Below are positions 1 to 64,000 of a stretch of 64,000 nt of DNA, in pieces. Position numbers and translations under genes: made by a program. How positions within the stretch are numbered: the first letter of the stretch is position 1; every line of letters starts with the position of its first letter. Source of the DNA: Bacteroidota bacterium (GTDB lineage: Bacteria > Bacteroidota > Ignavibacteria > Ignavibacteriales > Ignavibacteriaceae); NCBI GenBank assembly GCA_020161395.1, contig JAIUOE010000001.1:248001-312000 (forward strand), read 5' to 3'. Under the pieces are notes generated by a model. It did no database searches. It was given only the letters and a program-made list of their open reading frames with translations, and was not told the DNA's origin.

Positions 1-612
1 CTATTTTAAGTAATATTTATTCAATACTTTGCCATCTTCAAACTCATATACAAGCGGAACACCGGTTGGAATATTGAGTTCGAGCACTTCTTCACGGGTA
101 AGCCCGTCGAGATGCATCACGAGTGAACGAAGAGAATTACCATGAGCAACCACCCAGATATTCTGTCCCGCTTTCACCATTGGTTCTATTTTTTCGATAT
201 AGTAGGGAATGGTTCTTGCGGCAGTATCTTTCAGGCTTTCGCCGTTCGGAGGGTTAATGTCGTAGCTTCTTCTCCAGAGGTGCACCTGTTCGTCGCCAAA
301 CTTTTGTGCGGTTTCGGCTTTGTTCAAGCCCTGAAGGTCACCGTAGTGGCGTTCATTCAATGCCTGGTCTCTGTCAACAGGTATTTCATCGTAACCGGCA
401 CTTCCGGCTGCCAGCTCAGCAGTCCTGATTGCTCTTTTTAGAACGGAAGTAAATAGATGATCAAATTTTAGATTTTTAGCTTTCAAAAGTTCACCGGCTT
501 CGGTTGCTTCTTTTTCACCAAGTTCGGTGATATCAACATCAACCCAGCCTGTAAATCTGTTCTCAAGGTTCCATTGAGACTGCCCGTGCCTTAACAGAAC
601 TAAATAGTTCAT
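1..612 (-). CDS. gpmA: 2,3-bisphosphoglycerate-dependent phosphoglycerate mutase
   Basis: Interconverts 3- and 2-phosphoglycerate in cytoplasmic glycolysis and gluconeogenesis through a phosphohistidine intermediate. The 203-residue protein opens with the histidine phosphatase signature LLRHGQSQWN (catalytic H9) and continues with the dPGM-specific RFTGWVDVDITELGEKEA. It then has ALNERHYGDLQG, carrying the acid/base glutamate, and VAHGNSLR near residue 157 with the second active-site histidine. It is shorter than the roughly 250-residue enterobacterial enzyme, which is common for the compact dPGM form. The stop codon occupies bases 1-3, so the gene is complete. The ATG at 612 follows a GAGGAG Shine-Dalgarno sequence. 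Function is confident. Confidence 0.95.
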   Translation of the reverse strand: MNYLVLLRHGQSQWNLENRFTGWVDVDITELGEKEATEAGELLKAKNLKFDHLFTSVLKRAIRTAELAAGSAGYDEIPVDRDQALNERHYGDLQGLNKAETAQKFGDEQVHLWRRSYDINPPNGESLKDTAARTIPYYIEKIEPMVKAGQNIWVVAHGNSLRSLVMHLDGLTREEVLELNIPTGVPLVYEFEDGKVLNKYYLK

Positions 613-809
613 TAGTCTCCTCTTTCTGTGATTTGTGAAAAGATGAGTATCAATTTACAAAATCTTTGGGTAAATATTTGTAATCTTATTATTACAGAGA
701 AGAAATTTCAACATTTTCAATCAATTTTGTTATGAAATGGAACAATTTTTCGATATTTTGGTAAATCATTAAGAAACTTAATTTTTATAAAAACCACCAT
801 GGAAATCAG

Positions 810-1430
810 ATGCGATTCTCACTCATTCTAACAGTTACACTTCTTTCACTCCTCTGGCAAGGGTGCAGTTGCCCTGTTTGTGAAATTACCGACAACAGGT
901 ACCCCAAAACCTTCAAACTGACAGGCGTGCCGGAACCCTTGAAGCTGAAAGTGGACTCGTATATCGCCGGAAAAACAGGCGAAACTTTCTTCACAAATTA
1001 CATCAAACTGAACGAAACCGCATCATATTTCGACTCTGTGAAATACTTCTGGGTTTACGACATCATCATTCCGGAAAAGGAATTCGTTAAGGGTAAAATC
1101 GAACTGTTCACTGATGCAAAAGGTAACATCGACCCCCTTATGGAAGTGAGCGGCATCCCCGACTGCGAGGCGAACCCTGCAGGCTGTTCATTCGACATTA
1201 CCCCGCAAAAGGCATTCGTTTTAGCAACAAAAGAGGGACTGAAACCGGGTATAAATGAGTGGAAACTAAAGTTTATATGGAGCCACAAGTTCAACCGGTA
1301 TGTCTGGCAGATTATCTCCACCCTCGAAGAATCACAGGGTAGCCAGGGCTTCCGCGGTTCCGGACAGGAACTCCTCCTCGATGCATCTACAGGTACAAAA
1401 CTTGAGCTTTCAGAGTGGAAGGTACGGTGA
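810..1430 (+). CDS. Exported hypothetical protein, possible lipoprotein
   Basis: A 206-residue protein of unknown function. It begins with a hydrophobic leader (RFSLILTVTLLSLLWQG) followed by a Cys-rich CSCPVC. A lipoprotein signal is possible, but the lipobox is poor because W and Q precede GC. The body has pairs of cysteines (near residues 20-25 and 119-126) that could form disulfides, and a C-terminal stretch rich in W and aromatic residues. No catalytic motif is visible and no family was recognised. The gene stands alone, divergent from gpmA. A GGAAAT lies only a few bases before the ATG. Confidence 0.7.
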   Translation: MRFSLILTVTLLSLLWQGCSCPVCEITDNRYPKTFKLTGVPEPLKLKVDSYIAGKTGETFFTNYIKLNETASYFDSVKYFWVYDIIIPEKEFVKGKIELFTDAKGNIDPLMEVSGIPDCEANPAGCSFDITPQKAFVLATKEGLKPGINEWKLKFIWSHKFNRYVWQIISTLEESQGSQGFRGSGQELLLDASTGTKLELSEWKVR

Positions 1431-1487
1431 CTCAGCTATTAGCTATGATCTATGATCTATGAGCTGAAATGAATTAATGTGGGTGGA

Positions 1488-1529
1488 GGACGCAGATACA
1501 CGCAGATTTAACGAAGTTCCGCAGAGGGA
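1488..1529 (+). repeat. Dispersed repeat, copy A (ACGCAGATACACGCAG family)
   Basis: The stretch beginning GGACGCAGATACACGCAGA and ending CCGCAGAGGG recurs in inverted orientation at 4199-4250 and 4274-4360, and in the same orientation at 36767-36831. Shared order: GACGCAGATACACGCAGAT, a few A/T-rich bases, then CGCAGAGG. It is non-coding, with no terminal inverted repeats or transposase, so it looks like a passive intergenic repeat. Confidence 0.75.
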
Positions 1530-1540
1530 TGAGCCCTTTA

Positions 1541-1620
1541 GGGGATATATGTATGGCTAAAAAACCAATACCTGATACCTGCAAAAAAACCCGTCAGGGT
1601 GATATGTGGGTAGATAATCG
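1541..1620 (+). repeat. Two degenerate units of a ~56-57 bp repeat
   Basis: GGGGATATATGTATGGCTAA near 1541 and AGGGTGATATGTGGGTAGAT near 1596 are related sequences about 57 bases apart. They match the style of the five-unit array at 36850-37110 (GGAT...CATGTTCGTAG...). As at that site, they directly follow a copy of the ACGCAGATACACGCAG repeat. Confidence 0.45.
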
Positions 1621-1849
1621 TGTAATTAAAAGTTACCCGACATGTCTTCGAAAATTTAGTGACCCGGATGAAAGACTTGGGATAACTGGCTAACTCCCGG
1701 ATTTCCGGAGAATTTATTTGAACTGTAACTTATTATAAATAAAACAGTTGCCATCTTTTTTTCGAATAATATGGAACTTTTCTGGAGAATTTCTGGAGAA
1801 TTTTCCAGTATCGTTCTGCATCTACTCAGGTTTGGGGACCGGAAAAACT

Positions 1850-3598
1850 CTAAAAATCAGTAGTTTCACCTAACCGTTTCATCTCTTTGAGCCCAAGCTC
1901 TACAGCACGGTCCAATATTTTTTCGTTTTTCTCTAATTTTATGCCTGCAATATAAAATGTTGACTTCCCCTCCCCAACTCTGTCAAGTAACCCCGCTTCA
2001 ACCATTTTGTTAACCGCATATTTCACTTGTGCTCTTGATAATAAATTCTTGAGAAGGAACTCAAAGTCTTTCATCCGGCCTTTTTCAAATTCTTTAATAT
2101 GTTTTAACAAAATAATAGCAATCTGAATATCGCTAATGGGTTTCTGATTCGAATATTCATGTTCAGTTCCTGTAAAGATGTAATAATCTTTTGCCAGAAT
2201 GAATTTTTGCGAGTTCGTTTTTCCAACTCTTTCGAGTAACCCTTCTTTTTCCATTTTTTTCAGTATCAAAGAGTCGAGATTCCTGAGATTGTCTCCTCTT
2301 CTTATACAATTCAAGGTAATAATTTCCTGAACGCTTAGCTTTTCACCATTTTTTCTGTTTTGTTGGATCTGATGGATAAATAAGGCGAAAGCCTTGTCCT
2401 GAACAATGGAAGACAACCGTAGCTCTACTTGAAAGTCGTCAGATTTTGAATAATCAGGTTCCGGCTTGGCTTCTGATAGCGATTGATAATATATTTTATC
2501 GATACCTTGCCCGCTTCTTTCAACAATTCCTGTCTTCGCCATCACATCACTAAGTAAACGATTTCGTGGTGTGCTGTTGACAGTCAGTAAGTTTTGCAAA
2601 GTTACACCCGGGGGGAAACCACCTGCATTTACGACATGCAGTTCATTCGGGAACTGTTTGATCACAGTTTCACTATTCCTCATATAGTCCCGGTGTGCAA
2701 CAGCATTATTTATTGCCTCCCTTATCACTTCTTTATTAAAAAATGGTATGTCAAAAATAAACGGACCTTGTTGTATCGGGAACCTACCATTTCGCTGATT
2801 TATTGCATCCCATAATTTATCTATAGTCAAAAAATAAGATTCACTGAATATTTGACGGTTGTCAAAATTTATTTGTGTCAATGAATTTCTGTATTCGAGA
2901 TTTATTTTTGATTGTGGCAGATGTTTTGCAATTGCGGACTCCTTTCCGACAAGTATCAGGGCTGCAAAAGTAATATTATTCCCATATATTAAGTCCAAAT
3001 CTGAGAGTGCCTGTTCGTTTGATTGCGAAAGGAACTGAAGATTATCCTGTTTTTTAGAATACGCTTCTTTAAGTTTATGAATGGCATTCTCATCGAGATC
3101 GTTGAATGACAGTCCTGAACACACCTTTGCTGAGAAATCAGGTTCCTGCTCTTGTACTATCTTTAAATATTGCCGTTCATCCATTGGTATCAGTTCTTCA
3201 CCTACCCGCATTAATGGCACATCTTCGAATTTATAAACTTTTCCAACCGGTCGGGGTGGAATGGCAATCAGTAGAACTCTTTTGCCACTTTCATCGTACA
3301 ATTCCTGAATTTGTACACGAATTTTCAAATCTCTGTATATGTCCTGTTCTAATCTACCAACATTTTCAATACATTGTCGCGTCCCAACCACTTGGTGAGG
3401 ATACTTGTCATTTATTCCAAAGACTAGATACCCGCCCCCCTCATTCGCAAAAGCACTTACATATCCTAAGATACATCGCCTTCGCTCCTGTGGTGTTGGT
3501 TTCGAACCACCGTTATAACTGAAATTGCCTCCTTTTGCTTCCTTAAACTCAATCTTGTGTTCAGTTTCTTTAAGTTTTATTAATTCTTCTATCCTCAT
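1850..3598 (-). CDS. AlbA_2 (Schlafen-like) / RecG C-terminal-type transcriptional regulator
   Basis: A 582-residue protein of the COG2865 type. The N-terminal AlbA_2/divergent-AAA_4 domain (residues 1-150) shows KETEHKIEFKEAKGG and VSAFANEGGGYLVFGI. The centre (about 300-380) carries the RecG-C/HATPase_c_4-like region, with INNAVAHRDY and a GIVERSGQGIDKI motif. Winged-helix segments follow: IITLNCIRR and a second near AQVKYAVNKMVEAGLLDRVG. Such proteins are usually putative DNA-binding regulators and are frequent in accessory and defence regions; the substrate is unknown. The gene is monocistronic and lies between inverted copies of the dispersed repeat. Start ATG at 3598. Confidence 0.85.
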   Translation of the reverse strand: MRIEELIKLKETEHKIEFKEAKGGNFSYNGGSKPTPQERRRCILGYVSAFANEGGGYLVFGINDKYPHQVVGTRQCIENVGRLEQDIYRDLKIRVQIQELYDESGKRVLLIAIPPRPVGKVYKFEDVPLMRVGEELIPMDERQYLKIVQEQEPDFSAKVCSGLSFNDLDENAIHKLKEAYSKKQDNLQFLSQSNEQALSDLDLIYGNNITFAALILVGKESAIAKHLPQSKINLEYRNSLTQINFDNRQIFSESYFLTIDKLWDAINQRNGRFPIQQGPFIFDIPFFNKEVIREAINNAVAHRDYMRNSETVIKQFPNELHVVNAGGFPPGVTLQNLLTVNSTPRNRLLSDVMAKTGIVERSGQGIDKIYYQSLSEAKPEPDYSKSDDFQVELRLSSIVQDKAFALFIHQIQQNRKNGEKLSVQEIITLNCIRRGDNLRNLDSLILKKMEKEGLLERVGKTNSQKFILAKDYYIFTGTEHEYSNQKPISDIQIAIILLKHIKEFEKGRMKDFEFLLKNLLSRAQVKYAVNKMVEAGLLDRVGEGKSTFYIAGIKLEKNEKILDRAVELGLKEMKRLGETTDF

Positions 3599-3735
3599 TT
3601 CGATTCTCAGAATTACGATTTGATAATTGATTCAGATTTATATCTGAAATAAATAATTTAAAACAGCATTTTACTGACGAATTCTAGAAAACCCGCCGGG
3701 TATTCGATATTCCGAAACTCCGAAGTTCTCTCCCC

Positions 3736-4092
3736 TTACCACCCCTTGGGTTTCAAAACATTCCTTGGGGAATGTTTGAATTTTTCGATCATGTATTTTT
3801 CATTGTAGCCGGCAATGCCACAGCCGACTTTAGTGAGGAGGAATTCAAGGTCGGGATTGGTTTTTGCACATGCAAAAAAGTTTTCGACACTTTTGGTGAT
3901 TTCATCATCGGTTCTCATTCCGAAATTTTCATCGAGTGTCGGGAAGGCATAACATTGACCGGTGAATCCTTCGCCGACACCAAGTTCCGCACCGAATAGT
4001 TCAAGAGCCTGTCTTGCAGCACCGCCGTAATGTTTCCCGGCGAGGTTTGATCCAAAAACAAATATTTGATTTGGTTTTAATGATTCGATCAT
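3736..4092 (-). CDS. Macro-like small protein, A1S_2505 family
   Basis: About 118 residues. The opening IFVFGSNLAGKHYGGAARQA and closing LLTKVGCGIAGYNEKYMIEKF are the two conserved blocks of a phage- and plasmid-associated family called A1S_2505. The blocks resemble the nucleotide-binding loops of macro domains, so ADP-ribose or nucleotide binding is an inference only. A longer frame could start at a TTG at 4104. The ATG at 4092 is preferred because a GGAAAA Shine-Dalgarno-like sequence precedes it by 6 bases and overlaps that TTG region. The product is small, cytoplasmic and has no partner gene except the AlbA_2 regulator upstream. Confidence 0.75.
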   Translation of the reverse strand: MIESLKPNQIFVFGSNLAGKHYGGAARQALELFGAELGVGEGFTGQCYAFPTLDENFGMRTDDEITKSVENFFACAKTNPDLEFLLTKVGCGIAGYNEKYMIEKFKHSPRNVLKPKGW

Positions 4093-4198
4093 ATTGTTTT
4101 CCAATATTTAGATTCCAAAAACATTTCATTTTAATTGTTAAGCCGGCATTAATGAAAGGACAATCGAGACGATTGTCGCTCCTTTTCTGATTTCTGGA

Positions 4199-4250
4199 AA
4201 ATTCATCCGCGAAAATCTGTCTAATCCGCGTGTATCTGCGTCCTCTACCC
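4199..4250 (-). repeat. Dispersed repeat, copy B2
   Basis: Read on the minus strand, this contains GAGGACGCAGATACACGCGG, then ATTAGACAGATTTTCGCGG. It is the inverted counterpart of copy A at 1488-1529 and lies next to copy B1. Confidence 0.75.
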
Positions 4251-4273
4251 ATATGTCGCCACAAGGGCTTTCC

Positions 4274-4360
4274 CCCCTCTGCGAAAATCCGTCTTATCTG
4301 CGTGTATCTGCGTCCCTTAAAAATCCGTGGTAATCTGTTTCATCCGTTTCATCCGTGTTC
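4274..4360 (-). repeat. Dispersed repeat, copy B1, overlapping the end of the PAP2 gene
   Basis: The longest copy. On the minus strand it reads through reiterated ACGGATGAAACGGATGAAAC, ACCACGGATT, GGGACGCAGATACACGCAG and TTTTCGCAGAGGGG. Its 5' edge supplies the last codons (E-H-G) and the stop codon of the PAP2 gene at 4349. Confidence 0.75.
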
Positions 4361-4921
4361 CATTTCCTTCTCTCCCATCTTAAAAAACTTGTTCTCAATA
4401 TAGATCTGCAATTTTGCAAAGCCGTAACCGATTGCACTTCCGACGAGAGCTCCCGCGAGAGTATCCGACGGGTAATGGAGACCGAGATAAGGTCTGGAAA
4501 TTGCTATCAAAGCTGCAGTTATAAACAATACCCATTTAAGATTTGGATATAACAAAGAAAAAAACATCGCAACGGCAAAATTATTAACGGCATGACTGGA
4601 CGGAAACGACAATGTCCCTTCCGGACCGATTGGTGTGATCACATCTGGAAGAAAATTACAGGGTCTAACCCGGTCGAAAAGGTTTTTCAGGAAATTTGAG
4701 CTGATTTGATCACTCGTTGCAATCAGTAAAATTGCCATAACCGCAGCAATTCTTCCTCTTTTTCCCCCTTTTGTTACCAAAATTCCCAGCATAATAACAT
4801 AGGTGATGTACCAACTGTTTACATCGGTTATAAGCGAGAAGAATCTGTCCAGAGGTCTGGCACTCAATGTGTGGTTGAAAAAATAGAAAATCGCTTTATC
4901 GATCTCAAAAAGAAAATCCAT
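4349..4921 (-). CDS. PAP2-family membrane phosphatase
   Basis: A 190-residue integral membrane phosphatase of the phosphatidic acid phosphatase type 2 superfamily. All three signatures are present: KNLFDRVRP (KX6RP), SFPSSHA (PSGH-like) and SRPYLGLHYPSD (SRX5HX3D), with four or five hydrophobic helices. Likely substrates are undecaprenyl pyrophosphate, phosphatidylglycerophosphate or lipid A phosphates; the sequence does not decide. It lies 9 bases downstream of the outer-membrane barrel gene, probably in one operon. The ATG at 4921 has an AAGGGGAAACA leader. The C-terminus is finished by a dispersed repeat. Confidence 0.9.
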   Translation of the reverse strand: MDFLFEIDKAIFYFFNHTLSARPLDRFFSLITDVNSWYITYVIMLGILVTKGGKRGRIAAVMAILLIATSDQISSNFLKNLFDRVRPCNFLPDVITPIGPEGTLSFPSSHAVNNFAVAMFFSLLYPNLKWVLFITAALIAISRPYLGLHYPSDTLAGALVGSAIGYGFAKLQIYIENKFFKMGEKEMEHG

Positions 4922-4930
4922 TGTTTCCCC

Positions 4931-6949
4931 TTAGTTCAGAAATTCCCATGAGATGCCAAATCTGATGTTCCTTGGCAGCACAGGGTAATATGGTGAAAGA
5001 TAATATTTTGATCCGAGAAGATTTTCCCACGAAAAATAGAGTGTCGCAACCTTCTGAATTGTACCCGCAAGAGCGAAGTCAAGTTGTCCCGATGCCGGAA
5101 CATCATCCATAAATGGAGTGTAGAGTACCCGGTCGGTGAAGAAATTATAAAATGTTGCCACCGAAGAGGTTCTGTAAGAATACGAAAGAGTGGTTTTCAG
5201 GTCAAGAGCATCATTGAAGAGAGTGTCTCTGAAAACTATTCCCACTTTTGAATTGAGGAGAGGGATTATGTTTTTTTCAGAGTCTTTGAGCCGTTTATGG
5301 TTGTATCTGATATCAGCAAAACAGGAGAATGGTCCAATTTTGTAATCCGCTGAGGCTGCCGCTCCAAAAGCGAGATTCTCGGGTTCAATCGCAGGTACAA
5401 ACCCGATTGCGACCATCGGATCCATTGTTGGCATAAAAGTTCCGACCAAAGTTCTGTCAGAGTTTGCAGCCCAGCCGAGGAGTTTCAAGGAAAGAACCCC
5501 GTCGGCATAACCCAGCTCCCCTTCCACCCGGGTGATGGAAGTTTTGGCATTTATGTAACCGTAATCCTGATCAAAACTGTTGAGCCAGGAAACTCCGCCT
5601 CTGAATTTGAAATACTCCGCAAACTCAGCTTTCCCTTCACCACCAAAACCCGTGTAAACCTCCCCCTCATAAATAAAAAGCTTTCCGAAACCTGAGAGAG
5701 CAAATCCGCCCGCTTTACCCGTCAGAATACCCCCTGCAGAGAAGGAGTTTTTCCTTGCCGGACCTGAAGGAACGAAGGTACCACTTGAGCTGTCGAACCA
5801 GAAAGATTCCTGAGTTACGGCATCATAATTTGCATGAACATCGGCAGCGAAATATTTGGTATCGAAAGTCGTTCTGAACGATCCGCCTGTGGCTGAAAAC
5901 TTTCTGTCGATCATGAACCGGTTTGGATTTGTGAATAACGAATCCTCATTCTGACGGAATTCGTTTGTATTCGTCTGGTGATACAAAGCCCCTTCGAAAT
6001 ACCCTTTGCCGGCAAAATATCCAAATGCCTTAAGATTTATCCTGTGCGAAGCGTTTTTTTGATATCTGTTCAGAAAATTCACGGGAGCAGCTCTGTCGTC
6101 ATACAGAATGTCGTCAATGGTTCTTCCGGGAATTGAAGCTGCCAAAGTTTTTGCAGAATCGTAATTTACACCACCATTCAGACCAAGCGACTGCTGAACA
6201 TAATTGTATCCTGCCGAAAGATTAAAATACTTCGAGGCGATATACTTCAGGTTTATTTTCCCTTTCCAAAGAGAGAGATCACTATTTCTGAAGCCGTCAT
6301 CAACCTTTTGGTTTGTGATTTCCGTATAAAAGACCAGCCTGTTTTTAATCGTCTGATTGTACTGCACATCGATGTAACCTTCTCCAACGGGTCCCTCGAA
6401 ATATTTTATCCGCGAATATGGTGCCCCCGAAACAAAATCCCGTCCCGTGATTGATACGGTAATCTGGTTGGGTCTGTTTCCGTAAAGAAATCCCATGTAG
6501 GAGGGGTAAAGGGAGAGCTTTTCGATATAGCTTTCCTGGACATCATCAAAATAGAGAGTATTTGTGGTTCGATTGTTGATTTCGATACCGTCTTCGAGAA
6601 AACTGATTCTCCCGAGTCCCTCTCCATAATATGTAATCTCGGAGGGAAGCCCAAGGAATCCCATGCTTCTGTTGTAGGCAACAGGAAACTGAGAGAAAAG
6701 TGTGGCACCGTTTCTGTAATTCAGATATCTAAGGTATTCTGAGTCATACTCATACAGAGCCCCTTGAAGAGGAATTTGATAAACCGGCACAAGAGTATCC
6801 ACAACCACACTGTCACGGGGAGACCGGGGCAGGCGGGTTGTATCTCCCGGCACCGGCAGCCTGTTTTTTGATGTGTCGATCTTTGAAGGATCGAATGCCT
6901 GCGACAATATCATGGCTGAAAAGAGGACAAAAACGAACAGAAATCGCAT
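4931..6949 (-). CDS. Outer-membrane beta-barrel protein with degenerate TonB plug-like region
   Basis: A 672-residue exported protein with signal peptide MRFLFVFVLFSAMILSQAF and a proline-rich linker (residues 30-55). A region at about 90-170 resembles a TonB-receptor plug (GRISFLEDGIEINNRTTN, YIEKLSLYPSYMGFLYG). It is followed by many alternating aromatic beta-strands and a C-terminal terminal-strand signature ending NIRFGISWEFLN. There is no recognisable TonB box or carboxypeptidase-like domain. It is a putative porin or TonB-dependent-receptor relative of unknown substrate, apparently co-transcribed with the PAP2 phosphatase, which hints at envelope lipid work. Confidence 0.75.
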   Translation of the reverse strand: MRFLFVFVLFSAMILSQAFDPSKIDTSKNRLPVPGDTTRLPRSPRDSVVVDTLVPVYQIPLQGALYEYDSEYLRYLNYRNGATLFSQFPVAYNRSMGFLGLPSEITYYGEGLGRISFLEDGIEINNRTTNTLYFDDVQESYIEKLSLYPSYMGFLYGNRPNQITVSITGRDFVSGAPYSRIKYFEGPVGEGYIDVQYNQTIKNRLVFYTEITNQKVDDGFRNSDLSLWKGKINLKYIASKYFNLSAGYNYVQQSLGLNGGVNYDSAKTLAASIPGRTIDDILYDDRAAPVNFLNRYQKNASHRINLKAFGYFAGKGYFEGALYHQTNTNEFRQNEDSLFTNPNRFMIDRKFSATGGSFRTTFDTKYFAADVHANYDAVTQESFWFDSSSGTFVPSGPARKNSFSAGGILTGKAGGFALSGFGKLFIYEGEVYTGFGGEGKAEFAEYFKFRGGVSWLNSFDQDYGYINAKTSITRVEGELGYADGVLSLKLLGWAANSDRTLVGTFMPTMDPMVAIGFVPAIEPENLAFGAAASADYKIGPFSCFADIRYNHKRLKDSEKNIIPLLNSKVGIVFRDTLFNDALDLKTTLSYSYRTSSVATFYNFFTDRVLYTPFMDDVPASGQLDFALAGTIQKVATLYFSWENLLGSKYYLSPYYPVLPRNIRFGISWEFLN

Positions 6950-7027
6950 TAAAACTTTCTGACTGATGATATCAAATAAATAATCTTTAAATTTGCTTCT
7001 TGAAAAATATTAAAAGATGGATTAAAA

Positions 7028-7738
7028 TTGCCGGAAAATAAATCTCCCTTCCTTCCCGGAGGGGATTCACCCGTGAAATTCTTTCTGAAGGAATTCCCCG
7101 AAAGGGATTGTTCACTTCTGATTCTTGGGAATGGTTTCCCGCAACTCGTTCCTTTTTTCGTTGATGCAGGATTCTCCTCCGTAAAAGCTGCATCTGATGA
7201 CAACACCGAAGTTTTCGAGTATAAGGCAAACACCCCCAAAGAGAAGCAGATCCCCTCTCTCTGTGTCGATTATGCTTCCCTCGACTATAAGGACGAATCA
7301 TTCGATCATGTTTTTTGTCAGGCAACACTTACACTTTCGGGCAGAAACAAACTGATAAAGCAGATCCGAAGGGTTCTTAAACCGGGTGGCCACCTGACAA
7401 CCTCGGAAATCCTCTGCAATAAAAAACCTGCACCTACATTTCTGAATGACATCTGGGCTGAGTCAGGACAGGACCCCCTCTACACCGATGAGTTTGAGCC
7501 TTACTACACTTCCCGGGGTTTTATAATAAAATCCTCTGCCGACTTCACCAATGATCTTGATGAATTTTACATAAAATCGTATAAACTTCTCGAATCGAGT
7601 CTGAAGTCACTTCCCGCTGATAAAAGGGTACAGTTCCGGAAAGATTTTGTTCAGGAGAAACACGAGATTACCTCACTCGTAAAAGGAGGAGCCTTAAAAT
7701 ATATGAACCTTAAAACGATGATACTGCAAAAACCATGA
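7028..7738 (+). CDS. Class I SAM-dependent methyltransferase (Methyltransf_11-like)
   Basis: About 236 residues. A Rossmann-type methyltransferase core is visible: LLILGNGFPQLVPFF (motif I, weakly glycine-rich), VDYASLDYKDESFDHVFCQ (motif II region) and VLKPGGHL (motif IV/V). The substrate is unknown. The longest frame begins with TTG at 7028. An in-frame GTG at 7073 has a much better Shine-Dalgarno (GGAGG at 7058-7062) and would keep the whole fold, so the start is uncertain. The stop overlaps the rlmD start by 4 bases (ATGA), indicating translational coupling with the rRNA methyltransferase. Confidence 0.8.
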   Translation: MPENKSPFLPGGDSPVKFFLKEFPERDCSLLILGNGFPQLVPFFVDAGFSSVKAASDDNTEVFEYKANTPKEKQIPSLCVDYASLDYKDESFDHVFCQATLTLSGRNKLIKQIRRVLKPGGHLTTSEILCNKKPAPTFLNDIWAESGQDPLYTDEFEPYYTSRGFIIKSSADFTNDLDEFYIKSYKLLESSLKSLPADKRVQFRKDFVQEKHEITSLVKGGALKYMNLKTMILQKP

Positions 7739-9171
7739 AATTAGTAAAAAACAGCATAATTGAACTTGAAATAGAGAGCTACGCATTCGAAGGAAAGGGC
7801 GTTGCATTCCTTAGAGATGATGAAAATCCCGAAAATGAAAGGGGTTTCGTGGTTTTTGTTCAGGGTGCATACCCGGGTGAAAGAGTAACTGCAAAGCTGA
7901 TCAAAACAAAAAAGAACTATGCCGAATCTGTTGTTGTTGAAGTGCTGCAGAAATCCCCTCTGCGTGTGGAACCCCTCTGTTCTCATTTTGGCGTCTGTGG
8001 TGGTTGCAAACAGCAGGACCTGGTCTATTCAGAACAGATAAAACACAAACAACAGCAGGTAGCTGAAATATTTAAAAACATCGGCGGTATCACCGAAATT
8101 GAGCAGGAACCGATTCTTGGGGCTGAAAAGCAGTTTTATTATCGAAACAAAATGGAGTTCTCCTTCTCCCAAAAAAGATGGCTCACTTCGGATGAGGCGG
8201 GGAAACCGGATGTTACGAATCAGGGGCTTTTTCTCGGGTTGCATGTTCCCGGGGTTTATGACAAAGTGCTTGATCTGAAGGAATGCAAACTGCAGTCACC
8301 TGTCTCTGAAGAGATAGTTGGATTCACCAGAGATTACTTTACGGAGCTTGGTTTCGAGGCATATTCCACCAAAACACATACCGGCTATCTTAAAAATCTT
8401 GTGATCAGACAGTCAGCAAACATTCCCGATTTGATGATCAATCTGGTGACAGCAAGTGAGGATCAGGCTGTTACCTACAATTATGCATCAGCTCTCAAGA
8501 CTAAATTTCCACAGATTACGACCATAGTAAACAACATAAATTCCTCAAAAGCACAGGTGGCAAAAGGAGAATATGAGATTGTGCTCTTCGGTGAAGGAAA
8601 AATTTATGATAAAATCGGTGAGTACACATTCGGCATAAGCGCCAATTCCTTCTTCCAGACCAACACTTCGCAGGCTGAGAAACTTTATGATACAACTCTC
8701 GAATTTGCAGGCCTCACCGGTTCCGAAATCGTTTATGATCTCTATTGTGGAGCCGGAACAATAACGATCTACATGTCGAAACACTGTAAGGAAGTTTACG
8801 GATTTGAAGCGGTTGCCGATGCAATCATGGATGCAGGAATCAATAAAGATTTGAACAAGGCACCACATCTTCATTTCTATCTCGCTGACCTCTACAAAAG
8901 TTTTCTCCCCGTTTTGGCAGCCAATGACATTCCAAAACCGGATGTGGTGATTCTTGATCCGCCGAGAAGTGGTATGCACCCGAACACCCTTGCGGACATG
9001 CTAAAAATAAAACCGGCAAAGATCGTGTATATCAGTTGCAATCCGACAACTCAGGCGAGAGATATTAAAGAACTTCTTGCAGCCGGATACAAGCTTGTGA
9101 AAATGAGAGCTGTGGATATGTTCCCTAATACATATCACATTGAAAATGTCGCTCTTTTGATTTTGGAGTGA
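7735..9171 (+). CDS. rlmD: 23S rRNA (uracil-C5)-methyltransferase, RlmD/RumA family
   Basis: A 478-residue enzyme of the TrmA/RlmD group that methylates a uridine C5 in rRNA using SAM. An N-terminal TRAM domain (residues 1-70, IIELEIESYAFEGKGVAFL) is followed by iron-sulfur cysteines in LCSHFGVCGGCKQQD. The methyltransferase domain follows, with VYDLYCGAGTITIYMSK (SAM loop), VILDPPRSGMHP and the nucleophile block VYISCNPTTQARD. The ENVALL tail carries the general base. RlmD versus RlmCD specificity cannot be told from sequence. It is coupled to the upstream methyltransferase gene. Confidence 0.93.
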   Translation: MKLVKNSIIELEIESYAFEGKGVAFLRDDENPENERGFVVFVQGAYPGERVTAKLIKTKKNYAESVVVEVLQKSPLRVEPLCSHFGVCGGCKQQDLVYSEQIKHKQQQVAEIFKNIGGITEIEQEPILGAEKQFYYRNKMEFSFSQKRWLTSDEAGKPDVTNQGLFLGLHVPGVYDKVLDLKECKLQSPVSEEIVGFTRDYFTELGFEAYSTKTHTGYLKNLVIRQSANIPDLMINLVTASEDQAVTYNYASALKTKFPQITTIVNNINSSKAQVAKGEYEIVLFGEGKIYDKIGEYTFGISANSFFQTNTSQAEKLYDTTLEFAGLTGSEIVYDLYCGAGTITIYMSKHCKEVYGFEAVADAIMDAGINKDLNKAPHLHFYLADLYKSFLPVLAANDIPKPDVVILDPPRSGMHPNTLADMLKIKPAKIVYISCNPTTQARDIKELLAAGYKLVKMRAVDMFPNTYHIENVALLILE

Positions 9172-9181
9172 GAGGATTCAA

Positions 9182-9218
9182 TTATTAATTAAATAACAAG
9201 GGATTATCATTTTAATAA
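9182..9218. promoter_or_regulatory. Tandem 15-bp palindromes, candidate sigma-54 activator sites
   Basis: Site 1 at 9182-9196 (TTATTAATTAAATAA, one mismatch) and site 2 at 9204-9218 (TTATCATTTTAATAA, perfect) fit TTATYAWWWTRATAA. Their centres are 22 bp apart, the same geometry as upstream of the symporter and MFS genes. The pair lies about 118 bp before the start predicted from the -24/-12-like element at 9292. Confidence 0.65.
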
Positions 9219-9291
9219 TTTCCTGTTTGAACATACTGTATAAACCCTTTATTTTTATTGTTTTGGAGGGATTTCAGGGCATTATTCCGAT

Positions 9292-9307
9292 TGGTACAGT
9301 TATTGAT
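9292..9307 (+). promoter_or_regulatory. Probable sigma-54 (-24/-12) promoter
   Basis: TGGTACAGTTATTGAT has GG at 9293-9294 and TTG ending 11 bases later, but GA replaces the usual GC at -12. It differs at few positions from the cleaner promoter at 49193 (GGGCACAGTTATTGCG). The near match and the upstream paired sites support it. Confidence 0.5.
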
Positions 9308-9364
9308 GAATAAAATTCATATTGCCTTGTGCAACCGTTTCATCTTTAATCAATTGGAGCTCCA

Positions 9365-11005
9365 ATGAAAAAGTATGTCCTTCATTTTTTTGTAATCACA
9401 GTGCTCTCAGTAAGCACCCTCTTCGCACAGGGTCAGCCAACCCTCCCCTTCGATTTTGAAAATGGCACCCTCAACTACACATTTACTGACTTTGGCGGCG
9501 GTCTGGCTACCAGAGTTGCAAACCCGGCTCCGGGGGGAATCAATACCACAGGATTTGTCGGCAAAATGATCAAAAATGCCGGTGACCCCTGGGGTGGATC
9601 ATGGATAGCAATGGCTGGCAATATCGACTTTTCTGTCAATAAAATATTCAAAGTAAAAGTTTACATGCCAAGAATTGGAGCAAGACTCCTGCTTAAAGTT
9701 GAGAACGCCACTAATGGTGGGATTGCATTCGAAATGCAGGATACCGGCACTGTCGCAAATGCATGGGAAGAACTAACCTTCGATTTCTCAACTATTAATA
9801 CTGCCAACACCTACGCTAAAATGGTCTTCATTTTCGATCTTGGTACAGTTGGTGCAGGTGGTGCAGAATACACATACTACTTTGACGAAATCAGACTCGT
9901 TCAGGGTGGTGGCGGACCAACACTTACTCAAATGAATCTCCCTGTTACCTGGGATGATCCAACCGTCAACTACGGTGTTGTCGGTTTTGAAGGTGCTGAA
10001 CAGTCAAGCATTATCGCCGATCCAAACAATGCTTCCAACAAAGTTGTCAAAGTCATCAAGACTGCAACCGCTCAACCCTGGGCAGGAACAACAGTTACTG
10101 CAGTTACCGGCGGACAGCAGACAGGTTTCTCTGCAAAAGTGCCTTTTACTGCAAACGAAAAAAGAATGAATGTAAGAGTTTACTCACCACACGCTCCGAT
10201 TCAGGTAAGACTGAAAGTTGAAGATTATCAAAACGGTGGTGTCTCATGCGAAACTGAAGCAACCCTCTCCATCGCAAATTCATGGCAGACACTTGTTTTC
10301 GATTTTGGATACCCTGCTCCGGGAACTGCAACCCTCGATCTCAACGCCTATCTTAATAAAGCTTCCATCTTCTTCAATTTTGGAGTTAATGGCGCAACTG
10401 CGGGTGAAAAAACCTATTATTTTGATGATGTAAGATTCGGCGTCGATTTTGTACCTGTAGAACTCACTTCCTTCACCGCCAATGCAAACGGCTCCTCCGT
10501 TGATCTTAACTGGGCAACCGCAAGTGAGACCAACAACAAAGGTTTTGAAATTCAGAGAAGTGTAAACAACACTGATTTCGCTACCGTCGCTTTTGTAGAA
10601 GGAAAAGGAACATCAACCTCAACTTCAAACTATGCCTATTCAGATGCAGTTCAGCCGGGTAAATATACCTACAGACTGAAACAAATCGACTACAACGGCA
10701 GTTTTGAATATTCAAACGCAATCGAAGTTGATTTGGCTCCATCATCCTTTAGTCTCGATCAGAACTATCCAAATCCATTCAATCCTTCAACAGTTATCAG
10801 ATTCAATCTCCCTGTCTCAGGATTTGTTACCCTCGCAGTTTACAACAGCATGGGCGAAATGGTCGGACAGCTCCTTAGCAAAGATCTCTCAGCCGGATCA
10901 CATGATGTCTCCTTCAATGCTGCAAATCTTCCAAGCGGTACATATTTCTACCGTCTGAATTCAGGAGACTTCACTGCCACAAAGAAAATGCAATTAATTA
11001 AATAA
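9365..11005 (+). CDS. T9SS-secreted protein with two carbohydrate-binding-like modules
   Basis: A 546-residue secreted protein. A signal peptide (to about residue 21, VSTLFAQ) precedes two homologous beta-sandwich modules (about 22-180 and 190-360). Each has a PWxGxW-type motif (GDPWGGSW, AQPWAGT) and ends in a YYFDEIRL or YYFDDVRF strand, as in glycan-binding modules attached to glucanases. An Ig/FN3-like segment (365-450) follows, then a T9SS type A sorting domain (NQNYPNPFNPSTVIRF, ending TKKMQLIK). There is no catalytic motif, so it probably binds glucan at the cell surface. A SD GGAG directly precedes the ATG. Upstream paired palindromes suggest co-regulation with the glucan locus. Confidence 0.85.
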   Translation: MKKYVLHFFVITVLSVSTLFAQGQPTLPFDFENGTLNYTFTDFGGGLATRVANPAPGGINTTGFVGKMIKNAGDPWGGSWIAMAGNIDFSVNKIFKVKVYMPRIGARLLLKVENATNGGIAFEMQDTGTVANAWEELTFDFSTINTANTYAKMVFIFDLGTVGAGGAEYTYYFDEIRLVQGGGGPTLTQMNLPVTWDDPTVNYGVVGFEGAEQSSIIADPNNASNKVVKVIKTATAQPWAGTTVTAVTGGQQTGFSAKVPFTANEKRMNVRVYSPHAPIQVRLKVEDYQNGGVSCETEATLSIANSWQTLVFDFGYPAPGTATLDLNAYLNKASIFFNFGVNGATAGEKTYYFDDVRFGVDFVPVELTSFTANANGSSVDLNWATASETNNKGFEIQRSVNNTDFATVAFVEGKGTSTSTSNYAYSDAVQPGKYTYRLKQIDYNGSFEYSNAIEVDLAPSSFSLDQNYPNPFNPSTVIRFNLPVSGFVTLAVYNSMGEMVGQLLSKDLSAGSHDVSFNAANLPSGTYFYRLNSGDFTATKKMQLIK

Positions 11006-11118
11006 TGCAATAATCCAATAATGCAGTAATGCAATAATTTTTTTTAGATTGAGGTTGTTCGGAAACGGGCAACCTCTTTTTTAATGCAGCAATGCAATAA
11101 TCCAAAAATGCAGTTATG
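11006..11118. repeat. Reiterated AATGCAATAAT-type short repeats flanking the terminator
   Basis: 11006-11036 reads TAATGCAATAATCCAATAAT followed by GCAGTAATGCAATAA. After the terminator hairpin, 11083-11116 has AATGCAGCAATGCAATAATC followed by CAAAAATGCAGTTATGG. The two blocks are degenerate copies of the same low-complexity unit on both sides of the hairpin. Confidence 0.6.
11051..11082 (+). terminator. Rho-independent terminator
   Basis: Stem GAGGTTG (11051-11057) pairs with CAACCTC (11070-11076), extendable by wobble pairs into the loop, and is followed by TTTTTT (11077-11082). It lies 45 bases after the stop of the T9SS protein gene. Confidence 0.85.
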
Positions 11119-11207
11119 GAATTGTAGGTTTAGTGAATTTTGTGCCGGGTTTTTCTGTTTTTTACATAATTATTCCCATTTTTGTATTGAATTTTTAGAG
11201 AAACGAG

Positions 11208-11807
11208 ATGGATGAGATTTTAACAGCAGCACAGAAATTATTCGACGGTATAAAAAGACACTCCAATCTGACTCCCGAGTGCGAAGCCATGATAGCCTCC
11301 CGGCTGTCAAAGAAGGTTATAAAAAGGAAACAGTATTTTATTCATGAGGGACAGGTAGCCAAATCAGCGGCTTTTGTAATCAGTGGATGTCTCCGCTCTT
11401 TTTCGATTGATGAGAACGGTTTCGAGCATATCCTGCAGTTCGCTCCCCAAAACTGGTGGATAACGGACATGTACAGCTTCATTTCCGAAAAGGAAAGTTT
11501 CCTGAACATCAATGCCCTCGATGATTCCGAAGTGTTGATTCTCACCCGTCGCGACCAGATCGAGCTTTTCGATAAAGTCCCGGCTCTCGAAAGATATTTC
11601 AGAATCATCACCGAAAACTCCCTCGTAAACAGTCATCGCCGGCTGCTGGACAATCTTGCCCTCCCCGCAAAAGACAGGTACCTGAAGTTCTGTCAGGTCT
11701 ACCCCACTCTCGTGAATACTCTCCCTCAAAAACAGATCGCACAATATCTCGGAATTACCCCCGAATTTTTGAGCAAAGTAAGAAGTGAAGCTTTAAGGGA
11801 GAGGTGA
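11208..11807 (+). CDS. Crp/Fnr-family transcriptional regulator
   Basis: A 199-residue regulator of the Bacteroidota Crp/Fnr type. The N-terminal cyclic-nucleotide-binding jelly roll (about 20-130) includes FIHEGQVAKSAAFVISGCLRSF. A C-terminal helix-turn-helix follows, with LPQKQIAQYLGITPEFLSKVRSE. Residues for cAMP binding are not clearly conserved and there are no Fnr-type cysteine clusters, so the signal is unknown. The gene ends 9 bases from the convergent PLP-enzyme gene. Members of this group often control stress or respiratory genes; no target is evident here. Confidence 0.88.
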   Translation: MDEILTAAQKLFDGIKRHSNLTPECEAMIASRLSKKVIKRKQYFIHEGQVAKSAAFVISGCLRSFSIDENGFEHILQFAPQNWWITDMYSFISEKESFLNINALDDSEVLILTRRDQIELFDKVPALERYFRIITENSLVNSHRRLLDNLALPAKDRYLKFCQVYPTLVNTLPQKQIAQYLGITPEFLSKVRSEALRER

Positions 11808-11816
11808 AGCGAGCAC

Positions 11817-12821
11817 TCAAACCCATATCCTCCTGAAATTTTTATTATCCCCCGCCGGGACTGCTCTGGCGAATACTGCCGGCATACCACCCGAGTGAGT
11901 GAAGATTACAGGCACTTCCCTGTTCAGTTTCCCTGTGCGGGCAAGCTCGAACAATCCGTACATCGCCTTGCCCGTATATACCTGATCGAGGATCATTGCT
12001 TCGAGGTTTGCACAAACGACACTTGCTTCCTCTGCGCCTTTCACCGGAACTGCGTATCTATCGTAATACTCGTCATAAATCTGAAGTTTTGTTTCAGAGT
12101 AAGCGGGATCAATGCCAAGTAACCGGCAGCTTTCTGTCATCAATTCTCTCGTCCGCTTTTCAATAAATTCTTTGTTGTGTGAAACACTTATTCCTAGAAT
12201 TTTTGCTTTTGGCATGTAAATTGCGGCACCAAGGGCAACTCCCGCATACATGCCGCACGAACTGACTGTAAGCACCACCTGAACTGGCAGGTCTCCGAAC
12301 TGGTCTGCGATTTCTTTCATCGCTGCAACATACCCGATTGCTCCGAGCGGAGTGGACGCCCCCATAATTATTGTGTATGGTTTCTTCCCTGCAGCAGTGA
12401 GTTCGTCCGACCAGTTGTACATTTCGCGGTTCAGTACCTCTTCATCACAACTTCCGACGATATATCGAATATCCGCTCCATATAACGCATCCAAAAGGAG
12501 GTTCCCTTTCAGTTCATCCACATCGTCTCCACCGAGGACGAGTTTGATATCCAGTCCGGTTTTCCGGCATGCTGCCGCAGTCATCCTTGCATGATTCGAC
12601 TGGGTGGCTCCAACCGTAATAACTGTATCGCACCCCACTTCAAGTGCCGCAGCAAGTTCAAATTCAAGTTTTCTTACCTTGTTTCCTCCCAGTGCAAGAC
12701 CCGTCATGTCGTCTCTCTTTATGAGGAGCGATTTTAAGCCAAGGTGTTTGGCGAGTGCGGGTGCTTCTTCAAGCGGGGTTGGAAGTGTTGCCAGACTTAT
12801 CCGTGGGATGTTTTCAAACAT
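11817..12821 (-). CDS. D-cysteine desulfhydrase / ACC deaminase-family PLP enzyme
   Basis: A 334-residue fold-type II PLP enzyme. LIKRDDMTGLALGGNKVRKLEF carries the PLP lysine of this family (K of GGNKVRKLE). VGATQSNHARMTAAACRK is the substrate-binding block, and FTHSGGMPAVFA near the C-terminus is typical of D-cysteine desulfhydrase and 1-aminocyclopropane-1-carboxylate deaminase. The D-cysteine reaction (to pyruvate, sulfide and ammonia) is the likelier assignment because ACC deaminases are rarer; sequence alone does not prove it. Cytoplasmic, single gene. Confidence 0.85.
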   Translation of the reverse strand: MFENIPRISLATLPTPLEEAPALAKHLGLKSLLIKRDDMTGLALGGNKVRKLEFELAAALEVGCDTVITVGATQSNHARMTAAACRKTGLDIKLVLGGDDVDELKGNLLLDALYGADIRYIVGSCDEEVLNREMYNWSDELTAAGKKPYTIIMGASTPLGAIGYVAAMKEIADQFGDLPVQVVLTVSSCGMYAGVALGAAIYMPKAKILGISVSHNKEFIEKRTRELMTESCRLLGIDPAYSETKLQIYDEYYDRYAVPVKGAEEASVVCANLEAMILDQVYTGKAMYGLFELARTGKLNREVPVIFTHSGGMPAVFARAVPAGDNKNFRRIWV

Positions 12822-12947
12822 TTTCTATTTCCATTTTTAATTTGAATGCGACAAAAATAGTGAAAAACAGTGAAACACCCCCGCCGGCTTCCCAAAACAC
12901 TTAATCTACATTAAGAGAATTTCATAATCCAGTTCATCGTTTCGCGG

Positions 12948-12973
12948 CTGTACATCTCCGTAAGTTTGTACAG
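12948..12973. promoter_or_regulatory. Inverted repeat upstream of the pirin gene
   Basis: CTGTACA (12948-12954) and TGTACAG (12967-12973) form perfect 7-bp arms around 12 bases, about 30 bp before the pirin start. This is a candidate operator for the pirin-YceI unit or the divergent PLP-enzyme gene. The binding protein is unknown. Confidence 0.4.
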
Positions 12974-13002
12974 TTAATTTTTGAAAACAAGGAATTAAAA
13001 TC

Positions 13003-13719
13003 ATGGCAAGCACAATTTTACATAAGTCAGCGACGCGAGGTCTTGCAAGCCACGGATGGCTTGTAAGCCGCCACACTTTTAGTTTCGCTAACTACTACGA
13101 CCCCGAGAGAATGAATTTCGGTACGCTCCGTGTTCTTAATGATGATTTTGTTGCACCGGGCATGGGATTTGGTACACACCCGCACGACAACATGGAAATC
13201 ATTTCCATTCCTTTGGAAGGCGATCTTGAACATAAAGACAGTATGGGAAATACCACTGTAATAAAGAACGGTGATATACAGGTTATGAGTGCCGGCACAG
13301 GTATCAGGCACAGCGAATATAACAAGAATAAAGAGGTGCCGGTAAAATTTTTACAGATTTGGGTTTTCCCGGACAAGAGAAATGTAATTCCAAGATATGA
13401 TCAGATTACACTGAATGCAGAGGACAGGAAGAACCGCTTCCAGCAGATTCTTTCCCCGTCCGCCGATGATGAGGGTGTCTGGATAAATCAAAACGCCTGG
13501 TTTCACATGGCTGATCTCGAAAAAGGGACCAAAATTGAATACAATATCAAAGGCGAAGGAAACGGACTCTATGTTTTCGTTCTCAATGGAGATGTAACAG
13601 TGGAAGGTCAAGCCCTCTCAACAAGAGACGGCTACGGCTTGTGGGACACAAAAACAGTAAATTTTTCAGCAGATTCAAATACTTCCCTCCTTTTGATGGA
13701 AGTTCCAATGACAGTTTAA
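13003..13719 (+). CDS. Pirin family protein (bicupin, YhaK/YhhW-like)
   Basis: A 238-residue pirin-like bicupin. The metal-binding pirin signature is visible in the first cupin: FGTHPHDNMEIISIPLEGDLEHKDSMGN, with histidines at the expected spacing, and GTGIRHSEYN further on. Family members have quercetin 2,3-dioxygenase activity or redox-sensing roles, and the physiological substrate is generally unknown. It starts with ATG at 13003 after a GGAAT leader. The yceI gene follows 43 bases later in the same direction, a pairing often seen in stress-response clusters. Confidence 0.9.
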   Translation: MASTILHKSATRGLASHGWLVSRHTFSFANYYDPERMNFGTLRVLNDDFVAPGMGFGTHPHDNMEIISIPLEGDLEHKDSMGNTTVIKNGDIQVMSAGTGIRHSEYNKNKEVPVKFLQIWVFPDKRNVIPRYDQITLNAEDRKNRFQQILSPSADDEGVWINQNAWFHMADLEKGTKIEYNIKGEGNGLYVFVLNGDVTVEGQALSTRDGYGLWDTKTVNFSADSNTSLLLMEVPMTV

Positions 13720-13762
13720 TTATCAAAAAAAACAAACAATAAAAAAACCGGAGAAAAACACA

Positions 13763-14293
13763 ATGGCAAAGTCAACATGGTCAATCGACCCAACACATTC
13801 CGAAATCGGATTCAAAGTAAAGCACATGATGTTCACAAATGTTTCAGGAAAATTTAATTCTTTTGAAGCAACTATTCAGAACGAAGATGACAAATTTGAA
13901 ACTTCAAATATCTCTTTCAGTGCGGATGTAAATTCCATAAGCACCAACAACACCGACAGAGACAACCACCTGAGAAGCGCAGACTTCTTCGATGTGGAAA
14001 AATTCGCAAAACTTTCATTCGTTTCCACCGGCATCGTAAAAGTTGACGAAAACAACTTCAAAGTGTCAGGTGACTTCACAATCAAAGATGTAACCAAAAA
14101 CATCACACTTGATGCTGAATACAGCGGATTGATGAAAGACCCGTGGGGAAACACCAAAGCCGGATTCGCTCTTGAAGGAAAAATCAACAGAAAAGATTTC
14201 GGTCTTACATGGAATGCAGCTCTTGAGACCGGTGGCGTTCTGGTAGGCGAAGATGTGAGACTGCTTATCGAAGTGCAGCTCGTTAAAAGCTAA
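13763..14293 (+). CDS. YceI family lipid-binding protein
   Basis: A 176-residue YceI/TT1927b-like lipocalin-fold protein. It opens with WSIDPTHSEIGFKVKHMMFTNVSGKF, the classic YceI start, and has DNHLRSADFFDVEKFAKLSF and GFALEGKINRKDFGLTWN in the body. It has no signal peptide, unlike many periplasmic YceI proteins, so it is probably cytoplasmic here. The family binds isoprenoid chains and is implicated in quinone handling. It is likely transcribed with pirin and ends at a strong terminator 25 bases downstream. Confidence 0.93.
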   Translation: MAKSTWSIDPTHSEIGFKVKHMMFTNVSGKFNSFEATIQNEDDKFETSNISFSADVNSISTNNTDRDNHLRSADFFDVEKFAKLSFVSTGIVKVDENNFKVSGDFTIKDVTKNITLDAEYSGLMKDPWGNTKAGFALEGKINRKDFGLTWNAALETGGVLVGEDVRLLIEVQLVKS

Positions 14294-14318
14294 AAATTTC
14301 TTCGGGAATACCCAAAAG

Positions 14319-14351
14319 GGCTGCTCTCTTAATTGAGGGCAGCCTTTTTTT
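14319..14351 (+). terminator. Rho-independent terminator between yceI and the DUF6328 gene
   Basis: GGCTGC (14319-14324) pairs with GCAGCC (14339-14344). The stem continues with wobble pairs around a TTAATT loop and is followed by a run of T (14345-14351). The T run touches the stop codon of the convergent membrane-protein gene, so one hairpin may serve both directions. Confidence 0.85.
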
Positions 14352-14835
14352 ACACTCTCCTCCTCAAAAAAATCGGGAATAACCACCAGACGAGGATTAT
14401 TAGAATCCCGACAAAAGCGGTAACAAATATACTCGCTGTAGTCTCCATTACCTGCCAGACTACGAGCTGCGTAACGAGCACGAGTGCCAAAGAAAGGAAG
14501 ACCAAACCTACAAGAATCATCCTTGTGGCAAACAGTTTAAATGTAACGCGGTGAATGAGAGGTCTGATCAGGCGGTGATGTGCTGCCGGGGCACTAAAGA
14601 ATACGAGACTTGCAACAGAACACATAAAAGTGGCGATAAAAACCCATTTCTCGAAGGGATGGATTTTCCCAAAACTCTGATTAAATGGCAGTACCACGAG
14701 AAATGCAGTCAGTACCTGAGCTCCCTGCAGCAGGATTCTCAATTCCTGAAGCATGTCGTTCAGACTTCTGCCGTCAGGTGCGTTTTCATCTTCGGGTGTT
14801 CTCAGGCTTTCAAGGTCTTTTTCTGTCTCGTTCAT
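14350..14835 (-). CDS. DUF6328 family membrane protein
   Basis: A 161-residue protein with an acidic, soluble N-terminus (about 40 residues) and four hydrophobic helices. The conserved stretch LQELRILLQGAQVLTAFLVVLPF is typical of the DUF6328 family, whose function is unknown and whose members are sometimes labelled sodium:proton antiporter on weak grounds. It lies in the same direction as, and 95 bases after, the GH128 gene, so read-through from the glucan operon is possible but not required. Confidence 0.8.
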   Translation of the reverse strand: MNETEKDLESLRTPEDENAPDGRSLNDMLQELRILLQGAQVLTAFLVVLPFNQSFGKIHPFEKWVFIATFMCSVASLVFFSAPAAHHRLIRPLIHRVTFKLFATRMILVGLVFLSLALVLVTQLVVWQVMETTASIFVTAFVGILIILVWWLFPIFLRRRV

Positions 14836-14929
14836 CTATTTTTCCAGATTTGAATCCGAAAAATAAACACTTCCACACAACTTACGGTATGTATTTTGAT
14901 CCCGCCACCTGCCGATAAAAAGACCTGAA

Positions 14930-15835
14930 TCAGTTCGACCACGGAAGACTTAAATATAGCTTCCCAAGACTTGTGAGTTCACCCGGTGTCGGATTAAACA
15001 GATAGGTATATTTGTTGTCAGGGAGTCCACCCCTGCCGATAAACCACGCATATCGAAATACATCGCTTCTGCTTTCACAGATGGCTACCATCTGACGCAT
15101 TTGCTCTGCCTGTTTGTCGTAGGAGTTGATGTTGGCGTTCCAGTTTGCAAGTTCTGTTATCCAGATCTGCTTGTTATATTTTTTCAACCTGTCAAGCTGT
15201 GCGGCGAGTCCGTAGTCATACCAGTGAAAAGCGAGGTAATCTATGCGGGGAACCTTGCCCGGGTTGGCAATTTTGTATGCAGCATAAAAAGCATCAAGCC
15301 ACACAACGGGATCGGAATAACCTGTCATTGTCCCCCAGTTCATTGCGGGTCCGACGAGAGATATCGTTCTTCCCTGAGCTTCCAGGTCTGCTGCAACCTG
15401 CTCATACTTCAGCCAGTCAACCGCCGCCTGCTGAGGTGTTCTGTTTGCCTGATCAGTGAGATTTGGTTCATTCATAACGAGAATATATTTCACCTCGGGG
15501 TGGCTGAGCACAAAGTTTTTGATCGCGAGAATCTCGTTGTTGCTTGGAGTTCCACCCCAAATCATCGGTATAAATTCCATTTTGTATGTGGAATTGTAGC
15601 CCGATGGAGCTGTGGTCGTGTAAAACCAGTTGTACCACCATGATACCCCGCCTTTTAGAGCTTCGAGGTCTGCAGCGTTAGTGAGGTTGTATGCAATTCC
15701 CCGCTTGGGACTTTTAGTAATGGTCACAGGTGGTGGATCTCCGCCTGTTGAAACTGCATCCTGTTTGCATCCAAACAATATCATTATCAACGAGACTGCA
15801 ATAAAAATCTTAACTCTGTTTTTCATATAATACAT
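14930..15835 (-). CDS. GH128-like glycoside hydrolase, lipoprotein (probable beta-1,3-glucanase)
   Basis: A 301-residue lipoprotein with signal peptide ending MILFGC (lipobox LFGC). The TIM-barrel domain resembles the Asl1/GH128 glycosyl hydrolase family: YILVMNEPNLTDQ carries the acid/base Glu after strand 4, AFHWYDYG follows, and IWITELANWN carries the nucleophile Glu. GH128 enzymes cut beta-1,3-glucans, which fits the GH81, GH16 and GH5 neighbours. Two starts are possible, ATG at 15835 and ATG at 15826. The latter has a GAGA spaced 8 bases upstream and gives a cleaner signal peptide. It is the last gene of the glucan operon, 21 bases after GH81. Confidence 0.85.
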   Translation of the reverse strand: MYYMKNRVKIFIAVSLIMILFGCKQDAVSTGGDPPPVTITKSPKRGIAYNLTNAADLEALKGGVSWWYNWFYTTTAPSGYNSTYKMEFIPMIWGGTPSNNEILAIKNFVLSHPEVKYILVMNEPNLTDQANRTPQQAAVDWLKYEQVAADLEAQGRTISLVGPAMNWGTMTGYSDPVVWLDAFYAAYKIANPGKVPRIDYLAFHWYDYGLAAQLDRLKKYNKQIWITELANWNANINSYDKQAEQMRQMVAICESRSDVFRYAWFIGRGGLPDNKYTYLFNPTPGELTSLGKLYLSLPWSN

Positions 15836-15856
15836 CTCAAAAAATAAATTTACGCT

Positions 15857-18800
15857 CTATTTTAAAAGTACAATCTTTCGAACCGAGACAAAACTTCCCG
15901 ACTCCATTTTTACAAAAAAAACACCGCTTGAAAATTCCTTTGCATCGAAGACAACCGAATGAAATCCCGAATTCATCTCTTTGTTCACAAGCATCTCCAC
16001 TTTTTCACCAAGTGAGTTGTAAACGGCAAGTTTAACCAATCCCGGTTCGGGAAGTGAGAAACGAATCGAAGTGGAGGGATTAAACGGATTTGGATAATTT
16101 TGTTCGAGCGAAAATTCAACGGGCTGATTTCCTTCCGTGGCAATATCCGTAAGATCCCGTTTCACATTAATATAATTAAAATTGAATTCGGGTCCCTCTG
16201 CTTCAAATCTCATGATATGAACGCCGGCTTCAAGTCTTATTCCGGTTGAAACCACATCAGTCCAGAACTGCCATCCACCCGTGACGGGGACATTTTTCTT
16301 ACCTGTTACATTTATCCCGTCAATTGAGATATGATAACTTCCACCCCCGGGGACAGAAGCAACACGCGCCGATAATTCATAATATCCTGTTTCGCTCACA
16401 TTGATTGTATATTCCATCCACTCTCCGGTGACAATCCAGCCGACATCGTATCCACCACCGACATCTCCGCAGCCCTCGATATCGACCCCTTCGTTTGCAC
16501 GGAAAGGAACTCCCTTGTTTTGCGGGTCACTGTCGTGATAGGCAACACCTTCACCACCAAGATCGTATTCTTCTGCCTGAACAACTGCGGGAACGGTTTT
16601 TGGTGTGCCTGCATAAGGTGTGCCGTTTCCGTCAACTGTGATTACAATTTCTCCTCTGCCAACAAGGTTAAGGTTGTTTTTCACTGTCAGAACCGCCGTG
16701 TAAACACCAGGATACCTGTAGAGATGCGAGGTGTCAGCACTGAAAGCCTGGGTTGTATCTCCAAAATCCCAGTGATAAGCAGTGATGGTCCCGTTTCTGT
16801 CAAAACTGTTGCTCCCTTTGAACTTGACTGTAAGGGGAGCTTTCCCCTTTGAAATATCTGAAATCGGAACCGCAACGGGGAGACCGGCTCCCGAAGTGTC
16901 GCCGTTAAAAGAGTGCATCGAACGAGCAGGAACCGGCATCGAATAGCCGTCTGAAAAATTTACCACAACCGGGTTGTTACCCGGGTTATAAGCCACATAA
17001 GTCTTCTTCTGGTTGTTTGCCGTGAAAACCGCATATGTCGGGATGTCGGCAGTTACGGTGGTATTCAGTTTACCGATTCTCCTGAGATTTCCGAGCCAGT
17101 GATAAGTATGAGCTTTTGTCTCACCATCGAACGCTTCATAATTTGGATCGGCATAAAATTCGTTCATTGCAAATTGCGGATCGGCGAAGGCATACCACTG
17201 CCAGATTACATCTTTCCACTTGCGGGGTTTACTGCCGATTTCGTTGACCATTTCGGCGTAATTCAACCCTATATACTCGGGATTCCTTCCATGGTAAAGT
17301 GAACCACCTGTCATTGGCAGAAAATTAATTCCATGAATGAATTCAGGATCTGCACCAAACCATGTCGAGTGAACTCCCTTCCCTCCCCAAACCATTCCAA
17401 GAGCTTTCCTCGGATATGCGGCAGGGAATGTGGCATCGTTTATATCGAAGAAATATTGCTCAATTGCTGATCTTTCATTCGCATAGAGATAGATACCAAG
17501 ATCACGAATTGTGTCATTCTGAGTTGCCGCGCCCCAAAGAGCAACTCCCGTTGCAAAGTTCATCGATTCGGAACTTGATTCTTCGTTGTTGCCGTCTCCA
17601 AAATCACCATGACCGGCTTCCCATGAATGACCCTCATACGGATCGAAACTTCTCAAGAAGGGGAATCGCCTGTCATTTCTGTCCCAGTTCACGCAATCTT
17701 TAATCAGCAGGTTAATCATCCCTCCCCATTGTGATTCAAGAGCCCATTGGGGATCATACTGAGCAACAGTTGCCGCTGCTATGATCAGATAACCATAATG
17801 GAAGTTGTGATCGTTAAGCTGGTTGTCAGCCCCGTATCCCGAGGGGTAAGCTGAAATGGTGTTCCAGTTCGCGATATACGACATCTCATGCCCGCCACCG
17901 ACAGTAAGCCATGCTTCGAGTCTGGTTTTAATCTGCTGAAGAAAATGATCGCGGGCAGCGGTCTTACCGAGCTGATCCGCTATGTGTACCACATTTGCGA
18001 ATCTGGCAATCGCCTTGCCGTTTTCATAAATCGGACCTGCGGGGAGAGTTTCGCGTGCAACCGTATCAATATATGCCGACAGGATGGAAGGATTATAAAT
18101 TCCCTCATTTGGAAGTGCCGGCAGGATTCCGTTAAAATCGTGAGTCGTTGAAAATGTGCTTCCGTCAAATATCCTCATTTGTCCACGGACTGAGACATAG
18201 GAATAGCTCGTGAGTGGTGCGGTCGTATTCAGCCACTGGTGCCTGAAGAGGGCTGTAAGGGTACTGTTAAGATTTCCGGCACTGCTGTCTTTAAGAACTG
18301 TCTGAAGAGTAAAGTTTGAAACCACTTTCGCATTTTGCTTGTCGTAGTTCCACGAGACAGTACTTCCGGTTACAAATGCATAGGCTCTTTTTCTGTAAAA
18401 CTCAAGTGTTGCAGGGGTGTTGTCGGGTAAAACAGCGACAGAAAGGAAATCCTTACCGTTAAGGTTCGAAACAAGTGTTGTGGTACCTGTCCATACCGAA
18501 CCGGCAGGAGCGAAAATACCGTAATGTCTGCCCGCAACTGTCAGCCCGACCACACCGTTTGAATTCGACCATATAACCGGGGTCTCAGTACATACAACCT
18601 TTGCATTTCCACCTGTCATGGTAAAATATGCATAGGGAAGACCGTGTCCGATTGTCGATTTCATCGATCTGACACCATCATTCCATGAGGCTGTCACTGT
18701 CCAGTCACCGTAACTGTCGACCAGAGTTCTTGAGGCACCAAGTCCCTCAACTCCGACTGTTAGCTGTTGTTGATATGGATAGAGATAATCAACAGCAGCG

Positions 18801-19141
18801 TAAACGGGGTTTAAGGTGTAACCCATGCCAAGTCCGTCACTTCCCGCCTTAACAACCAAGGGAAGGACATACATCGTGTTTGAATGCTGACTGCCATAGA
18901 AAGGGAATATCAGGCTGCTCCACCAGTCATTGGTTTGAACAGGCTGATTGAAATTTGAAGAAACTTTTGGAACCACAGGAGAACCCTGGGAGGAGGATGG
19001 ACCAACGGCTCCGGAAGGAAGGACGGTGCTGTAACTTCCGTTGCCAACCTGCACGGACTGGCTGTAGATAATTTCGCCCTGACAAACAAGGAGCACAACA
19101 ATAAATAAAAAAGAGCTGAATTGTGATTTTTTCAGACTCAT
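15857..19141 (-). CDS. GH81 endo-beta-1,3-glucanase with PKD, CBM6 and T9SS sorting domain
   Basis: A 1,094-residue secreted laminarinase. Signal peptide (to about 28), then the GH81 domain (about 35-730), with NDWWSSLIFPFYG at its start, the catalytic-region blocks LNDHNFHYGYLI and GNNEESSSESMN, and a long alpha-helical C-part. A PKD domain follows (about 775-860, YHWDFGDTTQ), then a CBM6 module (about 870-1005, VVQAEEYD, GVDIEGCGD, VGWIVTGEWMEY) and a T9SS type A sorting domain (QNYPNPFNPSTSIRF). It hydrolyses long beta-1,3-glucans at the surface or outside the cell. The TTG at 19162 is rejected as the start because AAAAGGAG lies just upstream of the ATG at 19141. Confidence 0.93.
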   Translation of the reverse strand: MSLKKSQFSSFLFIVVLLVCQGEIIYSQSVQVGNGSYSTVLPSGAVGPSSSQGSPVVPKVSSNFNQPVQTNDWWSSLIFPFYGSQHSNTMYVLPLVVKAGSDGLGMGYTLNPVYAAVDYLYPYQQQLTVGVEGLGASRTLVDSYGDWTVTASWNDGVRSMKSTIGHGLPYAYFTMTGGNAKVVCTETPVIWSNSNGVVGLTVAGRHYGIFAPAGSVWTGTTTLVSNLNGKDFLSVAVLPDNTPATLEFYRKRAYAFVTGSTVSWNYDKQNAKVVSNFTLQTVLKDSSAGNLNSTLTALFRHQWLNTTAPLTSYSYVSVRGQMRIFDGSTFSTTHDFNGILPALPNEGIYNPSILSAYIDTVARETLPAGPIYENGKAIARFANVVHIADQLGKTAARDHFLQQIKTRLEAWLTVGGGHEMSYIANWNTISAYPSGYGADNQLNDHNFHYGYLIIAAATVAQYDPQWALESQWGGMINLLIKDCVNWDRNDRRFPFLRSFDPYEGHSWEAGHGDFGDGNNEESSSESMNFATGVALWGAATQNDTIRDLGIYLYANERSAIEQYFFDINDATFPAAYPRKALGMVWGGKGVHSTWFGADPEFIHGINFLPMTGGSLYHGRNPEYIGLNYAEMVNEIGSKPRKWKDVIWQWYAFADPQFAMNEFYADPNYEAFDGETKAHTYHWLGNLRRIGKLNTTVTADIPTYAVFTANNQKKTYVAYNPGNNPVVVNFSDGYSMPVPARSMHSFNGDTSGAGLPVAVPISDISKGKAPLTVKFKGSNSFDRNGTITAYHWDFGDTTQAFSADTSHLYRYPGVYTAVLTVKNNLNLVGRGEIVITVDGNGTPYAGTPKTVPAVVQAEEYDLGGEGVAYHDSDPQNKGVPFRANEGVDIEGCGDVGGGYDVGWIVTGEWMEYTINVSETGYYELSARVASVPGGGSYHISIDGINVTGKKNVPVTGGWQFWTDVVSTGIRLEAGVHIMRFEAEGPEFNFNYINVKRDLTDIATEGNQPVEFSLEQNYPNPFNPSTSIRFSLPEPGLVKLAVYNSLGEKVEMLVNKEMNSGFHSVVFDAKEFSSGVFFVKMESGSFVSVRKIVLLK

Positions 19142-19190
19142 AAAGACTCCTTTTTCGGGCAAATTTATAATTATTAAAAGCGGGCACTTC

Positions 19191-19264
19191 CCGGAACATC
19201 AGTACTTCGGAACCCCGGAACCTCAGTACCCCCGAAGTTCTGAGGTTCCGAATCTCTGAGGTTC
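19191..19264. repeat. Reiterated GGAACCTC/CGAAGTTC short repeats
   Basis: The gap between GH81 and GH5 contains alternating CGGAACCCCGGAACCTCAGT and CCGAAGTTCTGAGGTTCCGA elements, a low-complexity dispersed repeat with internal inverted symmetry. A shorter fragment (TTCCGAAACTCCGAAGTTC) lies at about 3711-3729. Confidence 0.6.
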
Positions 19265-21252
19265 TACTTGAGCAGAACCATTTTTTTGGTCGAAATGAAA
19301 TTTCCGGTTTCCATGCGGCACAGATAAATACCACCTGCCAGATCTTTTGCATCGAATGAAACGGTGTATTCACCCGCACTTAAATCTCCGTTTACAAGTG
19401 TTGCCACCTTCTCGCCGAGTGTGTTGAACACACTAATGTTAACAAACCCGTCCGAAGGAATCGAGTATTTTACCATAGTGGAAGGATTAAACGGATTTGG
19501 ATGATTCTGATTCAGTGCAAATTCGGCAGGGGCTGCCTTTTCGTCCTTCACATCAGTGGAGATTAGAGTAAAATCAATGTTGCTCAGGTTGAATCCACCG
19601 GTGTAGAATCTGATCATGAATTTTCTGACTCCGGCAGTAAGATTCACATTTTCAAGTGTGACATATTGCCAGCTCTGCCAGCCACCTGTTGCGGGGACAT
19701 TGAGAAAATTTCCAAGCCCCTGACCATCCATCAGAAGGAATATGCTGCCGCCGCCGTTCTGTGAAGCCACATTGAGTGAGATATTGTATACCCCGCTCTG
19801 CTGAATTTTCACTGTGTACGAAAGCCATTCATTGTTGTCAATCCAGCCGACATCATAGCCGTTTGAAGAAAAATCGTTACATTTTTCGATGTCCACTCCG
19901 TCATTCCGGTACTCATAACCTGAATTGTAGGTTGTTCCGTTATTGCTGTTTTGATAAGCAACATCTGAATATGCCACTCCATTTCTTCCCATGTCGTAAT
20001 CGGGGGCATATATTGTCCCGGGGACAAGATTTTCAGCGTACGGTGTTGTCGCATTCGAAAAGGGCTGTTGTAAAAGAGAATGGATGTAGTCCTTGTTGTA
20101 AGTGCAAAGTTCGAGTTTTAAGGCATTTGCCTGTGCACTCAGGGCACTTTGAGCATACGATGCTGAAGGTCTGGAACCACTTCCACCCCAGTAATTCAAC
20201 AGAGTCTGGTATAGAGGCGAGAGCGTAACAGAGAGGGGACCCACTGCTGATTTAATTTTTTTGTGGGGCCAGGTTGCCCAGCCGATGTTATTGTTTTTCA
20301 TCAGTTCAGCCATTTCTGTCAGCCAGTGGTTTGAGTTTTCACCTGTTTCACCCAGCCAAAGAGGTCTGTTTGAACTGTTTCGGAGATCGAGCAGATACTG
20401 TATGGAACCTGTATTATTGGTATTCCAGTATTTATGAAAACTGTAAACCATATTTGCATCCCAGGGGGGTGTCAAGCCCGTAAAGTTGGTTGCAAACCAG
20501 TTACCTTCGATATAGATAATATGGTTTGTATCAACTGCCCTGATTGTGTCTGTGATCCGGATATAGAGATCCCGAAGAGGCTGGTTATTGGTTCCGAGGT
20601 CCCATTTGGGTTCATTCAGAAGGTCATAACCGCCGATCCATTGTTTGTCTTTGTATCTCTCGGCAATTTTTCGCCAGACCTTTACAGTCAGATCCCTGTT
20701 TTGGGCACTTTGCCAAAGGGAAGGAAGAGCCGAATTGTAATCACTTATCGGTTCATCGCTTTGTCCCCCTGGTGCAGCGTGCATGTCGAGGATAAGGTAA
20801 AGCTGATTTTCTTCACACCAGGAGAGGAGAGAATCGACAATATCAAATCCTTTTGTCAGAAACTGAGGCGGATTGGTATTTGTGGCAAACAAATTGTAGT
20901 GAAACGGCAACCTGATCGAATTATAACCCCAGGCTTTGATGGAATCTATGTCAATTTTTCTGACATAATTCTTTCTCCAGGTCTCATAAAATTGTTCAGT
21001 GTTCGCTTCACCAATAAGATCGACAATTTTAGCTCTTATCTGCCATTGTGCGTTGGCAAAGGCTGAAGTGTGGAGCATGTAGCCCTCCTGCAGCAACCAT
21101 CCACCCAGACCGATTCCCTTAAGGAAAACTTCCTGACCGTTACCTTTAACAATCGTTTTTCCGCTTACTTTAAGAAACCCCTGGGCAGAGGGAGTAGCCG
21201 TTAACATCAAACAGAAGACTGCCCCGGGGAACAACATCAACAAAGATTTCAT
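19264..21252 (-). CDS. GH5 glycoside hydrolase with CBM6 and T9SS sorting domain
   Basis: A 662-residue secreted enzyme. A signal peptide (SAQG) precedes a GH5 TIM barrel (about 30-370). Conserved blocks are FLKGIGLGGWLLQEGYM, NSIRLPFHYN and DMHAAPGGQSD, with acid/base E214 in YDLLNEP and nucleophile E302 in LGETGEN. A CBM6 module (about 420-560, GVDIEKCND, VGWIDNNEWLSY) and a T9SS sorting domain (NQNHPNPFNPSTMVKY) follow. The exo-beta-1,3-glucanase-like GH5 form and the neighbours suggest action on beta-1,3 or mixed-linkage glucan. A shorter paralogue without CBM6 is encoded at 50585-51793. Confidence 0.92.
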   Translation of the reverse strand: MKSLLMLFPGAVFCLMLTATPSAQGFLKVSGKTIVKGNGQEVFLKGIGLGGWLLQEGYMLHTSAFANAQWQIRAKIVDLIGEANTEQFYETWRKNYVRKIDIDSIKAWGYNSIRLPFHYNLFATNTNPPQFLTKGFDIVDSLLSWCEENQLYLILDMHAAPGGQSDEPISDYNSALPSLWQSAQNRDLTVKVWRKIAERYKDKQWIGGYDLLNEPKWDLGTNNQPLRDLYIRITDTIRAVDTNHIIYIEGNWFATNFTGLTPPWDANMVYSFHKYWNTNNTGSIQYLLDLRNSSNRPLWLGETGENSNHWLTEMAELMKNNNIGWATWPHKKIKSAVGPLSVTLSPLYQTLLNYWGGSGSRPSASYAQSALSAQANALKLELCTYNKDYIHSLLQQPFSNATTPYAENLVPGTIYAPDYDMGRNGVAYSDVAYQNSNNGTTYNSGYEYRNDGVDIEKCNDFSSNGYDVGWIDNNEWLSYTVKIQQSGVYNISLNVASQNGGGSIFLLMDGQGLGNFLNVPATGGWQSWQYVTLENVNLTAGVRKFMIRFYTGGFNLSNIDFTLISTDVKDEKAAPAEFALNQNHPNPFNPSTMVKYSIPSDGFVNISVFNTLGEKVATLVNGDLSAGEYTVSFDAKDLAGGIYLCRMETGNFISTKKMVLLK

Positions 21253-21278
21253 TTTAAAACTCTTTCGGAGATAACTCC

Positions 21279-23522
21279 TTATTTTAGTGTAAACTTCGCC
21301 TGAAGATTATGAACTGTAACCATAAAATCACCTTTTTCAACGATTCTTTTATTCTGAAGACCAATAAATGAAAGGTGATCTTTGTTTATGACGAATGTTA
21401 CAGTTTTTGTTTCACCGGGTGAAAGTTCAATTTTTTCAAATCCTTTTAACTGTTTGTTGGGTCTGCTTACCGTACCAAACATGTCGGTCAGATAGAGCTG
21501 CACCACTTCCTTCCCTTTTCTGTCACCTGTGTTCTTAACATCAACGGTAACTTTTATTTCTCCGTTTTCAGTCATTTCAGAGGAGTTCAGTTTCAAATTC
21601 GAGTATGCGAATTTTGTGTAGCTAAGTCCATATCCGAACGGGAAAAGAGGATCATATTTATTTCCGTCAAAGAATTCGATCGGTTTGTAGTCGTAGAGAG
21701 TAATGCCGTTTGGTGATTTAGGATAGGTTATCGGAAGTTTACCACTCGGATTTGTCTTGCCGTACAAAACATCAGAAATGGCAACCCCACCCTGCATACC
21801 GGGGAGAAAAGCCACTACAATTCCGTCAACCTTGTCTGCTATTTCAGTGATTATTCTCGGTCTGCCTTCGAGCATTACGAGAACGACGGGTTTACCTGTT
21901 GCAATAATCTTTTTGGCATAGTCCAGTTGAGCCTTTGGAAGAGTCAGATCAGTAATGTTTCCCGGGGTTTCGCAGTAAGCCGGCTCACCGAGGCAGAGTA
22001 CAACAACATCAGATTGCTTTGCCAGCTTAAGTGCGTTCTCTACATCAAGTTCCTTATCAAATGTGCAACCTTCGTTAAAAATTATTTTTTTGGAAGACAC
22101 CTCGGAAACCATTGCGAGGGCAACTGTCTTTTTATCCTTCTGCATTAATGATTCCTCGTTACCCTGCCAGGTTACAGTCCAGCCACCGTTAAGTACTGTC
22201 AACAGGTTGGATGTGGGTCCTGTAACAAAAACCTGCTTGTCTTTATTAAGAGGCAGAACATTTTTGTCATTTTTAAGCAGTATAATCGACTCACTGGCGG
22301 CTTTAAGATTGGCTTCTGTGTTTTCAGGAGAAGCAAATTTTGGGAGAAGAGTCTTGTCCGGGTAGGGATTTTCGAAAAGCCCGGTTTTCATTTTCACATA
22401 AAGGATTCTGCTGACTGCTTCATCTATTCTCGACATCGGTACCTTGCTTTCTTTTGCAAGTTCGAGCAACAATTCATAGAAACTCAAATCAGTCGGTACC
22501 ATACTCATATCCACTCCTGCCATTACAGCAAGACGGACAGCTTCCTTTGGAGAATCGGCGACTTTATCGCGGGTAAAAAGTCTCTTGATATCCTCCCAGT
22601 CGGAGACGACAAATCCCTTGAACTGCATCTCACCCTTCAAAACTTCAGTAAGGAGGTGATAGTTTGCATGACCCGGTATTCCATCTATTTCCCCTGAATT
22701 GACCATAACAGAAAGGGCACCTGCCTTTACAGCAGCTTCAAAAGGAGGGAGGAAAAATTCTCTGAGAGTTCTCTCGGACATATACGATGGGGTTCTGTCG
22801 AGTCCGTTAAACGGGAAACTGTAGCCTACATAATGTTTCAGACATGCAATAAAACGGTCTTTTGGAATCAGGTTGTTTTCCTGGGAAGCTTTTACATAGA
22901 TGCTGCCGAGTTCAGATACGAGAAACGGATCTTCTCCCATCGTTTCCCAAAGTCTGGGCCACAAAGGCTGTCTGCCGACATCAAGAACGGGATTAAAATT
23001 CCACGGAATTCCCGAGGCGTATGTTTCGAGTGCAGTGATTTCAGCTCCCTTTTTTACCAGTTCACGGTTAAAAGTGGAAGCCATTCCAAGAGCCTGAGGG
23101 AAAAGAGTGGAATTTACCGTGTATGTGGCGCCATGAATCGCATCAATACCATAAATTACAGGAATGTTCAATCTGGTCTTTTTTGTGGCAATATCCTGTA
23201 TCTTTGTGATAACATCGTGCCAGTATTCGATCTCATGAGCTTTATCGTAAACATTGAGAATGGAGCCGACATGATATTTTACAATCACTTCTTCAAGCTT
23301 CTGAAGGTCGAGTTCGTGATGCCGGTCCTTGTTTCCCTGTTTTTTGGAAACTGCCTGGATTGTAAGTTGTGTCATCTGACCAACTTTTTCTTCAAGAGTC
23401 ATTTTCCCGACAAGTTTTTGGACTTCATCTTTAATTTCCTTGTCAGTCTTCTGAGCGAAGAGAACAACGGGAAGAAATGCCAGAAGGAATAATGTTATAA
23501 TTGACAGTCTGAGAGTTTTCAT
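21279..23522 (-). CDS. GH3 beta-glucosidase
   Basis: A 747-residue exported GH3 enzyme that releases glucose from the non-reducing end of beta-gluco-oligosaccharides. Signal peptide LPVVLFAQ, then the N-terminal TIM barrel (about 30-390) with GIDAIHGATYT and the nucleophile D308 in GFVVSDWEDIKRLF. The alpha/beta sandwich follows (about 410-620, GSWTV-like NGGWTVTWQG), then a FN3-like C-terminal domain (VQLYLTDMFGTVSRPNKQLKG). There is no T9SS sorting domain, so it is probably periplasmic, finishing oligosaccharides made by the secreted GH16, GH81 and GH5 enzymes. The spacing to GH5 (26 bases) supports an operon. Confidence 0.94.
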   Translation of the reverse strand: MKTLRLSIITLFLLAFLPVVLFAQKTDKEIKDEVQKLVGKMTLEEKVGQMTQLTIQAVSKKQGNKDRHHELDLQKLEEVIVKYHVGSILNVYDKAHEIEYWHDVITKIQDIATKKTRLNIPVIYGIDAIHGATYTVNSTLFPQALGMASTFNRELVKKGAEITALETYASGIPWNFNPVLDVGRQPLWPRLWETMGEDPFLVSELGSIYVKASQENNLIPKDRFIACLKHYVGYSFPFNGLDRTPSYMSERTLREFFLPPFEAAVKAGALSVMVNSGEIDGIPGHANYHLLTEVLKGEMQFKGFVVSDWEDIKRLFTRDKVADSPKEAVRLAVMAGVDMSMVPTDLSFYELLLELAKESKVPMSRIDEAVSRILYVKMKTGLFENPYPDKTLLPKFASPENTEANLKAASESIILLKNDKNVLPLNKDKQVFVTGPTSNLLTVLNGGWTVTWQGNEESLMQKDKKTVALAMVSEVSSKKIIFNEGCTFDKELDVENALKLAKQSDVVVLCLGEPAYCETPGNITDLTLPKAQLDYAKKIIATGKPVVLVMLEGRPRIITEIADKVDGIVVAFLPGMQGGVAISDVLYGKTNPSGKLPITYPKSPNGITLYDYKPIEFFDGNKYDPLFPFGYGLSYTKFAYSNLKLNSSEMTENGEIKVTVDVKNTGDRKGKEVVQLYLTDMFGTVSRPNKQLKGFEKIELSPGETKTVTFVINKDHLSFIGLQNKRIVEKGDFMVTVHNLQAKFTLK

Positions 23523-23568
23523 GGTATTTACTGTATTTTGTTGTATATGATAAATTTGTTTTAACCGT

Positions 23569-25365
23569 TTAGTTTAAGAGTACAAGCTTTTTTGTTTCAA
23601 GCGAAGAGGGTGTGGCGAGAGAAAAAAAATAGATGCCACTGGCACTCAACTCCTTCCTCCCGAGGGGGAAAGAATGTGATCCTTCTTCCAGCCAGCCCAG
23701 CTCTTTTTTAATTAACTGTTCACCCGTTGGACTGAAAAGGGAAAATGTAAAAAAACCGGGTTTGTTCACAGAAAAGGAGATAACCGTTTGTCCGTTAAAC
23801 GGATTGGGATAGTTCTGATTCAGGATAAATGATCCGGGAATATCGGTTGAACCTTCCTCGATACCGGAAGGCAGTTTCTCAATTACAATTCCATTAATCA
23901 ATGGTTTATCGAGATGTGTAACGAAGTGAAGGTCTATCTTGCCGTCGTTAACTGCGATATTGTTAAACTCTTTGATCAATGCAGTGTTCGCCCCGGCTTC
24001 TGAAAAAATGTCGAGCTGGTTGATAACTCTGCTGTTTTCGAGGAAGACACTGAAAATTCGCTTTCCTGCCTGTGTAAAATAGTTCTCTGCGAACATCAGT
24101 TTTACCTTGTAATTTCCATTTGGAACCCTCACGGTGTAAGTGGCGAGTCCGTATTTTTCACTTCTGAAAATTTCGTCTTCATCCGTTCCGTTGATCTGGA
24201 GTCCTGCAGAAAATGAGCCGTTCGAGCCATCAAGAGAACCGTAATCAGTTGTGAAACCATAGTCACTTTCGGGGAGATATCCGAGTTGAGCGGTTCCGCC
24301 ACAATTAATTTTAATGGGCCAGCTCCAGTTTCTTTCGAGAATTATCGAGATTGCCCGCGCAGCAATCGTGTTATTGAACCGGTCTTTCACATTCAGTACG
24401 ATAAGGTTTCTTGCAGAGGTGAAGTCCCATCCGTCAACGGTCAATTCTACGCTTTTCAGCCCCGTGAGGATTCTGGCAGAGGTTACAGTTGAACCGGGAA
24501 TGTTGAAGTTTCCAATTGTTTGTGCCGATGCTGAATCGAGCTCTTCGGAAAAGTATGCAATCACTTTGTTGTTGGTCACTCTTGCAGACAGAAAAACAGG
24601 TGATTTCACATCGGTGTACCCGAGATTAACGGCATCTGTAAGACAGAGAATCAATTTCGAATTGGTGATAACCGCATTGGAGGCAACAAAATCACAACCA
24701 TTGCCATTGAATGTATGGGTTCCTTTTTCCCATCTTGCAGTATTCCAGTAGTCGAATTCATCCGACCAGGAGAGAGAAAAATTGTTACCGGTTCCGTAGT
24801 TGCCCAATCCCGGTGTATAGGTGTAATACTTCACCCAGTCATAATATGCAAAAGCGGGAAGAGCATTGGGATCGAAGACACCCGCCCAGTTGGTGTAAGT
24901 GGGATTCCAGATGTTCATCATCAGTTTTTGAGCTTTGTTCAGGGTCTGGATGTGTGCTCCTGTTTGTCTGTACACTTCGACACCGTCGACAAACCAGGCG
25001 ACATAGTTTGGAGTCCATTCAAATGCGTAGGTATGAAAATCAGCACTCGGGAGGAAGTTCAAGGGGTAATGACTCTCATGATTCACCTGATTCGGGGTAA
25101 TGGCGTTGAACTGGATATCATTCTCATATCTGCCGAGAATTTCGATATCGATCTCGTTCCAGTCCTGGATACCTGTGCTAAACTCGTGATAAGTAAAGAA
25201 AGAAGAAAGCATTCCTTCGCGGGCGGCAGATTTCAAAGAAACCTCGAACCTCCCGTAAAGGTATGTCTGCTTTGTTCTGAACTCGGCACCTTTATAGTCC
25301 TTTGCAGAGAGATATTCCGTGAGCAGAATGGTAAGAGCAACAAGTAGAAGCAGTTTTTTGGTCAT
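23569..25365 (-). CDS. Circularly permuted GH16 beta-1,3-1,4-glucanase with malectin-like and T9SS domains
   Basis: A 598-residue secreted lichenase-type enzyme. After the signal peptide the mature protein begins KDYKGAEFRTKQTYLYGRFE, and the catalytic motif E71-I-D-I-E75 follows early. The strands that normally open a GH16 domain (FSLSWSDEFDYWNTARWEKG) come last, at about 195-245. This is the order of the naturally permuted Fibrobacter succinogenes 1,3-1,4-beta-glucanase, which also starts SAKD. An Ig-like segment (about 250-340), a malectin-like module (345-510) and a T9SS sorting domain (NQNYPNPFNGQTVISF) follow. The TTG at 25392 is a less likely start than the ATG at 25365. Confidence 0.92.
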   Translation of the reverse strand: MTKKLLLLVALTILLTEYLSAKDYKGAEFRTKQTYLYGRFEVSLKSAAREGMLSSFFTYHEFSTGIQDWNEIDIEILGRYENDIQFNAITPNQVNHESHYPLNFLPSADFHTYAFEWTPNYVAWFVDGVEVYRQTGAHIQTLNKAQKLMMNIWNPTYTNWAGVFDPNALPAFAYYDWVKYYTYTPGLGNYGTGNNFSLSWSDEFDYWNTARWEKGTHTFNGNGCDFVASNAVITNSKLILCLTDAVNLGYTDVKSPVFLSARVTNNKVIAYFSEELDSASAQTIGNFNIPGSTVTSARILTGLKSVELTVDGWDFTSARNLIVLNVKDRFNNTIAARAISIILERNWSWPIKINCGGTAQLGYLPESDYGFTTDYGSLDGSNGSFSAGLQINGTDEDEIFRSEKYGLATYTVRVPNGNYKVKLMFAENYFTQAGKRIFSVFLENSRVINQLDIFSEAGANTALIKEFNNIAVNDGKIDLHFVTHLDKPLINGIVIEKLPSGIEEGSTDIPGSFILNQNYPNPFNGQTVISFSVNKPGFFTFSLFSPTGEQLIKKELGWLEEGSHSFPLGRKELSASGIYFFSLATPSSLETKKLVLLN

Positions 25366-25393
25366 GTTTTTATTTTCTTTTATGAGAAACAAC

Positions 25394-25425
25394 CCGGCTC
25401 CCGCATCTGGTGAAGCAGGAGCCGG
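25394..25425. promoter_or_regulatory. Intercistronic GC-rich hairpin between the PorV-like and GH16 genes
   Basis: CCGGCTCC (25394-25401) pairs with GGAGCCGG (25418-25425), and inner GC pairs extend the stem. On the minus strand it is followed only by GTTGTTTCTC, a poor T run. It may be an attenuator or an mRNA-processing or stability element within the operon rather than a full terminator. Confidence 0.6.
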
Positions 25426-25433
25426 TTAAATAA

Positions 25434-26462
25434 TTAGAATGTTACGGACATTGTAAATTTCTGAATATTGGAGAACCTTCCAAAATCCTGGTAGGCGTAA
25501 TCAAATATTACAGAAACATTGTTCATAAGATGCTGTTTTATACCAAATCCGGCGGTAAATCTCTCTTCTGAATCCTGAAGGAAAGCTGATTTGTAGCCGC
25601 CGCGGATAAAGAGGAATTTATTGAAGCAATATTCAGCTCCGATGTTCAGACTTTCATAGTCATCACTCGGGTGGGTTGCATCAACAGCAACGATAAGGTT
25701 GTGCATTTCCGATTTCACGGGGGTGTACATTATGCCAACTCTGAAATTCAGAGGGAGTGACCATGCACCTGTTTCAAGATATGCAGGAATCTTTCCGTTG
25801 TTTCCGGTACTTCCCGGATCGAGATCGTGAAGCACGAGATTTGAGTTTCCGAGCAACTGAACTTTTGTCCCGAAGTTAGAGATCGACATTGCAAGCACTG
25901 CATCGTCAAATGGTGTAACATACTGCACACCCATATCGATAGCGAAAGCGGTTGCACTCATTTTCCAGATACTCTGGTAGATGAATTTCGGGTTAAATCC
26001 AATCGAAAACTTGTCCGTAAGTCTGATGGCATAAGCAAGGCTTATAGCCACATCACTCGCGGTAAAGGTCTCTCCCGTACCACCGGGATAATCGATTGTT
26101 GTCACCTTCATTTCACCTACATTGGAACTGAGGAAACTAAAACCAATCGTTCCCATGTCACCGAGATTATAGCTGGCAGCAAGGAAATTGTATTTTATAT
26201 CCGCAATCCATGATGTGTGATCGAACATCATCTGAAAACCGTCTGCCTTTGTAAGACCTGCAGGATTCCAGTAGATTGAACTTACATCGTTTGAAGCACC
26301 GGAGAAGGCACTTCCCATCGCAACCGATCTTGCACCCTGACCTATGGAAAGGAAAGGGGCTGCGGTTGTTCCGCGTTTGGAGACATCAGACTTGAAACCT
26401 TGGGCAAATGCCACATTTGCGGAAATAGCAATTAACATTATGATAAATATCTTCTTTTTCAT
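25434..26462 (-). CDS. PorV/PorQ family outer-membrane protein
   Basis: A 342-residue outer-membrane barrel with signal peptide (NVAFAQG). It matches the PorV/PorQ (UPF0164) family: SIGQGARSVAMGSAFSGASNDVSSIYWNPAGLT is the diagnostic N-terminal block, and the chain ends with an aromatic strand (FTMSVTF). PorV is the shuttle that carries T9SS cargo to the attachment complex; paralogues encoded next to secreted substrates are common in this group and may serve as dedicated partners. It sits 14 bases after the large T9SS-like surface protein gene and just before GH16, so it probably helps export or anchor products of this locus. Confidence 0.88.
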   Translation of the reverse strand: MKKKIFIIMLIAISANVAFAQGFKSDVSKRGTTAAPFLSIGQGARSVAMGSAFSGASNDVSSIYWNPAGLTKADGFQMMFDHTSWIADIKYNFLAASYNLGDMGTIGFSFLSSNVGEMKVTTIDYPGGTGETFTASDVAISLAYAIRLTDKFSIGFNPKFIYQSIWKMSATAFAIDMGVQYVTPFDDAVLAMSISNFGTKVQLLGNSNLVLHDLDPGSTGNNGKIPAYLETGAWSLPLNFRVGIMYTPVKSEMHNLIVAVDATHPSDDYESLNIGAEYCFNKFLFIRGGYKSAFLQDSEERFTAGFGIKQHLMNNVSVIFDYAYQDFGRFSNIQKFTMSVTF

Positions 26463-26476
26463 TTCAATCCGTCCGC

Positions 26477-29400
26477 TTATTTGATTAGAGCAAATTTGCC
26501 GATGTGTTCTCCGACATTCGGTGCATCAACATGATAAATGTAAACACCGTATGCAGCGTCCATACCGTCATCTGTAACAAGGTTCCAGGAAATGCTGCCA
26601 TCAAGATAGGTCGAGTTTTTATAAAGAGTCTTTATAAGCTGACCTGTGATGGTGTAGATCCTGACCGTACATTCACTCGGAAGATTTACAAAATCGATCT
26701 TCCTGTCTCCTCTGCCGGTTGAATTGAGATTTCTTCTTTCCCATGAAGCAGCACCCAGATATGGATTTGGCACCACATCAATTTTACCAAGCTGTCCTTT
26801 GGCAAGACTGTTGTCTATACCGGCTGACTTGGTGGAGAAAAGGATTTTATCACCTTTCTTGAACGGTTTCTTTGTTGTGATCCGGTATTTGTCATTGGCA
26901 GCAGGGTAAACCAGCGGAGCATTTGGATCAGCAGGCACATCGTAGGAGAGGTTCCATGCAAATCTGATATTGGCAGGTACAGGTGAACCCTGGAATTCCA
27001 GAATCTGTATCTGATCTCCAATCGAAAGATCCTTCGAACCGTCATTGTCTTTTACGGCAACCTTGGAATACTTTTGTTCAGTGTTGTTCCAGACTTTCAA
27101 ATTCAGAGGGAATTTTGTATAAAGCGGTGGTGACTGAATAAAACATGTATCCTGTGGTGTATCGTAGAAAGTGATTTCATAGTCAGCTGGCCATGCAATT
27201 CCTCTAACCGGGGTCGGATCAGGAGTTACCAGCATTGTAAGATTACTCTTTCCTGTTACCCAACCTGTCAGTGTATCTCTGAGTGAGACAACCGAATCAT
27301 TCAATACGGAAATTGCAAGTCCGTCGAATGGAGGACCAATTCTCTCGGCTCCAAAATAGGAGGAATCGACTGTGAAAAGTGTATCAACAACTCCGTTGTA
27401 GGATTTTATGACTTTATAAGAAAGAGTCTTGTAAAGCGGATATGTTGTTGTCGAATTGAATTCAACATCGTATGACGCACCGTTCTTAACAGCCGAAGGA
27501 TCGAGAACCGTTACATTCAGAGCACCTGAACCGATACCCTGACTGACATTCCTGATGTCTCCGGTGATGTTGGGAGGAAGATATCCGGCAGCCGGTGCAT
27601 TAGGAACTATGACCGCACAATTGATATCCACAAATTGCAGATTACCGGCGAAATCTTCTGTAATGATTTTTGTGCACTCGGAGGGTTGCAATCCGGCTGT
27701 ACCGAAATTCGGATCTCCCATGTCGTAGGAAACGAGAGCGTAATAGTATTTTTGTCCGTTGTTAACATCATTATCAATATAGGAATAGCGCAAACCTGAG
27801 TTGTCGCCTCTCCAGAAATGAGCTCCATTGATGCCAACGGGATCAGGACCTTTTATACTGTCTTTAAGGTCAAACTGTGCAATCGGTTTCCAGTATTTGG
27901 AAGAGCCTTTTGAATCAGTGATGACTTTAATGTCGTTAAATTCAGGTTCCTGACTTCTGTAAATGAGGTAACCTTCGAAATCCTTCTTGTATCCCTTTGT
28001 GGGATCGTTGTTCTGGAAACCAAGGAAAGGATCGCGGGACTCTTCAGCTATGTTGTCCCAGTAAAGAAATACTTTGCCATCACCCGGAACCGCAGTAAGC
28101 TTTGGTTTCAACGGAGGTTTCGAGAAGTTGTAGTTCGAGTTGTAAATCTGCTGTACTGTCTCTTTGTTGAACATGATGTCATTCAGGTCTTCGCCAAAAA
28201 GAAGAGCCATCGAGAATCTCTCTCTCAGACCCTGCTGAAGCGGGAAAGGACCGGAAGCAAAAACCATACTGATGTTTGCTCTCTGGAGCGAGGTGTCGAA
28301 GGTACCTGCCGACATCTTCAGCCACATCGATTCATCATCTTTTGGCCAGCCGCCGCCTGTTCCACCCTGACCAAGTCTGTAGAGTGAAACGGCAGTAAGA
28401 CCTATCTGATCAGATTCGTCTTTGTCTGTTTTGTCGAAGTTTGGTTCGCCATCGGTAGGTATTCCGTCGCCTTCGCCTTCATCAGGTCCGGTATATTGTC
28501 TGTCATAAGGACCAACACCGTCTTTACCAACATCGTCGTTCAACGGTTCATTGTCAGCAGGATCCCATTTGCCGTTACCGTTAAGGTCGGTATATCTGAC
28601 CCAGTCGCCGTCGTTATCGATATTGTCGTCTCTTTTTTCATCAGTAAGACCATCCTGGTCGTTATCGATATTGTCGTAGCCGTTTCCCGGGCTTTCGAGA
28701 TAGGCATATCCGTAGTAACCCGTTTTCCAGTTGTCAGGAAGTCCAAGACCGTTGTTGTCATAGCAATATGCCATGTCAAGTTTCAGATCGAAAGAGGCGT
28801 TGTCATCTTCAGAGTCGTCTGTTCCGCCCACACCGCAGTCGGTATAGAAACCAAAGAGTGTTTTTGGATAGTTGTAATCTGAAATGTTCACAATGTCATA
28901 ATGCCAGAAAATAATATCTTCTGCGAGTACATGTGACCACTGGAAGCCCCTCACTTCAACTCTTAAACCGAGACCGCCACGGTTAGTATCCACTGCAATC
29001 GGTTTAAAGAAGAAGGGATTTCTCATGAATTCCTTGTCCTTCGAATCATCCATGACGAAGAAGGTCTCGAAATCAGAGTTTAAAACTCCTCTTCCGAAAT
29101 AACCGTACCAGTATCCGTCCCACTCGGGAGTAAGATTGAGAGCAGGAGGCCAGAATTTGGGCCACGAGTTCGGGTCGGTATTAATCGAAGGTTTCTTGGA
29201 TGAGGAATTGTTGTAACCGGGCACGGGTTCAAATCCCCAGATTTCACCTGTTACAGGATCTTTATCCATCCATTCACGATAAGAAGTCTGGAGAGGATGC
29301 ACTACCTGTCCGGTACCGGGGGCAGTTATTTCGGAAGAAATAAGCACGCTTACACCGTCGAGGTACGAGTGACCTGATCCCTTGGGCCATTCACCCGAAG

Positions 29401-29596
29401 GCTGATAGGGCCACTGACCAACTTCACCGTTGTTGTAGAAGAGAGTTCTTACCTGATTCCCGTCCATCACTCCTTCTCTTCTAAAGGAAATGTTGCCGTA
29501 CTGATCGTTACGGTAGCGCTGGGTGGAAGGGGATACCTGTGCAAAAACCAGTTCGGTAAGGAGCACAAGGGAAATTATAAATATTTTCTTTAACAT
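26477..29596 (-). CDS. Large T9SS-associated surface protein with Asp-rich calcium-binding-like repeats
   Basis: A 1,039-residue exported protein of a family I cannot name. The ATG at 29596 (MLKKIFIISLVLLTELVFAQ signal, GGAG 7 bases upstream) is preferred to a longer frame starting at 29689. Residues about 300-400 are rich in D/N/G (DNIDNDQDGLTDEKRDDNID), resembling EF-hand or thrombospondin type 3 calcium loops. An FN3-like part follows (LTAVPGDGKVFLYWDN). The C-terminus (IRFAW..., then VRIYTITGQLIKTLY, ending HIGKFALIK) is a T9SS-type sorting domain variant. It lies between the TonB receptor (16 bases) and PorV-like (14 bases) genes, so it may be the outer-membrane partner of the receptor, in the place where SusD would sit. 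Confidence 0.75.
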   Translation of the reverse strand: MLKKIFIISLVLLTELVFAQVSPSTQRYRNDQYGNISFRREGVMDGNQVRTLFYNNGEVGQWPYQPSGEWPKGSGHSYLDGVSVLISSEITAPGTGQVVHPLQTSYREWMDKDPVTGEIWGFEPVPGYNNSSSKKPSINTDPNSWPKFWPPALNLTPEWDGYWYGYFGRGVLNSDFETFFVMDDSKDKEFMRNPFFFKPIAVDTNRGGLGLRVEVRGFQWSHVLAEDIIFWHYDIVNISDYNYPKTLFGFYTDCGVGGTDDSEDDNASFDLKLDMAYCYDNNGLGLPDNWKTGYYGYAYLESPGNGYDNIDNDQDGLTDEKRDDNIDNDGDWVRYTDLNGNGKWDPADNEPLNDDVGKDGVGPYDRQYTGPDEGEGDGIPTDGEPNFDKTDKDESDQIGLTAVSLYRLGQGGTGGGWPKDDESMWLKMSAGTFDTSLQRANISMVFASGPFPLQQGLRERFSMALLFGEDLNDIMFNKETVQQIYNSNYNFSKPPLKPKLTAVPGDGKVFLYWDNIAEESRDPFLGFQNNDPTKGYKKDFEGYLIYRSQEPEFNDIKVITDSKGSSKYWKPIAQFDLKDSIKGPDPVGINGAHFWRGDNSGLRYSYIDNDVNNGQKYYYALVSYDMGDPNFGTAGLQPSECTKIITEDFAGNLQFVDINCAVIVPNAPAAGYLPPNITGDIRNVSQGIGSGALNVTVLDPSAVKNGASYDVEFNSTTTYPLYKTLSYKVIKSYNGVVDTLFTVDSSYFGAERIGPPFDGLAISVLNDSVVSLRDTLTGWVTGKSNLTMLVTPDPTPVRGIAWPADYEITFYDTPQDTCFIQSPPLYTKFPLNLKVWNNTEQKYSKVAVKDNDGSKDLSIGDQIQILEFQGSPVPANIRFAWNLSYDVPADPNAPLVYPAANDKYRITTKKPFKKGDKILFSTKSAGIDNSLAKGQLGKIDVVPNPYLGAASWERRNLNSTGRGDRKIDFVNLPSECTVRIYTITGQLIKTLYKNSTYLDGSISWNLVTDDGMDAAYGVYIYHVDAPNVGEHIGKFALIK

Positions 29597-29612
29597 TCTG
29601 AAGCTCCGGGAA

Positions 29613-32330
29613 TTAAAAATCGAAACCAATTCCAACTCTGATCTCTCTTGGTGTCGAGTACATCGAAGGATTGTTAATGTATTCTTCAATAGTGTTCAAA
29701 CCGATCACATCGACAGCGTACTGAGTGTTCAGGTCCGCATTGGCTCTTCCGGTTGTTCCGTAAACACCAAACTCATTTTTGATGTCCAATGCGTTATAGA
29801 TGGAGATATAAGTTCTTACATTGACGCCGAAAACATTGAATATCTTGTCTGCTCTTATATCAAGATTGAAATAAGTCGGTTTTATTCCACCATTTTCGAA
29901 GCGGACACCTTTTGAGATCTTTGGATCTTCTGTGTAAGGCATACCAGAACCATACTGGAATATTGCACCTACTGTCCAGTCACCCGGAACACCGACATTG
30001 ACACTCAGGTTGAATGTATGTCTCTGATCCCAGCTAAGAGGAACAACCGTTTTCGATTCTTCAATCGGTGGATTAGTCTGATTCTTATTGTAAACAGCAT
30101 AAGGATCAGAGGAATTACCTTCGGCAATCTGATAAGTGTAATCAAGTTTTGCGCTGAAGTAGTTTGAGAATCTCTTGTCGAGAACGAGTACGAGACCTCT
30201 TACATTTGCATAATCTCTGTTGATGAATCGTGCATATTTGAATCCTTCATAGGTATTCACGATTTCCATGCCGAGCCAGTTTCTGATGTCTCTGTAGTAA
30301 AGTGACATGTTCAAAGAAATATCCGCGAAAAGTGCCTGCTGAAGACCTATTTCATAGATGATATTCTTTTCAGCATTCAGGTCGGGATTTCCGACAACTG
30401 TATTCAGGCTGTTACCCGGTCTTACTATGAAGTCGGGGTTCTGGTAGAGATTTTCGAATGAAGGAATCTTGAAGAAATGTCCATAGGAGAATCTGATGAT
30501 ACCACGGTCGGTAATCGGGAAGGAAGCTCCGAGTCTCGGGCTTACCTGCCACTTTGCATCCGCATCAATCCACTGGTCTGCACCGGGGAATGAAGCGTTG
30601 CGGGTCGGATTCTGTTTGTTGACGGGCATTCTTGCATTTGATTTGAAGTAATCGAATCTGACACCTGCATTTATGATCATGATGTCATATTCCATTTTGT
30701 CCTGGATGTAAGCCGACACTTCAAGCGGTTTACGGGAGTATTCGATATTCGAACCCTGATCGGACATGGTACCTACAGCAGGATATCCCGGGGTAAAGAT
30801 CACATTTCCGAGGGTGTCAATCTGACCGTCGGTCAGGTTTACGAGGTCGAGATTGTGACTGTAAATTTCATGTTGTCTTGCTTCAATTCCAAGCCCTATC
30901 TTGTGTTCTTTCGAGACCTGCGAGGAAAGGGAGTATTGAGCTACATAAGTTCTCGTGCTTCTGTCGTATCTTCCACCCTGGTTTCCACCCGAACGGAATG
31001 TGTAGCTTGAAAGGGCTATACCCTGTCTCGGGTTGACATATCTCGGATCGAAAGGATCTTCGTAAAGATAACCCTTAAACATGTAGTTGTTGACCGAGAT
31101 TTTTAAAGAATGGTTTGTCGAGGATGAAAGATAATTTGTAATTTGGAAATTTTGTATCCAGTCATCTCCGTAATTCGTCATTACACCGTCAGGTGTCCAT
31201 GAAAATCCGTGATCATATCCTTTGCTCTTCGTCTTGTCCCAAAATACAGAGTATGTGAAAGCTACAGTAGGGAGAGCGTATGTGAGTTTTGCATTCAACG
31301 AATATTTGGTATAGGGATTCATTGAGACATATTCACCGTCACCTGTATTTCGTGGAATCCAGAACGATTTATCGTTGGGTATAGGATAGAACGGAACATC
31401 ATCAGTAACATTATAAACTCTTTTCCCGTAAAGATGTCCGATATTGTCGAAATACCTTCCTGTGACGAAGAAGTACAGATTCGGAACCGGTGTAATTGGA
31501 CCGCTGAAGGTAAGTTGGAAGTTTTTCTGAGCGAGCCTGTCGATCTTGTCGAGATTTCTGAAAATATTGCTGTGTGTTGTAACAAAATTTCCGACATAGG
31601 CAGAGAAATCAGTCCGGAATTTATTCGATCCCCCCTCGGTAACAATATTGACGACACCGGAAAGAGCCTGACCATATTCTGCGTTAAATGTCCCTGTAAT
31701 CACCTCCATCTGTCTGATGGATGCATTTTCCACTTCAATGTTGAACCCTCCGTTAAACGGGTCGGTAACCGAAACACCGTCAATAAGGTAGGCAACATCG
31801 TTAGATCTTCCACCTCTGAAGTGACCGTCTATGACGCCTGCCTGCAGATTTACTATCTGGCTGACATTTTCCACGGGCATCATTTTAATATCATCGGAAG
31901 AAATCGTTACCGAAGTGGAGGTAAGATCCTTCTGAACAAGCGGTCTGTCTGAAGTGATAACCACTTCCTTGTCAAGAGTGATGCCTGCATTTTTCAACTT
32001 TACATCGATATTTGTTGTAAGGTCGATTTTTACAAGCACTTTCTCCATAATGGTTTTTTGATAACCAACCGCAGTAAAAATCACCCGGTAGGTTCCCGGT
32101 GGGACATTATTGATGGCGTAGTATCCGTTTGCGTCTGCGACACCACCGAGGAATGTACCCTCGAGAACAGCCGTTGCACCAATAATTGGCTCGCCTGTTT
32201 TCTCGTCCATCACTCTGCCGGATATCTTGCCCGTCACTCCGCCGTAAGCGATACCGGAACCAATAATGCAGAGCAACAAGAACACTGCTGCATAAATATT
32301 ATTATAAAAATGGTTTGTTTTTTGTCTCAT
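29613..32330 (-). CDS. TonB-dependent receptor with carboxypeptidase-regulatory-like domain
   Basis: A 905-residue outer-membrane receptor for energised uptake, probably of glucan oligosaccharides. Signal peptide, then a CarboxypepD_reg-like domain (about 30-115, SGRVMDEKTGEPIIGATAVL, DANGYYAINNVPPGTYRV). The plug domain follows (about 125-240, VSQIVNLQAGVIDGHFRGG, AYLIDGVSV, EYGQALSGVVNIVTEGG), then a barrel of about 650 residues ending VGIGFDF. No SusD partner is present. The annotated frame could begin at a TTG at 32342, but the ATG at 32330 (MRQKTNHF) is the natural start. Confidence 0.92.
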   Translation of the reverse strand: MRQKTNHFYNNIYAAVFLLLCIIGSGIAYGGVTGKISGRVMDEKTGEPIIGATAVLEGTFLGGVADANGYYAINNVPPGTYRVIFTAVGYQKTIMEKVLVKIDLTTNIDVKLKNAGITLDKEVVITSDRPLVQKDLTSTSVTISSDDIKMMPVENVSQIVNLQAGVIDGHFRGGRSNDVAYLIDGVSVTDPFNGGFNIEVENASIRQMEVITGTFNAEYGQALSGVVNIVTEGGSNKFRTDFSAYVGNFVTTHSNIFRNLDKIDRLAQKNFQLTFSGPITPVPNLYFFVTGRYFDNIGHLYGKRVYNVTDDVPFYPIPNDKSFWIPRNTGDGEYVSMNPYTKYSLNAKLTYALPTVAFTYSVFWDKTKSKGYDHGFSWTPDGVMTNYGDDWIQNFQITNYLSSSTNHSLKISVNNYMFKGYLYEDPFDPRYVNPRQGIALSSYTFRSGGNQGGRYDRSTRTYVAQYSLSSQVSKEHKIGLGIEARQHEIYSHNLDLVNLTDGQIDTLGNVIFTPGYPAVGTMSDQGSNIEYSRKPLEVSAYIQDKMEYDIMIINAGVRFDYFKSNARMPVNKQNPTRNASFPGADQWIDADAKWQVSPRLGASFPITDRGIIRFSYGHFFKIPSFENLYQNPDFIVRPGNSLNTVVGNPDLNAEKNIIYEIGLQQALFADISLNMSLYYRDIRNWLGMEIVNTYEGFKYARFINRDYANVRGLVLVLDKRFSNYFSAKLDYTYQIAEGNSSDPYAVYNKNQTNPPIEESKTVVPLSWDQRHTFNLSVNVGVPGDWTVGAIFQYGSGMPYTEDPKISKGVRFENGGIKPTYFNLDIRADKIFNVFGVNVRTYISIYNALDIKNEFGVYGTTGRANADLNTQYAVDVIGLNTIEEYINNPSMYSTPREIRVGIGFDF

Positions 32331-32363
32331 CGGAATATCCAATAGTTATCTGATCAAAACGAT

Positions 32364-32392
32364 GAGTGCAGAAGCACGGGGCTTCTGCACTC
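32364..32392. promoter_or_regulatory. Perfect 12-bp stem hairpin between the sugar-binding protein and TonB receptor genes
   Basis: GAGTGCAGAAGC (32364-32375) and GCTTCTGCACTC (32381-32392) pair perfectly around a 5-base loop. On the transcribed (minus) strand there is no T run afterwards, so it is not a classical terminator. It lies inside the operon and may protect the upstream mRNA segment or set expression ratios. Confidence 0.7.
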
Positions 32393-32405
32393 ACGGGGAG
32401 AAATG

Positions 32406-34892
32406 CTACTTTACAAGCATCATCTTATTTATTTTCGTGAACGATCCGCTTTCAAGTTTGTAGAAATAAATTCCGCTTGAAAGGAGGGAAGCATCAAACT
32501 TAACCGAATAAACACCGGCTGCCTGATCCTGATTTACAAGACTTGCAACTTCTTTTCCAAGAAGATCGTAAACTTTAAGGGTTACGAGACCCGGTTTTTC
32601 AATCGCATACTTGATTGTGGTGCTTGGATTGAAAGGATTGGGATAGTTCTGAGCAAGAATGTAGCTGTCAGCAGTCAGTTCAAGATCGTTGATGTCTGTT
32701 GGCTCCCAAAGGTTGCCTATCCAGGTGTATATCCATCTTGAAACATCCTGATACGATTTGTCTTCATTGTATGGAGAGTAGGTCATGATACCTTCTCTTG
32801 TGTTGGTTGCATCTGCATCGTTCAAAGCGAAATCGATGGGAAGTCTGTAACCTTCTTTTGGTACAAATGTAAGGTCATTTCCGTGGAGAGCGAGATCAGC
32901 AAGGCTGATACGGCATTCAACAATGTAACCTGAAGGGAATTTCTCTTCCCAATAGTAGTTTGCACCTTTTCCAATAAGACTGTCTGTACCGGCTGATCCG
33001 TCGATAATTACACGGTTCCATGCGAATCTGAAATGATAATCAGGCTGTGCACCTCTCTGGTAGGAAGTGTGCGGCATTCCGCGCCAGTTGTAGAGACCAA
33101 TATAAAGATCAGGGCAGTCATTCAGGTATGATGAACCTTGTGCGTTTGGAACAACGATATCATCATCGACATCAAATGCGATGTACATATACTGGTTGTC
33201 CATTGCAAGATAAGCTTTTGCTGAACAGTCAGCATCACCACTGATTGTAGTGTTGGTTACAAGGTGACCTGTACCGTCAGAAAGGAACATTCTGAATGGA
33301 TTGATTTGCTGCCATTCAGCGAGGTTACCATCGGCAACGAAGTTCGCAGGAGCATTGAGTGAAATTGTTGGTCTTCCTTTTGCTGTATTGGTAACGGCTG
33401 AGGAGTTCTGGCTTACAACACTCTTGTTGCCTGCAAAGTCTTTACATGTTACTGCATAGTAGTATGTAACTGACTGATTTGTGTTCGGAGCGAGAAGGAT
33501 GTGCTCGAAAAGCTGAGCATTCTCTGCAACACCGAGTTTCACAGCTTCAACACCGGCTGCTGTAAGATCGGTAATCGGATTCTTTGAATAATAAACATCG
33601 TAAGTTTCGCCTGTTTCACCGGGAACATCAAGCCAGGTTACGACATTCTGAAATGTTCCTGCAAAAGCTGCAACACCCTGTGGTGCGCTTGGAGCAATAA
33701 CATCAAATTTAGGATTGCCTGTCCACCAGTCTGTCATCCAGATTACTCTGCCTGCAGTACCGGAAGCTTCAGCCATGATCTGAACAACATTCACCTGTGT
33801 TGAATCGAAAAATGTTGTGTTATCCTGGAAAGCCATCTCTCTTAACGGGAAGGAATAGCTGTGCCACTGATCATCACCAACAGGTGTGAAAACGGTACCT
33901 TTTTTGCCGCCGCCACCTTCAAGCTGTACTCTGAGTGGACCGGTTCCGGCAGGACATTTCAGTTTTATCTTCATACTGTCAACCATCCATGAACTTCCGA
34001 GGTTGAAGACAGGGCTTACATTAAATCCTGTACCTGTCCAGCCATTACCCCATTCATTTCCCTGGGTCCATTTTGCAGCGTTGCTGTTTGGCACAGGACC
34101 TGCACCGGTAATTACTTCAAGATTCGACTGTCCCCAGTTGAAACCAGCAAGATTTCCCATGAACTGTAAACCGTTAAAGAAAACTGCAGGAACTGATCTG
34201 TTACCAAATCTTCTGAAACCGTCAAATCTTACTGTAAGTGAATCTGCAGGAAGGTTGGTTCCGGGTGTGTAACCTGAGGTGATTGCACCAATGTTGAATC
34301 CAACGATATGATCCCAGTCAAGTTCCTGGTTATTCCAGAAATTGTTTGGTCCACCGCCCCATCCTGAAGGGAAAATAACGAAACCGGAATCTGATGGAGT
34401 CTGGCTTCCGTCTGTGCAGAGGAGTTTAATAGGTATTTTCAACTCAACCCAGTCGCTCTGAGCATCGAGAATGGTGGTATGTTCATATACCCATTCTTCG
34501 AGTGTGGCACCATCATTAGGCCTGTCTGCAATGTGAATTCTGAATACCATGTTTACCGGGATTGTTGGAGGTGTAACCACCTTTATCCACAATGCCAGTG
34601 AATCGGTAGCTGACCAGTCATAATACTGACCGACAGGAAGTCTTTTAATCAACTGTCCGTAGCTGCCCCATTCGTGCACAGCACCGATCACAAACTTGAT
34701 CTCTCCCGCTGCTGCACCTTCTTTTTTGTCGGCAGTGTTGACAGTGTAGTCCATACGACTTGTGTTTCCTTCGATGGAAAACTGATAGGTCGTATCCTCT
34801 CTAAGATTATTATCAAAACTTTCGATTATCTGCGGAATTGCAGAGGTCGAGAGTCCGATAACAAAAAGAATTGATAGTACGATTCTTTTCAT
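32406..34892 (-). CDS. T9SS-secreted multi-module sugar-binding protein (CBM9-like)
   Basis: An 828-residue secreted protein without catalytic motifs. After the signal peptide come two beta-sandwich modules (about 20-230 and 240-395) similar in style to those of the protein encoded at 9365. An FN3-like segment follows (about 400-500, APSAPQGVAAFAGTFQNVVTW). A CBM9/DOMON-like module (about 515-745) includes DGNLAEWQQINPF, YIAFDVDDDIV and CPDLYIGLYNW. A T9SS type A sorting domain ends the chain (QNYPNPFNPSTTIKY). It is probably a cell-surface glycan-binding protein that delivers substrate to the TonB receptor encoded next to it, replacing the SusD/SusE role. GAGG lies 8 bases before the ATG. 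Confidence 0.85.
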   Translation of the reverse strand: MKRIVLSILFVIGLSTSAIPQIIESFDNNLREDTTYQFSIEGNTSRMDYTVNTADKKEGAAAGEIKFVIGAVHEWGSYGQLIKRLPVGQYYDWSATDSLALWIKVVTPPTIPVNMVFRIHIADRPNDGATLEEWVYEHTTILDAQSDWVELKIPIKLLCTDGSQTPSDSGFVIFPSGWGGGPNNFWNNQELDWDHIVGFNIGAITSGYTPGTNLPADSLTVRFDGFRRFGNRSVPAVFFNGLQFMGNLAGFNWGQSNLEVITGAGPVPNSNAAKWTQGNEWGNGWTGTGFNVSPVFNLGSSWMVDSMKIKLKCPAGTGPLRVQLEGGGGKKGTVFTPVGDDQWHSYSFPLREMAFQDNTTFFDSTQVNVVQIMAEASGTAGRVIWMTDWWTGNPKFDVIAPSAPQGVAAFAGTFQNVVTWLDVPGETGETYDVYYSKNPITDLTAAGVEAVKLGVAENAQLFEHILLAPNTNQSVTYYYAVTCKDFAGNKSVVSQNSSAVTNTAKGRPTISLNAPANFVADGNLAEWQQINPFRMFLSDGTGHLVTNTTISGDADCSAKAYLAMDNQYMYIAFDVDDDIVVPNAQGSSYLNDCPDLYIGLYNWRGMPHTSYQRGAQPDYHFRFAWNRVIIDGSAGTDSLIGKGANYYWEEKFPSGYIVECRISLADLALHGNDLTFVPKEGYRLPIDFALNDADATNTREGIMTYSPYNEDKSYQDVSRWIYTWIGNLWEPTDINDLELTADSYILAQNYPNPFNPSTTIKYAIEKPGLVTLKVYDLLGKEVASLVNQDQAAGVYSVKFDASLLSSGIYFYKLESGSFTKINKMMLVK

Positions 34893-34955
34893 GTGTTTTA
34901 CCTCAATAATGTGGTTTTTGGTTAATGAAATTTTGGTTTTCTTAAAATCTTTTCT

Positions 34956-36584
34956 CTATGACCAGATACTCCACAATCCGAGTATCATTATCAACACGAT
35001 TGCAGACAGTACAAAACTGGGACTTAGGGTATGTGTCTTTATAATATTTGAAAAACCCGCCGCCATTTCCCTGCCGCTTTCCCGGAATGAATTCTTAAAC
35101 TGAACTGCAAAAGGGTTTGTGTCTTTGCTCTTGCCTGTATTCAGACCCAGAATCATCGCCACACTGATAATGAAGAGAAAGAGAGAGAAATGGAGAAAAT
35201 TTATCGCCAGCACAGCTTCAAAAAATGGATGAAGTGCGACTCCGTTCGTTTGGAGCAACTCGAGCACCAGTCGGCTCAGACCAAGAGACTCTGTTACTGC
35301 AAGGGTGATAATCGCTGTACGGGAATTCATCTTCCCGGAAAACAGTCCAAAGAGAAATACCGCAGTAATCGGAGGACTCACAAACGACTGCACACTCTGT
35401 AAAAAGAGGTACAATTGTGAGCTGACAATCTTTACCAAAGGAACGATAAGGATGGCAGCTATTACTGCTGTTGTGGTGGCAAGTCTGCCCACGAGCACAA
35501 GCTTCCTCTCATTTGTCTCGGGATATTTCAACCTGTAGTAATCGTTGGTAAAGAGGATTGCAATACTGTTGAAAGCTCCGGAGAGTGAAGACATGATTGC
35601 AGCCAAAAGCCCTGCAATCACCAGCCCCTTAAGTCCAACGGGGAGTATGTTTCCGTTGATTAAGGCTGAGTAGGCACCGTCACCTCTCGACTCGGGATAT
35701 AAAATTGCGGCGAAAAGACCTGGGAGCACTAAAATAAAAATGGGGAGTAATTTGAAAGTTGCAGCGAGGAGAGAACCTTTTCTTGCGTCTTCGACAGATC
35801 TTGCGCTGAGCATTCTCTGTACCATGTACTGATCGGTACACCAGTACCAGAATGCTATAACGGGAGCCCCGAAAACAATGCCTGTCCAGGGATAATCGTT
35901 ATCTGTGGCAGGTTTAAACATTGTAAAAAAATCGGCGGGAAGTTTTGAATATAATCCATCTATCCCGCCAACTGCTATGAAACCAAGTATTGAGAGGATT
36001 ACCGCACCCGTAATGAAGATTATTCCCTGAAATGTCTGTGTTTTTATTACTGCGTGTGCACCGCCGATTACAGTATAGAGCCCTGTAATAAGAACAATCA
36101 GGATGGAGGATGCGTAAATATTGAGACCAAAAATATTGTAGAAAAGAATTCCTGCCGCAAAAAGGGAAACAAGAATCTTTGTGAGGATGTAAATTACAAT
36201 CGAGAAGGCTGCAAACAGCTTCCTCATTCGTACATCGAAGTTTAACCCCAGGAATTCCGGAACTGTAAACACCCCTGATTTGAAATAGACGGGAGCCAGA
36301 AACCAGCCGGCAAAAAGCAGGGTGAAAATTGCCATCAATTCAAACTGCCCCACTGCAAGTCCCCTGAGCGATCCTGCACCGGCAAGACCAATGAAATGCT
36401 CACTCGAAATATTGGTGGCAAATATCGACAGACCTATCGCGATCCAGCCGGTATTCCGTCCCGCAAGGAAGTAACCGCTGTAGCTTTCGTCATTCTTCTT
36501 CGAATAATAGAATCCGATACTTAATACCACGATCAAGTATAGAACTATTACAAAAGCATCTAAATAGGTAAATGTGTTGGGCAT
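34956..36584 (-). CDS. SSS-family sodium:solute symporter (SGLT-like sugar transporter)
   Basis: A 542-residue inner-membrane symporter with about 13-14 helices. It has the SSS hallmarks: DAFVIVLYLIVVLSIGFYYS in TM1, SYSGYFLAGRNTGWIAIGLSIFATNISSEHFIGLAG at the sodium site (the SGLT-type GWxxIGxSLxAxNIsSExxIG block) and GFWYWCTDQ-like VIAFWYWCTDQYMVQR in the middle. This places it with SGLT/sodium-glucose cotransporters. Glucose or gluco-oligosaccharide uptake follows from the operon context. It is the first gene of the glucan operon, behind a sigma-54 promoter and paired palindromes. Confidence 0.92.
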   Translation of the reverse strand: MPNTFTYLDAFVIVLYLIVVLSIGFYYSKKNDESYSGYFLAGRNTGWIAIGLSIFATNISSEHFIGLAGAGSLRGLAVGQFELMAIFTLLFAGWFLAPVYFKSGVFTVPEFLGLNFDVRMRKLFAAFSIVIYILTKILVSLFAAGILFYNIFGLNIYASSILIVLITGLYTVIGGAHAVIKTQTFQGIIFITGAVILSILGFIAVGGIDGLYSKLPADFFTMFKPATDNDYPWTGIVFGAPVIAFWYWCTDQYMVQRMLSARSVEDARKGSLLAATFKLLPIFILVLPGLFAAILYPESRGDGAYSALINGNILPVGLKGLVIAGLLAAIMSSLSGAFNSIAILFTNDYYRLKYPETNERKLVLVGRLATTTAVIAAILIVPLVKIVSSQLYLFLQSVQSFVSPPITAVFLFGLFSGKMNSRTAIITLAVTESLGLSRLVLELLQTNGVALHPFFEAVLAINFLHFSLFLFIISVAMILGLNTGKSKDTNPFAVQFKNSFRESGREMAAGFSNIIKTHTLSPSFVLSAIVLIMILGLWSIWS

Positions 36585-36613
36585 ATGTTAAATTGTTTGT
36601 ACATGTTTGATGA

Positions 36614-36630
36614 TGCACAAATCGTGCCAA
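36614..36630 (-). promoter_or_regulatory. Sigma-54 (-24/-12) promoter of the glucan utilisation operon
   Basis: On the minus strand TTGGCACGATTTGTGCA: GG and GC separated by exactly 10 bases, with a full TGGCACG at -24. The start point is predicted near 36604, about 20 bases before the symporter ATG. Paired activator-like palindromes are centred about 117 bp upstream. Confidence 0.8.
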
Positions 36631-36702
36631 CACTAATTTGCCTGATAACAAAGGAATAATTATCAAAAGTGAGAATTCATTCCTGTCGGAAAGTGATCAC
36701 TA

Positions 36703-36739
36703 TTATTATTTTAATAAAGATATTTTATCAAAATGATAA
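36703..36739. promoter_or_regulatory. Tandem 15-bp palindromes, candidate activator sites
   Basis: TTATTATTTTAATAA (36703-36717) and TTATCAAAATGATAA (36725-36739) both fit TTATYAWWWTRATAA exactly, with centres 22 bp apart. Identical geometry occurs at 9182-9218 and 49093-49129. Confidence 0.75.
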
Positions 36740-36766
36740 GAAAAACCCTGATAGGAATCTTTATAT

Positions 36767-36831
36767 ACCACAGATTAGCAGGACGAAAGGGACGCGGATA
36801 CACGCAGATTAAACGGAATTACGCAGAGGAG
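36767..36831 (+). repeat. Dispersed repeat, copy C
   Basis: It reads ACCACAGATTAGCAGGACGA, then GGGACGCGGATACACGCAGA and TTACGCAGAGG, in the same orientation and order as copies A and B. It is followed, as copy A is, by the ~56-bp degenerate repeat units. Confidence 0.75.
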
Positions 36832-36849
36832 CAATATTATCAATCTCAA

Positions 36850-37110
36850 TCCATCAGGATGCCATGTTTGTAAAAAAATTGAATCCCCCCTCTCTCAAAA
36901 AATCCGTCCGGGCGGATGTCATGTTCGTAGAAATATGATCAATCATCCCACAGCCTTTTTCCCGGCAAGGAATTGATAGCTGTAGCAAATCTTAAAACTC
37001 CAAACACCCTGATATCCCGCTCACGGGATTAAATATTCGTAGCCTAAATGTCCATCCCCAATCACTCCTACCCTGCGCTCAGGATTACATATTAGTGGCT
37101 GATCATTTGA
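36850..37110 (+). repeat. Five-unit degenerate tandem array, ~56 bp period
   Basis: GGAT or GGAAT cores at 36857, 36914, 36969, 37026 and 37082 are spaced 55-57 bases apart. Each is followed by a variant of CATGTTCGTAG (for example GGATGCCATGTTTGTA and GGATGTCATGTTCGTAG). Units are too divergent for a CRISPR. The array runs up to about 80 bases from the end of the macro-domain gene. Confidence 0.6.
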
Positions 37111-37193
37111 AACTTAACTTATTATGGAATATATTAGTACGATTAATAATTTAATACGAATGATCCACAAGTGGGGACCTATACAGTAACAAA

Positions 37194-38531
37194 TTATTGT
37201 GGTTTAGCAAGCCTTAATAAAAGTCCAAAAATCTGTAGTGAGGTATAAAACGGACTTCCCTTTTTATCTAAGTTATCAGCGAGGTCCTTGATGAGGTATT
37301 CAAATGCTGCACCTAAAAGATCATGATATAAAATGTCCTCTCTCGAAAGTCGATACTTGTTAAAATGTGCTATCAAATCAATAAGTTTCTTATCAGGGAT
37401 TTTACGAGAATTACCTCTTTTGGCATTGAAGTCAATGCCGAGCAACACTCCCCCCCACTCAGAATTAGCATTTTCAAGTGCTGATAAAGCAATATTTAAT
37501 TTGATTGCAATGTCAACTTTTTGTCCCATAATGGTATTCCAACGGGATTCATTTGGAACAAAGAAATGACCACTATACTGAAAAGGATACTCTTTCTGTC
37601 CATCAATAGCTTTCTCACTTAAACCTAAGTGAACATCTTTCTCAAAATAGGTGTTTTTTTCACTTTCAAATTGATCGGATAACCATTTTAGAACCAGCAT
37701 CCCCAAAATGTATTGCTTATATTCGGATGAATCCATTTTCCCGCGAATAATATTCGCCGCATTCAACAAGTGATTTTCCAATTGCAATAATGTCAATTTG
37801 TCTCGATTTACGACTTTTTTATGATTTTTGGCCACTTTAAGTGCACCTGGCTTTTTTGGTAGGTCATTCCCATTTGCCAAAACGAAGCTGAATAACTTTT
37901 CTAGAGTTCTAATTGCGAGACCATCAATTTTTGATAATTGAGTAATTGTATTCACTTTTGGGTTTGAAAGTGCCAAGAGAAGTTTATCAACATAAGATCT
38001 ACTTAAATGTGTTTTCTCAATTATTTGGTTTATACTCAACTGGGATAAATAAACTTTCAGTTTTTCAAAGAGTTCATCACTTGCTTTACTATCATATCGA
38101 TAAATTTCTATTGGTATTACACACTTGGTTAAATACCTCTGCATAATTTCCAAAGAAACTTCAATTGGTATTTTCCCGTTTCTGGATCCAAGAATTGGAA
38201 ATGCAATTGAAGTAATGCCTTTATCCTGATAAGAAGCAACAAATTTGGATAATCCTTTTTCCAGATACTCAATTTTTGAATCACCTTTCCAATCTTCCTT
38301 GGTCGGAAAATTTAATATCCAACGATCAGTTGATTTATAAAGCCATAACATGCCAACCTTAAGCTGCTTGTTTTTGCACAATTCAACATATTTAGAAAAC
38401 ATGTCAGGATATCTTAGTCGACACTCAAGGGCAATACCTGCTCCCATAACTCCCACGGTATTCACAGTGTTAACTATGGTTTGTGCGTTTGAGGTAAAAA
38501 GATTCCCTTTGATTATTTTAATATTACTCAT
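37194..38531 (-). CDS. DarG-like macro domain fused to an HsdM N-terminal-like domain (probable antitoxin)
   Basis: A 445-residue protein. Residues 1-160 are a DarG-type macro domain: KGNLFTSNAQTIVNTVNTVG, VMGAGIALECRLRYPDMF and ILNFPTKEDWKG, whose lysine (K78) matches the catalytic lysine position of DarG DNA ADP-ribosyl-glycohydrolases. Residues about 175-225 look like a helix-turn-helix. Residues about 243-445 match the N-terminal helical domain of type I methyltransferase HsdM (LENHLLNAANIIRGKMDSSE, ILGMLVLKWLSDQFE, DLLGAAFEYLIKDLAD, FYT). The chain stops where the SAM-binding catalytic domain (NPPF) would begin. It overlaps the toxin-like gene by 4 bases (ATGA). The DNA is AT-richer than the glucan genes. 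Confidence 0.88.
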   Translation of the reverse strand: MSNIKIIKGNLFTSNAQTIVNTVNTVGVMGAGIALECRLRYPDMFSKYVELCKNKQLKVGMLWLYKSTDRWILNFPTKEDWKGDSKIEYLEKGLSKFVASYQDKGITSIAFPILGSRNGKIPIEVSLEIMQRYLTKCVIPIEIYRYDSKASDELFEKLKVYLSQLSINQIIEKTHLSRSYVDKLLLALSNPKVNTITQLSKIDGLAIRTLEKLFSFVLANGNDLPKKPGALKVAKNHKKVVNRDKLTLLQLENHLLNAANIIRGKMDSSEYKQYILGMLVLKWLSDQFESEKNTYFEKDVHLGLSEKAIDGQKEYPFQYSGHFFVPNESRWNTIMGQKVDIAIKLNIALSALENANSEWGGVLLGIDFNAKRGNSRKIPDKKLIDLIAHFNKYRLSREDILYHDLLGAAFEYLIKDLADNLDKKGSPFYTSLQIFGLLLRLAKPQ

Positions 38532-41500
38532 TCAAAAATTGCTCGTTTTAATTTTATGTACATCATTTCATATTTGCTCGAAAAAATCAATCGTGATTCT
38601 TCAGAATGTCGGACTTTACTGCCACCGAAATATTGAAAAACATGCTCTAGATAGCTTATTCCTCCTGCATCTTCGGTATAACTACCTGCATCTACCTGAT
38701 AATAGATCGTAAGTTTTTCAAAATATTCAGCTAAATCCAGGCTGAACTTATCTCTTGTTTCTAATATTACACTTTTTGCTGTATCCAAAGAATATTTACC
38801 TTGAAAATATTTTCCAAGGGGATCATCTTTAATCAGTGCTAAAAAGATAGAGTACTCCGAATCGCTAATTGGGAGTTTAGATCGAACTTCTGAAAGTAGC
38901 ATCTTTGAGTGCTTATATTGATCCTCTTTATTACCTGCGATATGTGCAGGAGCCTTACCGATATCATGAAGTACTAAAAACAGGCTAAATGTCTCTCTTT
39001 CCATCGCCCCAACAATTCTAAGATTCCCAAAGTACTTTTCAAATTCGTGAAGAACTAACTCAGTATGTTGTTGGAGGGTATAGTGCCTGATGTTAGTATT
39101 GTAGTATCCCGGGAAACGGACATCAATTCCTAAGACCAGAGCAATTAGATTTTTAGTATCTGTTGAACTAGTTGAAAGAGAATCACCACCAGTGATTTGC
39201 TCTCCCCGTGCAAATACTAACCATTGCTGCTGATTGTTTAGTCCTTGGTAAAATATTTTGAGTGTGGCATTAGTTGGAGATGTAATTCTAACACGCTTGT
39301 CTGTTTCAATATAATGTGTAATTGAGCTATTTTTGACCAATATTTTGGTTTCTGCAAGCAATGTTCCTGAACTTACCTTCTCTGGAATGGCAATGGTAAT
39401 TTTATCTTCCATCGTATTTATAAATACCTTCGGATTCTCTAGGTAGTAATAAGAACTATCAACTTTTATTTTATTAAAATCTACAACAAAATCCCCAATT
39501 AAAGCTAACAACGACATTTTACTGTGCTCATCAGGGCAAATAATATCATAATCTTCAATCAAAGAAAAATCCAACTCTCCTTCGATTACGAATTCCTGCT
39601 GAGATGCGTTTAGAAATTCGTATAAATCACAATCATTAATATTCGAATACAGGTTCTTAAAGTTAAACTGCTTGAGGAATTCATAAGTGTTACCGAATTG
39701 CGTAGTAGGGTAATGTCTAAGATTACCGTTACTTACATAACAAATATTCTGATGGGTTTTTAGTACTTGCTCCATTTTAAACCGGAAGAAGATCGGAACC
39801 GGACATTGTGGCAGATCTCCTAACTTAGTAGTTTTACCCAAATGTTCATTATAATATTGTGTAGGGGTTTTGGGTCTAAAATAGAAACGGGCAAAATCCT
39901 TAATGCGATTTTGAGTGGCTTGTATAAAAGAAGAACCTGCGGAATCTAGAAAATCTGCGGAATTTCTGGATTTGATTTTACTCATTTTGATAATTTTTAT
40001 AGCATTTTCCAAATGAGTAAAATGATAAATGTATCCTTTCCAAGGTGAAGTCTGTGCGTTGATAAGTTCTAACAGCTTTTCATCGAATGTCTTATTTTCT
40101 CCAGTTATAAAGTATGTATTGTTCACTTTAATGATGTCTTCAACAGAAAAATCAACTAAGTTGTCAAATTCCTTGTCATACAATTTTTTGATCTCTTCAG
40201 GTTCATTTTCCTTAAATTTGGCAAGTAAATCTAAATGCTCTTGAGTAAATCCCCCCTCTCCTATGATACCTTTCAGTAGGTCTTCAACTGTCCGTTCAGT
40301 TTGTGGTACAAAGAATATCTCGCGAGTTTCACCAATTATTTTTATCGTGCTTTCTTCTCGTGCAAATATTCGTTGATCGCCAAAAGAATAATGATTGGTA
40401 ATATTTTTTCGAGAGTGGCTGTTGCATTCGTAAATAGTGAAAAAGGGTGCTGTTTCTTTTTTCCATATTTTATAGTAGTCTTTATCATATTCTTTATTTT
40501 CAGTGGGTATCTCAAAAGTAATCTGATATTCAATTCCGTGTGAGCCAAGGAAGTGACTGTAATTCTCTGGTATTACCCGGAAATCACACAACAATTCATT
40601 TCGATTCTTAATAATCTGATGAATTGGCTTTAGGTTAGTGAGTATATCTTCTGATTCATCTGGATTAATGTGCCAAATTTTATGGTCTTTAAAGGATTCC
40701 TTAATTTCGTAATGTATTTTACCCGACTCATCTACATCATTAATAAAAATGCAAGGTACATTTTCTTGTGGTTCGCATACCTGATAAATCATTCTTAGAC
40801 ACTCAAGATTGGAGGTACCTGAGTAAAAGTCAATTTTCCTTGTCAAGGCATATAACATACTTCTTCCCAGATAACCTTTTTTCAACTCTCGTAATCCAGC
40901 TACAATATCATTAGAAATATGTGGATCTCCAAACAACAGCATCTTCCTTAAAGAGACTAAATCAGATGAATCCATATTCACACCTAGAACTTCAAGGTAC
41001 CTAAGTTTCTGTTTTTTGTCACCATCGTTGAGCCAAGAGAGTACCCAATCGGGAAGAATCTCTATCTCTATCGCATAATCAGAGGGAAAAACAGTTTTTT
41101 CGGGTTCAAAGCCTAAAAAATCCATCTTCACAGCATTAAGATATTTAATTTTCTCAGTCGAATTCACATTATGTGTGGTCTCTTCGAAAGTTATCTTTTC
41201 TGTGCTATCAGCTCTGCTACTAAACTCTTCAAATAATGCTTGAAACAAATCTTGTTGAGCTAACGAATCATTTTTTAAGTCTTTCTTTACCGGGAAGCAT
41301 TTATACTCGCCATTTTCCAAGATTGGCTTCATTACTACGGGAAATGATGCACTTGTAAAAACAGGCTTTTGGTAATCAATTTTTAGGAGAGCATTTATTT
41401 CCGTATAAGATTCATCTAAAATATAGTTGGGATCAATAAATGAATGAAAATTGGAGAAATATTTCCCCTTCTTGTTGAAGTTTGTCTTAACACCTAAATA

Positions 41501-44350
41501 ATTGATAAATGAATATTTTGATACATCAATCGTAGAATCGCGATTTGTACTTAAATATAAAATTAAAAAAGCTAATTGATGTGGATCATTGAGATCTAAG
41601 CCCATTTCTCCAATTATCTCTTCTTTTGGCTTTTCTACACCAACTTTAAACAATTCTGAGAGCAATATTTTTTCTTGAAGGTCGGGGAAAGATTTTACAA
41701 TATCTTCGACAATTTCAGCTGACCCAGAATACTCCGGAAGGATCCTCGAAAGAATTAACTCATATTCTGTTGTATTTTCTTCTCCGAAATTGAAAAACAC
41801 TCTGTTATGACAAGAAATGTTCTTAAGTGCTATCGTAGTACCATCTTTCATCCTGATAATAATTTTCTCTTTGATATTGTACACTCCCAAGGAGATGGCT
41901 AATTCTAATATCTTGTGCTCATAAGAATTCTGATCATAGGTGGTTTCACACTGGATGAAGTATTTATCAACCATTTTAAGATACCGTTTTTGAATATCTT
42001 TACTATCCGCCTCCAAAATAACATCTAATAACGATGCATGCTCAATTGGTTCATTTAATATAGCTTCATACAAGCTATTACCATTAAGTAAGTCTGTTTT
42101 ATTCGTAATAAATTCTTCAAATTCAGCTATTAAAGGTACATATTTGTTTAAGTGTTTATCTTTTACAAGATTTTTCAGAAAAGGCAACTTGTCTGAGATA
42201 AATATTTGGAGACAATTATTTGTTTTGGCTTTAACCTTATACAGTCCATTTTCTTCGGACAGCACCAGTTTTGTAAATATGGGAGCGGAGATGTTATTAA
42301 AGTATTCCAACAAAATTCTCACCTCGGCTTGTGTTAAACTTTCTGTTGCACCATTGATTCTTGAAGTGAGGGTATTAAGGAACTCGTTCGTATCTTTAAG
42401 GTGAGGGAATAAATCACCCAAAAATGAATGTATATTCCTGATCTTTGATGTATCTATTATACAAGTGAGATACCCTAATTTCTTAAACACCTCATTAACA
42501 TGAATGTATTTTTCAGTCAGGGGCAACAGTTTCTGATTCGTTTGTATATCAACAACCGAGTATAGATGTCCATCCGAAAATAATAAAAATTTGATATTAG
42601 ATAAATTTCTGAATAATGATGTGGTTGATCGATTTGAATCGAATTTATTTATTTGTTTATCATTTAATTCGTCGCAAAATACTTGCAACTGCTCTTTATG
42701 ATTGAGAAGCCAATCATTAACTTGTGTAATATCGTCTGTCACTGATAAAAGATCTGATAGCCCGGCATTTGATACACCCAATTTTTTTAGATCCCTCGCT
42801 TGACTAACTAATTCAAGATCCTCGAAAAAGAACCATTCAAAACTTGTCACTCCAAAATCGGAGGGATTAATATTTAACTTTGTGATTTTAACTCTTATTT
42901 TATCTTTTGAGAAATAGAAGCCATTCGATGATGGGATATTGCTTTTGCAATAAGATAATAGTGGAGTGTATAAGAGATCGACGGCCCATTTTTTATTTTC
43001 AGATTCAACTTTATCAGATTGAATTATGGCACAAAAAATCTTATTATACTCCTGTTTGTCATTAGATTTTAAAGTCTCAAGATAGTTAACCAGCTTTTCA
43101 CAAAAGATTCTAAGTATCTTCCTGTTACGAGGACTATCTGAATCAAGTCCAGTTCGGGAGCTCTGATTATGAAATACATTACAGTGAACAACAAAGTTTA
43201 ACTGAAGGTGTTCTTCATTCATCGGAAAATATAGATACAAGTTAGGCTCAGATTTCAAAGAAACATCTTTCACATCAGTAGAATATTGAAGCATTAGCTC
43301 GATTAACTCAGGTTTATCAGCTTCATTCGCATCTGCCAATACAGTTTCGTATTCAGCTTCTACGCTTGTAATCTGAAAGACTTTTGTGTTGTATTTTGAA
43401 GTTGATTGTACAATATCGAGCGAATGAAGATATATCTTCTCTAAAATTTTGTGACCAGTTTGAGAAGCATTTAGGAAATTCAATGAACTTAAAATTGTTG
43501 ATGTGGCAATATCATTGAGAATACTTTTTGTTTTCTTTGGCCCCAATTTAAGAAAGACTATCGTGCCTTCTTCCAACTTGGAATTATCGAATTTATTGGA
43601 TTCAAAAATATATGTGTTGGTTAGACGGGAGAGTTGAATGAGCTCTTCTTCTGAAAATATTCGCTCTCTCATTTTGTACTCTAAATCCCTGAATTCTTCC
43701 TGATATCCAAGAGGGAAGTTTGTTAATAGTATCTTGAAAAGCCAAGGATTATTATCTGTCTCAATATATTCTTTGCCTGGGTCGCTTTTCGTGAAATTGG
43801 GAGTAGATATTGAAACATTTAAGTTGTCATGAAAAGATGCAAGTTCTTTGAGATCATCGAGTTTATTCCAGGAAAAAACAACCGGTCCAGAGTAATTATT
43901 TAATTCCTTTTGTCCATCTGACTCCCCTAGCAATCTATGAACAATTTTAAATCCAATTCCAAACTTGCCGACATTACTCTTGGACTCCTTGGTTGATTGT
44001 CCAATGTTGAGTATTGATCTAATGCCTTCAAAAGAAAATTTCTTGCCATTATTAAAAACAAACAGGTAATCTTCATTAAAAAGAAATGCGAATATTTGCG
44101 CCTCTGCATCATAGGCATTTTGTAGGAATTCATAAACAGCTTGGCTATCGGGCGCTAGATCCAAAAAAGGTTTGATAAACTTATTTATATCCTCTTTGTC
44201 GCCATGAAACAATTCAAAGAAACCGAAAATTTTTTCACCTGACTGCTCAGTGGAGTGCCCGACAAAATGTTCATCGCGATTATCTCCCTGAATTTGTTTA
44301 ATCTTTTCTTTATAAAATGATCTAAAATCTTTTATCGATTTAACATGCAT
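38528..44350 (-). CDS. Giant GHKL ATPase - DarT ADP-ribosyltransferase - HD domain protein (probable toxin/defence effector)
   Basis: A 1,940-residue cytoplasmic protein. The N-terminus (about 30-250) is a GHKL/sacsin-like ATPase: EFLQNAYDA with N78, FVFNNGKKFSFEG, and GQSTKESKSNVGKFGIGFK (glycine lid near 117-135). Residues about 250-1430 are unassigned. Residues about 1437-1615 form a DarT-type domain: YIYHFTHLENAIKII (H1443), RIKDFARFYFRPKTPTQYY and QQEFVIEGELDFSLIEDYDI with candidate catalytic E1586. DarT ADP-ribosylates thymidine in single-stranded DNA. A C-terminal HD domain shows H1762 and H1795-D1796 (VLHDIGKAPAH). The ATG at 44350 has GGGAG 8 bases upstream. It is followed by the DarG-like antitoxin, the usual toxin-first order. 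Confidence 0.88.
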   Translation of the reverse strand: MHVKSIKDFRSFYKEKIKQIQGDNRDEHFVGHSTEQSGEKIFGFFELFHGDKEDINKFIKPFLDLAPDSQAVYEFLQNAYDAEAQIFAFLFNEDYLFVFNNGKKFSFEGIRSILNIGQSTKESKSNVGKFGIGFKIVHRLLGESDGQKELNNYSGPVVFSWNKLDDLKELASFHDNLNVSISTPNFTKSDPGKEYIETDNNPWLFKILLTNFPLGYQEEFRDLEYKMRERIFSEEELIQLSRLTNTYIFESNKFDNSKLEEGTIVFLKLGPKKTKSILNDIATSTILSSLNFLNASQTGHKILEKIYLHSLDIVQSTSKYNTKVFQITSVEAEYETVLADANEADKPELIELMLQYSTDVKDVSLKSEPNLYLYFPMNEEHLQLNFVVHCNVFHNQSSRTGLDSDSPRNRKILRIFCEKLVNYLETLKSNDKQEYNKIFCAIIQSDKVESENKKWAVDLLYTPLLSYCKSNIPSSNGFYFSKDKIRVKITKLNINPSDFGVTSFEWFFFEDLELVSQARDLKKLGVSNAGLSDLLSVTDDITQVNDWLLNHKEQLQVFCDELNDKQINKFDSNRSTTSLFRNLSNIKFLLFSDGHLYSVVDIQTNQKLLPLTEKYIHVNEVFKKLGYLTCIIDTSKIRNIHSFLGDLFPHLKDTNEFLNTLTSRINGATESLTQAEVRILLEYFNNISAPIFTKLVLSEENGLYKVKAKTNNCLQIFISDKLPFLKNLVKDKHLNKYVPLIAEFEEFITNKTDLLNGNSLYEAILNEPIEHASLLDVILEADSKDIQKRYLKMVDKYFIQCETTYDQNSYEHKILELAISLGVYNIKEKIIIRMKDGTTIALKNISCHNRVFFNFGEENTTEYELILSRILPEYSGSAEIVEDIVKSFPDLQEKILLSELFKVGVEKPKEEIIGEMGLDLNDPHQLAFLILYLSTNRDSTIDVSKYSFINYLGVKTNFNKKGKYFSNFHSFIDPNYILDESYTEINALLKIDYQKPVFTSASFPVVMKPILENGEYKCFPVKKDLKNDSLAQQDLFQALFEEFSSRADSTEKITFEETTHNVNSTEKIKYLNAVKMDFLGFEPEKTVFPSDYAIEIEILPDWVLSWLNDGDKKQKLRYLEVLGVNMDSSDLVSLRKMLLFGDPHISNDIVAGLRELKKGYLGRSMLYALTRKIDFYSGTSNLECLRMIYQVCEPQENVPCIFINDVDESGKIHYEIKESFKDHKIWHINPDESEDILTNLKPIHQIIKNRNELLCDFRVIPENYSHFLGSHGIEYQITFEIPTENKEYDKDYYKIWKKETAPFFTIYECNSHSRKNITNHYSFGDQRIFAREESTIKIIGETREIFFVPQTERTVEDLLKGIIGEGGFTQEHLDLLAKFKENEPEEIKKLYDKEFDNLVDFSVEDIIKVNNTYFITGENKTFDEKLLELINAQTSPWKGYIYHFTHLENAIKIIKMSKIKSRNSADFLDSAGSSFIQATQNRIKDFARFYFRPKTPTQYYNEHLGKTTKLGDLPQCPVPIFFRFKMEQVLKTHQNICYVSNGNLRHYPTTQFGNTYEFLKQFNFKNLYSNINDCDLYEFLNASQQEFVIEGELDFSLIEDYDIICPDEHSKMSLLALIGDFVVDFNKIKVDSSYYYLENPKVFINTMEDKITIAIPEKVSSGTLLAETKILVKNSSITHYIETDKRVRITSPTNATLKIFYQGLNNQQQWLVFARGEQITGGDSLSTSSTDTKNLIALVLGIDVRFPGYYNTNIRHYTLQQHTELVLHEFEKYFGNLRIVGAMERETFSLFLVLHDIGKAPAHIAGNKEDQYKHSKMLLSEVRSKLPISDSEYSIFLALIKDDPLGKYFQGKYSLDTAKSVILETRDKFSLDLAEYFEKLTIYYQVDAGSYTEDAGGISYLEHVFQYFGGSKVRHSEESRLIFSSKYEMMYIKLKRAIFE

Positions 44351-44734
44351 TACTTATTCTCCCATTTGATAATTGAGTCAATATGTAACACAGCATGCTC
44401 GCTGTGTTTTATTAGTTTTTAAAAATCAAATACATTTGGTTTAGTTTTTATCGGTTATAAATTTAATCAACATTTTAGCTCCTCCTTCTTATTAAACATC
44501 CATGTAAAACTGCAAAATCTCAATGAAATTGATTCGATGATCATCACAATTATTCCTTAGCTAATTATGCAAATTACGAGATTATCTCTCACTTGCAAAA
44601 ATAAAGTTAAAATTTTGACTAAACTATAGAATTGAGTCGCAGAATTTATAGCAATTATAGTATTTCTGACAAATTTTACTCAAATTTTCACAAAGTTTTT
44701 GTAATCCCTCCAGGTGCACCCTCAACAAAAATCT
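44351..44734. other. Intergenic region upstream of the toxin-antitoxin-like operon
   Basis: A 384-base AT-rich gap between the sigma-54 response regulator gene and the toxin-like gene, both on the minus strand. It contains the 8-bp-arm inverted repeat at 44387-44408. No gene, tRNA or dispersed repeat was seen, and no sigma-54 promoter, so the module probably has its own housekeeping-type promoter. Confidence 0.5.
44387..44408. promoter_or_regulatory. Inverted repeat 37 bp upstream of the toxin-like gene
   Basis: AACACAGC (44387-44394) and GCTGTGTT (44401-44408) around six bases. It lies in the leader or promoter of the minus-strand operon and could be an autoregulatory operator, given the HTH-like segment of the antitoxin, or a leader hairpin. 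On the plus strand it resembles a terminator (TTTTATTAG follows), but no plus-strand gene ends here. Confidence 0.5.
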
Positions 44735-46192
44735 TTACTTCAATCCCAGCTCCTTCATCATCCTGTAGTAATTGGGAGGGGCAAGTCCCATCTTCTTTGC
44801 AGCATCCGAGTCGGAGACCGAATGAATCCTGACAAAATTAAAGTACCGCTCTCTGAATATCCTTTCAGCGTCCTTCAGATCGAGGATTTTCTCCGCATTG
44901 AAAAGATCCTTTAAGGTGTCGTTATCCGGGAGAACATCAAACATCATCCCGAGAGCCTTTGTGGCTTCGATCGGCGAAATAACCTTGTCAGAACTGAAGA
45001 GTACCCTCTGAACCACATTTTTTAGTTCCCTCACATTACCGGGCCACTCATACCGGGTGAATATTTGCATGGTTTCAGACGGGATGTGGGGCTTCTCCCT
45101 CCCCATATCCACGCTGTTGTTGTGGAGGAAATGATGGATTAACAATGGGATGTCTTCCACTCTCTTTTTTAAGTCGGGAACAATAACAGGGAGAACATTC
45201 AATCTGTAGTAGAGGTCTTCCCTGAACCTTCTGTCCCTTACCTCCTGTTCGATGTTCCTGTTCGTAGCGGCTATCACCCTGACATCAACTTTTACTGTCT
45301 CGGTCCTGCCAATCTTTTCTATCTCACCTTCCTGAATCACCCTGAGGAGTTTTACCTGGGCGTTAAGAGGAAGTTCGGTTATTTCATCAAGGAAGATCGT
45401 TCCGTGGTTTGCGATCTCAAAAAGTCCCGGTTTTTTCTTGTCGGCTCCTGTAAAAGCCCCTTTTTCGTAGCCAAAAAGCTCACTTTCAACGAGCTGTTCG
45501 GGAAGACTTCCGCAGTTGACCACGACAAAATTCTCATATTTTCTGTCACTTCGGTAATGAATGTTGTGGGCAACAAGTTCTTTTCCCGTCCCCGAAGCAC
45601 CCTTTATCAGGATGTTAATGTTGCTTTTAGCCAGCCTCAAAATGTCTTCCTTGAGCGATGTCATCAACGGGGAGTCGCCGATTATCCTCCGCTGATGAAG
45701 AATATCTTCCACATTTCGCTTGATTTTTTGCAGGGATCGCATCCTTTCCCTCTCGAGCCAGCTTTTTTCATGAGCATTAAAGATACTCAGAATGAAATCG
45801 GTCGGTTGGTAGATGTAATCATCGATGTCACCGGGATATTTGGTACAATACCAGAACGCCCCTGCCTTGATAAGTTTATTGGCAAAGTGATAATCTGTAA
45901 GATTTATTGTCATTTTGGTAATAACAATAATCTGGATCGACTGATCAACGGTCTTGATCTTATGAATCAGTTCCTCACCCATCAGTCCCCCGGAAATCTG
46001 GTAGTCCATGATTACGATATCGATCTTCCCTTTATTTGTCTCAAGGTACTCAAGTGCCGCTTTTCCGTTCGAGACATAATGAACAATCTCCATCTTGTCA
46101 GAGAAGGGCTGGACGGTCTTTTTCACCCTTCTTACATCGAATTCTTCATCCTCAATCAGAAGGATACTTATATTTTTATCTTGAAAAATCAT
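44735..46192 (-). CDS. Sigma-54-dependent response regulator (NtrC family)
   Basis: A 485-residue transcription activator. The receiver domain (about 8-130) has the acidic pocket E14-D15 and phosphoacceptor D63 (VIMDYQ). The AAA+ domain (about 170-400) has Walker A GASGTGKE, GAFTGA (contact with sigma-54), Walker B TIFLDEI and the R-finger block DLYYRLNVLPV. A Fis-type HTH ends the chain (SDSDAAKKMGLAPPNYYRMM). It lies 21 bases after the histidine kinase gene. The most likely targets are the sigma-54 promoters with paired palindromes at 49093, 36703 and 9182, all in front of carbohydrate genes. Confidence 0.94.
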   Translation of the reverse strand: MIFQDKNISILLIEDEEFDVRRVKKTVQPFSDKMEIVHYVSNGKAALEYLETNKGKIDIVIMDYQISGGLMGEELIHKIKTVDQSIQIIVITKMTINLTDYHFANKLIKAGAFWYCTKYPGDIDDYIYQPTDFILSIFNAHEKSWLERERMRSLQKIKRNVEDILHQRRIIGDSPLMTSLKEDILRLAKSNINILIKGASGTGKELVAHNIHYRSDRKYENFVVVNCGSLPEQLVESELFGYEKGAFTGADKKKPGLFEIANHGTIFLDEITELPLNAQVKLLRVIQEGEIEKIGRTETVKVDVRVIAATNRNIEQEVRDRRFREDLYYRLNVLPVIVPDLKKRVEDIPLLIHHFLHNNSVDMGREKPHIPSETMQIFTRYEWPGNVRELKNVVQRVLFSSDKVISPIEATKALGMMFDVLPDNDTLKDLFNAEKILDLKDAERIFRERYFNFVRIHSVSDSDAAKKMGLAPPNYYRMMKELGLK

Positions 46193-46213
46193 TACACGCT
46201 CCGAATGGTGTTA

Positions 46214-47686
46214 TCAGTGTTTTATTGTAATTGTAAATTTGCATCCTCTTTCAGGAAGGTTCTCGGCATCGAGTTCCCACCCGCAACGCCTTGTCATTTC
46301 CCAGGCGATATAGCAGCCATATCCAGAGTTTCTCAATCCCTGGGATTTTGTTGTGGTATTTTCCACAAAAATCATCTTTAATCCGTTCTCATTCAATTCG
46401 AGAAGATGAGGATCAATTCCTTTCCCGTTGTCGCGAATAATCAGTCTGGAACACTTTCCCTGTTCGTCGTGGATAGTCTGAACCGTAATGACAAGTCCCG
46501 ATTCAGAACCGTGATCAATGCTGTTTTGTATCAATGGCTCAACAATTTCCCAGACGACGAACTCGTTTACATTAACTACAGGCAAATTTTGTTCCAACTC
46601 GCAAATTATCTTAAATGCATCCGATTCTGTGGAAGTTCTGCGGAAGATGTTATCCACGATGAATGTGACCACTTCGTTTAGGTTTGTTCTGAAAATCTGA
46701 TTCCTGATCGTCTGGATCGGGGGTTCGTACCACTTCATGTCATAGATTACACGCGATACGAAATTGGAATATTTGGTTACCCTGTATTTTATTTCATCGC
46801 TGTTCCCTGCCTCGAGTTTCCGAAGGTCCTCCTTGATGAATCCCATTATTTTTTCGGCTTTGTGGTGGGTATGATATATCCTTTTGGTAAAAATCAGTTC
46901 GTTCTCATAGTTTATCTGCTTTTTCAGATTCTTTTCATGCTCTTCAAAAAGGAGGTTTTGTGTTTCATCCCTCTCCTTTACAGTATAGGAAGAGATAAAA
47001 TACATTGCCAGCAGACCCAGCGTAATCAAAGAAAGGTATATAACAGAAGTTTCATCATAACTGCTGATAACCTGATCACTGATTGTACTGAAATCAGGTG
47101 AAATCAGCATATAGATGGCGCCAATGAACTCACCCCTGATCACAAACGGGACGAATATATGGAAGGTTTGTTTGTCCGGTATTACACTTTTTATCCTCTC
47201 GGTTGCCTTGAGTTCCCCCTCGACAGACTTGTACAGACTTATCACTCCGTTGTCTGCGGTTGATACCTTTGACGGAAATTTCTTTTCAATAAGCGCTGAA
47301 TAGAGGGTTTTCCCGTCGTTGATGCTGTATATTTCACTGCCATCGTGCACGATCAGGAAAAGTTTGTCGACATTATGAGTGAGCTGTTGCTGACTGAATA
47401 TGATATCGAACGACTGTATCACCTGCCTCTCCCGTTCGGGTTCGAGGTTCGTTGCCGGATTCACGGATTCAACAGCGAGTTCTATTGCTGTGGCGGTCAG
47501 ATTGGCTATCTCTTCAGCCGACTCTTTCTGGTACCAGTCCTGGGTGGTATCCAAAAAATTCTTAATGGAGGACTTGTTGATAAAGGAAACTATCAACTGA
47601 AAAGAGAAGAGTATTATAAAAAGGACGGTGACATGCCTGAACTCGAAGTGATACTCTTTTATCTTGTCAGAAAACTTCTGTTTCAT
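46214..47686 (-). CDS. Membrane sensor histidine kinase
   Basis: A 490-residue kinase. An N-terminal helix (about 18-35), an extracytoplasmic sensor region (about 36-205) and a second helix (about 207-230) are followed by a coiled segment with histidines in IYHTHHKAEK (about 270-280). The HATPase domain is complete: EIVEPLIQNSIDHG (N box), DNGKGID (G1) and GLRNSGYGCYIAWEM (G2). The DHp region is atypical, so the phosphorylated His is uncertain. The neighbours are a solute-binding-like protein gene 7 bases upstream and the sigma-54 regulator gene downstream, so it most likely reads the state of the binding protein. Confidence 0.9.
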   Translation of the reverse strand: MKQKFSDKIKEYHFEFRHVTVLFIILFSFQLIVSFINKSSIKNFLDTTQDWYQKESAEEIANLTATAIELAVESVNPATNLEPERERQVIQSFDIIFSQQQLTHNVDKLFLIVHDGSEIYSINDGKTLYSALIEKKFPSKVSTADNGVISLYKSVEGELKATERIKSVIPDKQTFHIFVPFVIRGEFIGAIYMLISPDFSTISDQVISSYDETSVIYLSLITLGLLAMYFISSYTVKERDETQNLLFEEHEKNLKKQINYENELIFTKRIYHTHHKAEKIMGFIKEDLRKLEAGNSDEIKYRVTKYSNFVSRVIYDMKWYEPPIQTIRNQIFRTNLNEVVTFIVDNIFRRTSTESDAFKIICELEQNLPVVNVNEFVVWEIVEPLIQNSIDHGSESGLVITVQTIHDEQGKCSRLIIRDNGKGIDPHLLELNENGLKMIFVENTTTKSQGLRNSGYGCYIAWEMTRRCGWELDAENLPERGCKFTITIKH

Positions 47687-47693
47687 GAATTGC

Positions 47694-49007
47694 TCATTTT
47701 AATTTCAGATCTTTTTTAATCGCAGTGACTGTTGCATCTCCGCTTTTATTGTTTTTAATGGCATCGTTAAGGTGTTTAACAATAATGTCTGACAAACCGG
47801 TGTAATCTTCAAATATCGGTCTGTGTACACCCGATTCAAATAATCTGGCGTAAAATGTCAGTTCCGGATGTTGTGCTGTAAATTCTGCGTCTTCATAAAC
47901 CGACCTCTTCACGGGCAGCACATTTCCTTCCTCATAATGAAATTTTTGATTTTCATCAGAAAGGAGATAATTGACAAACCTGACGACCTCTGGGATGTTA
48001 TCAGAAAATTTGGAGATCATCAGATTCCAGCCCCCAAAAACATACGCTGGTTTACTACCCGAAATGTGTGGGAGTGGCACAGCCTTCATTTTACTCCGGT
48101 ATTCCTCCTTCAGTGCAGCGGTCGAAGGGCTCAGAAAACCGGGCCAGCCCCTGAGGGCAAACCCTTCATTGTCGAAATAATACTGGTAGCTTTGGTTTTC
48201 TTTTAAACCAGTAACATCAACGGGTGAAATTTTTGATTTGTGAACAAGATCAACCAGGAACTGAACCGCCTCTCCGGCAACCTTGTCATTCTTGCTGATA
48301 TTGTCGTTTTTCAGACTGATCTGGTTGTTCATATTTGTCATCACTTCCACGAAGCTGCACATAAGCCCTTCATATTCATCTGCCTGAAAAATGTAAAACG
48401 GTTTGTTTTTCCTGTTATTTGCAGCATCAACCAGACTTTTTAGTTCCGTGAATCTCTCCCATGTGATCGACCCGGCAAGCTCCTTTTCAAACACTTCATA
48501 ACCCGGAACTTTCTTCAGAAGATCATCCCTGTAAAACATTAAAGCGATATCAAAATAGAGAGGAATTGCTACAAGTGAATCGTTGGTGTAACTTGTTGGC
48601 AGGAAATGGGGCATGATGTTGTCAACAAGATTGGAATCCAGCAATCTGTTTAACGGCAAAGCCCACCTTGAGAATCTCGGAACCCAGATGATATCTACAC
48701 TAAAAAGGTCTATCCTGCTGCTCTTGCTTCTTAGATATCTCGCTAAAAGTTCTTTTCTCTCGTTCGTGCTGAATTTATCGAAAGAGAGGTCGATCGTCTC
48801 AACCCTGATTCTGCCTCGGTATTCAGCGTTAAATTTATTTATGATCTTGTGAAGCGCCGGAGAAATGTTGTCTGCGTAATAGATTACCTTCTCCGATTTC
48901 TTGAGATTTTCATCATAAGAGACCGGAGAAAATATAAAGACAATAAGGACAAAAACCGTTACGAGAACTGTACTCGCCACGATATAAAAGATCTTTTCGA
49001 GATTCAT
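47694..49007 (-). CDS. Membrane-anchored extracellular solute-binding protein, sugar type (sensor component)
   Basis: A 437-residue type 1 sugar-binding protein of the ABC family. Features: VIYYADNISPALHKIINKF at the start, DIIWVPRFSRWALPLNRLL, IPLYFDIALMFYRDDLLKKV, and FGGWNLMISKFSDN, which corresponds to the GG-W-ligand region. Instead of a cleavable or lipoprotein signal it has an uncleaved-looking helix (residues 6-27, VASTVLVTVFVLIVFIF) and no lipobox cysteine. No ABC permease or ATPase gene is nearby. With the kinase and regulator genes directly downstream, it looks like the periplasmic ligand sensor of a three-component system. Confidence 0.88.
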   Translation of the reverse strand: MNLEKIFYIVASTVLVTVFVLIVFIFSPVSYDENLKKSEKVIYYADNISPALHKIINKFNAEYRGRIRVETIDLSFDKFSTNERKELLARYLRSKSSRIDLFSVDIIWVPRFSRWALPLNRLLDSNLVDNIMPHFLPTSYTNDSLVAIPLYFDIALMFYRDDLLKKVPGYEVFEKELAGSITWERFTELKSLVDAANNRKNKPFYIFQADEYEGLMCSFVEVMTNMNNQISLKNDNISKNDKVAGEAVQFLVDLVHKSKISPVDVTGLKENQSYQYYFDNEGFALRGWPGFLSPSTAALKEEYRSKMKAVPLPHISGSKPAYVFGGWNLMISKFSDNIPEVVRFVNYLLSDENQKFHYEEGNVLPVKRSVYEDAEFTAQHPELTFYARLFESGVHRPIFEDYTGLSDIIVKHLNDAIKNNKSGDATVTAIKKDLKLK

Positions 49008-49092
49008 GGAATTTCCGCAAACTTTTAGTGCAAATATAGAATATTAATTTTCCTCTTTTCCCACCGATTTTATTCGTCTGTTTTCCCCGGGA

Positions 49093-49129
49093 TTATTATT
49101 TTGATAAGTAAAAATTATCAAATTAATAA
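49093..49129. promoter_or_regulatory. Tandem 15-bp palindromes, candidate activator sites
   Basis: TTATTATTTTGATAA (49093-49107) and TTATCAAATTAATAA (49115-49129) both fit TTATYAWWWTRATAA with centres 22 bp apart, about 108 bp upstream of the predicted sigma-54 start. They also lie about 86 bp upstream of the divergent sensor operon. Confidence 0.75.
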
Positions 49130-49192
49130 AAACTAAAGGCGGGGTGTGAAATAATAGTACAAAAATAATGCCTAAAGTTAATTAAACAAATC

Positions 49193-49208
49193 GGGCACAG
49201 TTATTGCG
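49193..49208 (+). promoter_or_regulatory. Sigma-54 (-24/-12) promoter of the MFS transporter operon
   Basis: GGGCACAGTTATTGCG: GG (49194-49195) and GC (49206-49207) are separated by 10 bases, close to consensus TGGCACG-N4-TTGC. The predicted start is near 49219, 40 bases before the ATG. Confidence 0.8.
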
Positions 49209-49258
49209 TAGATATTATCTTTGTTAAAAGTACTTTCAGTCTTTCTATTGGAGAACAA

Positions 49259-50575
49259 ATGGCTACACTGGTTACTAATGCCGGCAAAACAAAAAGCAAC
49301 GGAAGCAATAAAGGTTATCTTCCCGAACTTACTATCCTCACCTCACTCTTTTTTATGTGGGGTTTTCTGACTTGTCTTAATGATATACTCATTCCACATC
49401 TGCAGAATGTCTTTTCTCTCAACTATACCGAGTCGATGCTGGTGCAGTTCACTTTCTTCCTGGCTTATTTCCTCGTTTCCCTTCCATCAGGAAAACTTGT
49501 TGAAAAAGTCGGCTACAAAAAAGGAATCGTGCTCGGACTTCTGATTGCCGGTGTGGGTACCCTGATTTTCTACCCCGCTGCGGGTCTCAGATCGTATCCG
49601 GTTTTCCTGTTGGCATTCTTTATCCTCGCTGCTGGAATTACACTCCTTCAGGTGGCTGCCAACCCTTATGTAACCATTCTCGGAAAACCTGAGACAGCTT
49701 CATCAAGGTTGAACCTGACACAGGCTTTCAATTCTCTTGGCACAACAGTTGCTCCTTATTTTGGTTCACTACTGATTCTCTCGACCGCTGTAAAAACCGC
49801 CGAAGAGATGGCAAAGATGTCTCCTGATCAGGTTGAACTTTACAAAGCAACAGAGGCAGCAGCAGTTCAACTCCCTTATCTTGGACTCGCTGCAGTGCTT
49901 ATTCTTCTTTCGGCAGTTTTCGCCATTATAAAACTGCCGCAGATAGAAGCCGACAGCGTTGAATCCGAGGATGGCAGCCGTGTCAGTTACGATGATCTTC
50001 ACAAGAGTGCATGGGGATACAAACACCTGATTCTCGGAGCAGTTGGTATTTTTGTTTATGTTGGTGCCGAAGTGGCTATCGGAAGTTTTCTCGTAAAATA
50101 TTTTGTTTTCCTTGATAAATCTCTTCAGGAAGTGGATGCCGGTAAACTTGTATCCTTCTACTGGGGTGGTGCCATGGTCGGCAGATTCATCGGCTCTGCT
50201 GTTCAAAGGAAAATCAATCCCGGAATGGTTTTAGGATTCAATGCCGTTGCCGCTGCAATTCTTGTTGTAGTTTCAATGCTCACAAACGGGCAGGTTGCCA
50301 TGTGGTCAATCCTCCTTGTCGGACTTTTTAACTCGATCATGTTTCCGACCATCTTCTCACTCGCTATTAAAGGTTTGGGCAAACATACAGGACAGGCATC
50401 GGGTATTCTTTGCATGGCAATAGTTGGTGGAGCTCTTATCCCTGTTGTTCAGGGTGCAATTGCCGATTCGATCGGAATCCATCACGCATTTATCCTTCCT
50501 GTTATTTGTTATGCTTTCATCGCTTTTTATGGTGTGAAAGGAAGTGTTCCCACATTTGAAAAACAGGCAAAGTAG
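49259..50575 (+). CDS. Sugar MFS transporter, FHS family (glucose/galactose or fucose type)
   Basis: A 438-residue, 12-helix inner-membrane transporter of the fucose-galactose-glucose:proton symporter family. Diagnostic blocks: [18 protein letters not shown] in TM1, [19 protein letters not shown] between TM2 and TM3, [13 protein letters not shown], and [18 protein letters not shown]. These fit the GluP/FucP group. The context argues for glucose uptake after extracellular glucan digestion. It is the first gene of a plus-strand operon with a GH5 and a foldase-like protein, driven by a sigma-54 promoter, and is divergent from its probable sensor genes. Confidence 0.93.
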
Positions 50576-50584
50576 AGGCTGACG

Positions 50585-51793
50585 GTGAAATATTTTCTCT
50601 TTGTCCTGCTGATAATTTCTTTTGGCACTCTAAATGCCCAGGGAACGGGTTATTTTTCCACAAAAGGGAAGGAAATTGTTGACCCGCAGGGAAAGCCGGT
50701 TCTCCTGAAGGGAATCGGGCTTGGTAACTGGCTCGTTCCGGAAGGATACATGTTCAAGTTCGACAAAGTGAGTTCACCACGACTGATAACCGACCTATTC
50801 AAAGTTCTTTTGGGTGAGGTGGAGGCGGAAAAATTCTGGAACAGATTCAGAGCCGACTACATCACCCGCGAAGATATAAAATTCATAAAGGAATGCGGAT
50901 TCAATTCGATCCGCATTCCCTTTAATTACCGGCTCTTTGTTACCGAAGCCCCTTATCATGAGCTGAAAGGCGTTGGTTATGCCCTTCTCGACAGTGCAGT
51001 AAATTGGTGCAGGGAGTTCGACCTCCCCGTAGTGCTCGACATGCATTGTGCCCCCGGGGGTCAAACCGGAGACAACATCGACGACAGCTACGGCTATCCT
51101 TTCCTTTTTGAATCGGAAGAAAATATCCTCCTTACAGAAAGAATCTGGGTAAAACTCGCCGAAATCTACAAAAACGAAAAAATTATTATCGGTTATGATC
51201 TTCTAAACGAACCGATTGCCCACTACTTCGACAAGGAAAAACTGAACCCCCTGCTCGAACCTTTCTTCATGCGATTGACATCGGCAATAAGAAAAGTGGA
51301 CAGAAACCACATCATTTTCATTGCCGGTGCTCAGTGGAACAGTAATTTTTCTGTCTTTGGCAAACCGTTCGATGACAATCTCGTTTACACTTTTCATAAA
51401 TACTGGACTCCTCCAACCAAGGATGTAATCATTGACTACATCAACTACGGTGAAAAATATAATGTGCCGATATGGCTTGGTGAGTCAGGAGAAAATACAA
51501 ACGAGTGGATTAACGAATTTAGAATTGTACTTGAGAAGGAAAACATCGGCTGGTGTTTTTGGCCCTACAAAAAGATGGAAAGTCCCCGTGGAGTAGTCTC
51601 GATCTCAGCACCGGAGGGATACGATGGTGTCATCGATTTTGCCAAAAATTTTGATATCTCCTATGGGTATATTAGAGATGCAAAAATTGATTATTCAAAG
51701 ATGAAAACTGTTTTCAACAAGTACCTCGAGAATATTAAACTGAAAAACTGCACAATCAATAAAGAATACCTGAAAGCACTCGGATTGAAATAA
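50585..51793 (+). CDS. GH5 glycoside hydrolase, single-domain paralogue
   Basis: A 402-residue exported GH5 enzyme with signal peptide (FGTLNAQG) and a TIM barrel only. LLKGIGLGNWLVPEGYM, NSIRIPFNYR, DMHCAPGGQTGD, acid/base E209 (YDLLNEP) and nucleophile E300 (WLGESGEN) parallel the larger GH5 at 19264. Unlike that protein it lacks CBM6 and the T9SS sorting domain, so it is probably periplasmic and works on imported oligosaccharides. The start is GTG at 50585, 9 bases after the MFS stop; AGAGG at 50574-50578 overlaps that stop codon, which suggests coupling. Confidence 0.92.
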   Translation: MKYFLFVLLIISFGTLNAQGTGYFSTKGKEIVDPQGKPVLLKGIGLGNWLVPEGYMFKFDKVSSPRLITDLFKVLLGEVEAEKFWNRFRADYITREDIKFIKECGFNSIRIPFNYRLFVTEAPYHELKGVGYALLDSAVNWCREFDLPVVLDMHCAPGGQTGDNIDDSYGYPFLFESEENILLTERIWVKLAEIYKNEKIIIGYDLLNEPIAHYFDKEKLNPLLEPFFMRLTSAIRKVDRNHIIFIAGAQWNSNFSVFGKPFDDNLVYTFHKYWTPPTKDVIIDYINYGEKYNVPIWLGESGENTNEWINEFRIVLEKENIGWCFWPYKKMESPRGVVSISAPEGYDGVIDFAKNFDISYGYIRDAKIDYSKMKTVFNKYLENIKLKNCTINKEYLKALGLK

Positions 51794-53632
51794 ATGTTCA
51801 AATCCCTCTCCATTTTTTTATTCTGCATCGCGTTGTCCTCTGCTTTTGCTCAGGACAACTCCGTTGTCTTGTCCGAGATCGGCTCCGAAAAAATAACCGC
51901 CAGTGAATTTAAATTCAGGTATGAACTCTCTCCCTTTGTTTCCCACAAAAACGGATGGAATAAAGATTCCCTGAAAGCTGATTTTCTCTATTCCATGATT
52001 GCGGAAAAACTCTGGTATCTCGAGGCTCTCGATAGAGGACTGGATCAAACGGAAATTTTCAAATTCTATTTTAACCCCCTCAGAGACATCTATTTACGCG
52101 ATGCCCTTTTCAAAAAAGAAGTGGAATCTGCGATTATCATCTCCCCTGATGATATAACCTACGGAATTTTCAAAGCAGGCAGGACACTTAAAACGACAGC
52201 GTTAGTATCGAAAGATTCATCTCTGATCAACGAATTCCACTCACTGATCTCGAAAAAAACCGTATCAGTCGATTCCATTTTGAAACTGCCGCGGTTTGCT
52301 TCAATCGCACAAAATCCTTTTGAAGTGGAACTTGGCACCCTGATGGATGAGGAAGTCGAGAACCTCCTTTTTAGTCTGAAACCGGGAGAATTTACATCCC
52401 CAATCAACAGTGAAGCTGGCAGAATAATATTTTTGATCAAAGATATCATCAGTAAACCACTGGATTTGACCAACAGCAAAACTTCACAACAGATCAAACA
52501 AAAAATCAAAGAACGGCGTGCGATGCACAGAACCCGTGACTATATGCGGGAATTGACGGCAGGAATCACAATTAATATCGACGAAAAAAGTTTTCGAAAT
52601 GCCGGCGATGCAATATTTAAAGTCCTCTCGAGATCAGTTGCAGGTGGCAAACCCGCTTCTGACTCAACAAGGATACTGACTGACAGTGAATTCGCCGAGG
52701 TGAAAACAATTCTTGGTGAAGAAGGGTTGAAACAGCCCCTTTTTAGCTTAAAAACAAAAACCGTAACCGTTTGGGATTTCCTGGCAAATCTTGCATTCGA
52801 AGAACACAGGTTCAGTCCCGTGAATAAAAAAGCTCTCCTGCAAAAACTTAACAGGGTTGCAAAAGACTTTGTTCAGCAACAGATTCTCACCGCTGAAGCC
52901 GAAAAACAGGGACTGGAAGGTTTGCCCCAGGTTCAAAAGGAATTTGTATCATGGAAGCAAAACATCCTCTCACAGATGCTGAAAGTCTCCTTTCTCGACT
53001 CAACGAGGGTATCCGATCAGGAAATTGAAGAATATTACAGAAAAGATGTTCTTAAGGACAAAGATTTTCTCCTCGTAAACCTGCAGCTCATTACCGTGAA
53101 TAACCTTGAGGAGATTGAAACCATACTGAACTCCACCGGCAAGGAGAAATCGTTTGATCAGATAGTCCGCGGGTACGGCAAGACCGATCCGCTTGTTGAT
53201 GAGTCAGGCGAAACAGGACTGAAGCCCGCAATCTTTCTTGGAGATATTGGTATAATCGCAGCCAAACTCGATCTCAACCAGCTTTATGGACCCATTAAAA
53301 GAGGGGATGGATATTCTCTTCTGATGGTGAAGGAAAAGAAATCGATGAACGATTCACTGAAGATTGATTTTGACAACTCAAAAGAACTGCTTCGAGGCTA
53401 CCTCTTCCAGAAAAAACTGAACGAATTTATCTCGAAAAAAACGGTTCAACTGTCGGCTAAATACAACGCAAAAGCTTACGAAAACCGTCTTAAGGATATC
53501 AAAACCACCGATGTTGTCATGTTTGTTCATCGCCTTATGGGATTTGGAGGCAGAATTTCAGGAGTTCCACTTCTCGACAACTGGGCAGATTTTATCGATA
53601 TCAAGGAACTTAAGAGAGAGCTGATTCCTTAA
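51794..53632 (+). CDS. SurA/PpiC-like periplasmic foldase with degenerate parvulin domains
   Basis: A 612-residue exported protein (signal peptide SSAFAQ). An N-terminal SurA-like helical region (about 22-150) contains a SEIGSEKITASEFKFRYEL opening typical of SurA_N in this phylum. Two parvulin-like regions follow: one near 180-230 (FEVELGTLMDEEVENLLFSL, KPGEFTSPINSEAGRIIFLI) and one near 475-525 (FLGDIGIIAAKLDLNQ, LYGPIKRGDGYSLLMV). Catalytic histidines of active parvulins are not evident, so chaperone action is likelier than isomerase activity. The ATG directly follows the GH5 stop. It may assist folding of outer-membrane or secreted glucan proteins. Confidence 0.8.
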   Translation: MFKSLSIFLFCIALSSAFAQDNSVVLSEIGSEKITASEFKFRYELSPFVSHKNGWNKDSLKADFLYSMIAEKLWYLEALDRGLDQTEIFKFYFNPLRDIYLRDALFKKEVESAIIISPDDITYGIFKAGRTLKTTALVSKDSSLINEFHSLISKKTVSVDSILKLPRFASIAQNPFEVELGTLMDEEVENLLFSLKPGEFTSPINSEAGRIIFLIKDIISKPLDLTNSKTSQQIKQKIKERRAMHRTRDYMRELTAGITINIDEKSFRNAGDAIFKVLSRSVAGGKPASDSTRILTDSEFAEVKTILGEEGLKQPLFSLKTKTVTVWDFLANLAFEEHRFSPVNKKALLQKLNRVAKDFVQQQILTAEAEKQGLEGLPQVQKEFVSWKQNILSQMLKVSFLDSTRVSDQEIEEYYRKDVLKDKDFLLVNLQLITVNNLEEIETILNSTGKEKSFDQIVRGYGKTDPLVDESGETGLKPAIFLGDIGIIAAKLDLNQLYGPIKRGDGYSLLMVKEKKSMNDSLKIDFDNSKELLRGYLFQKKLNEFISKKTVQLSAKYNAKAYENRLKDIKTTDVVMFVHRLMGFGGRISGVPLLDNWADFIDIKELKRELIP

Positions 53633-53652
53633 TCCCTGCTGAGAAGTCTCTG

Positions 53653-56034
53653 CTATTCCTTCTGTTTTACAACCACCAGAGTAAGATCATCTTTAAGTGC
53701 GGTTTCCCCCCTCCACTTTTCCGCAGATTCAAGGATTGCGCTCAGAATTCTTTCCGCATTTTCAGTTCCTGTATTGCATAATACGGAGTGAATCGATGTC
53801 ATACCCCACATTTCATTTCCCCCGTTGAACAACTCCATCAATCCGTCACTCATAATAACCAGCACATCTCCACTCCCGAATTCAATTTCTTCCATCGAAT
53901 ACGGAAAATCCGAAACGGCTCCAAGTGGCATAGCCTTGATTATGTGGTTCTCCACATCACCTGATTTTTTCCTGAAAATCAGAATTGGCGGCATCCCGGC
54001 GGATGTGTAGGCGAGTACCCCATTTTTGATGTTCACGAGAGAAAGACACATCGTCAGCATCTTCAGATTCATGTTTTTAATTGCGATGTTGGCTCTTTTT
54101 ATCATTTCCAGAAGTGTAGTTTTCCCCGAAAGTACATTCAATAGCCCTTTTGTGGCAATCACCATGTTACCGGCTTTCAAACCATGACCGGTGGCATCAC
54201 CTACCGCAATTGTAAGCGACCTGTCTTCCTGCGGGAAGAAATCGTAATAGTCGCCCCCCACTTCTGTTGCAGTTTGCAGATAAACGGCAATTTCCAGACC
54301 CGGAACCTCCGGTATTTTTTTTGGAAGCAATGAGAGCTGAAGCTCTCTCGCCGATTCCAGTTCCTTGCTCTGCCGTGCGTTTTCAGCTTCGATTAATCGC
54401 CTCTCAAGTTCGAGTCCGGCAGCAATTCTTTCCTGTTCGAGTGCCTTTTCAGAGAGGGATTTTACATTTTCCAGTTGAGTTTTCAGATCTTTGTTCACAT
54501 AGGCAAAATTGTAGGAAAGATAAAGAGACATTGCCGCAATCAGTCCGAGAACACCAAAAACATAAACCTGATTTGACCCGAAGAACTGGATATCGATAAA
54601 CCGGTAGTCGAGCAAAATCTGGTATCCGACAAAAAAGACAAGTATTGCAAATCCGGCAAAGGATATCCATCCACCCTTGCGGGAAGTTTTTATGTCACTT
54701 TTTAGTATGGAATAACCAAGGTCTGTCATCGAGATGCCGAAAAATATATAGTTTGCTGTGGAAATATCACCCACGGGTCTAAGATATGCCCAAACTGCAA
54801 GACCAATAAAACCGGCAACATAGACTCTCCAGCGACCGGGAAACTTTACTCTACAAATGCTCCAGGATGAAAAAAGCCCGAAAAGAACTGCAAATGGGAC
54901 GGCAATCGAATTCATGCGGTAATAGAATATCATCAAGGAAGGATCGGTTACCACCTGCTTCTCATATCCGAACCATGTTACACCCGCAAGTCCGAGAAGA
55001 CTTAAGGAATAAAATAAATTTTGCCTCTGTCCCGGGTAAAAAACATATAGAAAAAAGTGAAGAAGAAACAGAATAAAAGGAACCATCGAAAAGAAAGTCT
55101 GATTGAATGTGTATCTTTTCGCATCCGAGAGGAGTTTGTTTATAGTCTCTTCAAGCGGAAACAACTTTATGATGAACCCTGCATCGAAATTCAGAGTCGT
55201 GAGGTCTTCCTGATTATGATTCTCGTAACGGACTGCAATCAGGTGCTCCCTTTTATTGTCGAGCTGCAACTCCTTTATCTCGGTCATCAGCCATGTTTCG
55301 CTTCTGCTGTCGGCTTTTGATGCCGAATTAACAGGGTGAATTAACCTTCCATTGTAATAAACATCGCTTGTCCCGAGTTGAAACATGGACAGACCAACAG
55401 TTTTTCCGTAAAGTGTGGAGTCGATGATGAAATTAAATCTGAACCAGCCGGCACCCTTCCACTCTCTTGTTTCAGAACTGTCAGGCAGAAGCATTGAATT
55501 TGCCCTTTTCCAGTTTCTGTCATCCACCCCGGGAAGTGCCCATTTTGAGTTGTCTTCAGAATTGAATTTCCCGCTGAAGTTAAGATCAACCGACCTTTTT
55601 CCGGGGAAAAATCTGGATTCCGAAAGTTTCAGAGTATCGCCCGAAAAATCATTCAACCAGCCATACAGTTTTAAATTGATTGTTGTATCTCCCTGAGGAA
55701 CAAGAGGGTAATCCTGAAATGGCAGTCCGGATCTGTCTGTTGCCTCTCTCCACCAGTCACCCGCTGTAAACTTGAACCGGATTTTTTCACCCTTTACAAC
55801 ATCGAATGTCTTCACCCACTGGCTGTCATTCAGCCTGTCCAGCTTTATTTTTCCTGCATCCCATTCGCCAAGATACTTCGCATTTCCTGCAATATACACC
55901 TGATCATTTTTAATCGTTTCGTCAACCGTAACAACAATTTTTAGCTTTTGAAAAACCGGCTGTTCTCCACCACAGGAGGAAATATTCAGTGCCAAAAGAA
56001 TTGTTGTGGTGAGAAAAATCGATTTTTGATGCAT
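53653..56034 (-). CDS. SpoIIE/PP2C phosphatase with N-terminal CBM20-like domain and 7 TM helices
   Basis: A 793-residue signalling protein. A signal or lipobox-like N-terminus (LNISSCGG) precedes a CBM20-like starch-binding module (about 30-115, VYIAGNAKYLGEWDAGKIKL). A galactose-binding-like beta-sandwich (about 160-295, GAGWFRFNFIID) and about seven helices (310-525) follow. A coiled coil (530-590, EQERIAAGLELERRLIEAE) leads to a C-terminal SpoIIE phosphatase (about 595-793) with EVGGDYYDFF, VGDATGHGLKAG, TSAGMPP and SDGLMELF. Such enzymes dephosphorylate anti-sigma-factor antagonists. The architecture suggests an outside carbohydrate signal feeding a partner-switching pathway. It is a single gene, convergent with the foldase gene. 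Confidence 0.88.
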   Translation of the reverse strand: MHQKSIFLTTTILLALNISSCGGEQPVFQKLKIVVTVDETIKNDQVYIAGNAKYLGEWDAGKIKLDRLNDSQWVKTFDVVKGEKIRFKFTAGDWWREATDRSGLPFQDYPLVPQGDTTINLKLYGWLNDFSGDTLKLSESRFFPGKRSVDLNFSGKFNSEDNSKWALPGVDDRNWKRANSMLLPDSSETREWKGAGWFRFNFIIDSTLYGKTVGLSMFQLGTSDVYYNGRLIHPVNSASKADSRSETWLMTEIKELQLDNKREHLIAVRYENHNQEDLTTLNFDAGFIIKLFPLEETINKLLSDAKRYTFNQTFFSMVPFILFLLHFFLYVFYPGQRQNLFYSLSLLGLAGVTWFGYEKQVVTDPSLMIFYYRMNSIAVPFAVLFGLFSSWSICRVKFPGRWRVYVAGFIGLAVWAYLRPVGDISTANYIFFGISMTDLGYSILKSDIKTSRKGGWISFAGFAILVFFVGYQILLDYRFIDIQFFGSNQVYVFGVLGLIAAMSLYLSYNFAYVNKDLKTQLENVKSLSEKALEQERIAAGLELERRLIEAENARQSKELESARELQLSLLPKKIPEVPGLEIAVYLQTATEVGGDYYDFFPQEDRSLTIAVGDATGHGLKAGNMVIATKGLLNVLSGKTTLLEMIKRANIAIKNMNLKMLTMCLSLVNIKNGVLAYTSAGMPPILIFRKKSGDVENHIIKAMPLGAVSDFPYSMEEIEFGSGDVLVIMSDGLMELFNGGNEMWGMTSIHSVLCNTGTENAERILSAILESAEKWRGETALKDDLTLVVVKQKE

Positions 56035-56088
56035 TAAAAGTTTGTTGTTGATACTTATAAATTTTGCATTATATTTGAATCCGGCAAG

Positions 56089-57804
56089 CTATACCTTAAC
56101 CACTTCCACTTCAAATTTGCCTGAAAACAAAAGAAGATACGAGTGGAGTGTTGTGCCCTGAGTGACCTGCAAAGAGTCTCTGTATTTCATTATTTGTTCA
56201 ATGCCCTCTGTCTTTATCTTCTCATACCTGGATTTTTCTGCTTTCCTTATATACTTGAATTCGAGAAGATATTCATGTTTTCCGGGATTCAGTTGTGTTT
56301 TTCTAATGATTAAATCAAGATATCCTTCATGGGTTTCGAGTTCACTCGTTGTATGAAATGCATTCGTTCCCATCAGGATTGTCATGAAAATCATTTTCAG
56401 GTTGCTTTCCCTGAAATTTTTCAGATCCCTGAATGAAATCAGCCCCATAACTTTGCGGGCATAATTCACTAATCTCTCAATTTTGCCGTCGAATGCGAGT
56501 TCCTGGATAAGCAAACCAATTTCCCTGTTATCGTAAGTGAAGTTGTTGTCTCTCTCATAAACAGAGCGAAGAAATTCCCAGTATAATTGCTTGACCACAT
56601 AATTGGGAATCCGGTATGTATAAAGCGAAAAGACTGCTTTTTCGATTGTCAACAATCCGTTGTAATAGAGGAGTGATACAGCATCCATTTTTGTGTAGGG
56701 CTTTTCAAGGTTATATTGCAATGTTAGCCCCTCCTGAATTTCCTCATGAGTTAAGATATCTTCAACTATTGCATTGAAGTCCTCTTTTGGCAAAAATTGT
56801 AATATCCTGCCGATTTTTGTATAATCCGAGGTAACATTGATATCCGCCATTTCACGCGGATATGTAAAATTGTCACAAAACTTTGAAAGAAAACTTATTA
56901 CCATCTGAGGGTTGTATAACTTTTCTACCGCCTCGGGAGAAAATCTGCTCCCGTTGTACCATGCTTTCATATCAGCAACAACCTGTTCAAGATCAAATTT
57001 TCCCTCTTCGTAAATCGTGGCTTTTATCATCTCTCTCAGTTCATTCTCTGTAAACCCTGCCATTTCATGAAACTTGTCGTCTAATGTTATGTTCAAAGCC
57101 ACATTAAACCCGCTCGTCATGCTGTCAAGAGTAACAGGTGTTACACCTGTGGCGAAGAAACGGTCAACTGTTCCATCTCCCATATACTGCTTAATGACTT
57201 CATAAAACTTCCTTACCCATCCGTTTTGCGATACAATCTCTTTAAAATGAGTGGTGTTAAATGAAAATAATTCGTTGGTAAACTGGTCGTATTCATCGAT
57301 CAATATGTAAATTTTACCATCAGGCACATTCATTTTAAAACGGGTAAAAAACTTCCTTAGGAGTTCAGGTGCCGAGAGTTCTTTTGTAAAATTTTGTTCG
57401 TCACCCTCAGAGGCAATCGAATATGTGTTGAGGAAACTTAAAATTTGTGTCACAACTTCAGTATTAAACTCTTTTTCAATAGTTTCTACCTCCTGGGTTT
57501 TTATCCCGCTGAAACTAAAATTCAAAATGTGGTAGCTGTTCCGAAGTGGTGTCGTATTTTCCGGTTTGCCGATGAAATATTCTCCGAATAATTCCTCAAA
57601 CCGGTTACGATGCTGGACCCCGTAATAGTATTCAAGCGTTGAAAGAAGCGTTGATTTTCCGAACCTTCTCGGGCGAAGAAAGAAAAGATATTTGTCACTT
57701 ATCGATTCGAGAATCCTGATGAAACCTGTCTTGTCAACATAATATCTGTTCTCTTGCAATAAACCGGCAAAGTTTGGTGTTTTGGATGGTATTCGCTTCT
57801 TCAT
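56089..57804 (-). CDS. AAA-ATPase_like / PD-(D/E)XK nuclease-family protein (DUF1703)
   Basis: A 571-residue protein of the AAA-ATPase_like (PF09820) plus PD-(D/E)XK (DUF1703) group abundant in Bacteroidota. The N-terminus has NRYYVDKTGFIRILES and FFLRPRRFGKSTLLSTL (Walker A-like RRFGKS). Walker B-like YILIDEYDQF and VTPVTLDSMTSGFN follow, and the C-terminus has the nuclease core GYLDLIIRK and YLLEFKYIR. Biological role unknown; members are often expanded paralogues with a suspected nuclease or mobile origin. The ATG at 57804 (MKKRIPSK) is preferred to a TTG 15 bases upstream. Confidence 0.88.
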   Translation of the reverse strand: MKKRIPSKTPNFAGLLQENRYYVDKTGFIRILESISDKYLFFLRPRRFGKSTLLSTLEYYYGVQHRNRFEELFGEYFIGKPENTTPLRNSYHILNFSFSGIKTQEVETIEKEFNTEVVTQILSFLNTYSIASEGDEQNFTKELSAPELLRKFFTRFKMNVPDGKIYILIDEYDQFTNELFSFNTTHFKEIVSQNGWVRKFYEVIKQYMGDGTVDRFFATGVTPVTLDSMTSGFNVALNITLDDKFHEMAGFTENELREMIKATIYEEGKFDLEQVVADMKAWYNGSRFSPEAVEKLYNPQMVISFLSKFCDNFTYPREMADINVTSDYTKIGRILQFLPKEDFNAIVEDILTHEEIQEGLTLQYNLEKPYTKMDAVSLLYYNGLLTIEKAVFSLYTYRIPNYVVKQLYWEFLRSVYERDNNFTYDNREIGLLIQELAFDGKIERLVNYARKVMGLISFRDLKNFRESNLKMIFMTILMGTNAFHTTSELETHEGYLDLIIRKTQLNPGKHEYLLEFKYIRKAEKSRYEKIKTEGIEQIMKYRDSLQVTQGTTLHSYLLLFSGKFEVEVVKV

Positions 57805-58000
57805 TTTTTCGGCTCGCAAATTTCTCTTAATCAGAAGGGAAATATAAAAATTAGTTGGGAGTTTATAGGCATTGGCTATTGGTTACTCCAATTCACACAT
57901 CTCCCCGAATCGGATGATTTATCGATGATATTTCCAGATACCGGAAATCTTTACCTAAATTTCGTTTCGATTTTTTCCAAATTACAGACTCATACTTAAA

Positions 58001-59191
58001 ATGAACTATGACTATCTTATTATCGGCGGTGGAATTGTCGGCGCAGCCACTGCTTATTCCATCCTTAAAAAGAAACCCGGCAGCAAACTTCTTCTTATTG
58101 AAAAGGGTGATTCCCTCTCACAACATCAAACGGGGAACAACAGCGGTGTTATCCATTCGGGACTGTATTACAAACCCGGATCACTGAAAGCGCGAAATTG
58201 TACCATCGGCAGGGAAATGATGTATAAATTCTGCGAGGAGCACAACATTTACCACGAGAGATGCGGCAAAGTGGTTGTGGCAATCTCAAAAGAGGAAATT
58301 CCGCGACTAAACGACATCGAAGCACGCGGAAGAGCAAACGGACTTGAGGGAATCAAGAGACTTTCGATCGACGAGATCCGCCGGCATGAACCCCGTTGTG
58401 CCGGAATCGACGGATTGTTTGTTCCACAGACGGGAATTGTGGATTACAGAAATGTAGTCGCCAAACTTGCTGAACTGATAAGCGGTCTCGGCGGAGAAAT
58501 CAAGCTGAACTGTGAATTTATTGTCCTCAAAACTTCGGGAGACGAGTTGATTTCCCAAACCACAAAAGGCGACATTTCAACCCGTTTTCTGGTGAATTGC
58601 GGAGGTCTCCATTCAGATGTGATTGCGAAACAATGTGGGGTTGACCCTGAGATAAAGATAATCCCGTTTCGTGGAGAATATTACAAACTCGCTCCCGGGA
58701 AAGAATATCTCGTCGAGAACCTTATCTATCCTGTTCCCGATCCTGCATTTCCATTTCTTGGGGTACACTTCACCCGAATGGCAAAGGGAGGAGTTGAAGC
58801 AGGACCAAATGCCGTGCCCGCTTTTAAGCGCGAAGGATACAGTTGGGCTGATTTCAGCATGAGCGACACCATCGAATTTCTCACATTCCCCGGTTATCTG
58901 AAAATGAGTGCAAAGTATGCATCAATGGGTATGAAAGAGATTTTCCGCTCATTGAATAAAACAGCTTTCACGGAGGCACTTCAAAAACTGCTGCCCGAAA
59001 TTCAGGAAGAGGATCTGGTTAAAGGAGGTGCCGGAGTAAGAGCACAGGCACTCGACAGAAACGGTAAACTGCTTGATGATTTTTACTTAAAGCACACCAG
59101 GAATATGCTGCATGTACTGAATGCTCCTTCTCCTGCGGCTACGGCATCATTGAGTATTGGAGAGTATATAGCAGAAGAAGTTTTTAAGTAG
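58001..59191 (+). CDS. lhgO: L-2-hydroxyglutarate oxidase/dehydrogenase
   Basis: A 396-residue FAD-dependent oxidoreductase of the DAO superfamily. It has the dinucleotide-binding motif DYLIIGGGIVGAATAYSIL, the LhgO-specific HQTGNNSGVIHSGLYYKPGSLKA and GGVEAGPNAVPAF, and VRAQALDRNG and NAPSPAATASLSIGEYIA near the end. It oxidises L-2-hydroxyglutarate to 2-oxoglutarate, passing electrons to the quinone pool in the family's characterised members. It is a single plus-strand gene ending 14 bases before the convergent oxidoreductase gene. Confidence 0.93.
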   Translation: MNYDYLIIGGGIVGAATAYSILKKKPGSKLLLIEKGDSLSQHQTGNNSGVIHSGLYYKPGSLKARNCTIGREMMYKFCEEHNIYHERCGKVVVAISKEEIPRLNDIEARGRANGLEGIKRLSIDEIRRHEPRCAGIDGLFVPQTGIVDYRNVVAKLAELISGLGGEIKLNCEFIVLKTSGDELISQTTKGDISTRFLVNCGGLHSDVIAKQCGVDPEIKIIPFRGEYYKLAPGKEYLVENLIYPVPDPAFPFLGVHFTRMAKGGVEAGPNAVPAFKREGYSWADFSMSDTIEFLTFPGYLKMSAKYASMGMKEIFRSLNKTAFTEALQKLLPEIQEEDLVKGGAGVRAQALDRNGKLLDDFYLKHTRNMLHVLNAPSPAATASLSIGEYIAEEVFK

Positions 59192-59205
59192 TTTGCGGGG
59201 AAAAA

Positions 59206-59850
59206 TCATCTTCCGATTATCTCCGATTCAACTATATTGATTCCATTTTTTCCTGAGAGTGTGGCATCGATCATCGCTTTTGCAACATAAGAGCCCTCAA
59301 CAGGTTTGTATCTTTTCAATCTTCCGAAGAGCAGAAAGCCAAATAAATTAAACAAAAATTCAGCGACCTTTTCACCCGTTCTCGATTCACCTCTGTCTCC
59401 CAACAGAAGTGACGGTCTGAAAATGTGGACTGTCTCAAATCCCGATTTTGAAACCGCCGCTTCCATTTCTCCTTTGGTTCGCAGATAGAAATTGGAGGTG
59501 CCGGTTTTCGCTCCGACAGAGCTGACAACACAAAACTGCTTAACCCCGTTTCCGGCAGCAACGGATGCAAAATCAGCCACAAACTGGTAATCAATTTTCC
59601 GAAAAGCATCCTGTGACCCCGCTTTTTTAATTGTGGTTCCCAACGCACAAAACAGCACATCTCCCCTTAGCAGTTCTCTATATGAATGAGGCTCATCAAA
59701 ATTTACGATGTGTTCCTTCAGCTTTGAATGCGATATTCTCATACCTTTTCTAACCAGAACAACAACCTCATCAAACCCGGAATTGTCCAAGAGCTGTCTG
59801 ACAAGTTCTTTGCCGATGAGTCCGGTTGCACCAATAACGATTGCTTTCAT
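59206..59850 (-). CDS. NAD(P)-binding Rossmann protein (NmrA/HTATIP2-like short SDR)
   Basis: About 214 residues. It starts MKAIVIGATGLIGKELVRQL, a Rossmann dinucleotide-binding motif of the extended or atypical SDR type, and has VLFCALGTTIKKAGS, CVVSSVGAKTGTSNFYLRTKGE (the YxxxK-like active-site region) and IFRPSLLLGDRGESR. This matches the oxidoreductase HTATIP2/YesF-like family; no substrate is known. The frame extends to a TTG at 59862 that overlaps the upstream stop (TTGA). The ATG at 59850 fits the fold better. Likely co-transcribed with the CARF activator gene. Confidence 0.82.
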   Translation of the reverse strand: MKAIVIGATGLIGKELVRQLLDNSGFDEVVVLVRKGMRISHSKLKEHIVNFDEPHSYRELLRGDVLFCALGTTIKKAGSQDAFRKIDYQFVADFASVAAGNGVKQFCVVSSVGAKTGTSNFYLRTKGEMEAAVSKSGFETVHIFRPSLLLGDRGESRTGEKVAEFLFNLFGFLLFGRLKRYKPVEGSYVAKAMIDATLSGKNGINIVESEIIGR

Positions 59851-59858
59851 ATTAATTC

Positions 59859-61325
59859 TCAATTCTTTTTGTAATACCGTTTTACCCAGTTGTCGAGGGT
59901 TTGATGATTTTCGAATCCAAGGATTTTTGCAATCTCCTTTTTTGATTTAGCCGTCTGAAGTGCGGCTTCATACAACTTTGTGAAGAGTACCGAAATGTTT
60001 TCGTTTACATCAAGAGAATCAGGAGTGGGGGCAGTAACGCCCTCGTGTAATCCCATTTTCATGATGGAATTTGAAGCCTCCTCCTCCGAAATTACATCGG
60101 ATGAAGCAAATATTATTAGTCGCTGAAGGGTATTAATCAGTTCCCTCGTGTTTCCCTGCCATGTGTGAGTCTGTAAAACCGTCATAGCTCCATGTGAGAG
60201 ATTTAGCCCCGTAGCACCGAGAGCCGGAGCCAGCCTCGCAAACAATTCTTTAATTAAAAGTTGCAGATCGTCTTTCCTGTTTCGAAGAGGTGGTATTTCA
60301 AGTCTGACTACGGCAAGCCTGTAGAATAAATCTTCCCTGAAATTCCCGGAAGTAACCTGATTCATGAGAGTTTTGTGTGTGGCTGCAATTACTCTTACAT
60401 CTGTCTTATGAAGTGCGGGACTCCCCACCTTTGAGAATGAGCCGTCATTCAGTATCCTGAGTATCTTCACCTGTGCCTCTGCTGGAAGATCACCAATTTC
60501 ATCAAGAAACACAGTACCTCCATCTGCAACCTCGAAAAAGCCTTTTTTGTCGGTGTTGGCTCCCGTGAATGCACCTTTCACATATCCAAAAAGCTCCGAT
60601 TCCACAAGATCCTTGGCAATTGCACCACAGTTAATTGTTACAAAAGGTTTTGCGCTTCTTTGGCTCTTTTTGTGAATTATTCCGGCTAAAACCTCTTTAC
60701 CCGTACCCGTCTCACCTTCGATCAGCACAGGAACATCAAATTCTGATACAATGAGGGCTTTATTAAAAATATTAGTCATTGAGTCAGAGCGAAATATAAC
60801 TTCGCTGAAGTCAGGGTCTCTCGAAATTTCTTCTGCTGTCAGGAATTTCCTTCGACTCCCCTCTACAAGATTTAATTCTTTGTAAAACTCCAGTGAAAGA
60901 TCGAACGGAAGGTTAACGAATCGGAGTCCCTGCTCCTGTGTCGTCTCAATTAGTTGAGCTTTTACCCGGGTTTTTGAAATGAGTATCCAGACCGCATGCA
61001 TTGCGGGTGTTCCGGGACTGAGATGGAAAATCAACTCTGCTTCCGGGAATTTGGACTTTTCTCTTTCAACAGTTTCCAAAACTCCCAAATAGATTTCTTC
61101 ATGAAATGTAGGAGAAGTTAACCTGATTTGAACAATCTCAACCTCACTCAGGGTTAGTCTCTTCAACCTTGCAATAAAGTTGTTGACCTCCTCATCACCA
61201 AAATTGTTGAGAAGCACGATCCTGTCGGGATTTATCTTCCTGACGGCAACAGCTATCGCTGCATCTTCATCCCTCGATGCGGATACCATATCCTGTCTGC
61301 CAATCCAACTGAACAATATTTTCAT
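59859..61325 (-). CDS. CARF-domain sigma-54-dependent transcriptional activator (RtcR-like)
   Basis: A 488-residue enhancer-binding protein. The N-terminal CARF-like Rossmann domain (about 1-150) starts MKILFSWIGRQD and shows IVLLNN, EAELIFHLSPGTPAMHAVWI (ligand loop) and AQLIETTQEQG. Such domains bind linear or cyclic oligonucleotides or RNA 2',3'-cyclic phosphate ends. The sigma-54 AAA+ domain (about 180-410) has GETGTGKE, GAFTGA, TVFLDEIGDLP and DLFYRL. A Fis-like HTH follows (SKKEIAKILGFENHQTLDNW). The longest frame begins with a GTG at 61397; the ATG at 61325 matches the expected domain edge. It is divergent from a perfect sigma-54 promoter. Confidence 0.9.
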   Translation of the reverse strand: MKILFSWIGRQDMVSASRDEDAAIAVAVRKINPDRIVLLNNFGDEEVNNFIARLKRLTLSEVEIVQIRLTSPTFHEEIYLGVLETVEREKSKFPEAELIFHLSPGTPAMHAVWILISKTRVKAQLIETTQEQGLRFVNLPFDLSLEFYKELNLVEGSRRKFLTAEEISRDPDFSEVIFRSDSMTNIFNKALIVSEFDVPVLIEGETGTGKEVLAGIIHKKSQRSAKPFVTINCGAIAKDLVESELFGYVKGAFTGANTDKKGFFEVADGGTVFLDEIGDLPAEAQVKILRILNDGSFSKVGSPALHKTDVRVIAATHKTLMNQVTSGNFREDLFYRLAVVRLEIPPLRNRKDDLQLLIKELFARLAPALGATGLNLSHGAMTVLQTHTWQGNTRELINTLQRLIIFASSDVISEEEASNSIMKMGLHEGVTAPTPDSLDVNENISVLFTKLYEAALQTAKSKKEIAKILGFENHQTLDNWVKRYYKKN

Positions 61326-61329
61326 ATAA

Positions 61330-61364
61330 AAGTAAAATTTTTTACTTCTAAAGTAATAATTCTT
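61330..61364. promoter_or_regulatory. Palindrome and degenerate second copy next to the CARF activator gene
   Basis: AAGTAAAATTTTTTACTT (61330-61347) has perfect 8-base arms. A weaker AAGTAATAATTCTT (61351-61364) follows 19 bp away, centre to centre. It is about 105 bp upstream of the predicted sigma-54 start for the 61518 operon and 5 bases before the activator ATG, so it could serve both activation and self-repression. Confidence 0.45.
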
Positions 61365-61417
61365 ATCTTCCCCTGCAAAACTCCATTCAAATATCACTGA
61401 AAACGATCAAAATCACT

Positions 61418-61435
61418 TTGGCACGCTATTTGCAT
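61418..61435 (+). promoter_or_regulatory. Consensus sigma-54 (-24/-12) promoter
   Basis: TTGGCACGCTATTTGCAT is a full match to TGGCACG-N4-TTGCA, with GG (61420-61421) and GC (61432-61433) 10 bases apart. The predicted start is near 61445, 73 bases before the ATG of the 391-residue protein. Confidence 0.9.
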
Positions 61436-61517
61436 AAACTATCCCCGAGGGAATAATCCTCATTATGACAAAAACTGATTAATTTACACATTCACATTTT
61501 GGAATTTTGGAGAAGAG

Positions 61518-62693
61518 ATGGAATACACTGCTGAATTAGCTAGAAAAATAATAGAACTTTCCAAACTAGCGAGAAATGAAAATCGTTTCTTATTGAAGGA
61601 TGAAGTATTAACATTCCTCAGCATACCTTATTACCATAATATAGATGGGGATCTGAAACTCGAAATTGCTAAATATTTCTATACGCTTGAGTATTTTAAT
61701 GTTTATTACAGACAAACTTACAGAAATCAAGGTAGTTTGATTGAAGCAATTTTCATCGAGAAAAGTGTAGCCATCAATCTATTTTCAGAAATAATATATG
61801 AAATTCTTGACAAACGAAGAAATCCTATGGTTATTGAAGATCTTCTCGATCTTTTTACCAACAGTTTGGAGATCTATTTTGGTTTAAATGACACAATAGT
61901 TAAAGGGTGCAATATGAGTCTGCTGTACCCTATAATTGAAGCAGTCCCAGACTCATTTATAATTTACAAAAAATCCTCCCTTGAAGAAAGATCGAAACAC
62001 AAAGTAGGCTTAGCTGTTTGGGATGATAAATTTAATAAAGAAATGCAGTTTGTGAGCAACATAATAAGTATTGTTCGAAATTCAGGTATAACAGAATTTC
62101 AACGCGTTTTACTTAAAGTCAATTTGCTCCCTAAAGATTTTGGAATTCCTAAACCTTACAAAAAAGAAGAAATCCTTGAGATTTTAGAGAAGTTTCCCCA
62201 TATTATTCGCGTTGAAAATAATGAAATTAGAATTCACGATATAAATAAACACATGAACATCATAAGTTTTGAAAAGACTCCAATTAAGAAGTTCAAAAAG
62301 CATTTCGATGTCCCAGGTTTAATCATTGTGTCCTTCACTGGTCAAACCTTTCCAATTGCTGAAGCTAATGATTATATTAATTTGAGACCGGCCATATATT
62401 TTCATGTTGTTAATAATCTTAATAGAGAATATGATGACATACTTTACAAAAAAGAGTCCCAATTTAACAAAATATTTAGGTCGATTTTAAACAACGATGA
62501 TATTCGAGACTGGATGGAAGTTAATCTATCAATCTCTTTTGTCCTAGAAGATTACGATTACCTGAAACAAAACTTCGACAAACTGATGCAGGAATACTCA
62601 CCAGTGCTAAACCTCGAAAAAAACCCGGGGAATCTGTTTCGCACAATTATTGAAGAAAAAATAAGGGAACACGAGAGTGGAAAAGAATCTTGA
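61518..62693 (+). CDS. Protein of unknown function, first gene of a sigma-54-driven operon
   Basis: A 391-residue, probably cytoplasmic protein with no recognised family. The N-terminal half is helical (ARKIIELSKLARNENRFLLK). The middle contains a winged-helix-like stretch (KPYKKEEILEILEKFPHIIR, then VENNEIRIHD). The C-terminal part has SFTGQTFPIAEANDYINLRP and a long charged helical tail. There is no signal peptide, membrane segment or clear catalytic motif. The DNA is visibly AT-richer than the CARF gene, suggesting separate acquisition. SD GGAG lies 5 bases before the ATG. It overlaps the kinase gene by 17 bases, so its product probably works with the two-component pair. Confidence 0.8.
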   Translation: MEYTAELARKIIELSKLARNENRFLLKDEVLTFLSIPYYHNIDGDLKLEIAKYFYTLEYFNVYYRQTYRNQGSLIEAIFIEKSVAINLFSEIIYEILDKRRNPMVIEDLLDLFTNSLEIYFGLNDTIVKGCNMSLLYPIIEAVPDSFIIYKKSSLEERSKHKVGLAVWDDKFNKEMQFVSNIISIVRNSGITEFQRVLLKVNLLPKDFGIPKPYKKEEILEILEKFPHIIRVENNEIRIHDINKHMNIISFEKTPIKKFKKHFDVPGLIIVSFTGQTFPIAEANDYINLRPAIYFHVVNNLNREYDDILYKKESQFNKIFRSILNNDDIRDWMEVNLSISFVLEDYDYLKQNFDKLMQEYSPVLNLEKNPGNLFRTIIEEKIREHESGKES

Positions 62694-63579
62694 AGACAAA
62701 ATAAAAGAGCTTGAACGGGAAATCTTACTCCTTAAAATTGAACTTCAAAATACCCGTTTAAGGGAAATAGAAAAAGAAAAAAATCTAAACAGTTATGTCA
62801 GGGACCTTGACAAGGCAAAAGAATTAAACCTGAATTCCGTTTTCAGAGAACAGGAACTAAAAAACCTGGCCACCTCCTGGGAACGCATAGTTGATGAACT
62901 CGCCCACTCAATAAACACGGATGTATTCGTAGCTGTATCTGCAATGTCAAAATTTCTCGACAACCCAAAAATAAAAAAAGCGAATTATCACACCCGCCAG
63001 ATTCGTGACCTTACAAATCTCCTGCTTCTTTACCTCAAACGGAATGAAATTGATTACAGTAATGAATTTGCTGATATCGATATAAAAGAGGTAATCCAAA
63101 AACAGGTAGATTTAATTAAAGATGGCATTAGTACACTGCGAATTTCTTCAGACGAGCATGAAGAATCTCTCCTAAAAATGGAAATCCCTGTAACAGTCTC
63201 CGGAGAAACCAAAATTGCCGTTATGGAAGAGTTCGCCGATGCAATTCCGTTGTTGATCAAAGACCTTGTTCGAAATGCGATGAAGCATACAACAGAGGAA
63301 AATCCAAAAGTTGAAGTTAAAATAGAAGAATTTGAATCGTTTGTTGAGTTGACAATATTTAACAATGGAGCAATTTCTGAAAAACTTGCTGACTGGTTCA
63401 ATAAAAGTTCACTTGAAGACCCCGAAAACATGTCAAAATCATCAAAGGTAGGGTTGCGTGTGGTTAAAAAGTGGGTCGATCTGTTAAAGATAGATACCCG
63501 GTACCTTCGTGACGAGAAAAATGACACAACAACAGTCAGGCTTCAATTTCCAAAGAGGATAAGTTATGAAAAAAATTAG
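62677..63579 (+). CDS. Soluble histidine kinase
   Basis: A 300-residue kinase without membrane segments. An N-terminal coiled coil (about 1-65, EDKIKELEREILLLKIELQN) is followed by a DHp-like helix (about 72-95, WERIVDELAHSINTDVFVAV, likely phosphorylated His in ELAHSIN). The HATPase domain has LIKDLVRNAMKHT (N box), FNNGAIS and SSKVGLRVVKKWV (glycine-rich lid). The input must come from another protein, plausibly the upstream unknown protein. The start is GTG at 62677, inside the end of the preceding gene. The next gene overlaps by 14 bases, so all three are translationally coupled. Confidence 0.88.
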   Translation: MEKNLEDKIKELEREILLLKIELQNTRLREIEKEKNLNSYVRDLDKAKELNLNSVFREQELKNLATSWERIVDELAHSINTDVFVAVSAMSKFLDNPKIKKANYHTRQIRDLTNLLLLYLKRNEIDYSNEFADIDIKEVIQKQVDLIKDGISTLRISSDEHEESLLKMEIPVTVSGETKIAVMEEFADAIPLLIKDLVRNAMKHTTEENPKVEVKIEEFESFVELTIFNNGAISEKLADWFNKSSLEDPENMSKSSKVGLRVVKKWVDLLKIDTRYLRDEKNDTTTVRLQFPKRISYEKN

Positions 63580-64000
63580 AATACTTGTGGCAGAAGACAC
63601 CAAAGAAGCAAGAGACATTCTTATTGATAATTTAAAAGAATATGAACTTGATAAATACGGGAGTAGTGATGTTTTCGAGATCACTAAGGCTGAATCCTTC
63701 GTAAAGGCTTCTCAATTGATCACAGAATCAGGAAAAGCCGAAACCCCTTTTGAGGTTTTCTTCTGCGATATCGACTTTACAGAAGATAACAAAGGTGGGA
63801 AGCGAGATTCGGGATTTGAGCTGATCCGCCTCGCATTTGAAGTTTCAAATATTACAAATATCTATACATACTCCGGACAGTTCAAGGCAGCCGACCTTTG
63901 GGATGATTATGAACCTCTGGTCTCAAAGGGACTTGTAATCAAGACTTTCGACAAGTCACACACCGAAGGAGGAGAGGTTGAATGGGTAAGGAAGAATTTC
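63566..64000 (+). CDS. Response regulator, truncated by the window edge
   Basis: 145 codons are visible and the frame is still open at base 64000. The receiver domain is clear: ILVAEDTKEARDILIDNL (acidic pocket E-D), FFCDIDFTED (phosphoacceptor Asp), IYTYSGQF (Thr/Ser position) and VIKTFDKS (conserved Lys). The insertion between strands (EDNKGGKRDSGFEL) is unusually long. Any output domain lies outside the window. AGAGGAT at 63554-63560 precedes the ATG at 63566, which overlaps the kinase stop. Confidence 0.85.
   Translation, partial: MKKIRILVAEDTKEARDILIDNLKEYELDKYGSSDVFEITKAESFVKASQLITESGKAETPFEVFFCDIDFTEDNKGGKRDSGFELIRLAFEVSNITNIYTYSGQFKAADLWDDYEPLVSKGLVIKTFDKSHTEGGEVEWVRKNF

Follow-up and report, generated by a model that had tools for sequence, protein, structure and literature searches.

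A predicted circularly permuted GH16 beta-glucanase of the Fibrobacter type, joined to malectin-like and type IX sorting modules, in a genome of the Ignavibacteria

On the reverse strand of the window (the whole stretch of 64,000 nucleotides that was analysed), a gene at positions 23569..25365, with an ATG start at 25365, encodes a 598-aa protein whose glycoside hydrolase family 16 (GH16) domain has the strand order of the naturally permuted Fibrobacter succinogenes glucanase, and whose C-terminal part carries a malectin-like module and a type IX secretion system (T9SS) sorting tail. This combination had been put forward in a preliminary description of the sequence, and it is supported here by sequence order, by predicted structure and by trees. 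A topology known mainly from one rumen bacterium is common in the phyla surveyed, usually with one architecture. To our knowledge, natural permutation in GH16 has had a single worked case, one rumen enzyme, and permuted GH16 beyond Fibrobacter was not found in the titles and abstract openings of the open-access literature. Natural circular permutations occur in a number of protein families, and a passage of one paper counts "some bacterial beta-glucanases" among them, without saying there which are meant (PMC2395249); in the main text of a second paper, neither "permut" nor "Fibrobacter" is present (PMC6827312). The strand order, predicted fold, clade, catalytic residues, architecture and gene neighbourhood given below were computed in this analysis.

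The open reading frame extends over 23569-25392 if a TTG start is taken, and the ATG at 25365 gives 598 aa. Read by eye, the first 21 or so residues of the protein (MTKKLLLLVALTILLTEYLSA; 25303..25365, reverse strand, as are all features of this gene) look like a signal peptide. According to alignments and model superposition, the GH16 domain consists of two segments: (i) segment A (residues 20-182; 24820..25308), which bears the EIDIE motif and corresponds to the C-terminal portion of a native-order GH16, moved to the front; and (ii) segment B (residues 196-244, FSLSWSDEFDYW...; 24634..24780), which comprises the strands that open a native-order GH16 and stand last in the permuted domain. Between them, alignments place a permutation linker (residues 184-195, TPGLGNYGTGNN; 24781..24816), which ties together the original C- and N-termini and has TPGQGEGGSD as its Fibrobacter counterpart. 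The landmarks of the preliminary description are where it had put them: counted in the translation, EIDIE occupies residues 71-75, the KDYKGAE opening begins at residue 22, and LSWSDEFDYW lies behind the catalytic half at residues 198-207. Membership in the GH16 family is indicated by the jellyroll, which scores 111.7 bits with PF00722 (cut-off 22; residues 19-159, profile positions 24-161 of 175), and by the E-x-D-x-(x)-E motif, here EIDIE. The NCBIfam equivalog model for BglS (NF047856) gives 166.3 bits over residues 11-181, under its 300-bit threshold; a permuted chain can match just part of that model. Profile annotation thus captures only part of permuted domains (19-159 by the Pfam GH16 family, 11-181 by BglS). 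The GH16 domain is 99% identical to the copy in a genome of the same genus (G003).

Behind the GH16 domain, beta strands in the predicted model outline an Ig-like linker domain (about residues 253-344; 24334..24609); of 37 homologues, 4 have a Pfam Big_5 match to this part (E 0.01), which the 598-aa protein itself does not. The malectin-like module (residues 352-493; 23887..24312) is recognized by Pfam PF11721 (E 1.7e-25; 90.4 bits, above the cut-off of 23), and model residues 327-480 superpose on human malectin (9ikp) with a Z of 17.9. A similar module, residues 710-886 of the Bacteroides uniformis beta-glucuronidase 5uj6, gives a Z of 23.3; in the window protein the ligand would be a glucan. 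The chain ends in a T9SS type A sorting domain (residues 519-595; 23581..23811), which scores 31.7 bits with TIGR04183, above the cut-off of 23 that marks type A cargo, and 20.5 bits with Pfam PF18962, below the cut-off of 27. The secretion machinery was checked through its component SprA, which the same genome encodes (TIGR04189, 967.6 bits, cut-off 200); export of the 598-aa protein by the T9SS is therefore plausible.

The permuted order is seen directly in alignments. Against PDB chains, phmmer aligned query residues 19-244 colinearly with residues 2-230 of the F. succinogenes enzyme 3axd (E 2.4e-54), a single alignment that bears out the likeness proposed in the preliminary description. 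Residues 27-244 align to the engineered permutant 1cpm, and Bacillus-type native-order lichenases align solely within residues 14-182. Among PDB sequences, the first 19 places go to lichenase-type glucanases and engineered forms of these, with xyloglucan enzymes and laminarinases ranking behind. In four close native-order GH16s (L141, L142:9949-10983, L143 and L144), the part matching query 162-225 (20.7-28.5 bits) precedes the part matching 2-165 (84.4-105.7 bits); more distant GH16s of related genomes are of native order too, with a weak first stretch (below 10 bits where reported).

An AlphaFold2 model, built on 37 aligned sequences, has a mean pLDDT of 91.0 and a pTM of 0.76, with uncertain packing between domains. 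Its nine top Foldseek matches in the PDB are all Fibrobacter chains. In VIA-align, the model superposes on Fibrobacter 1mve over 231 residues at 1.5 A (Z 34.5, 41% identity), on the engineered permutants 1cpn over 204 residues (Z 31.4) and 1cpm over 208 residues, and on native 1gbg over 159 residues (Z 19.3), using model residues 1-164. In alignment and model alike, the C-terminal half thus stands ahead of the N-terminal half within one barrel, as in the Fibrobacter enzyme, and segment B is, in the model, the missing part of the same barrel as segment A. Pfam does report a single GH16 stretch (19-159), in keeping with an ordinary GH16 topology that is followed by an unrelated second beta domain, the outcome against which the preliminary description had proposed structure prediction. 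That outcome was not seen and is very improbable: segment B lies within the superposition on 1mve, which rules out a separate second domain at the level of prediction, and its native-order homologues sit before the catalytic half. Still more improbable is a strand order faked by an assembly chimera or a frameshift. The relatives are mostly metagenome-assembled, but the order is identical in 80 of 80 named contigs (the best 80 of at least 499), more than chance would give, and in the solved Fibrobacter structures, and it recurs in Stygiobacter electus strain 09-Me (L123), a record without a MAG label; an assembly artefact was rejected on the order shared by the 80 contigs.

Compared with known enzymes, the permuted domain shares with the Fibrobacter glucanase (1mve, 3axd, 1zm1) the strand order, the cut site, the KDxxGAE start, the TPGxG linker, the catalytic motif and the aromatic residues. 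Unlike that enzyme, which presumably ends in a serine-rich tail, the window protein continues after its GH16 domain with Ig-like, malectin and T9SS modules. The native-order lichenases of subfamily GH16_21 (Bacillus 1gbg; 3i4i from a metagenome) have the fold, the EXDXE motif, the -1 Phe and other aromatics in common with it, but their halves are reversed, and 159 residues align sequentially. The permuted Bacillus enzymes 1cpm and 1cpn share the region of the cut (residue 59 of 2AYH; PMC2395249) but are laboratory-made.

Conservation of the active site was surveyed in 115 distinct permuted domains, that of Fibrobacter included. E71, the presumed nucleophile, is kept in 115 of 115; D73 is kept in 114, as is E75, the presumed acid/base. 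The only exception to this trio is a permuted GH16 paralogue (L023:2765-4585), in which the motif is altered to EIAFDF and which, by its sequence, is probably non-catalytic. Features described for GH16_21 are EXDXE without a beta-bulge and, in 1GBG, Phe92 (-1), Tyr94, Trp103, Trp192 and Tyr24 (PMC6827312). Among the 115 domains, the Phe92 equivalent is F in 114, that of Tyr94 is Y in 112, that of Trp103 is W in 111 and that of Trp192 is W in all 115; the 598-aa protein, by alignment and counting in 1byh, has F, Y, W and W at these four positions, together with EXDXE without the bulge. The Tyr24 equivalent, a tentative assignment based partly on the Bacillus N-terminus, departs from the subfamily pattern, as it is F in the window protein and in Fibrobacter, and F in 57, W in 57, K in 1 and never Y across the 115 domains.

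We infer lichenase activity for the 598-aa protein, which is likely a secreted, lichenase-type GH16 endo-beta-glucanase with a naturally permuted jellyroll that would cut mixed-linkage glucan on the cell surface. The clues to the substrate are split, with fold and residues pointing to mixed-linkage glucan, and the GH81, PF11790 and CBM6 of the window pointing to beta-1,3-glucan. It is conceivable, though unlikely, that the same permuted enzyme has beta-1,3-glucan, such as laminarin, curdlan or fungal glucan, as its main substrate. Its window neighbours (GH81, PF11790 and a CBM6-bearing GH5) would suggest this, and in 12 of the 80 named relatives (best 80) the locus also contains a native-order GH16 of the more distant type. 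On the other hand, EXDXE lacks the bulge and most of the GH16_21 aromatics are kept (features from PMC6827312), lichenase-type sequences fill the 19 best PDB places before any xyloglucan enzyme or laminarinase, and in the tree the permuted clade has native lichenases as its sister group and is distant from other native rows. Taking mixed-linkage glucan as the preferred substrate, the protein may work as follows. The short TPGxG linker would join the old termini, with the new termini opening directly ahead of the KDYKGAE strand, and the C-terminal tail would send the chain out through the type IX system. EIDIE would then supply the retaining catalytic pair for cleavage of mixed-linkage (1,3-1,4) beta-glucan, the malectin-like module might assist in holding the glucan, and the released oligosaccharides could pass to the adjacent TonB receptor and GH3 enzyme.

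The genes of this putative pathway lie on the same strand. Downstream of the permuted gene are a GH3 enzyme (21279..23522), a GH5 enzyme with CBM6 and a T9SS tail (19264..21252), an enzyme with a GH81 C-terminal domain, PKD, CBM6 and a T9SS tail (15857..19162), and a Glyco_hydro_cc enzyme (PF11790, which we take to be GH128; 14930..15835), all assigned by domain matches. Upstream are a PorV/PorQ-family outer-membrane protein (25434..26462; NF033709, 215.2 bits, cut-off 90), a large surface protein (26477..29689; in the open reading frame listing a 1070-aa frame from a TTG), in which no Pfam family was found at E 0.01, and a TonB-dependent receptor (29613..32342; domain match). G003 has the operon in identical gene order. 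In a survey of the best 80 named loci, with flanks of up to 5 kb and the best phmmer match per frame at E 1e-10, the PorV/PorQ-family gene occurs in 66 loci, the large surface protein in 60 and GH3 in 54; the TonB receptor is present in 31, a count limited by the 5-kb flanks, and GH5 in 24, where some matches are weak and may reflect shared CBM or tail parts. GH81 is found in just 2 of these 80 loci and GH3 in far more, and the common core is therefore independent of GH81. Many relatives have the cassette TonB - large surface protein - PorV-like protein - permuted GH16 - GH3. The cassette is not universal: among 21 permuted loci of 4.8-20 kb, 11 have the PorV-like gene and 10 are without it (L022-L026, L033, L142, L145, L146 and L148), and most of the divergent paralogues are among these 10. 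In the four loci of native-order kin (stretches of 5-14.5 kb), the PorV-like gene was not present. The triplet of TonB receptor, surface protein of about 1000 aa and PorV/PorQ-family protein has four copies in the genome (25434-32342 of the window, and C7, C10 and C15, that is L179-L181), where relatives of the large surface protein were found with a query trimmed at 29578. By analogy, this recurrence may resemble that of the SusCD pairs of Bacteroidota, and the triplet may be a differently built counterpart of a SusCD-type uptake module.

The wider distribution was followed by a pattern scan of named genomes, which gave at least 593 stretches, at least 499 of them encoding a relative; the best 80 were retained by similarity to the permuted domain, and so show conservation, not frequency. 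Their record titles name Ignavibacteria/Ignavibacteriales, Melioribacter, Bacteroidetes, Chlorobiota, Neomarinimicrobiota, Calditrichota/Caldithrix and KSB1, with a few bin-only names; Fibrobacterota records were not seen among these best 80 of at least 499, and the sole Fibrobacter sequence in the analysis is the PDB chain. The joining of the permuted domain to malectin and T9SS modules, which had been thought unusual, turns out to be the usual architecture: among the best 80 of at least 499, malectin is present in 75, 76 have the Ig-like part and 72 end in a sorting tail, and malectin and tail occur together in all 37 proteins chosen as full length (E 0.01). The members of the 80 without malectin are L105, L120 and L138 (363-385 aa), L125 (436 aa), which may be a broken gene, as a second frame after it continues the match, and L127 (885 aa). 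The last (L127:4839-7493) has, besides its permuted GH16 domain, a strong match to GH5 (552 bits with the GH5 protein of the window). Other contexts, with modules judged by eye, are LamG-like plus permuted GH16 plus a T9SS-like tail (L147 and L142:1588-3525), permuted GH16 plus LamG-like (L022) and short forms (L145 and L146).

A genome-wide search of 59 relatives, counting the window's own genome, gave a match at E 0.001 in 37 and a full-length permuted one in 27. Of 395 genomes drawn from the phylum, again with the window's own among them, 38 gave a match at E 1e-20 or better; 41 matches are listed, of which 37 reach the end of the permuted query, and the 4 that stop at 163-167 are native-order kin, which are thus found within the window's own phylum. 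In the phylum of a Neomarinimicrobiota genome, a match at E 1e-12 occurs in 56 of 199 genomes, and all but 2 of the 74 matches reach the query end; in that of a Calditrichia genome, 17 of 40 genomes match, with all 19 matches reaching it; and in that of a KSB1 genome, 30 of the 82 genomes have a match, and the 36 matches comprise 27 of full length, 4 that come from two genes which are broken or split, and 5 stopping at 161-168. In 167 plasmid records with GH16 matches, no single place has a match to at least 80% of the permuted domain. The Neomarinimicrobiota-phylum search also contains pairs of neighbouring frames, one of about 615 and the other of 370 aa, with a permuted domain each and less than 2 kb between the domain starts, for example G474:C14, G486:C115 and G512:C64. 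Within one 14.5-kb stretch, G312 carries both a permuted (L142:1588-3525) and a close native-order (L142:9949-10983) relative, a pair useful for study of the permutation event.

The window's genome has no sign of recent gain of the gene. Recent local acquisition was rejected on the shared operon order in G003 and on the presence of the core in other phyla; against that rejection, a search of G001, a further genome of the genus (90% complete), gave no match, and the gene occurs patchily in the relatives' genomes.

For the trees, permuted rows were rotated to native order. Before the first tree, 9 of 33 native rows, whose matches were cut short, were dropped, as were permuted rows at least 70% identical to a kept row, which reduced 115 to 50. 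The resulting quick tree of 74 rows gave an SH-aLRT of 81 for the permuted clade. In a careful tree of 69 rows, which left out five long rows (L037, L152, L022, L150 and L145) and in which seven rows untrimmable by motif were entered with extra residues, 48 permuted rows, Fibrobacter included, form one clade with support of 100/98, the bootstrap being not yet settled; native lichenases are its sister, and other native rows are far away. A careful tree of 37 rows (30 hand-picked permuted and 7 native) gave 100/99 and 98% of 200 bootstrap trees, again not settled, with 3i4i, 1byh and an Enterococcus GH16 as sister to the permuted clade. These data suggest that the permutation is most likely old, arose once, in a native-order lichenase, and that the Fibrobacter enzyme (FsBG) belongs to the same permuted clade. 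The preliminary description had offered both an old shared permutation and gene exchange between the phyla; the former fits better, and recent exchange is a possible but poorer explanation.

One old permutation is the best reading, and not a proven one, as FsBG and the window's family could have been permuted independently at the same site. FsBG pairs with L146 of the window's phylum (100/99), both on long branches. With 69 rows, the AU test did not reject a separate origin when FsBG and L146 were placed with the native lichenases (p 0.202); a quick tree of 67 rows favoured a separate origin (p 0.935), with a free search that was poor, being worse than the constrained tree; and the linker motif TPG, present in 79 of 115 distinct permuted domains, is absent in 36, L146 among them. 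We consider an independent origin improbable, as the cut site is identical, the TPG linker is shared by those 79 domains, FsBG falls within the permuted clade in both careful trees, and a separate origin is rejected (p 0.0244) in the 37-row set, which was chosen after the two earlier results. Both halves of FsBG also score higher against permuted than against native rows (137.6 vs 88.4 bits for half A, 53.6 vs 30.0 for half B).

On the single-origin reading, a broader proposal can be made, which we regard as evenly balanced between right and wrong: the permuted barrel would be the prevalent lichenase of the FCB group, having arisen once deep in the group from native-order lichenases that survive, and become fixed in a T9SS/TonB/PorV-family cassette for beta-glucan uptake that takes the place of the SusCD type. 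If this is true, the rumen enzyme is a stray, simplified branch of an FCB permuted lineage. With 115 distinct permuted sequences and native kin in the same phylum, the states before and after the change of topology can be compared. Elsewhere in the window, at 37194-44350, a protein of 1940 aa matches a Sacsin domain and also has a domain of the ssDNA ADP-ribosyltransferase DarT; next to it is a Macro plus HsdM_N protein; judged by these domains, the pair is perhaps a DarTG-like toxin-antitoxin system within a large fusion.
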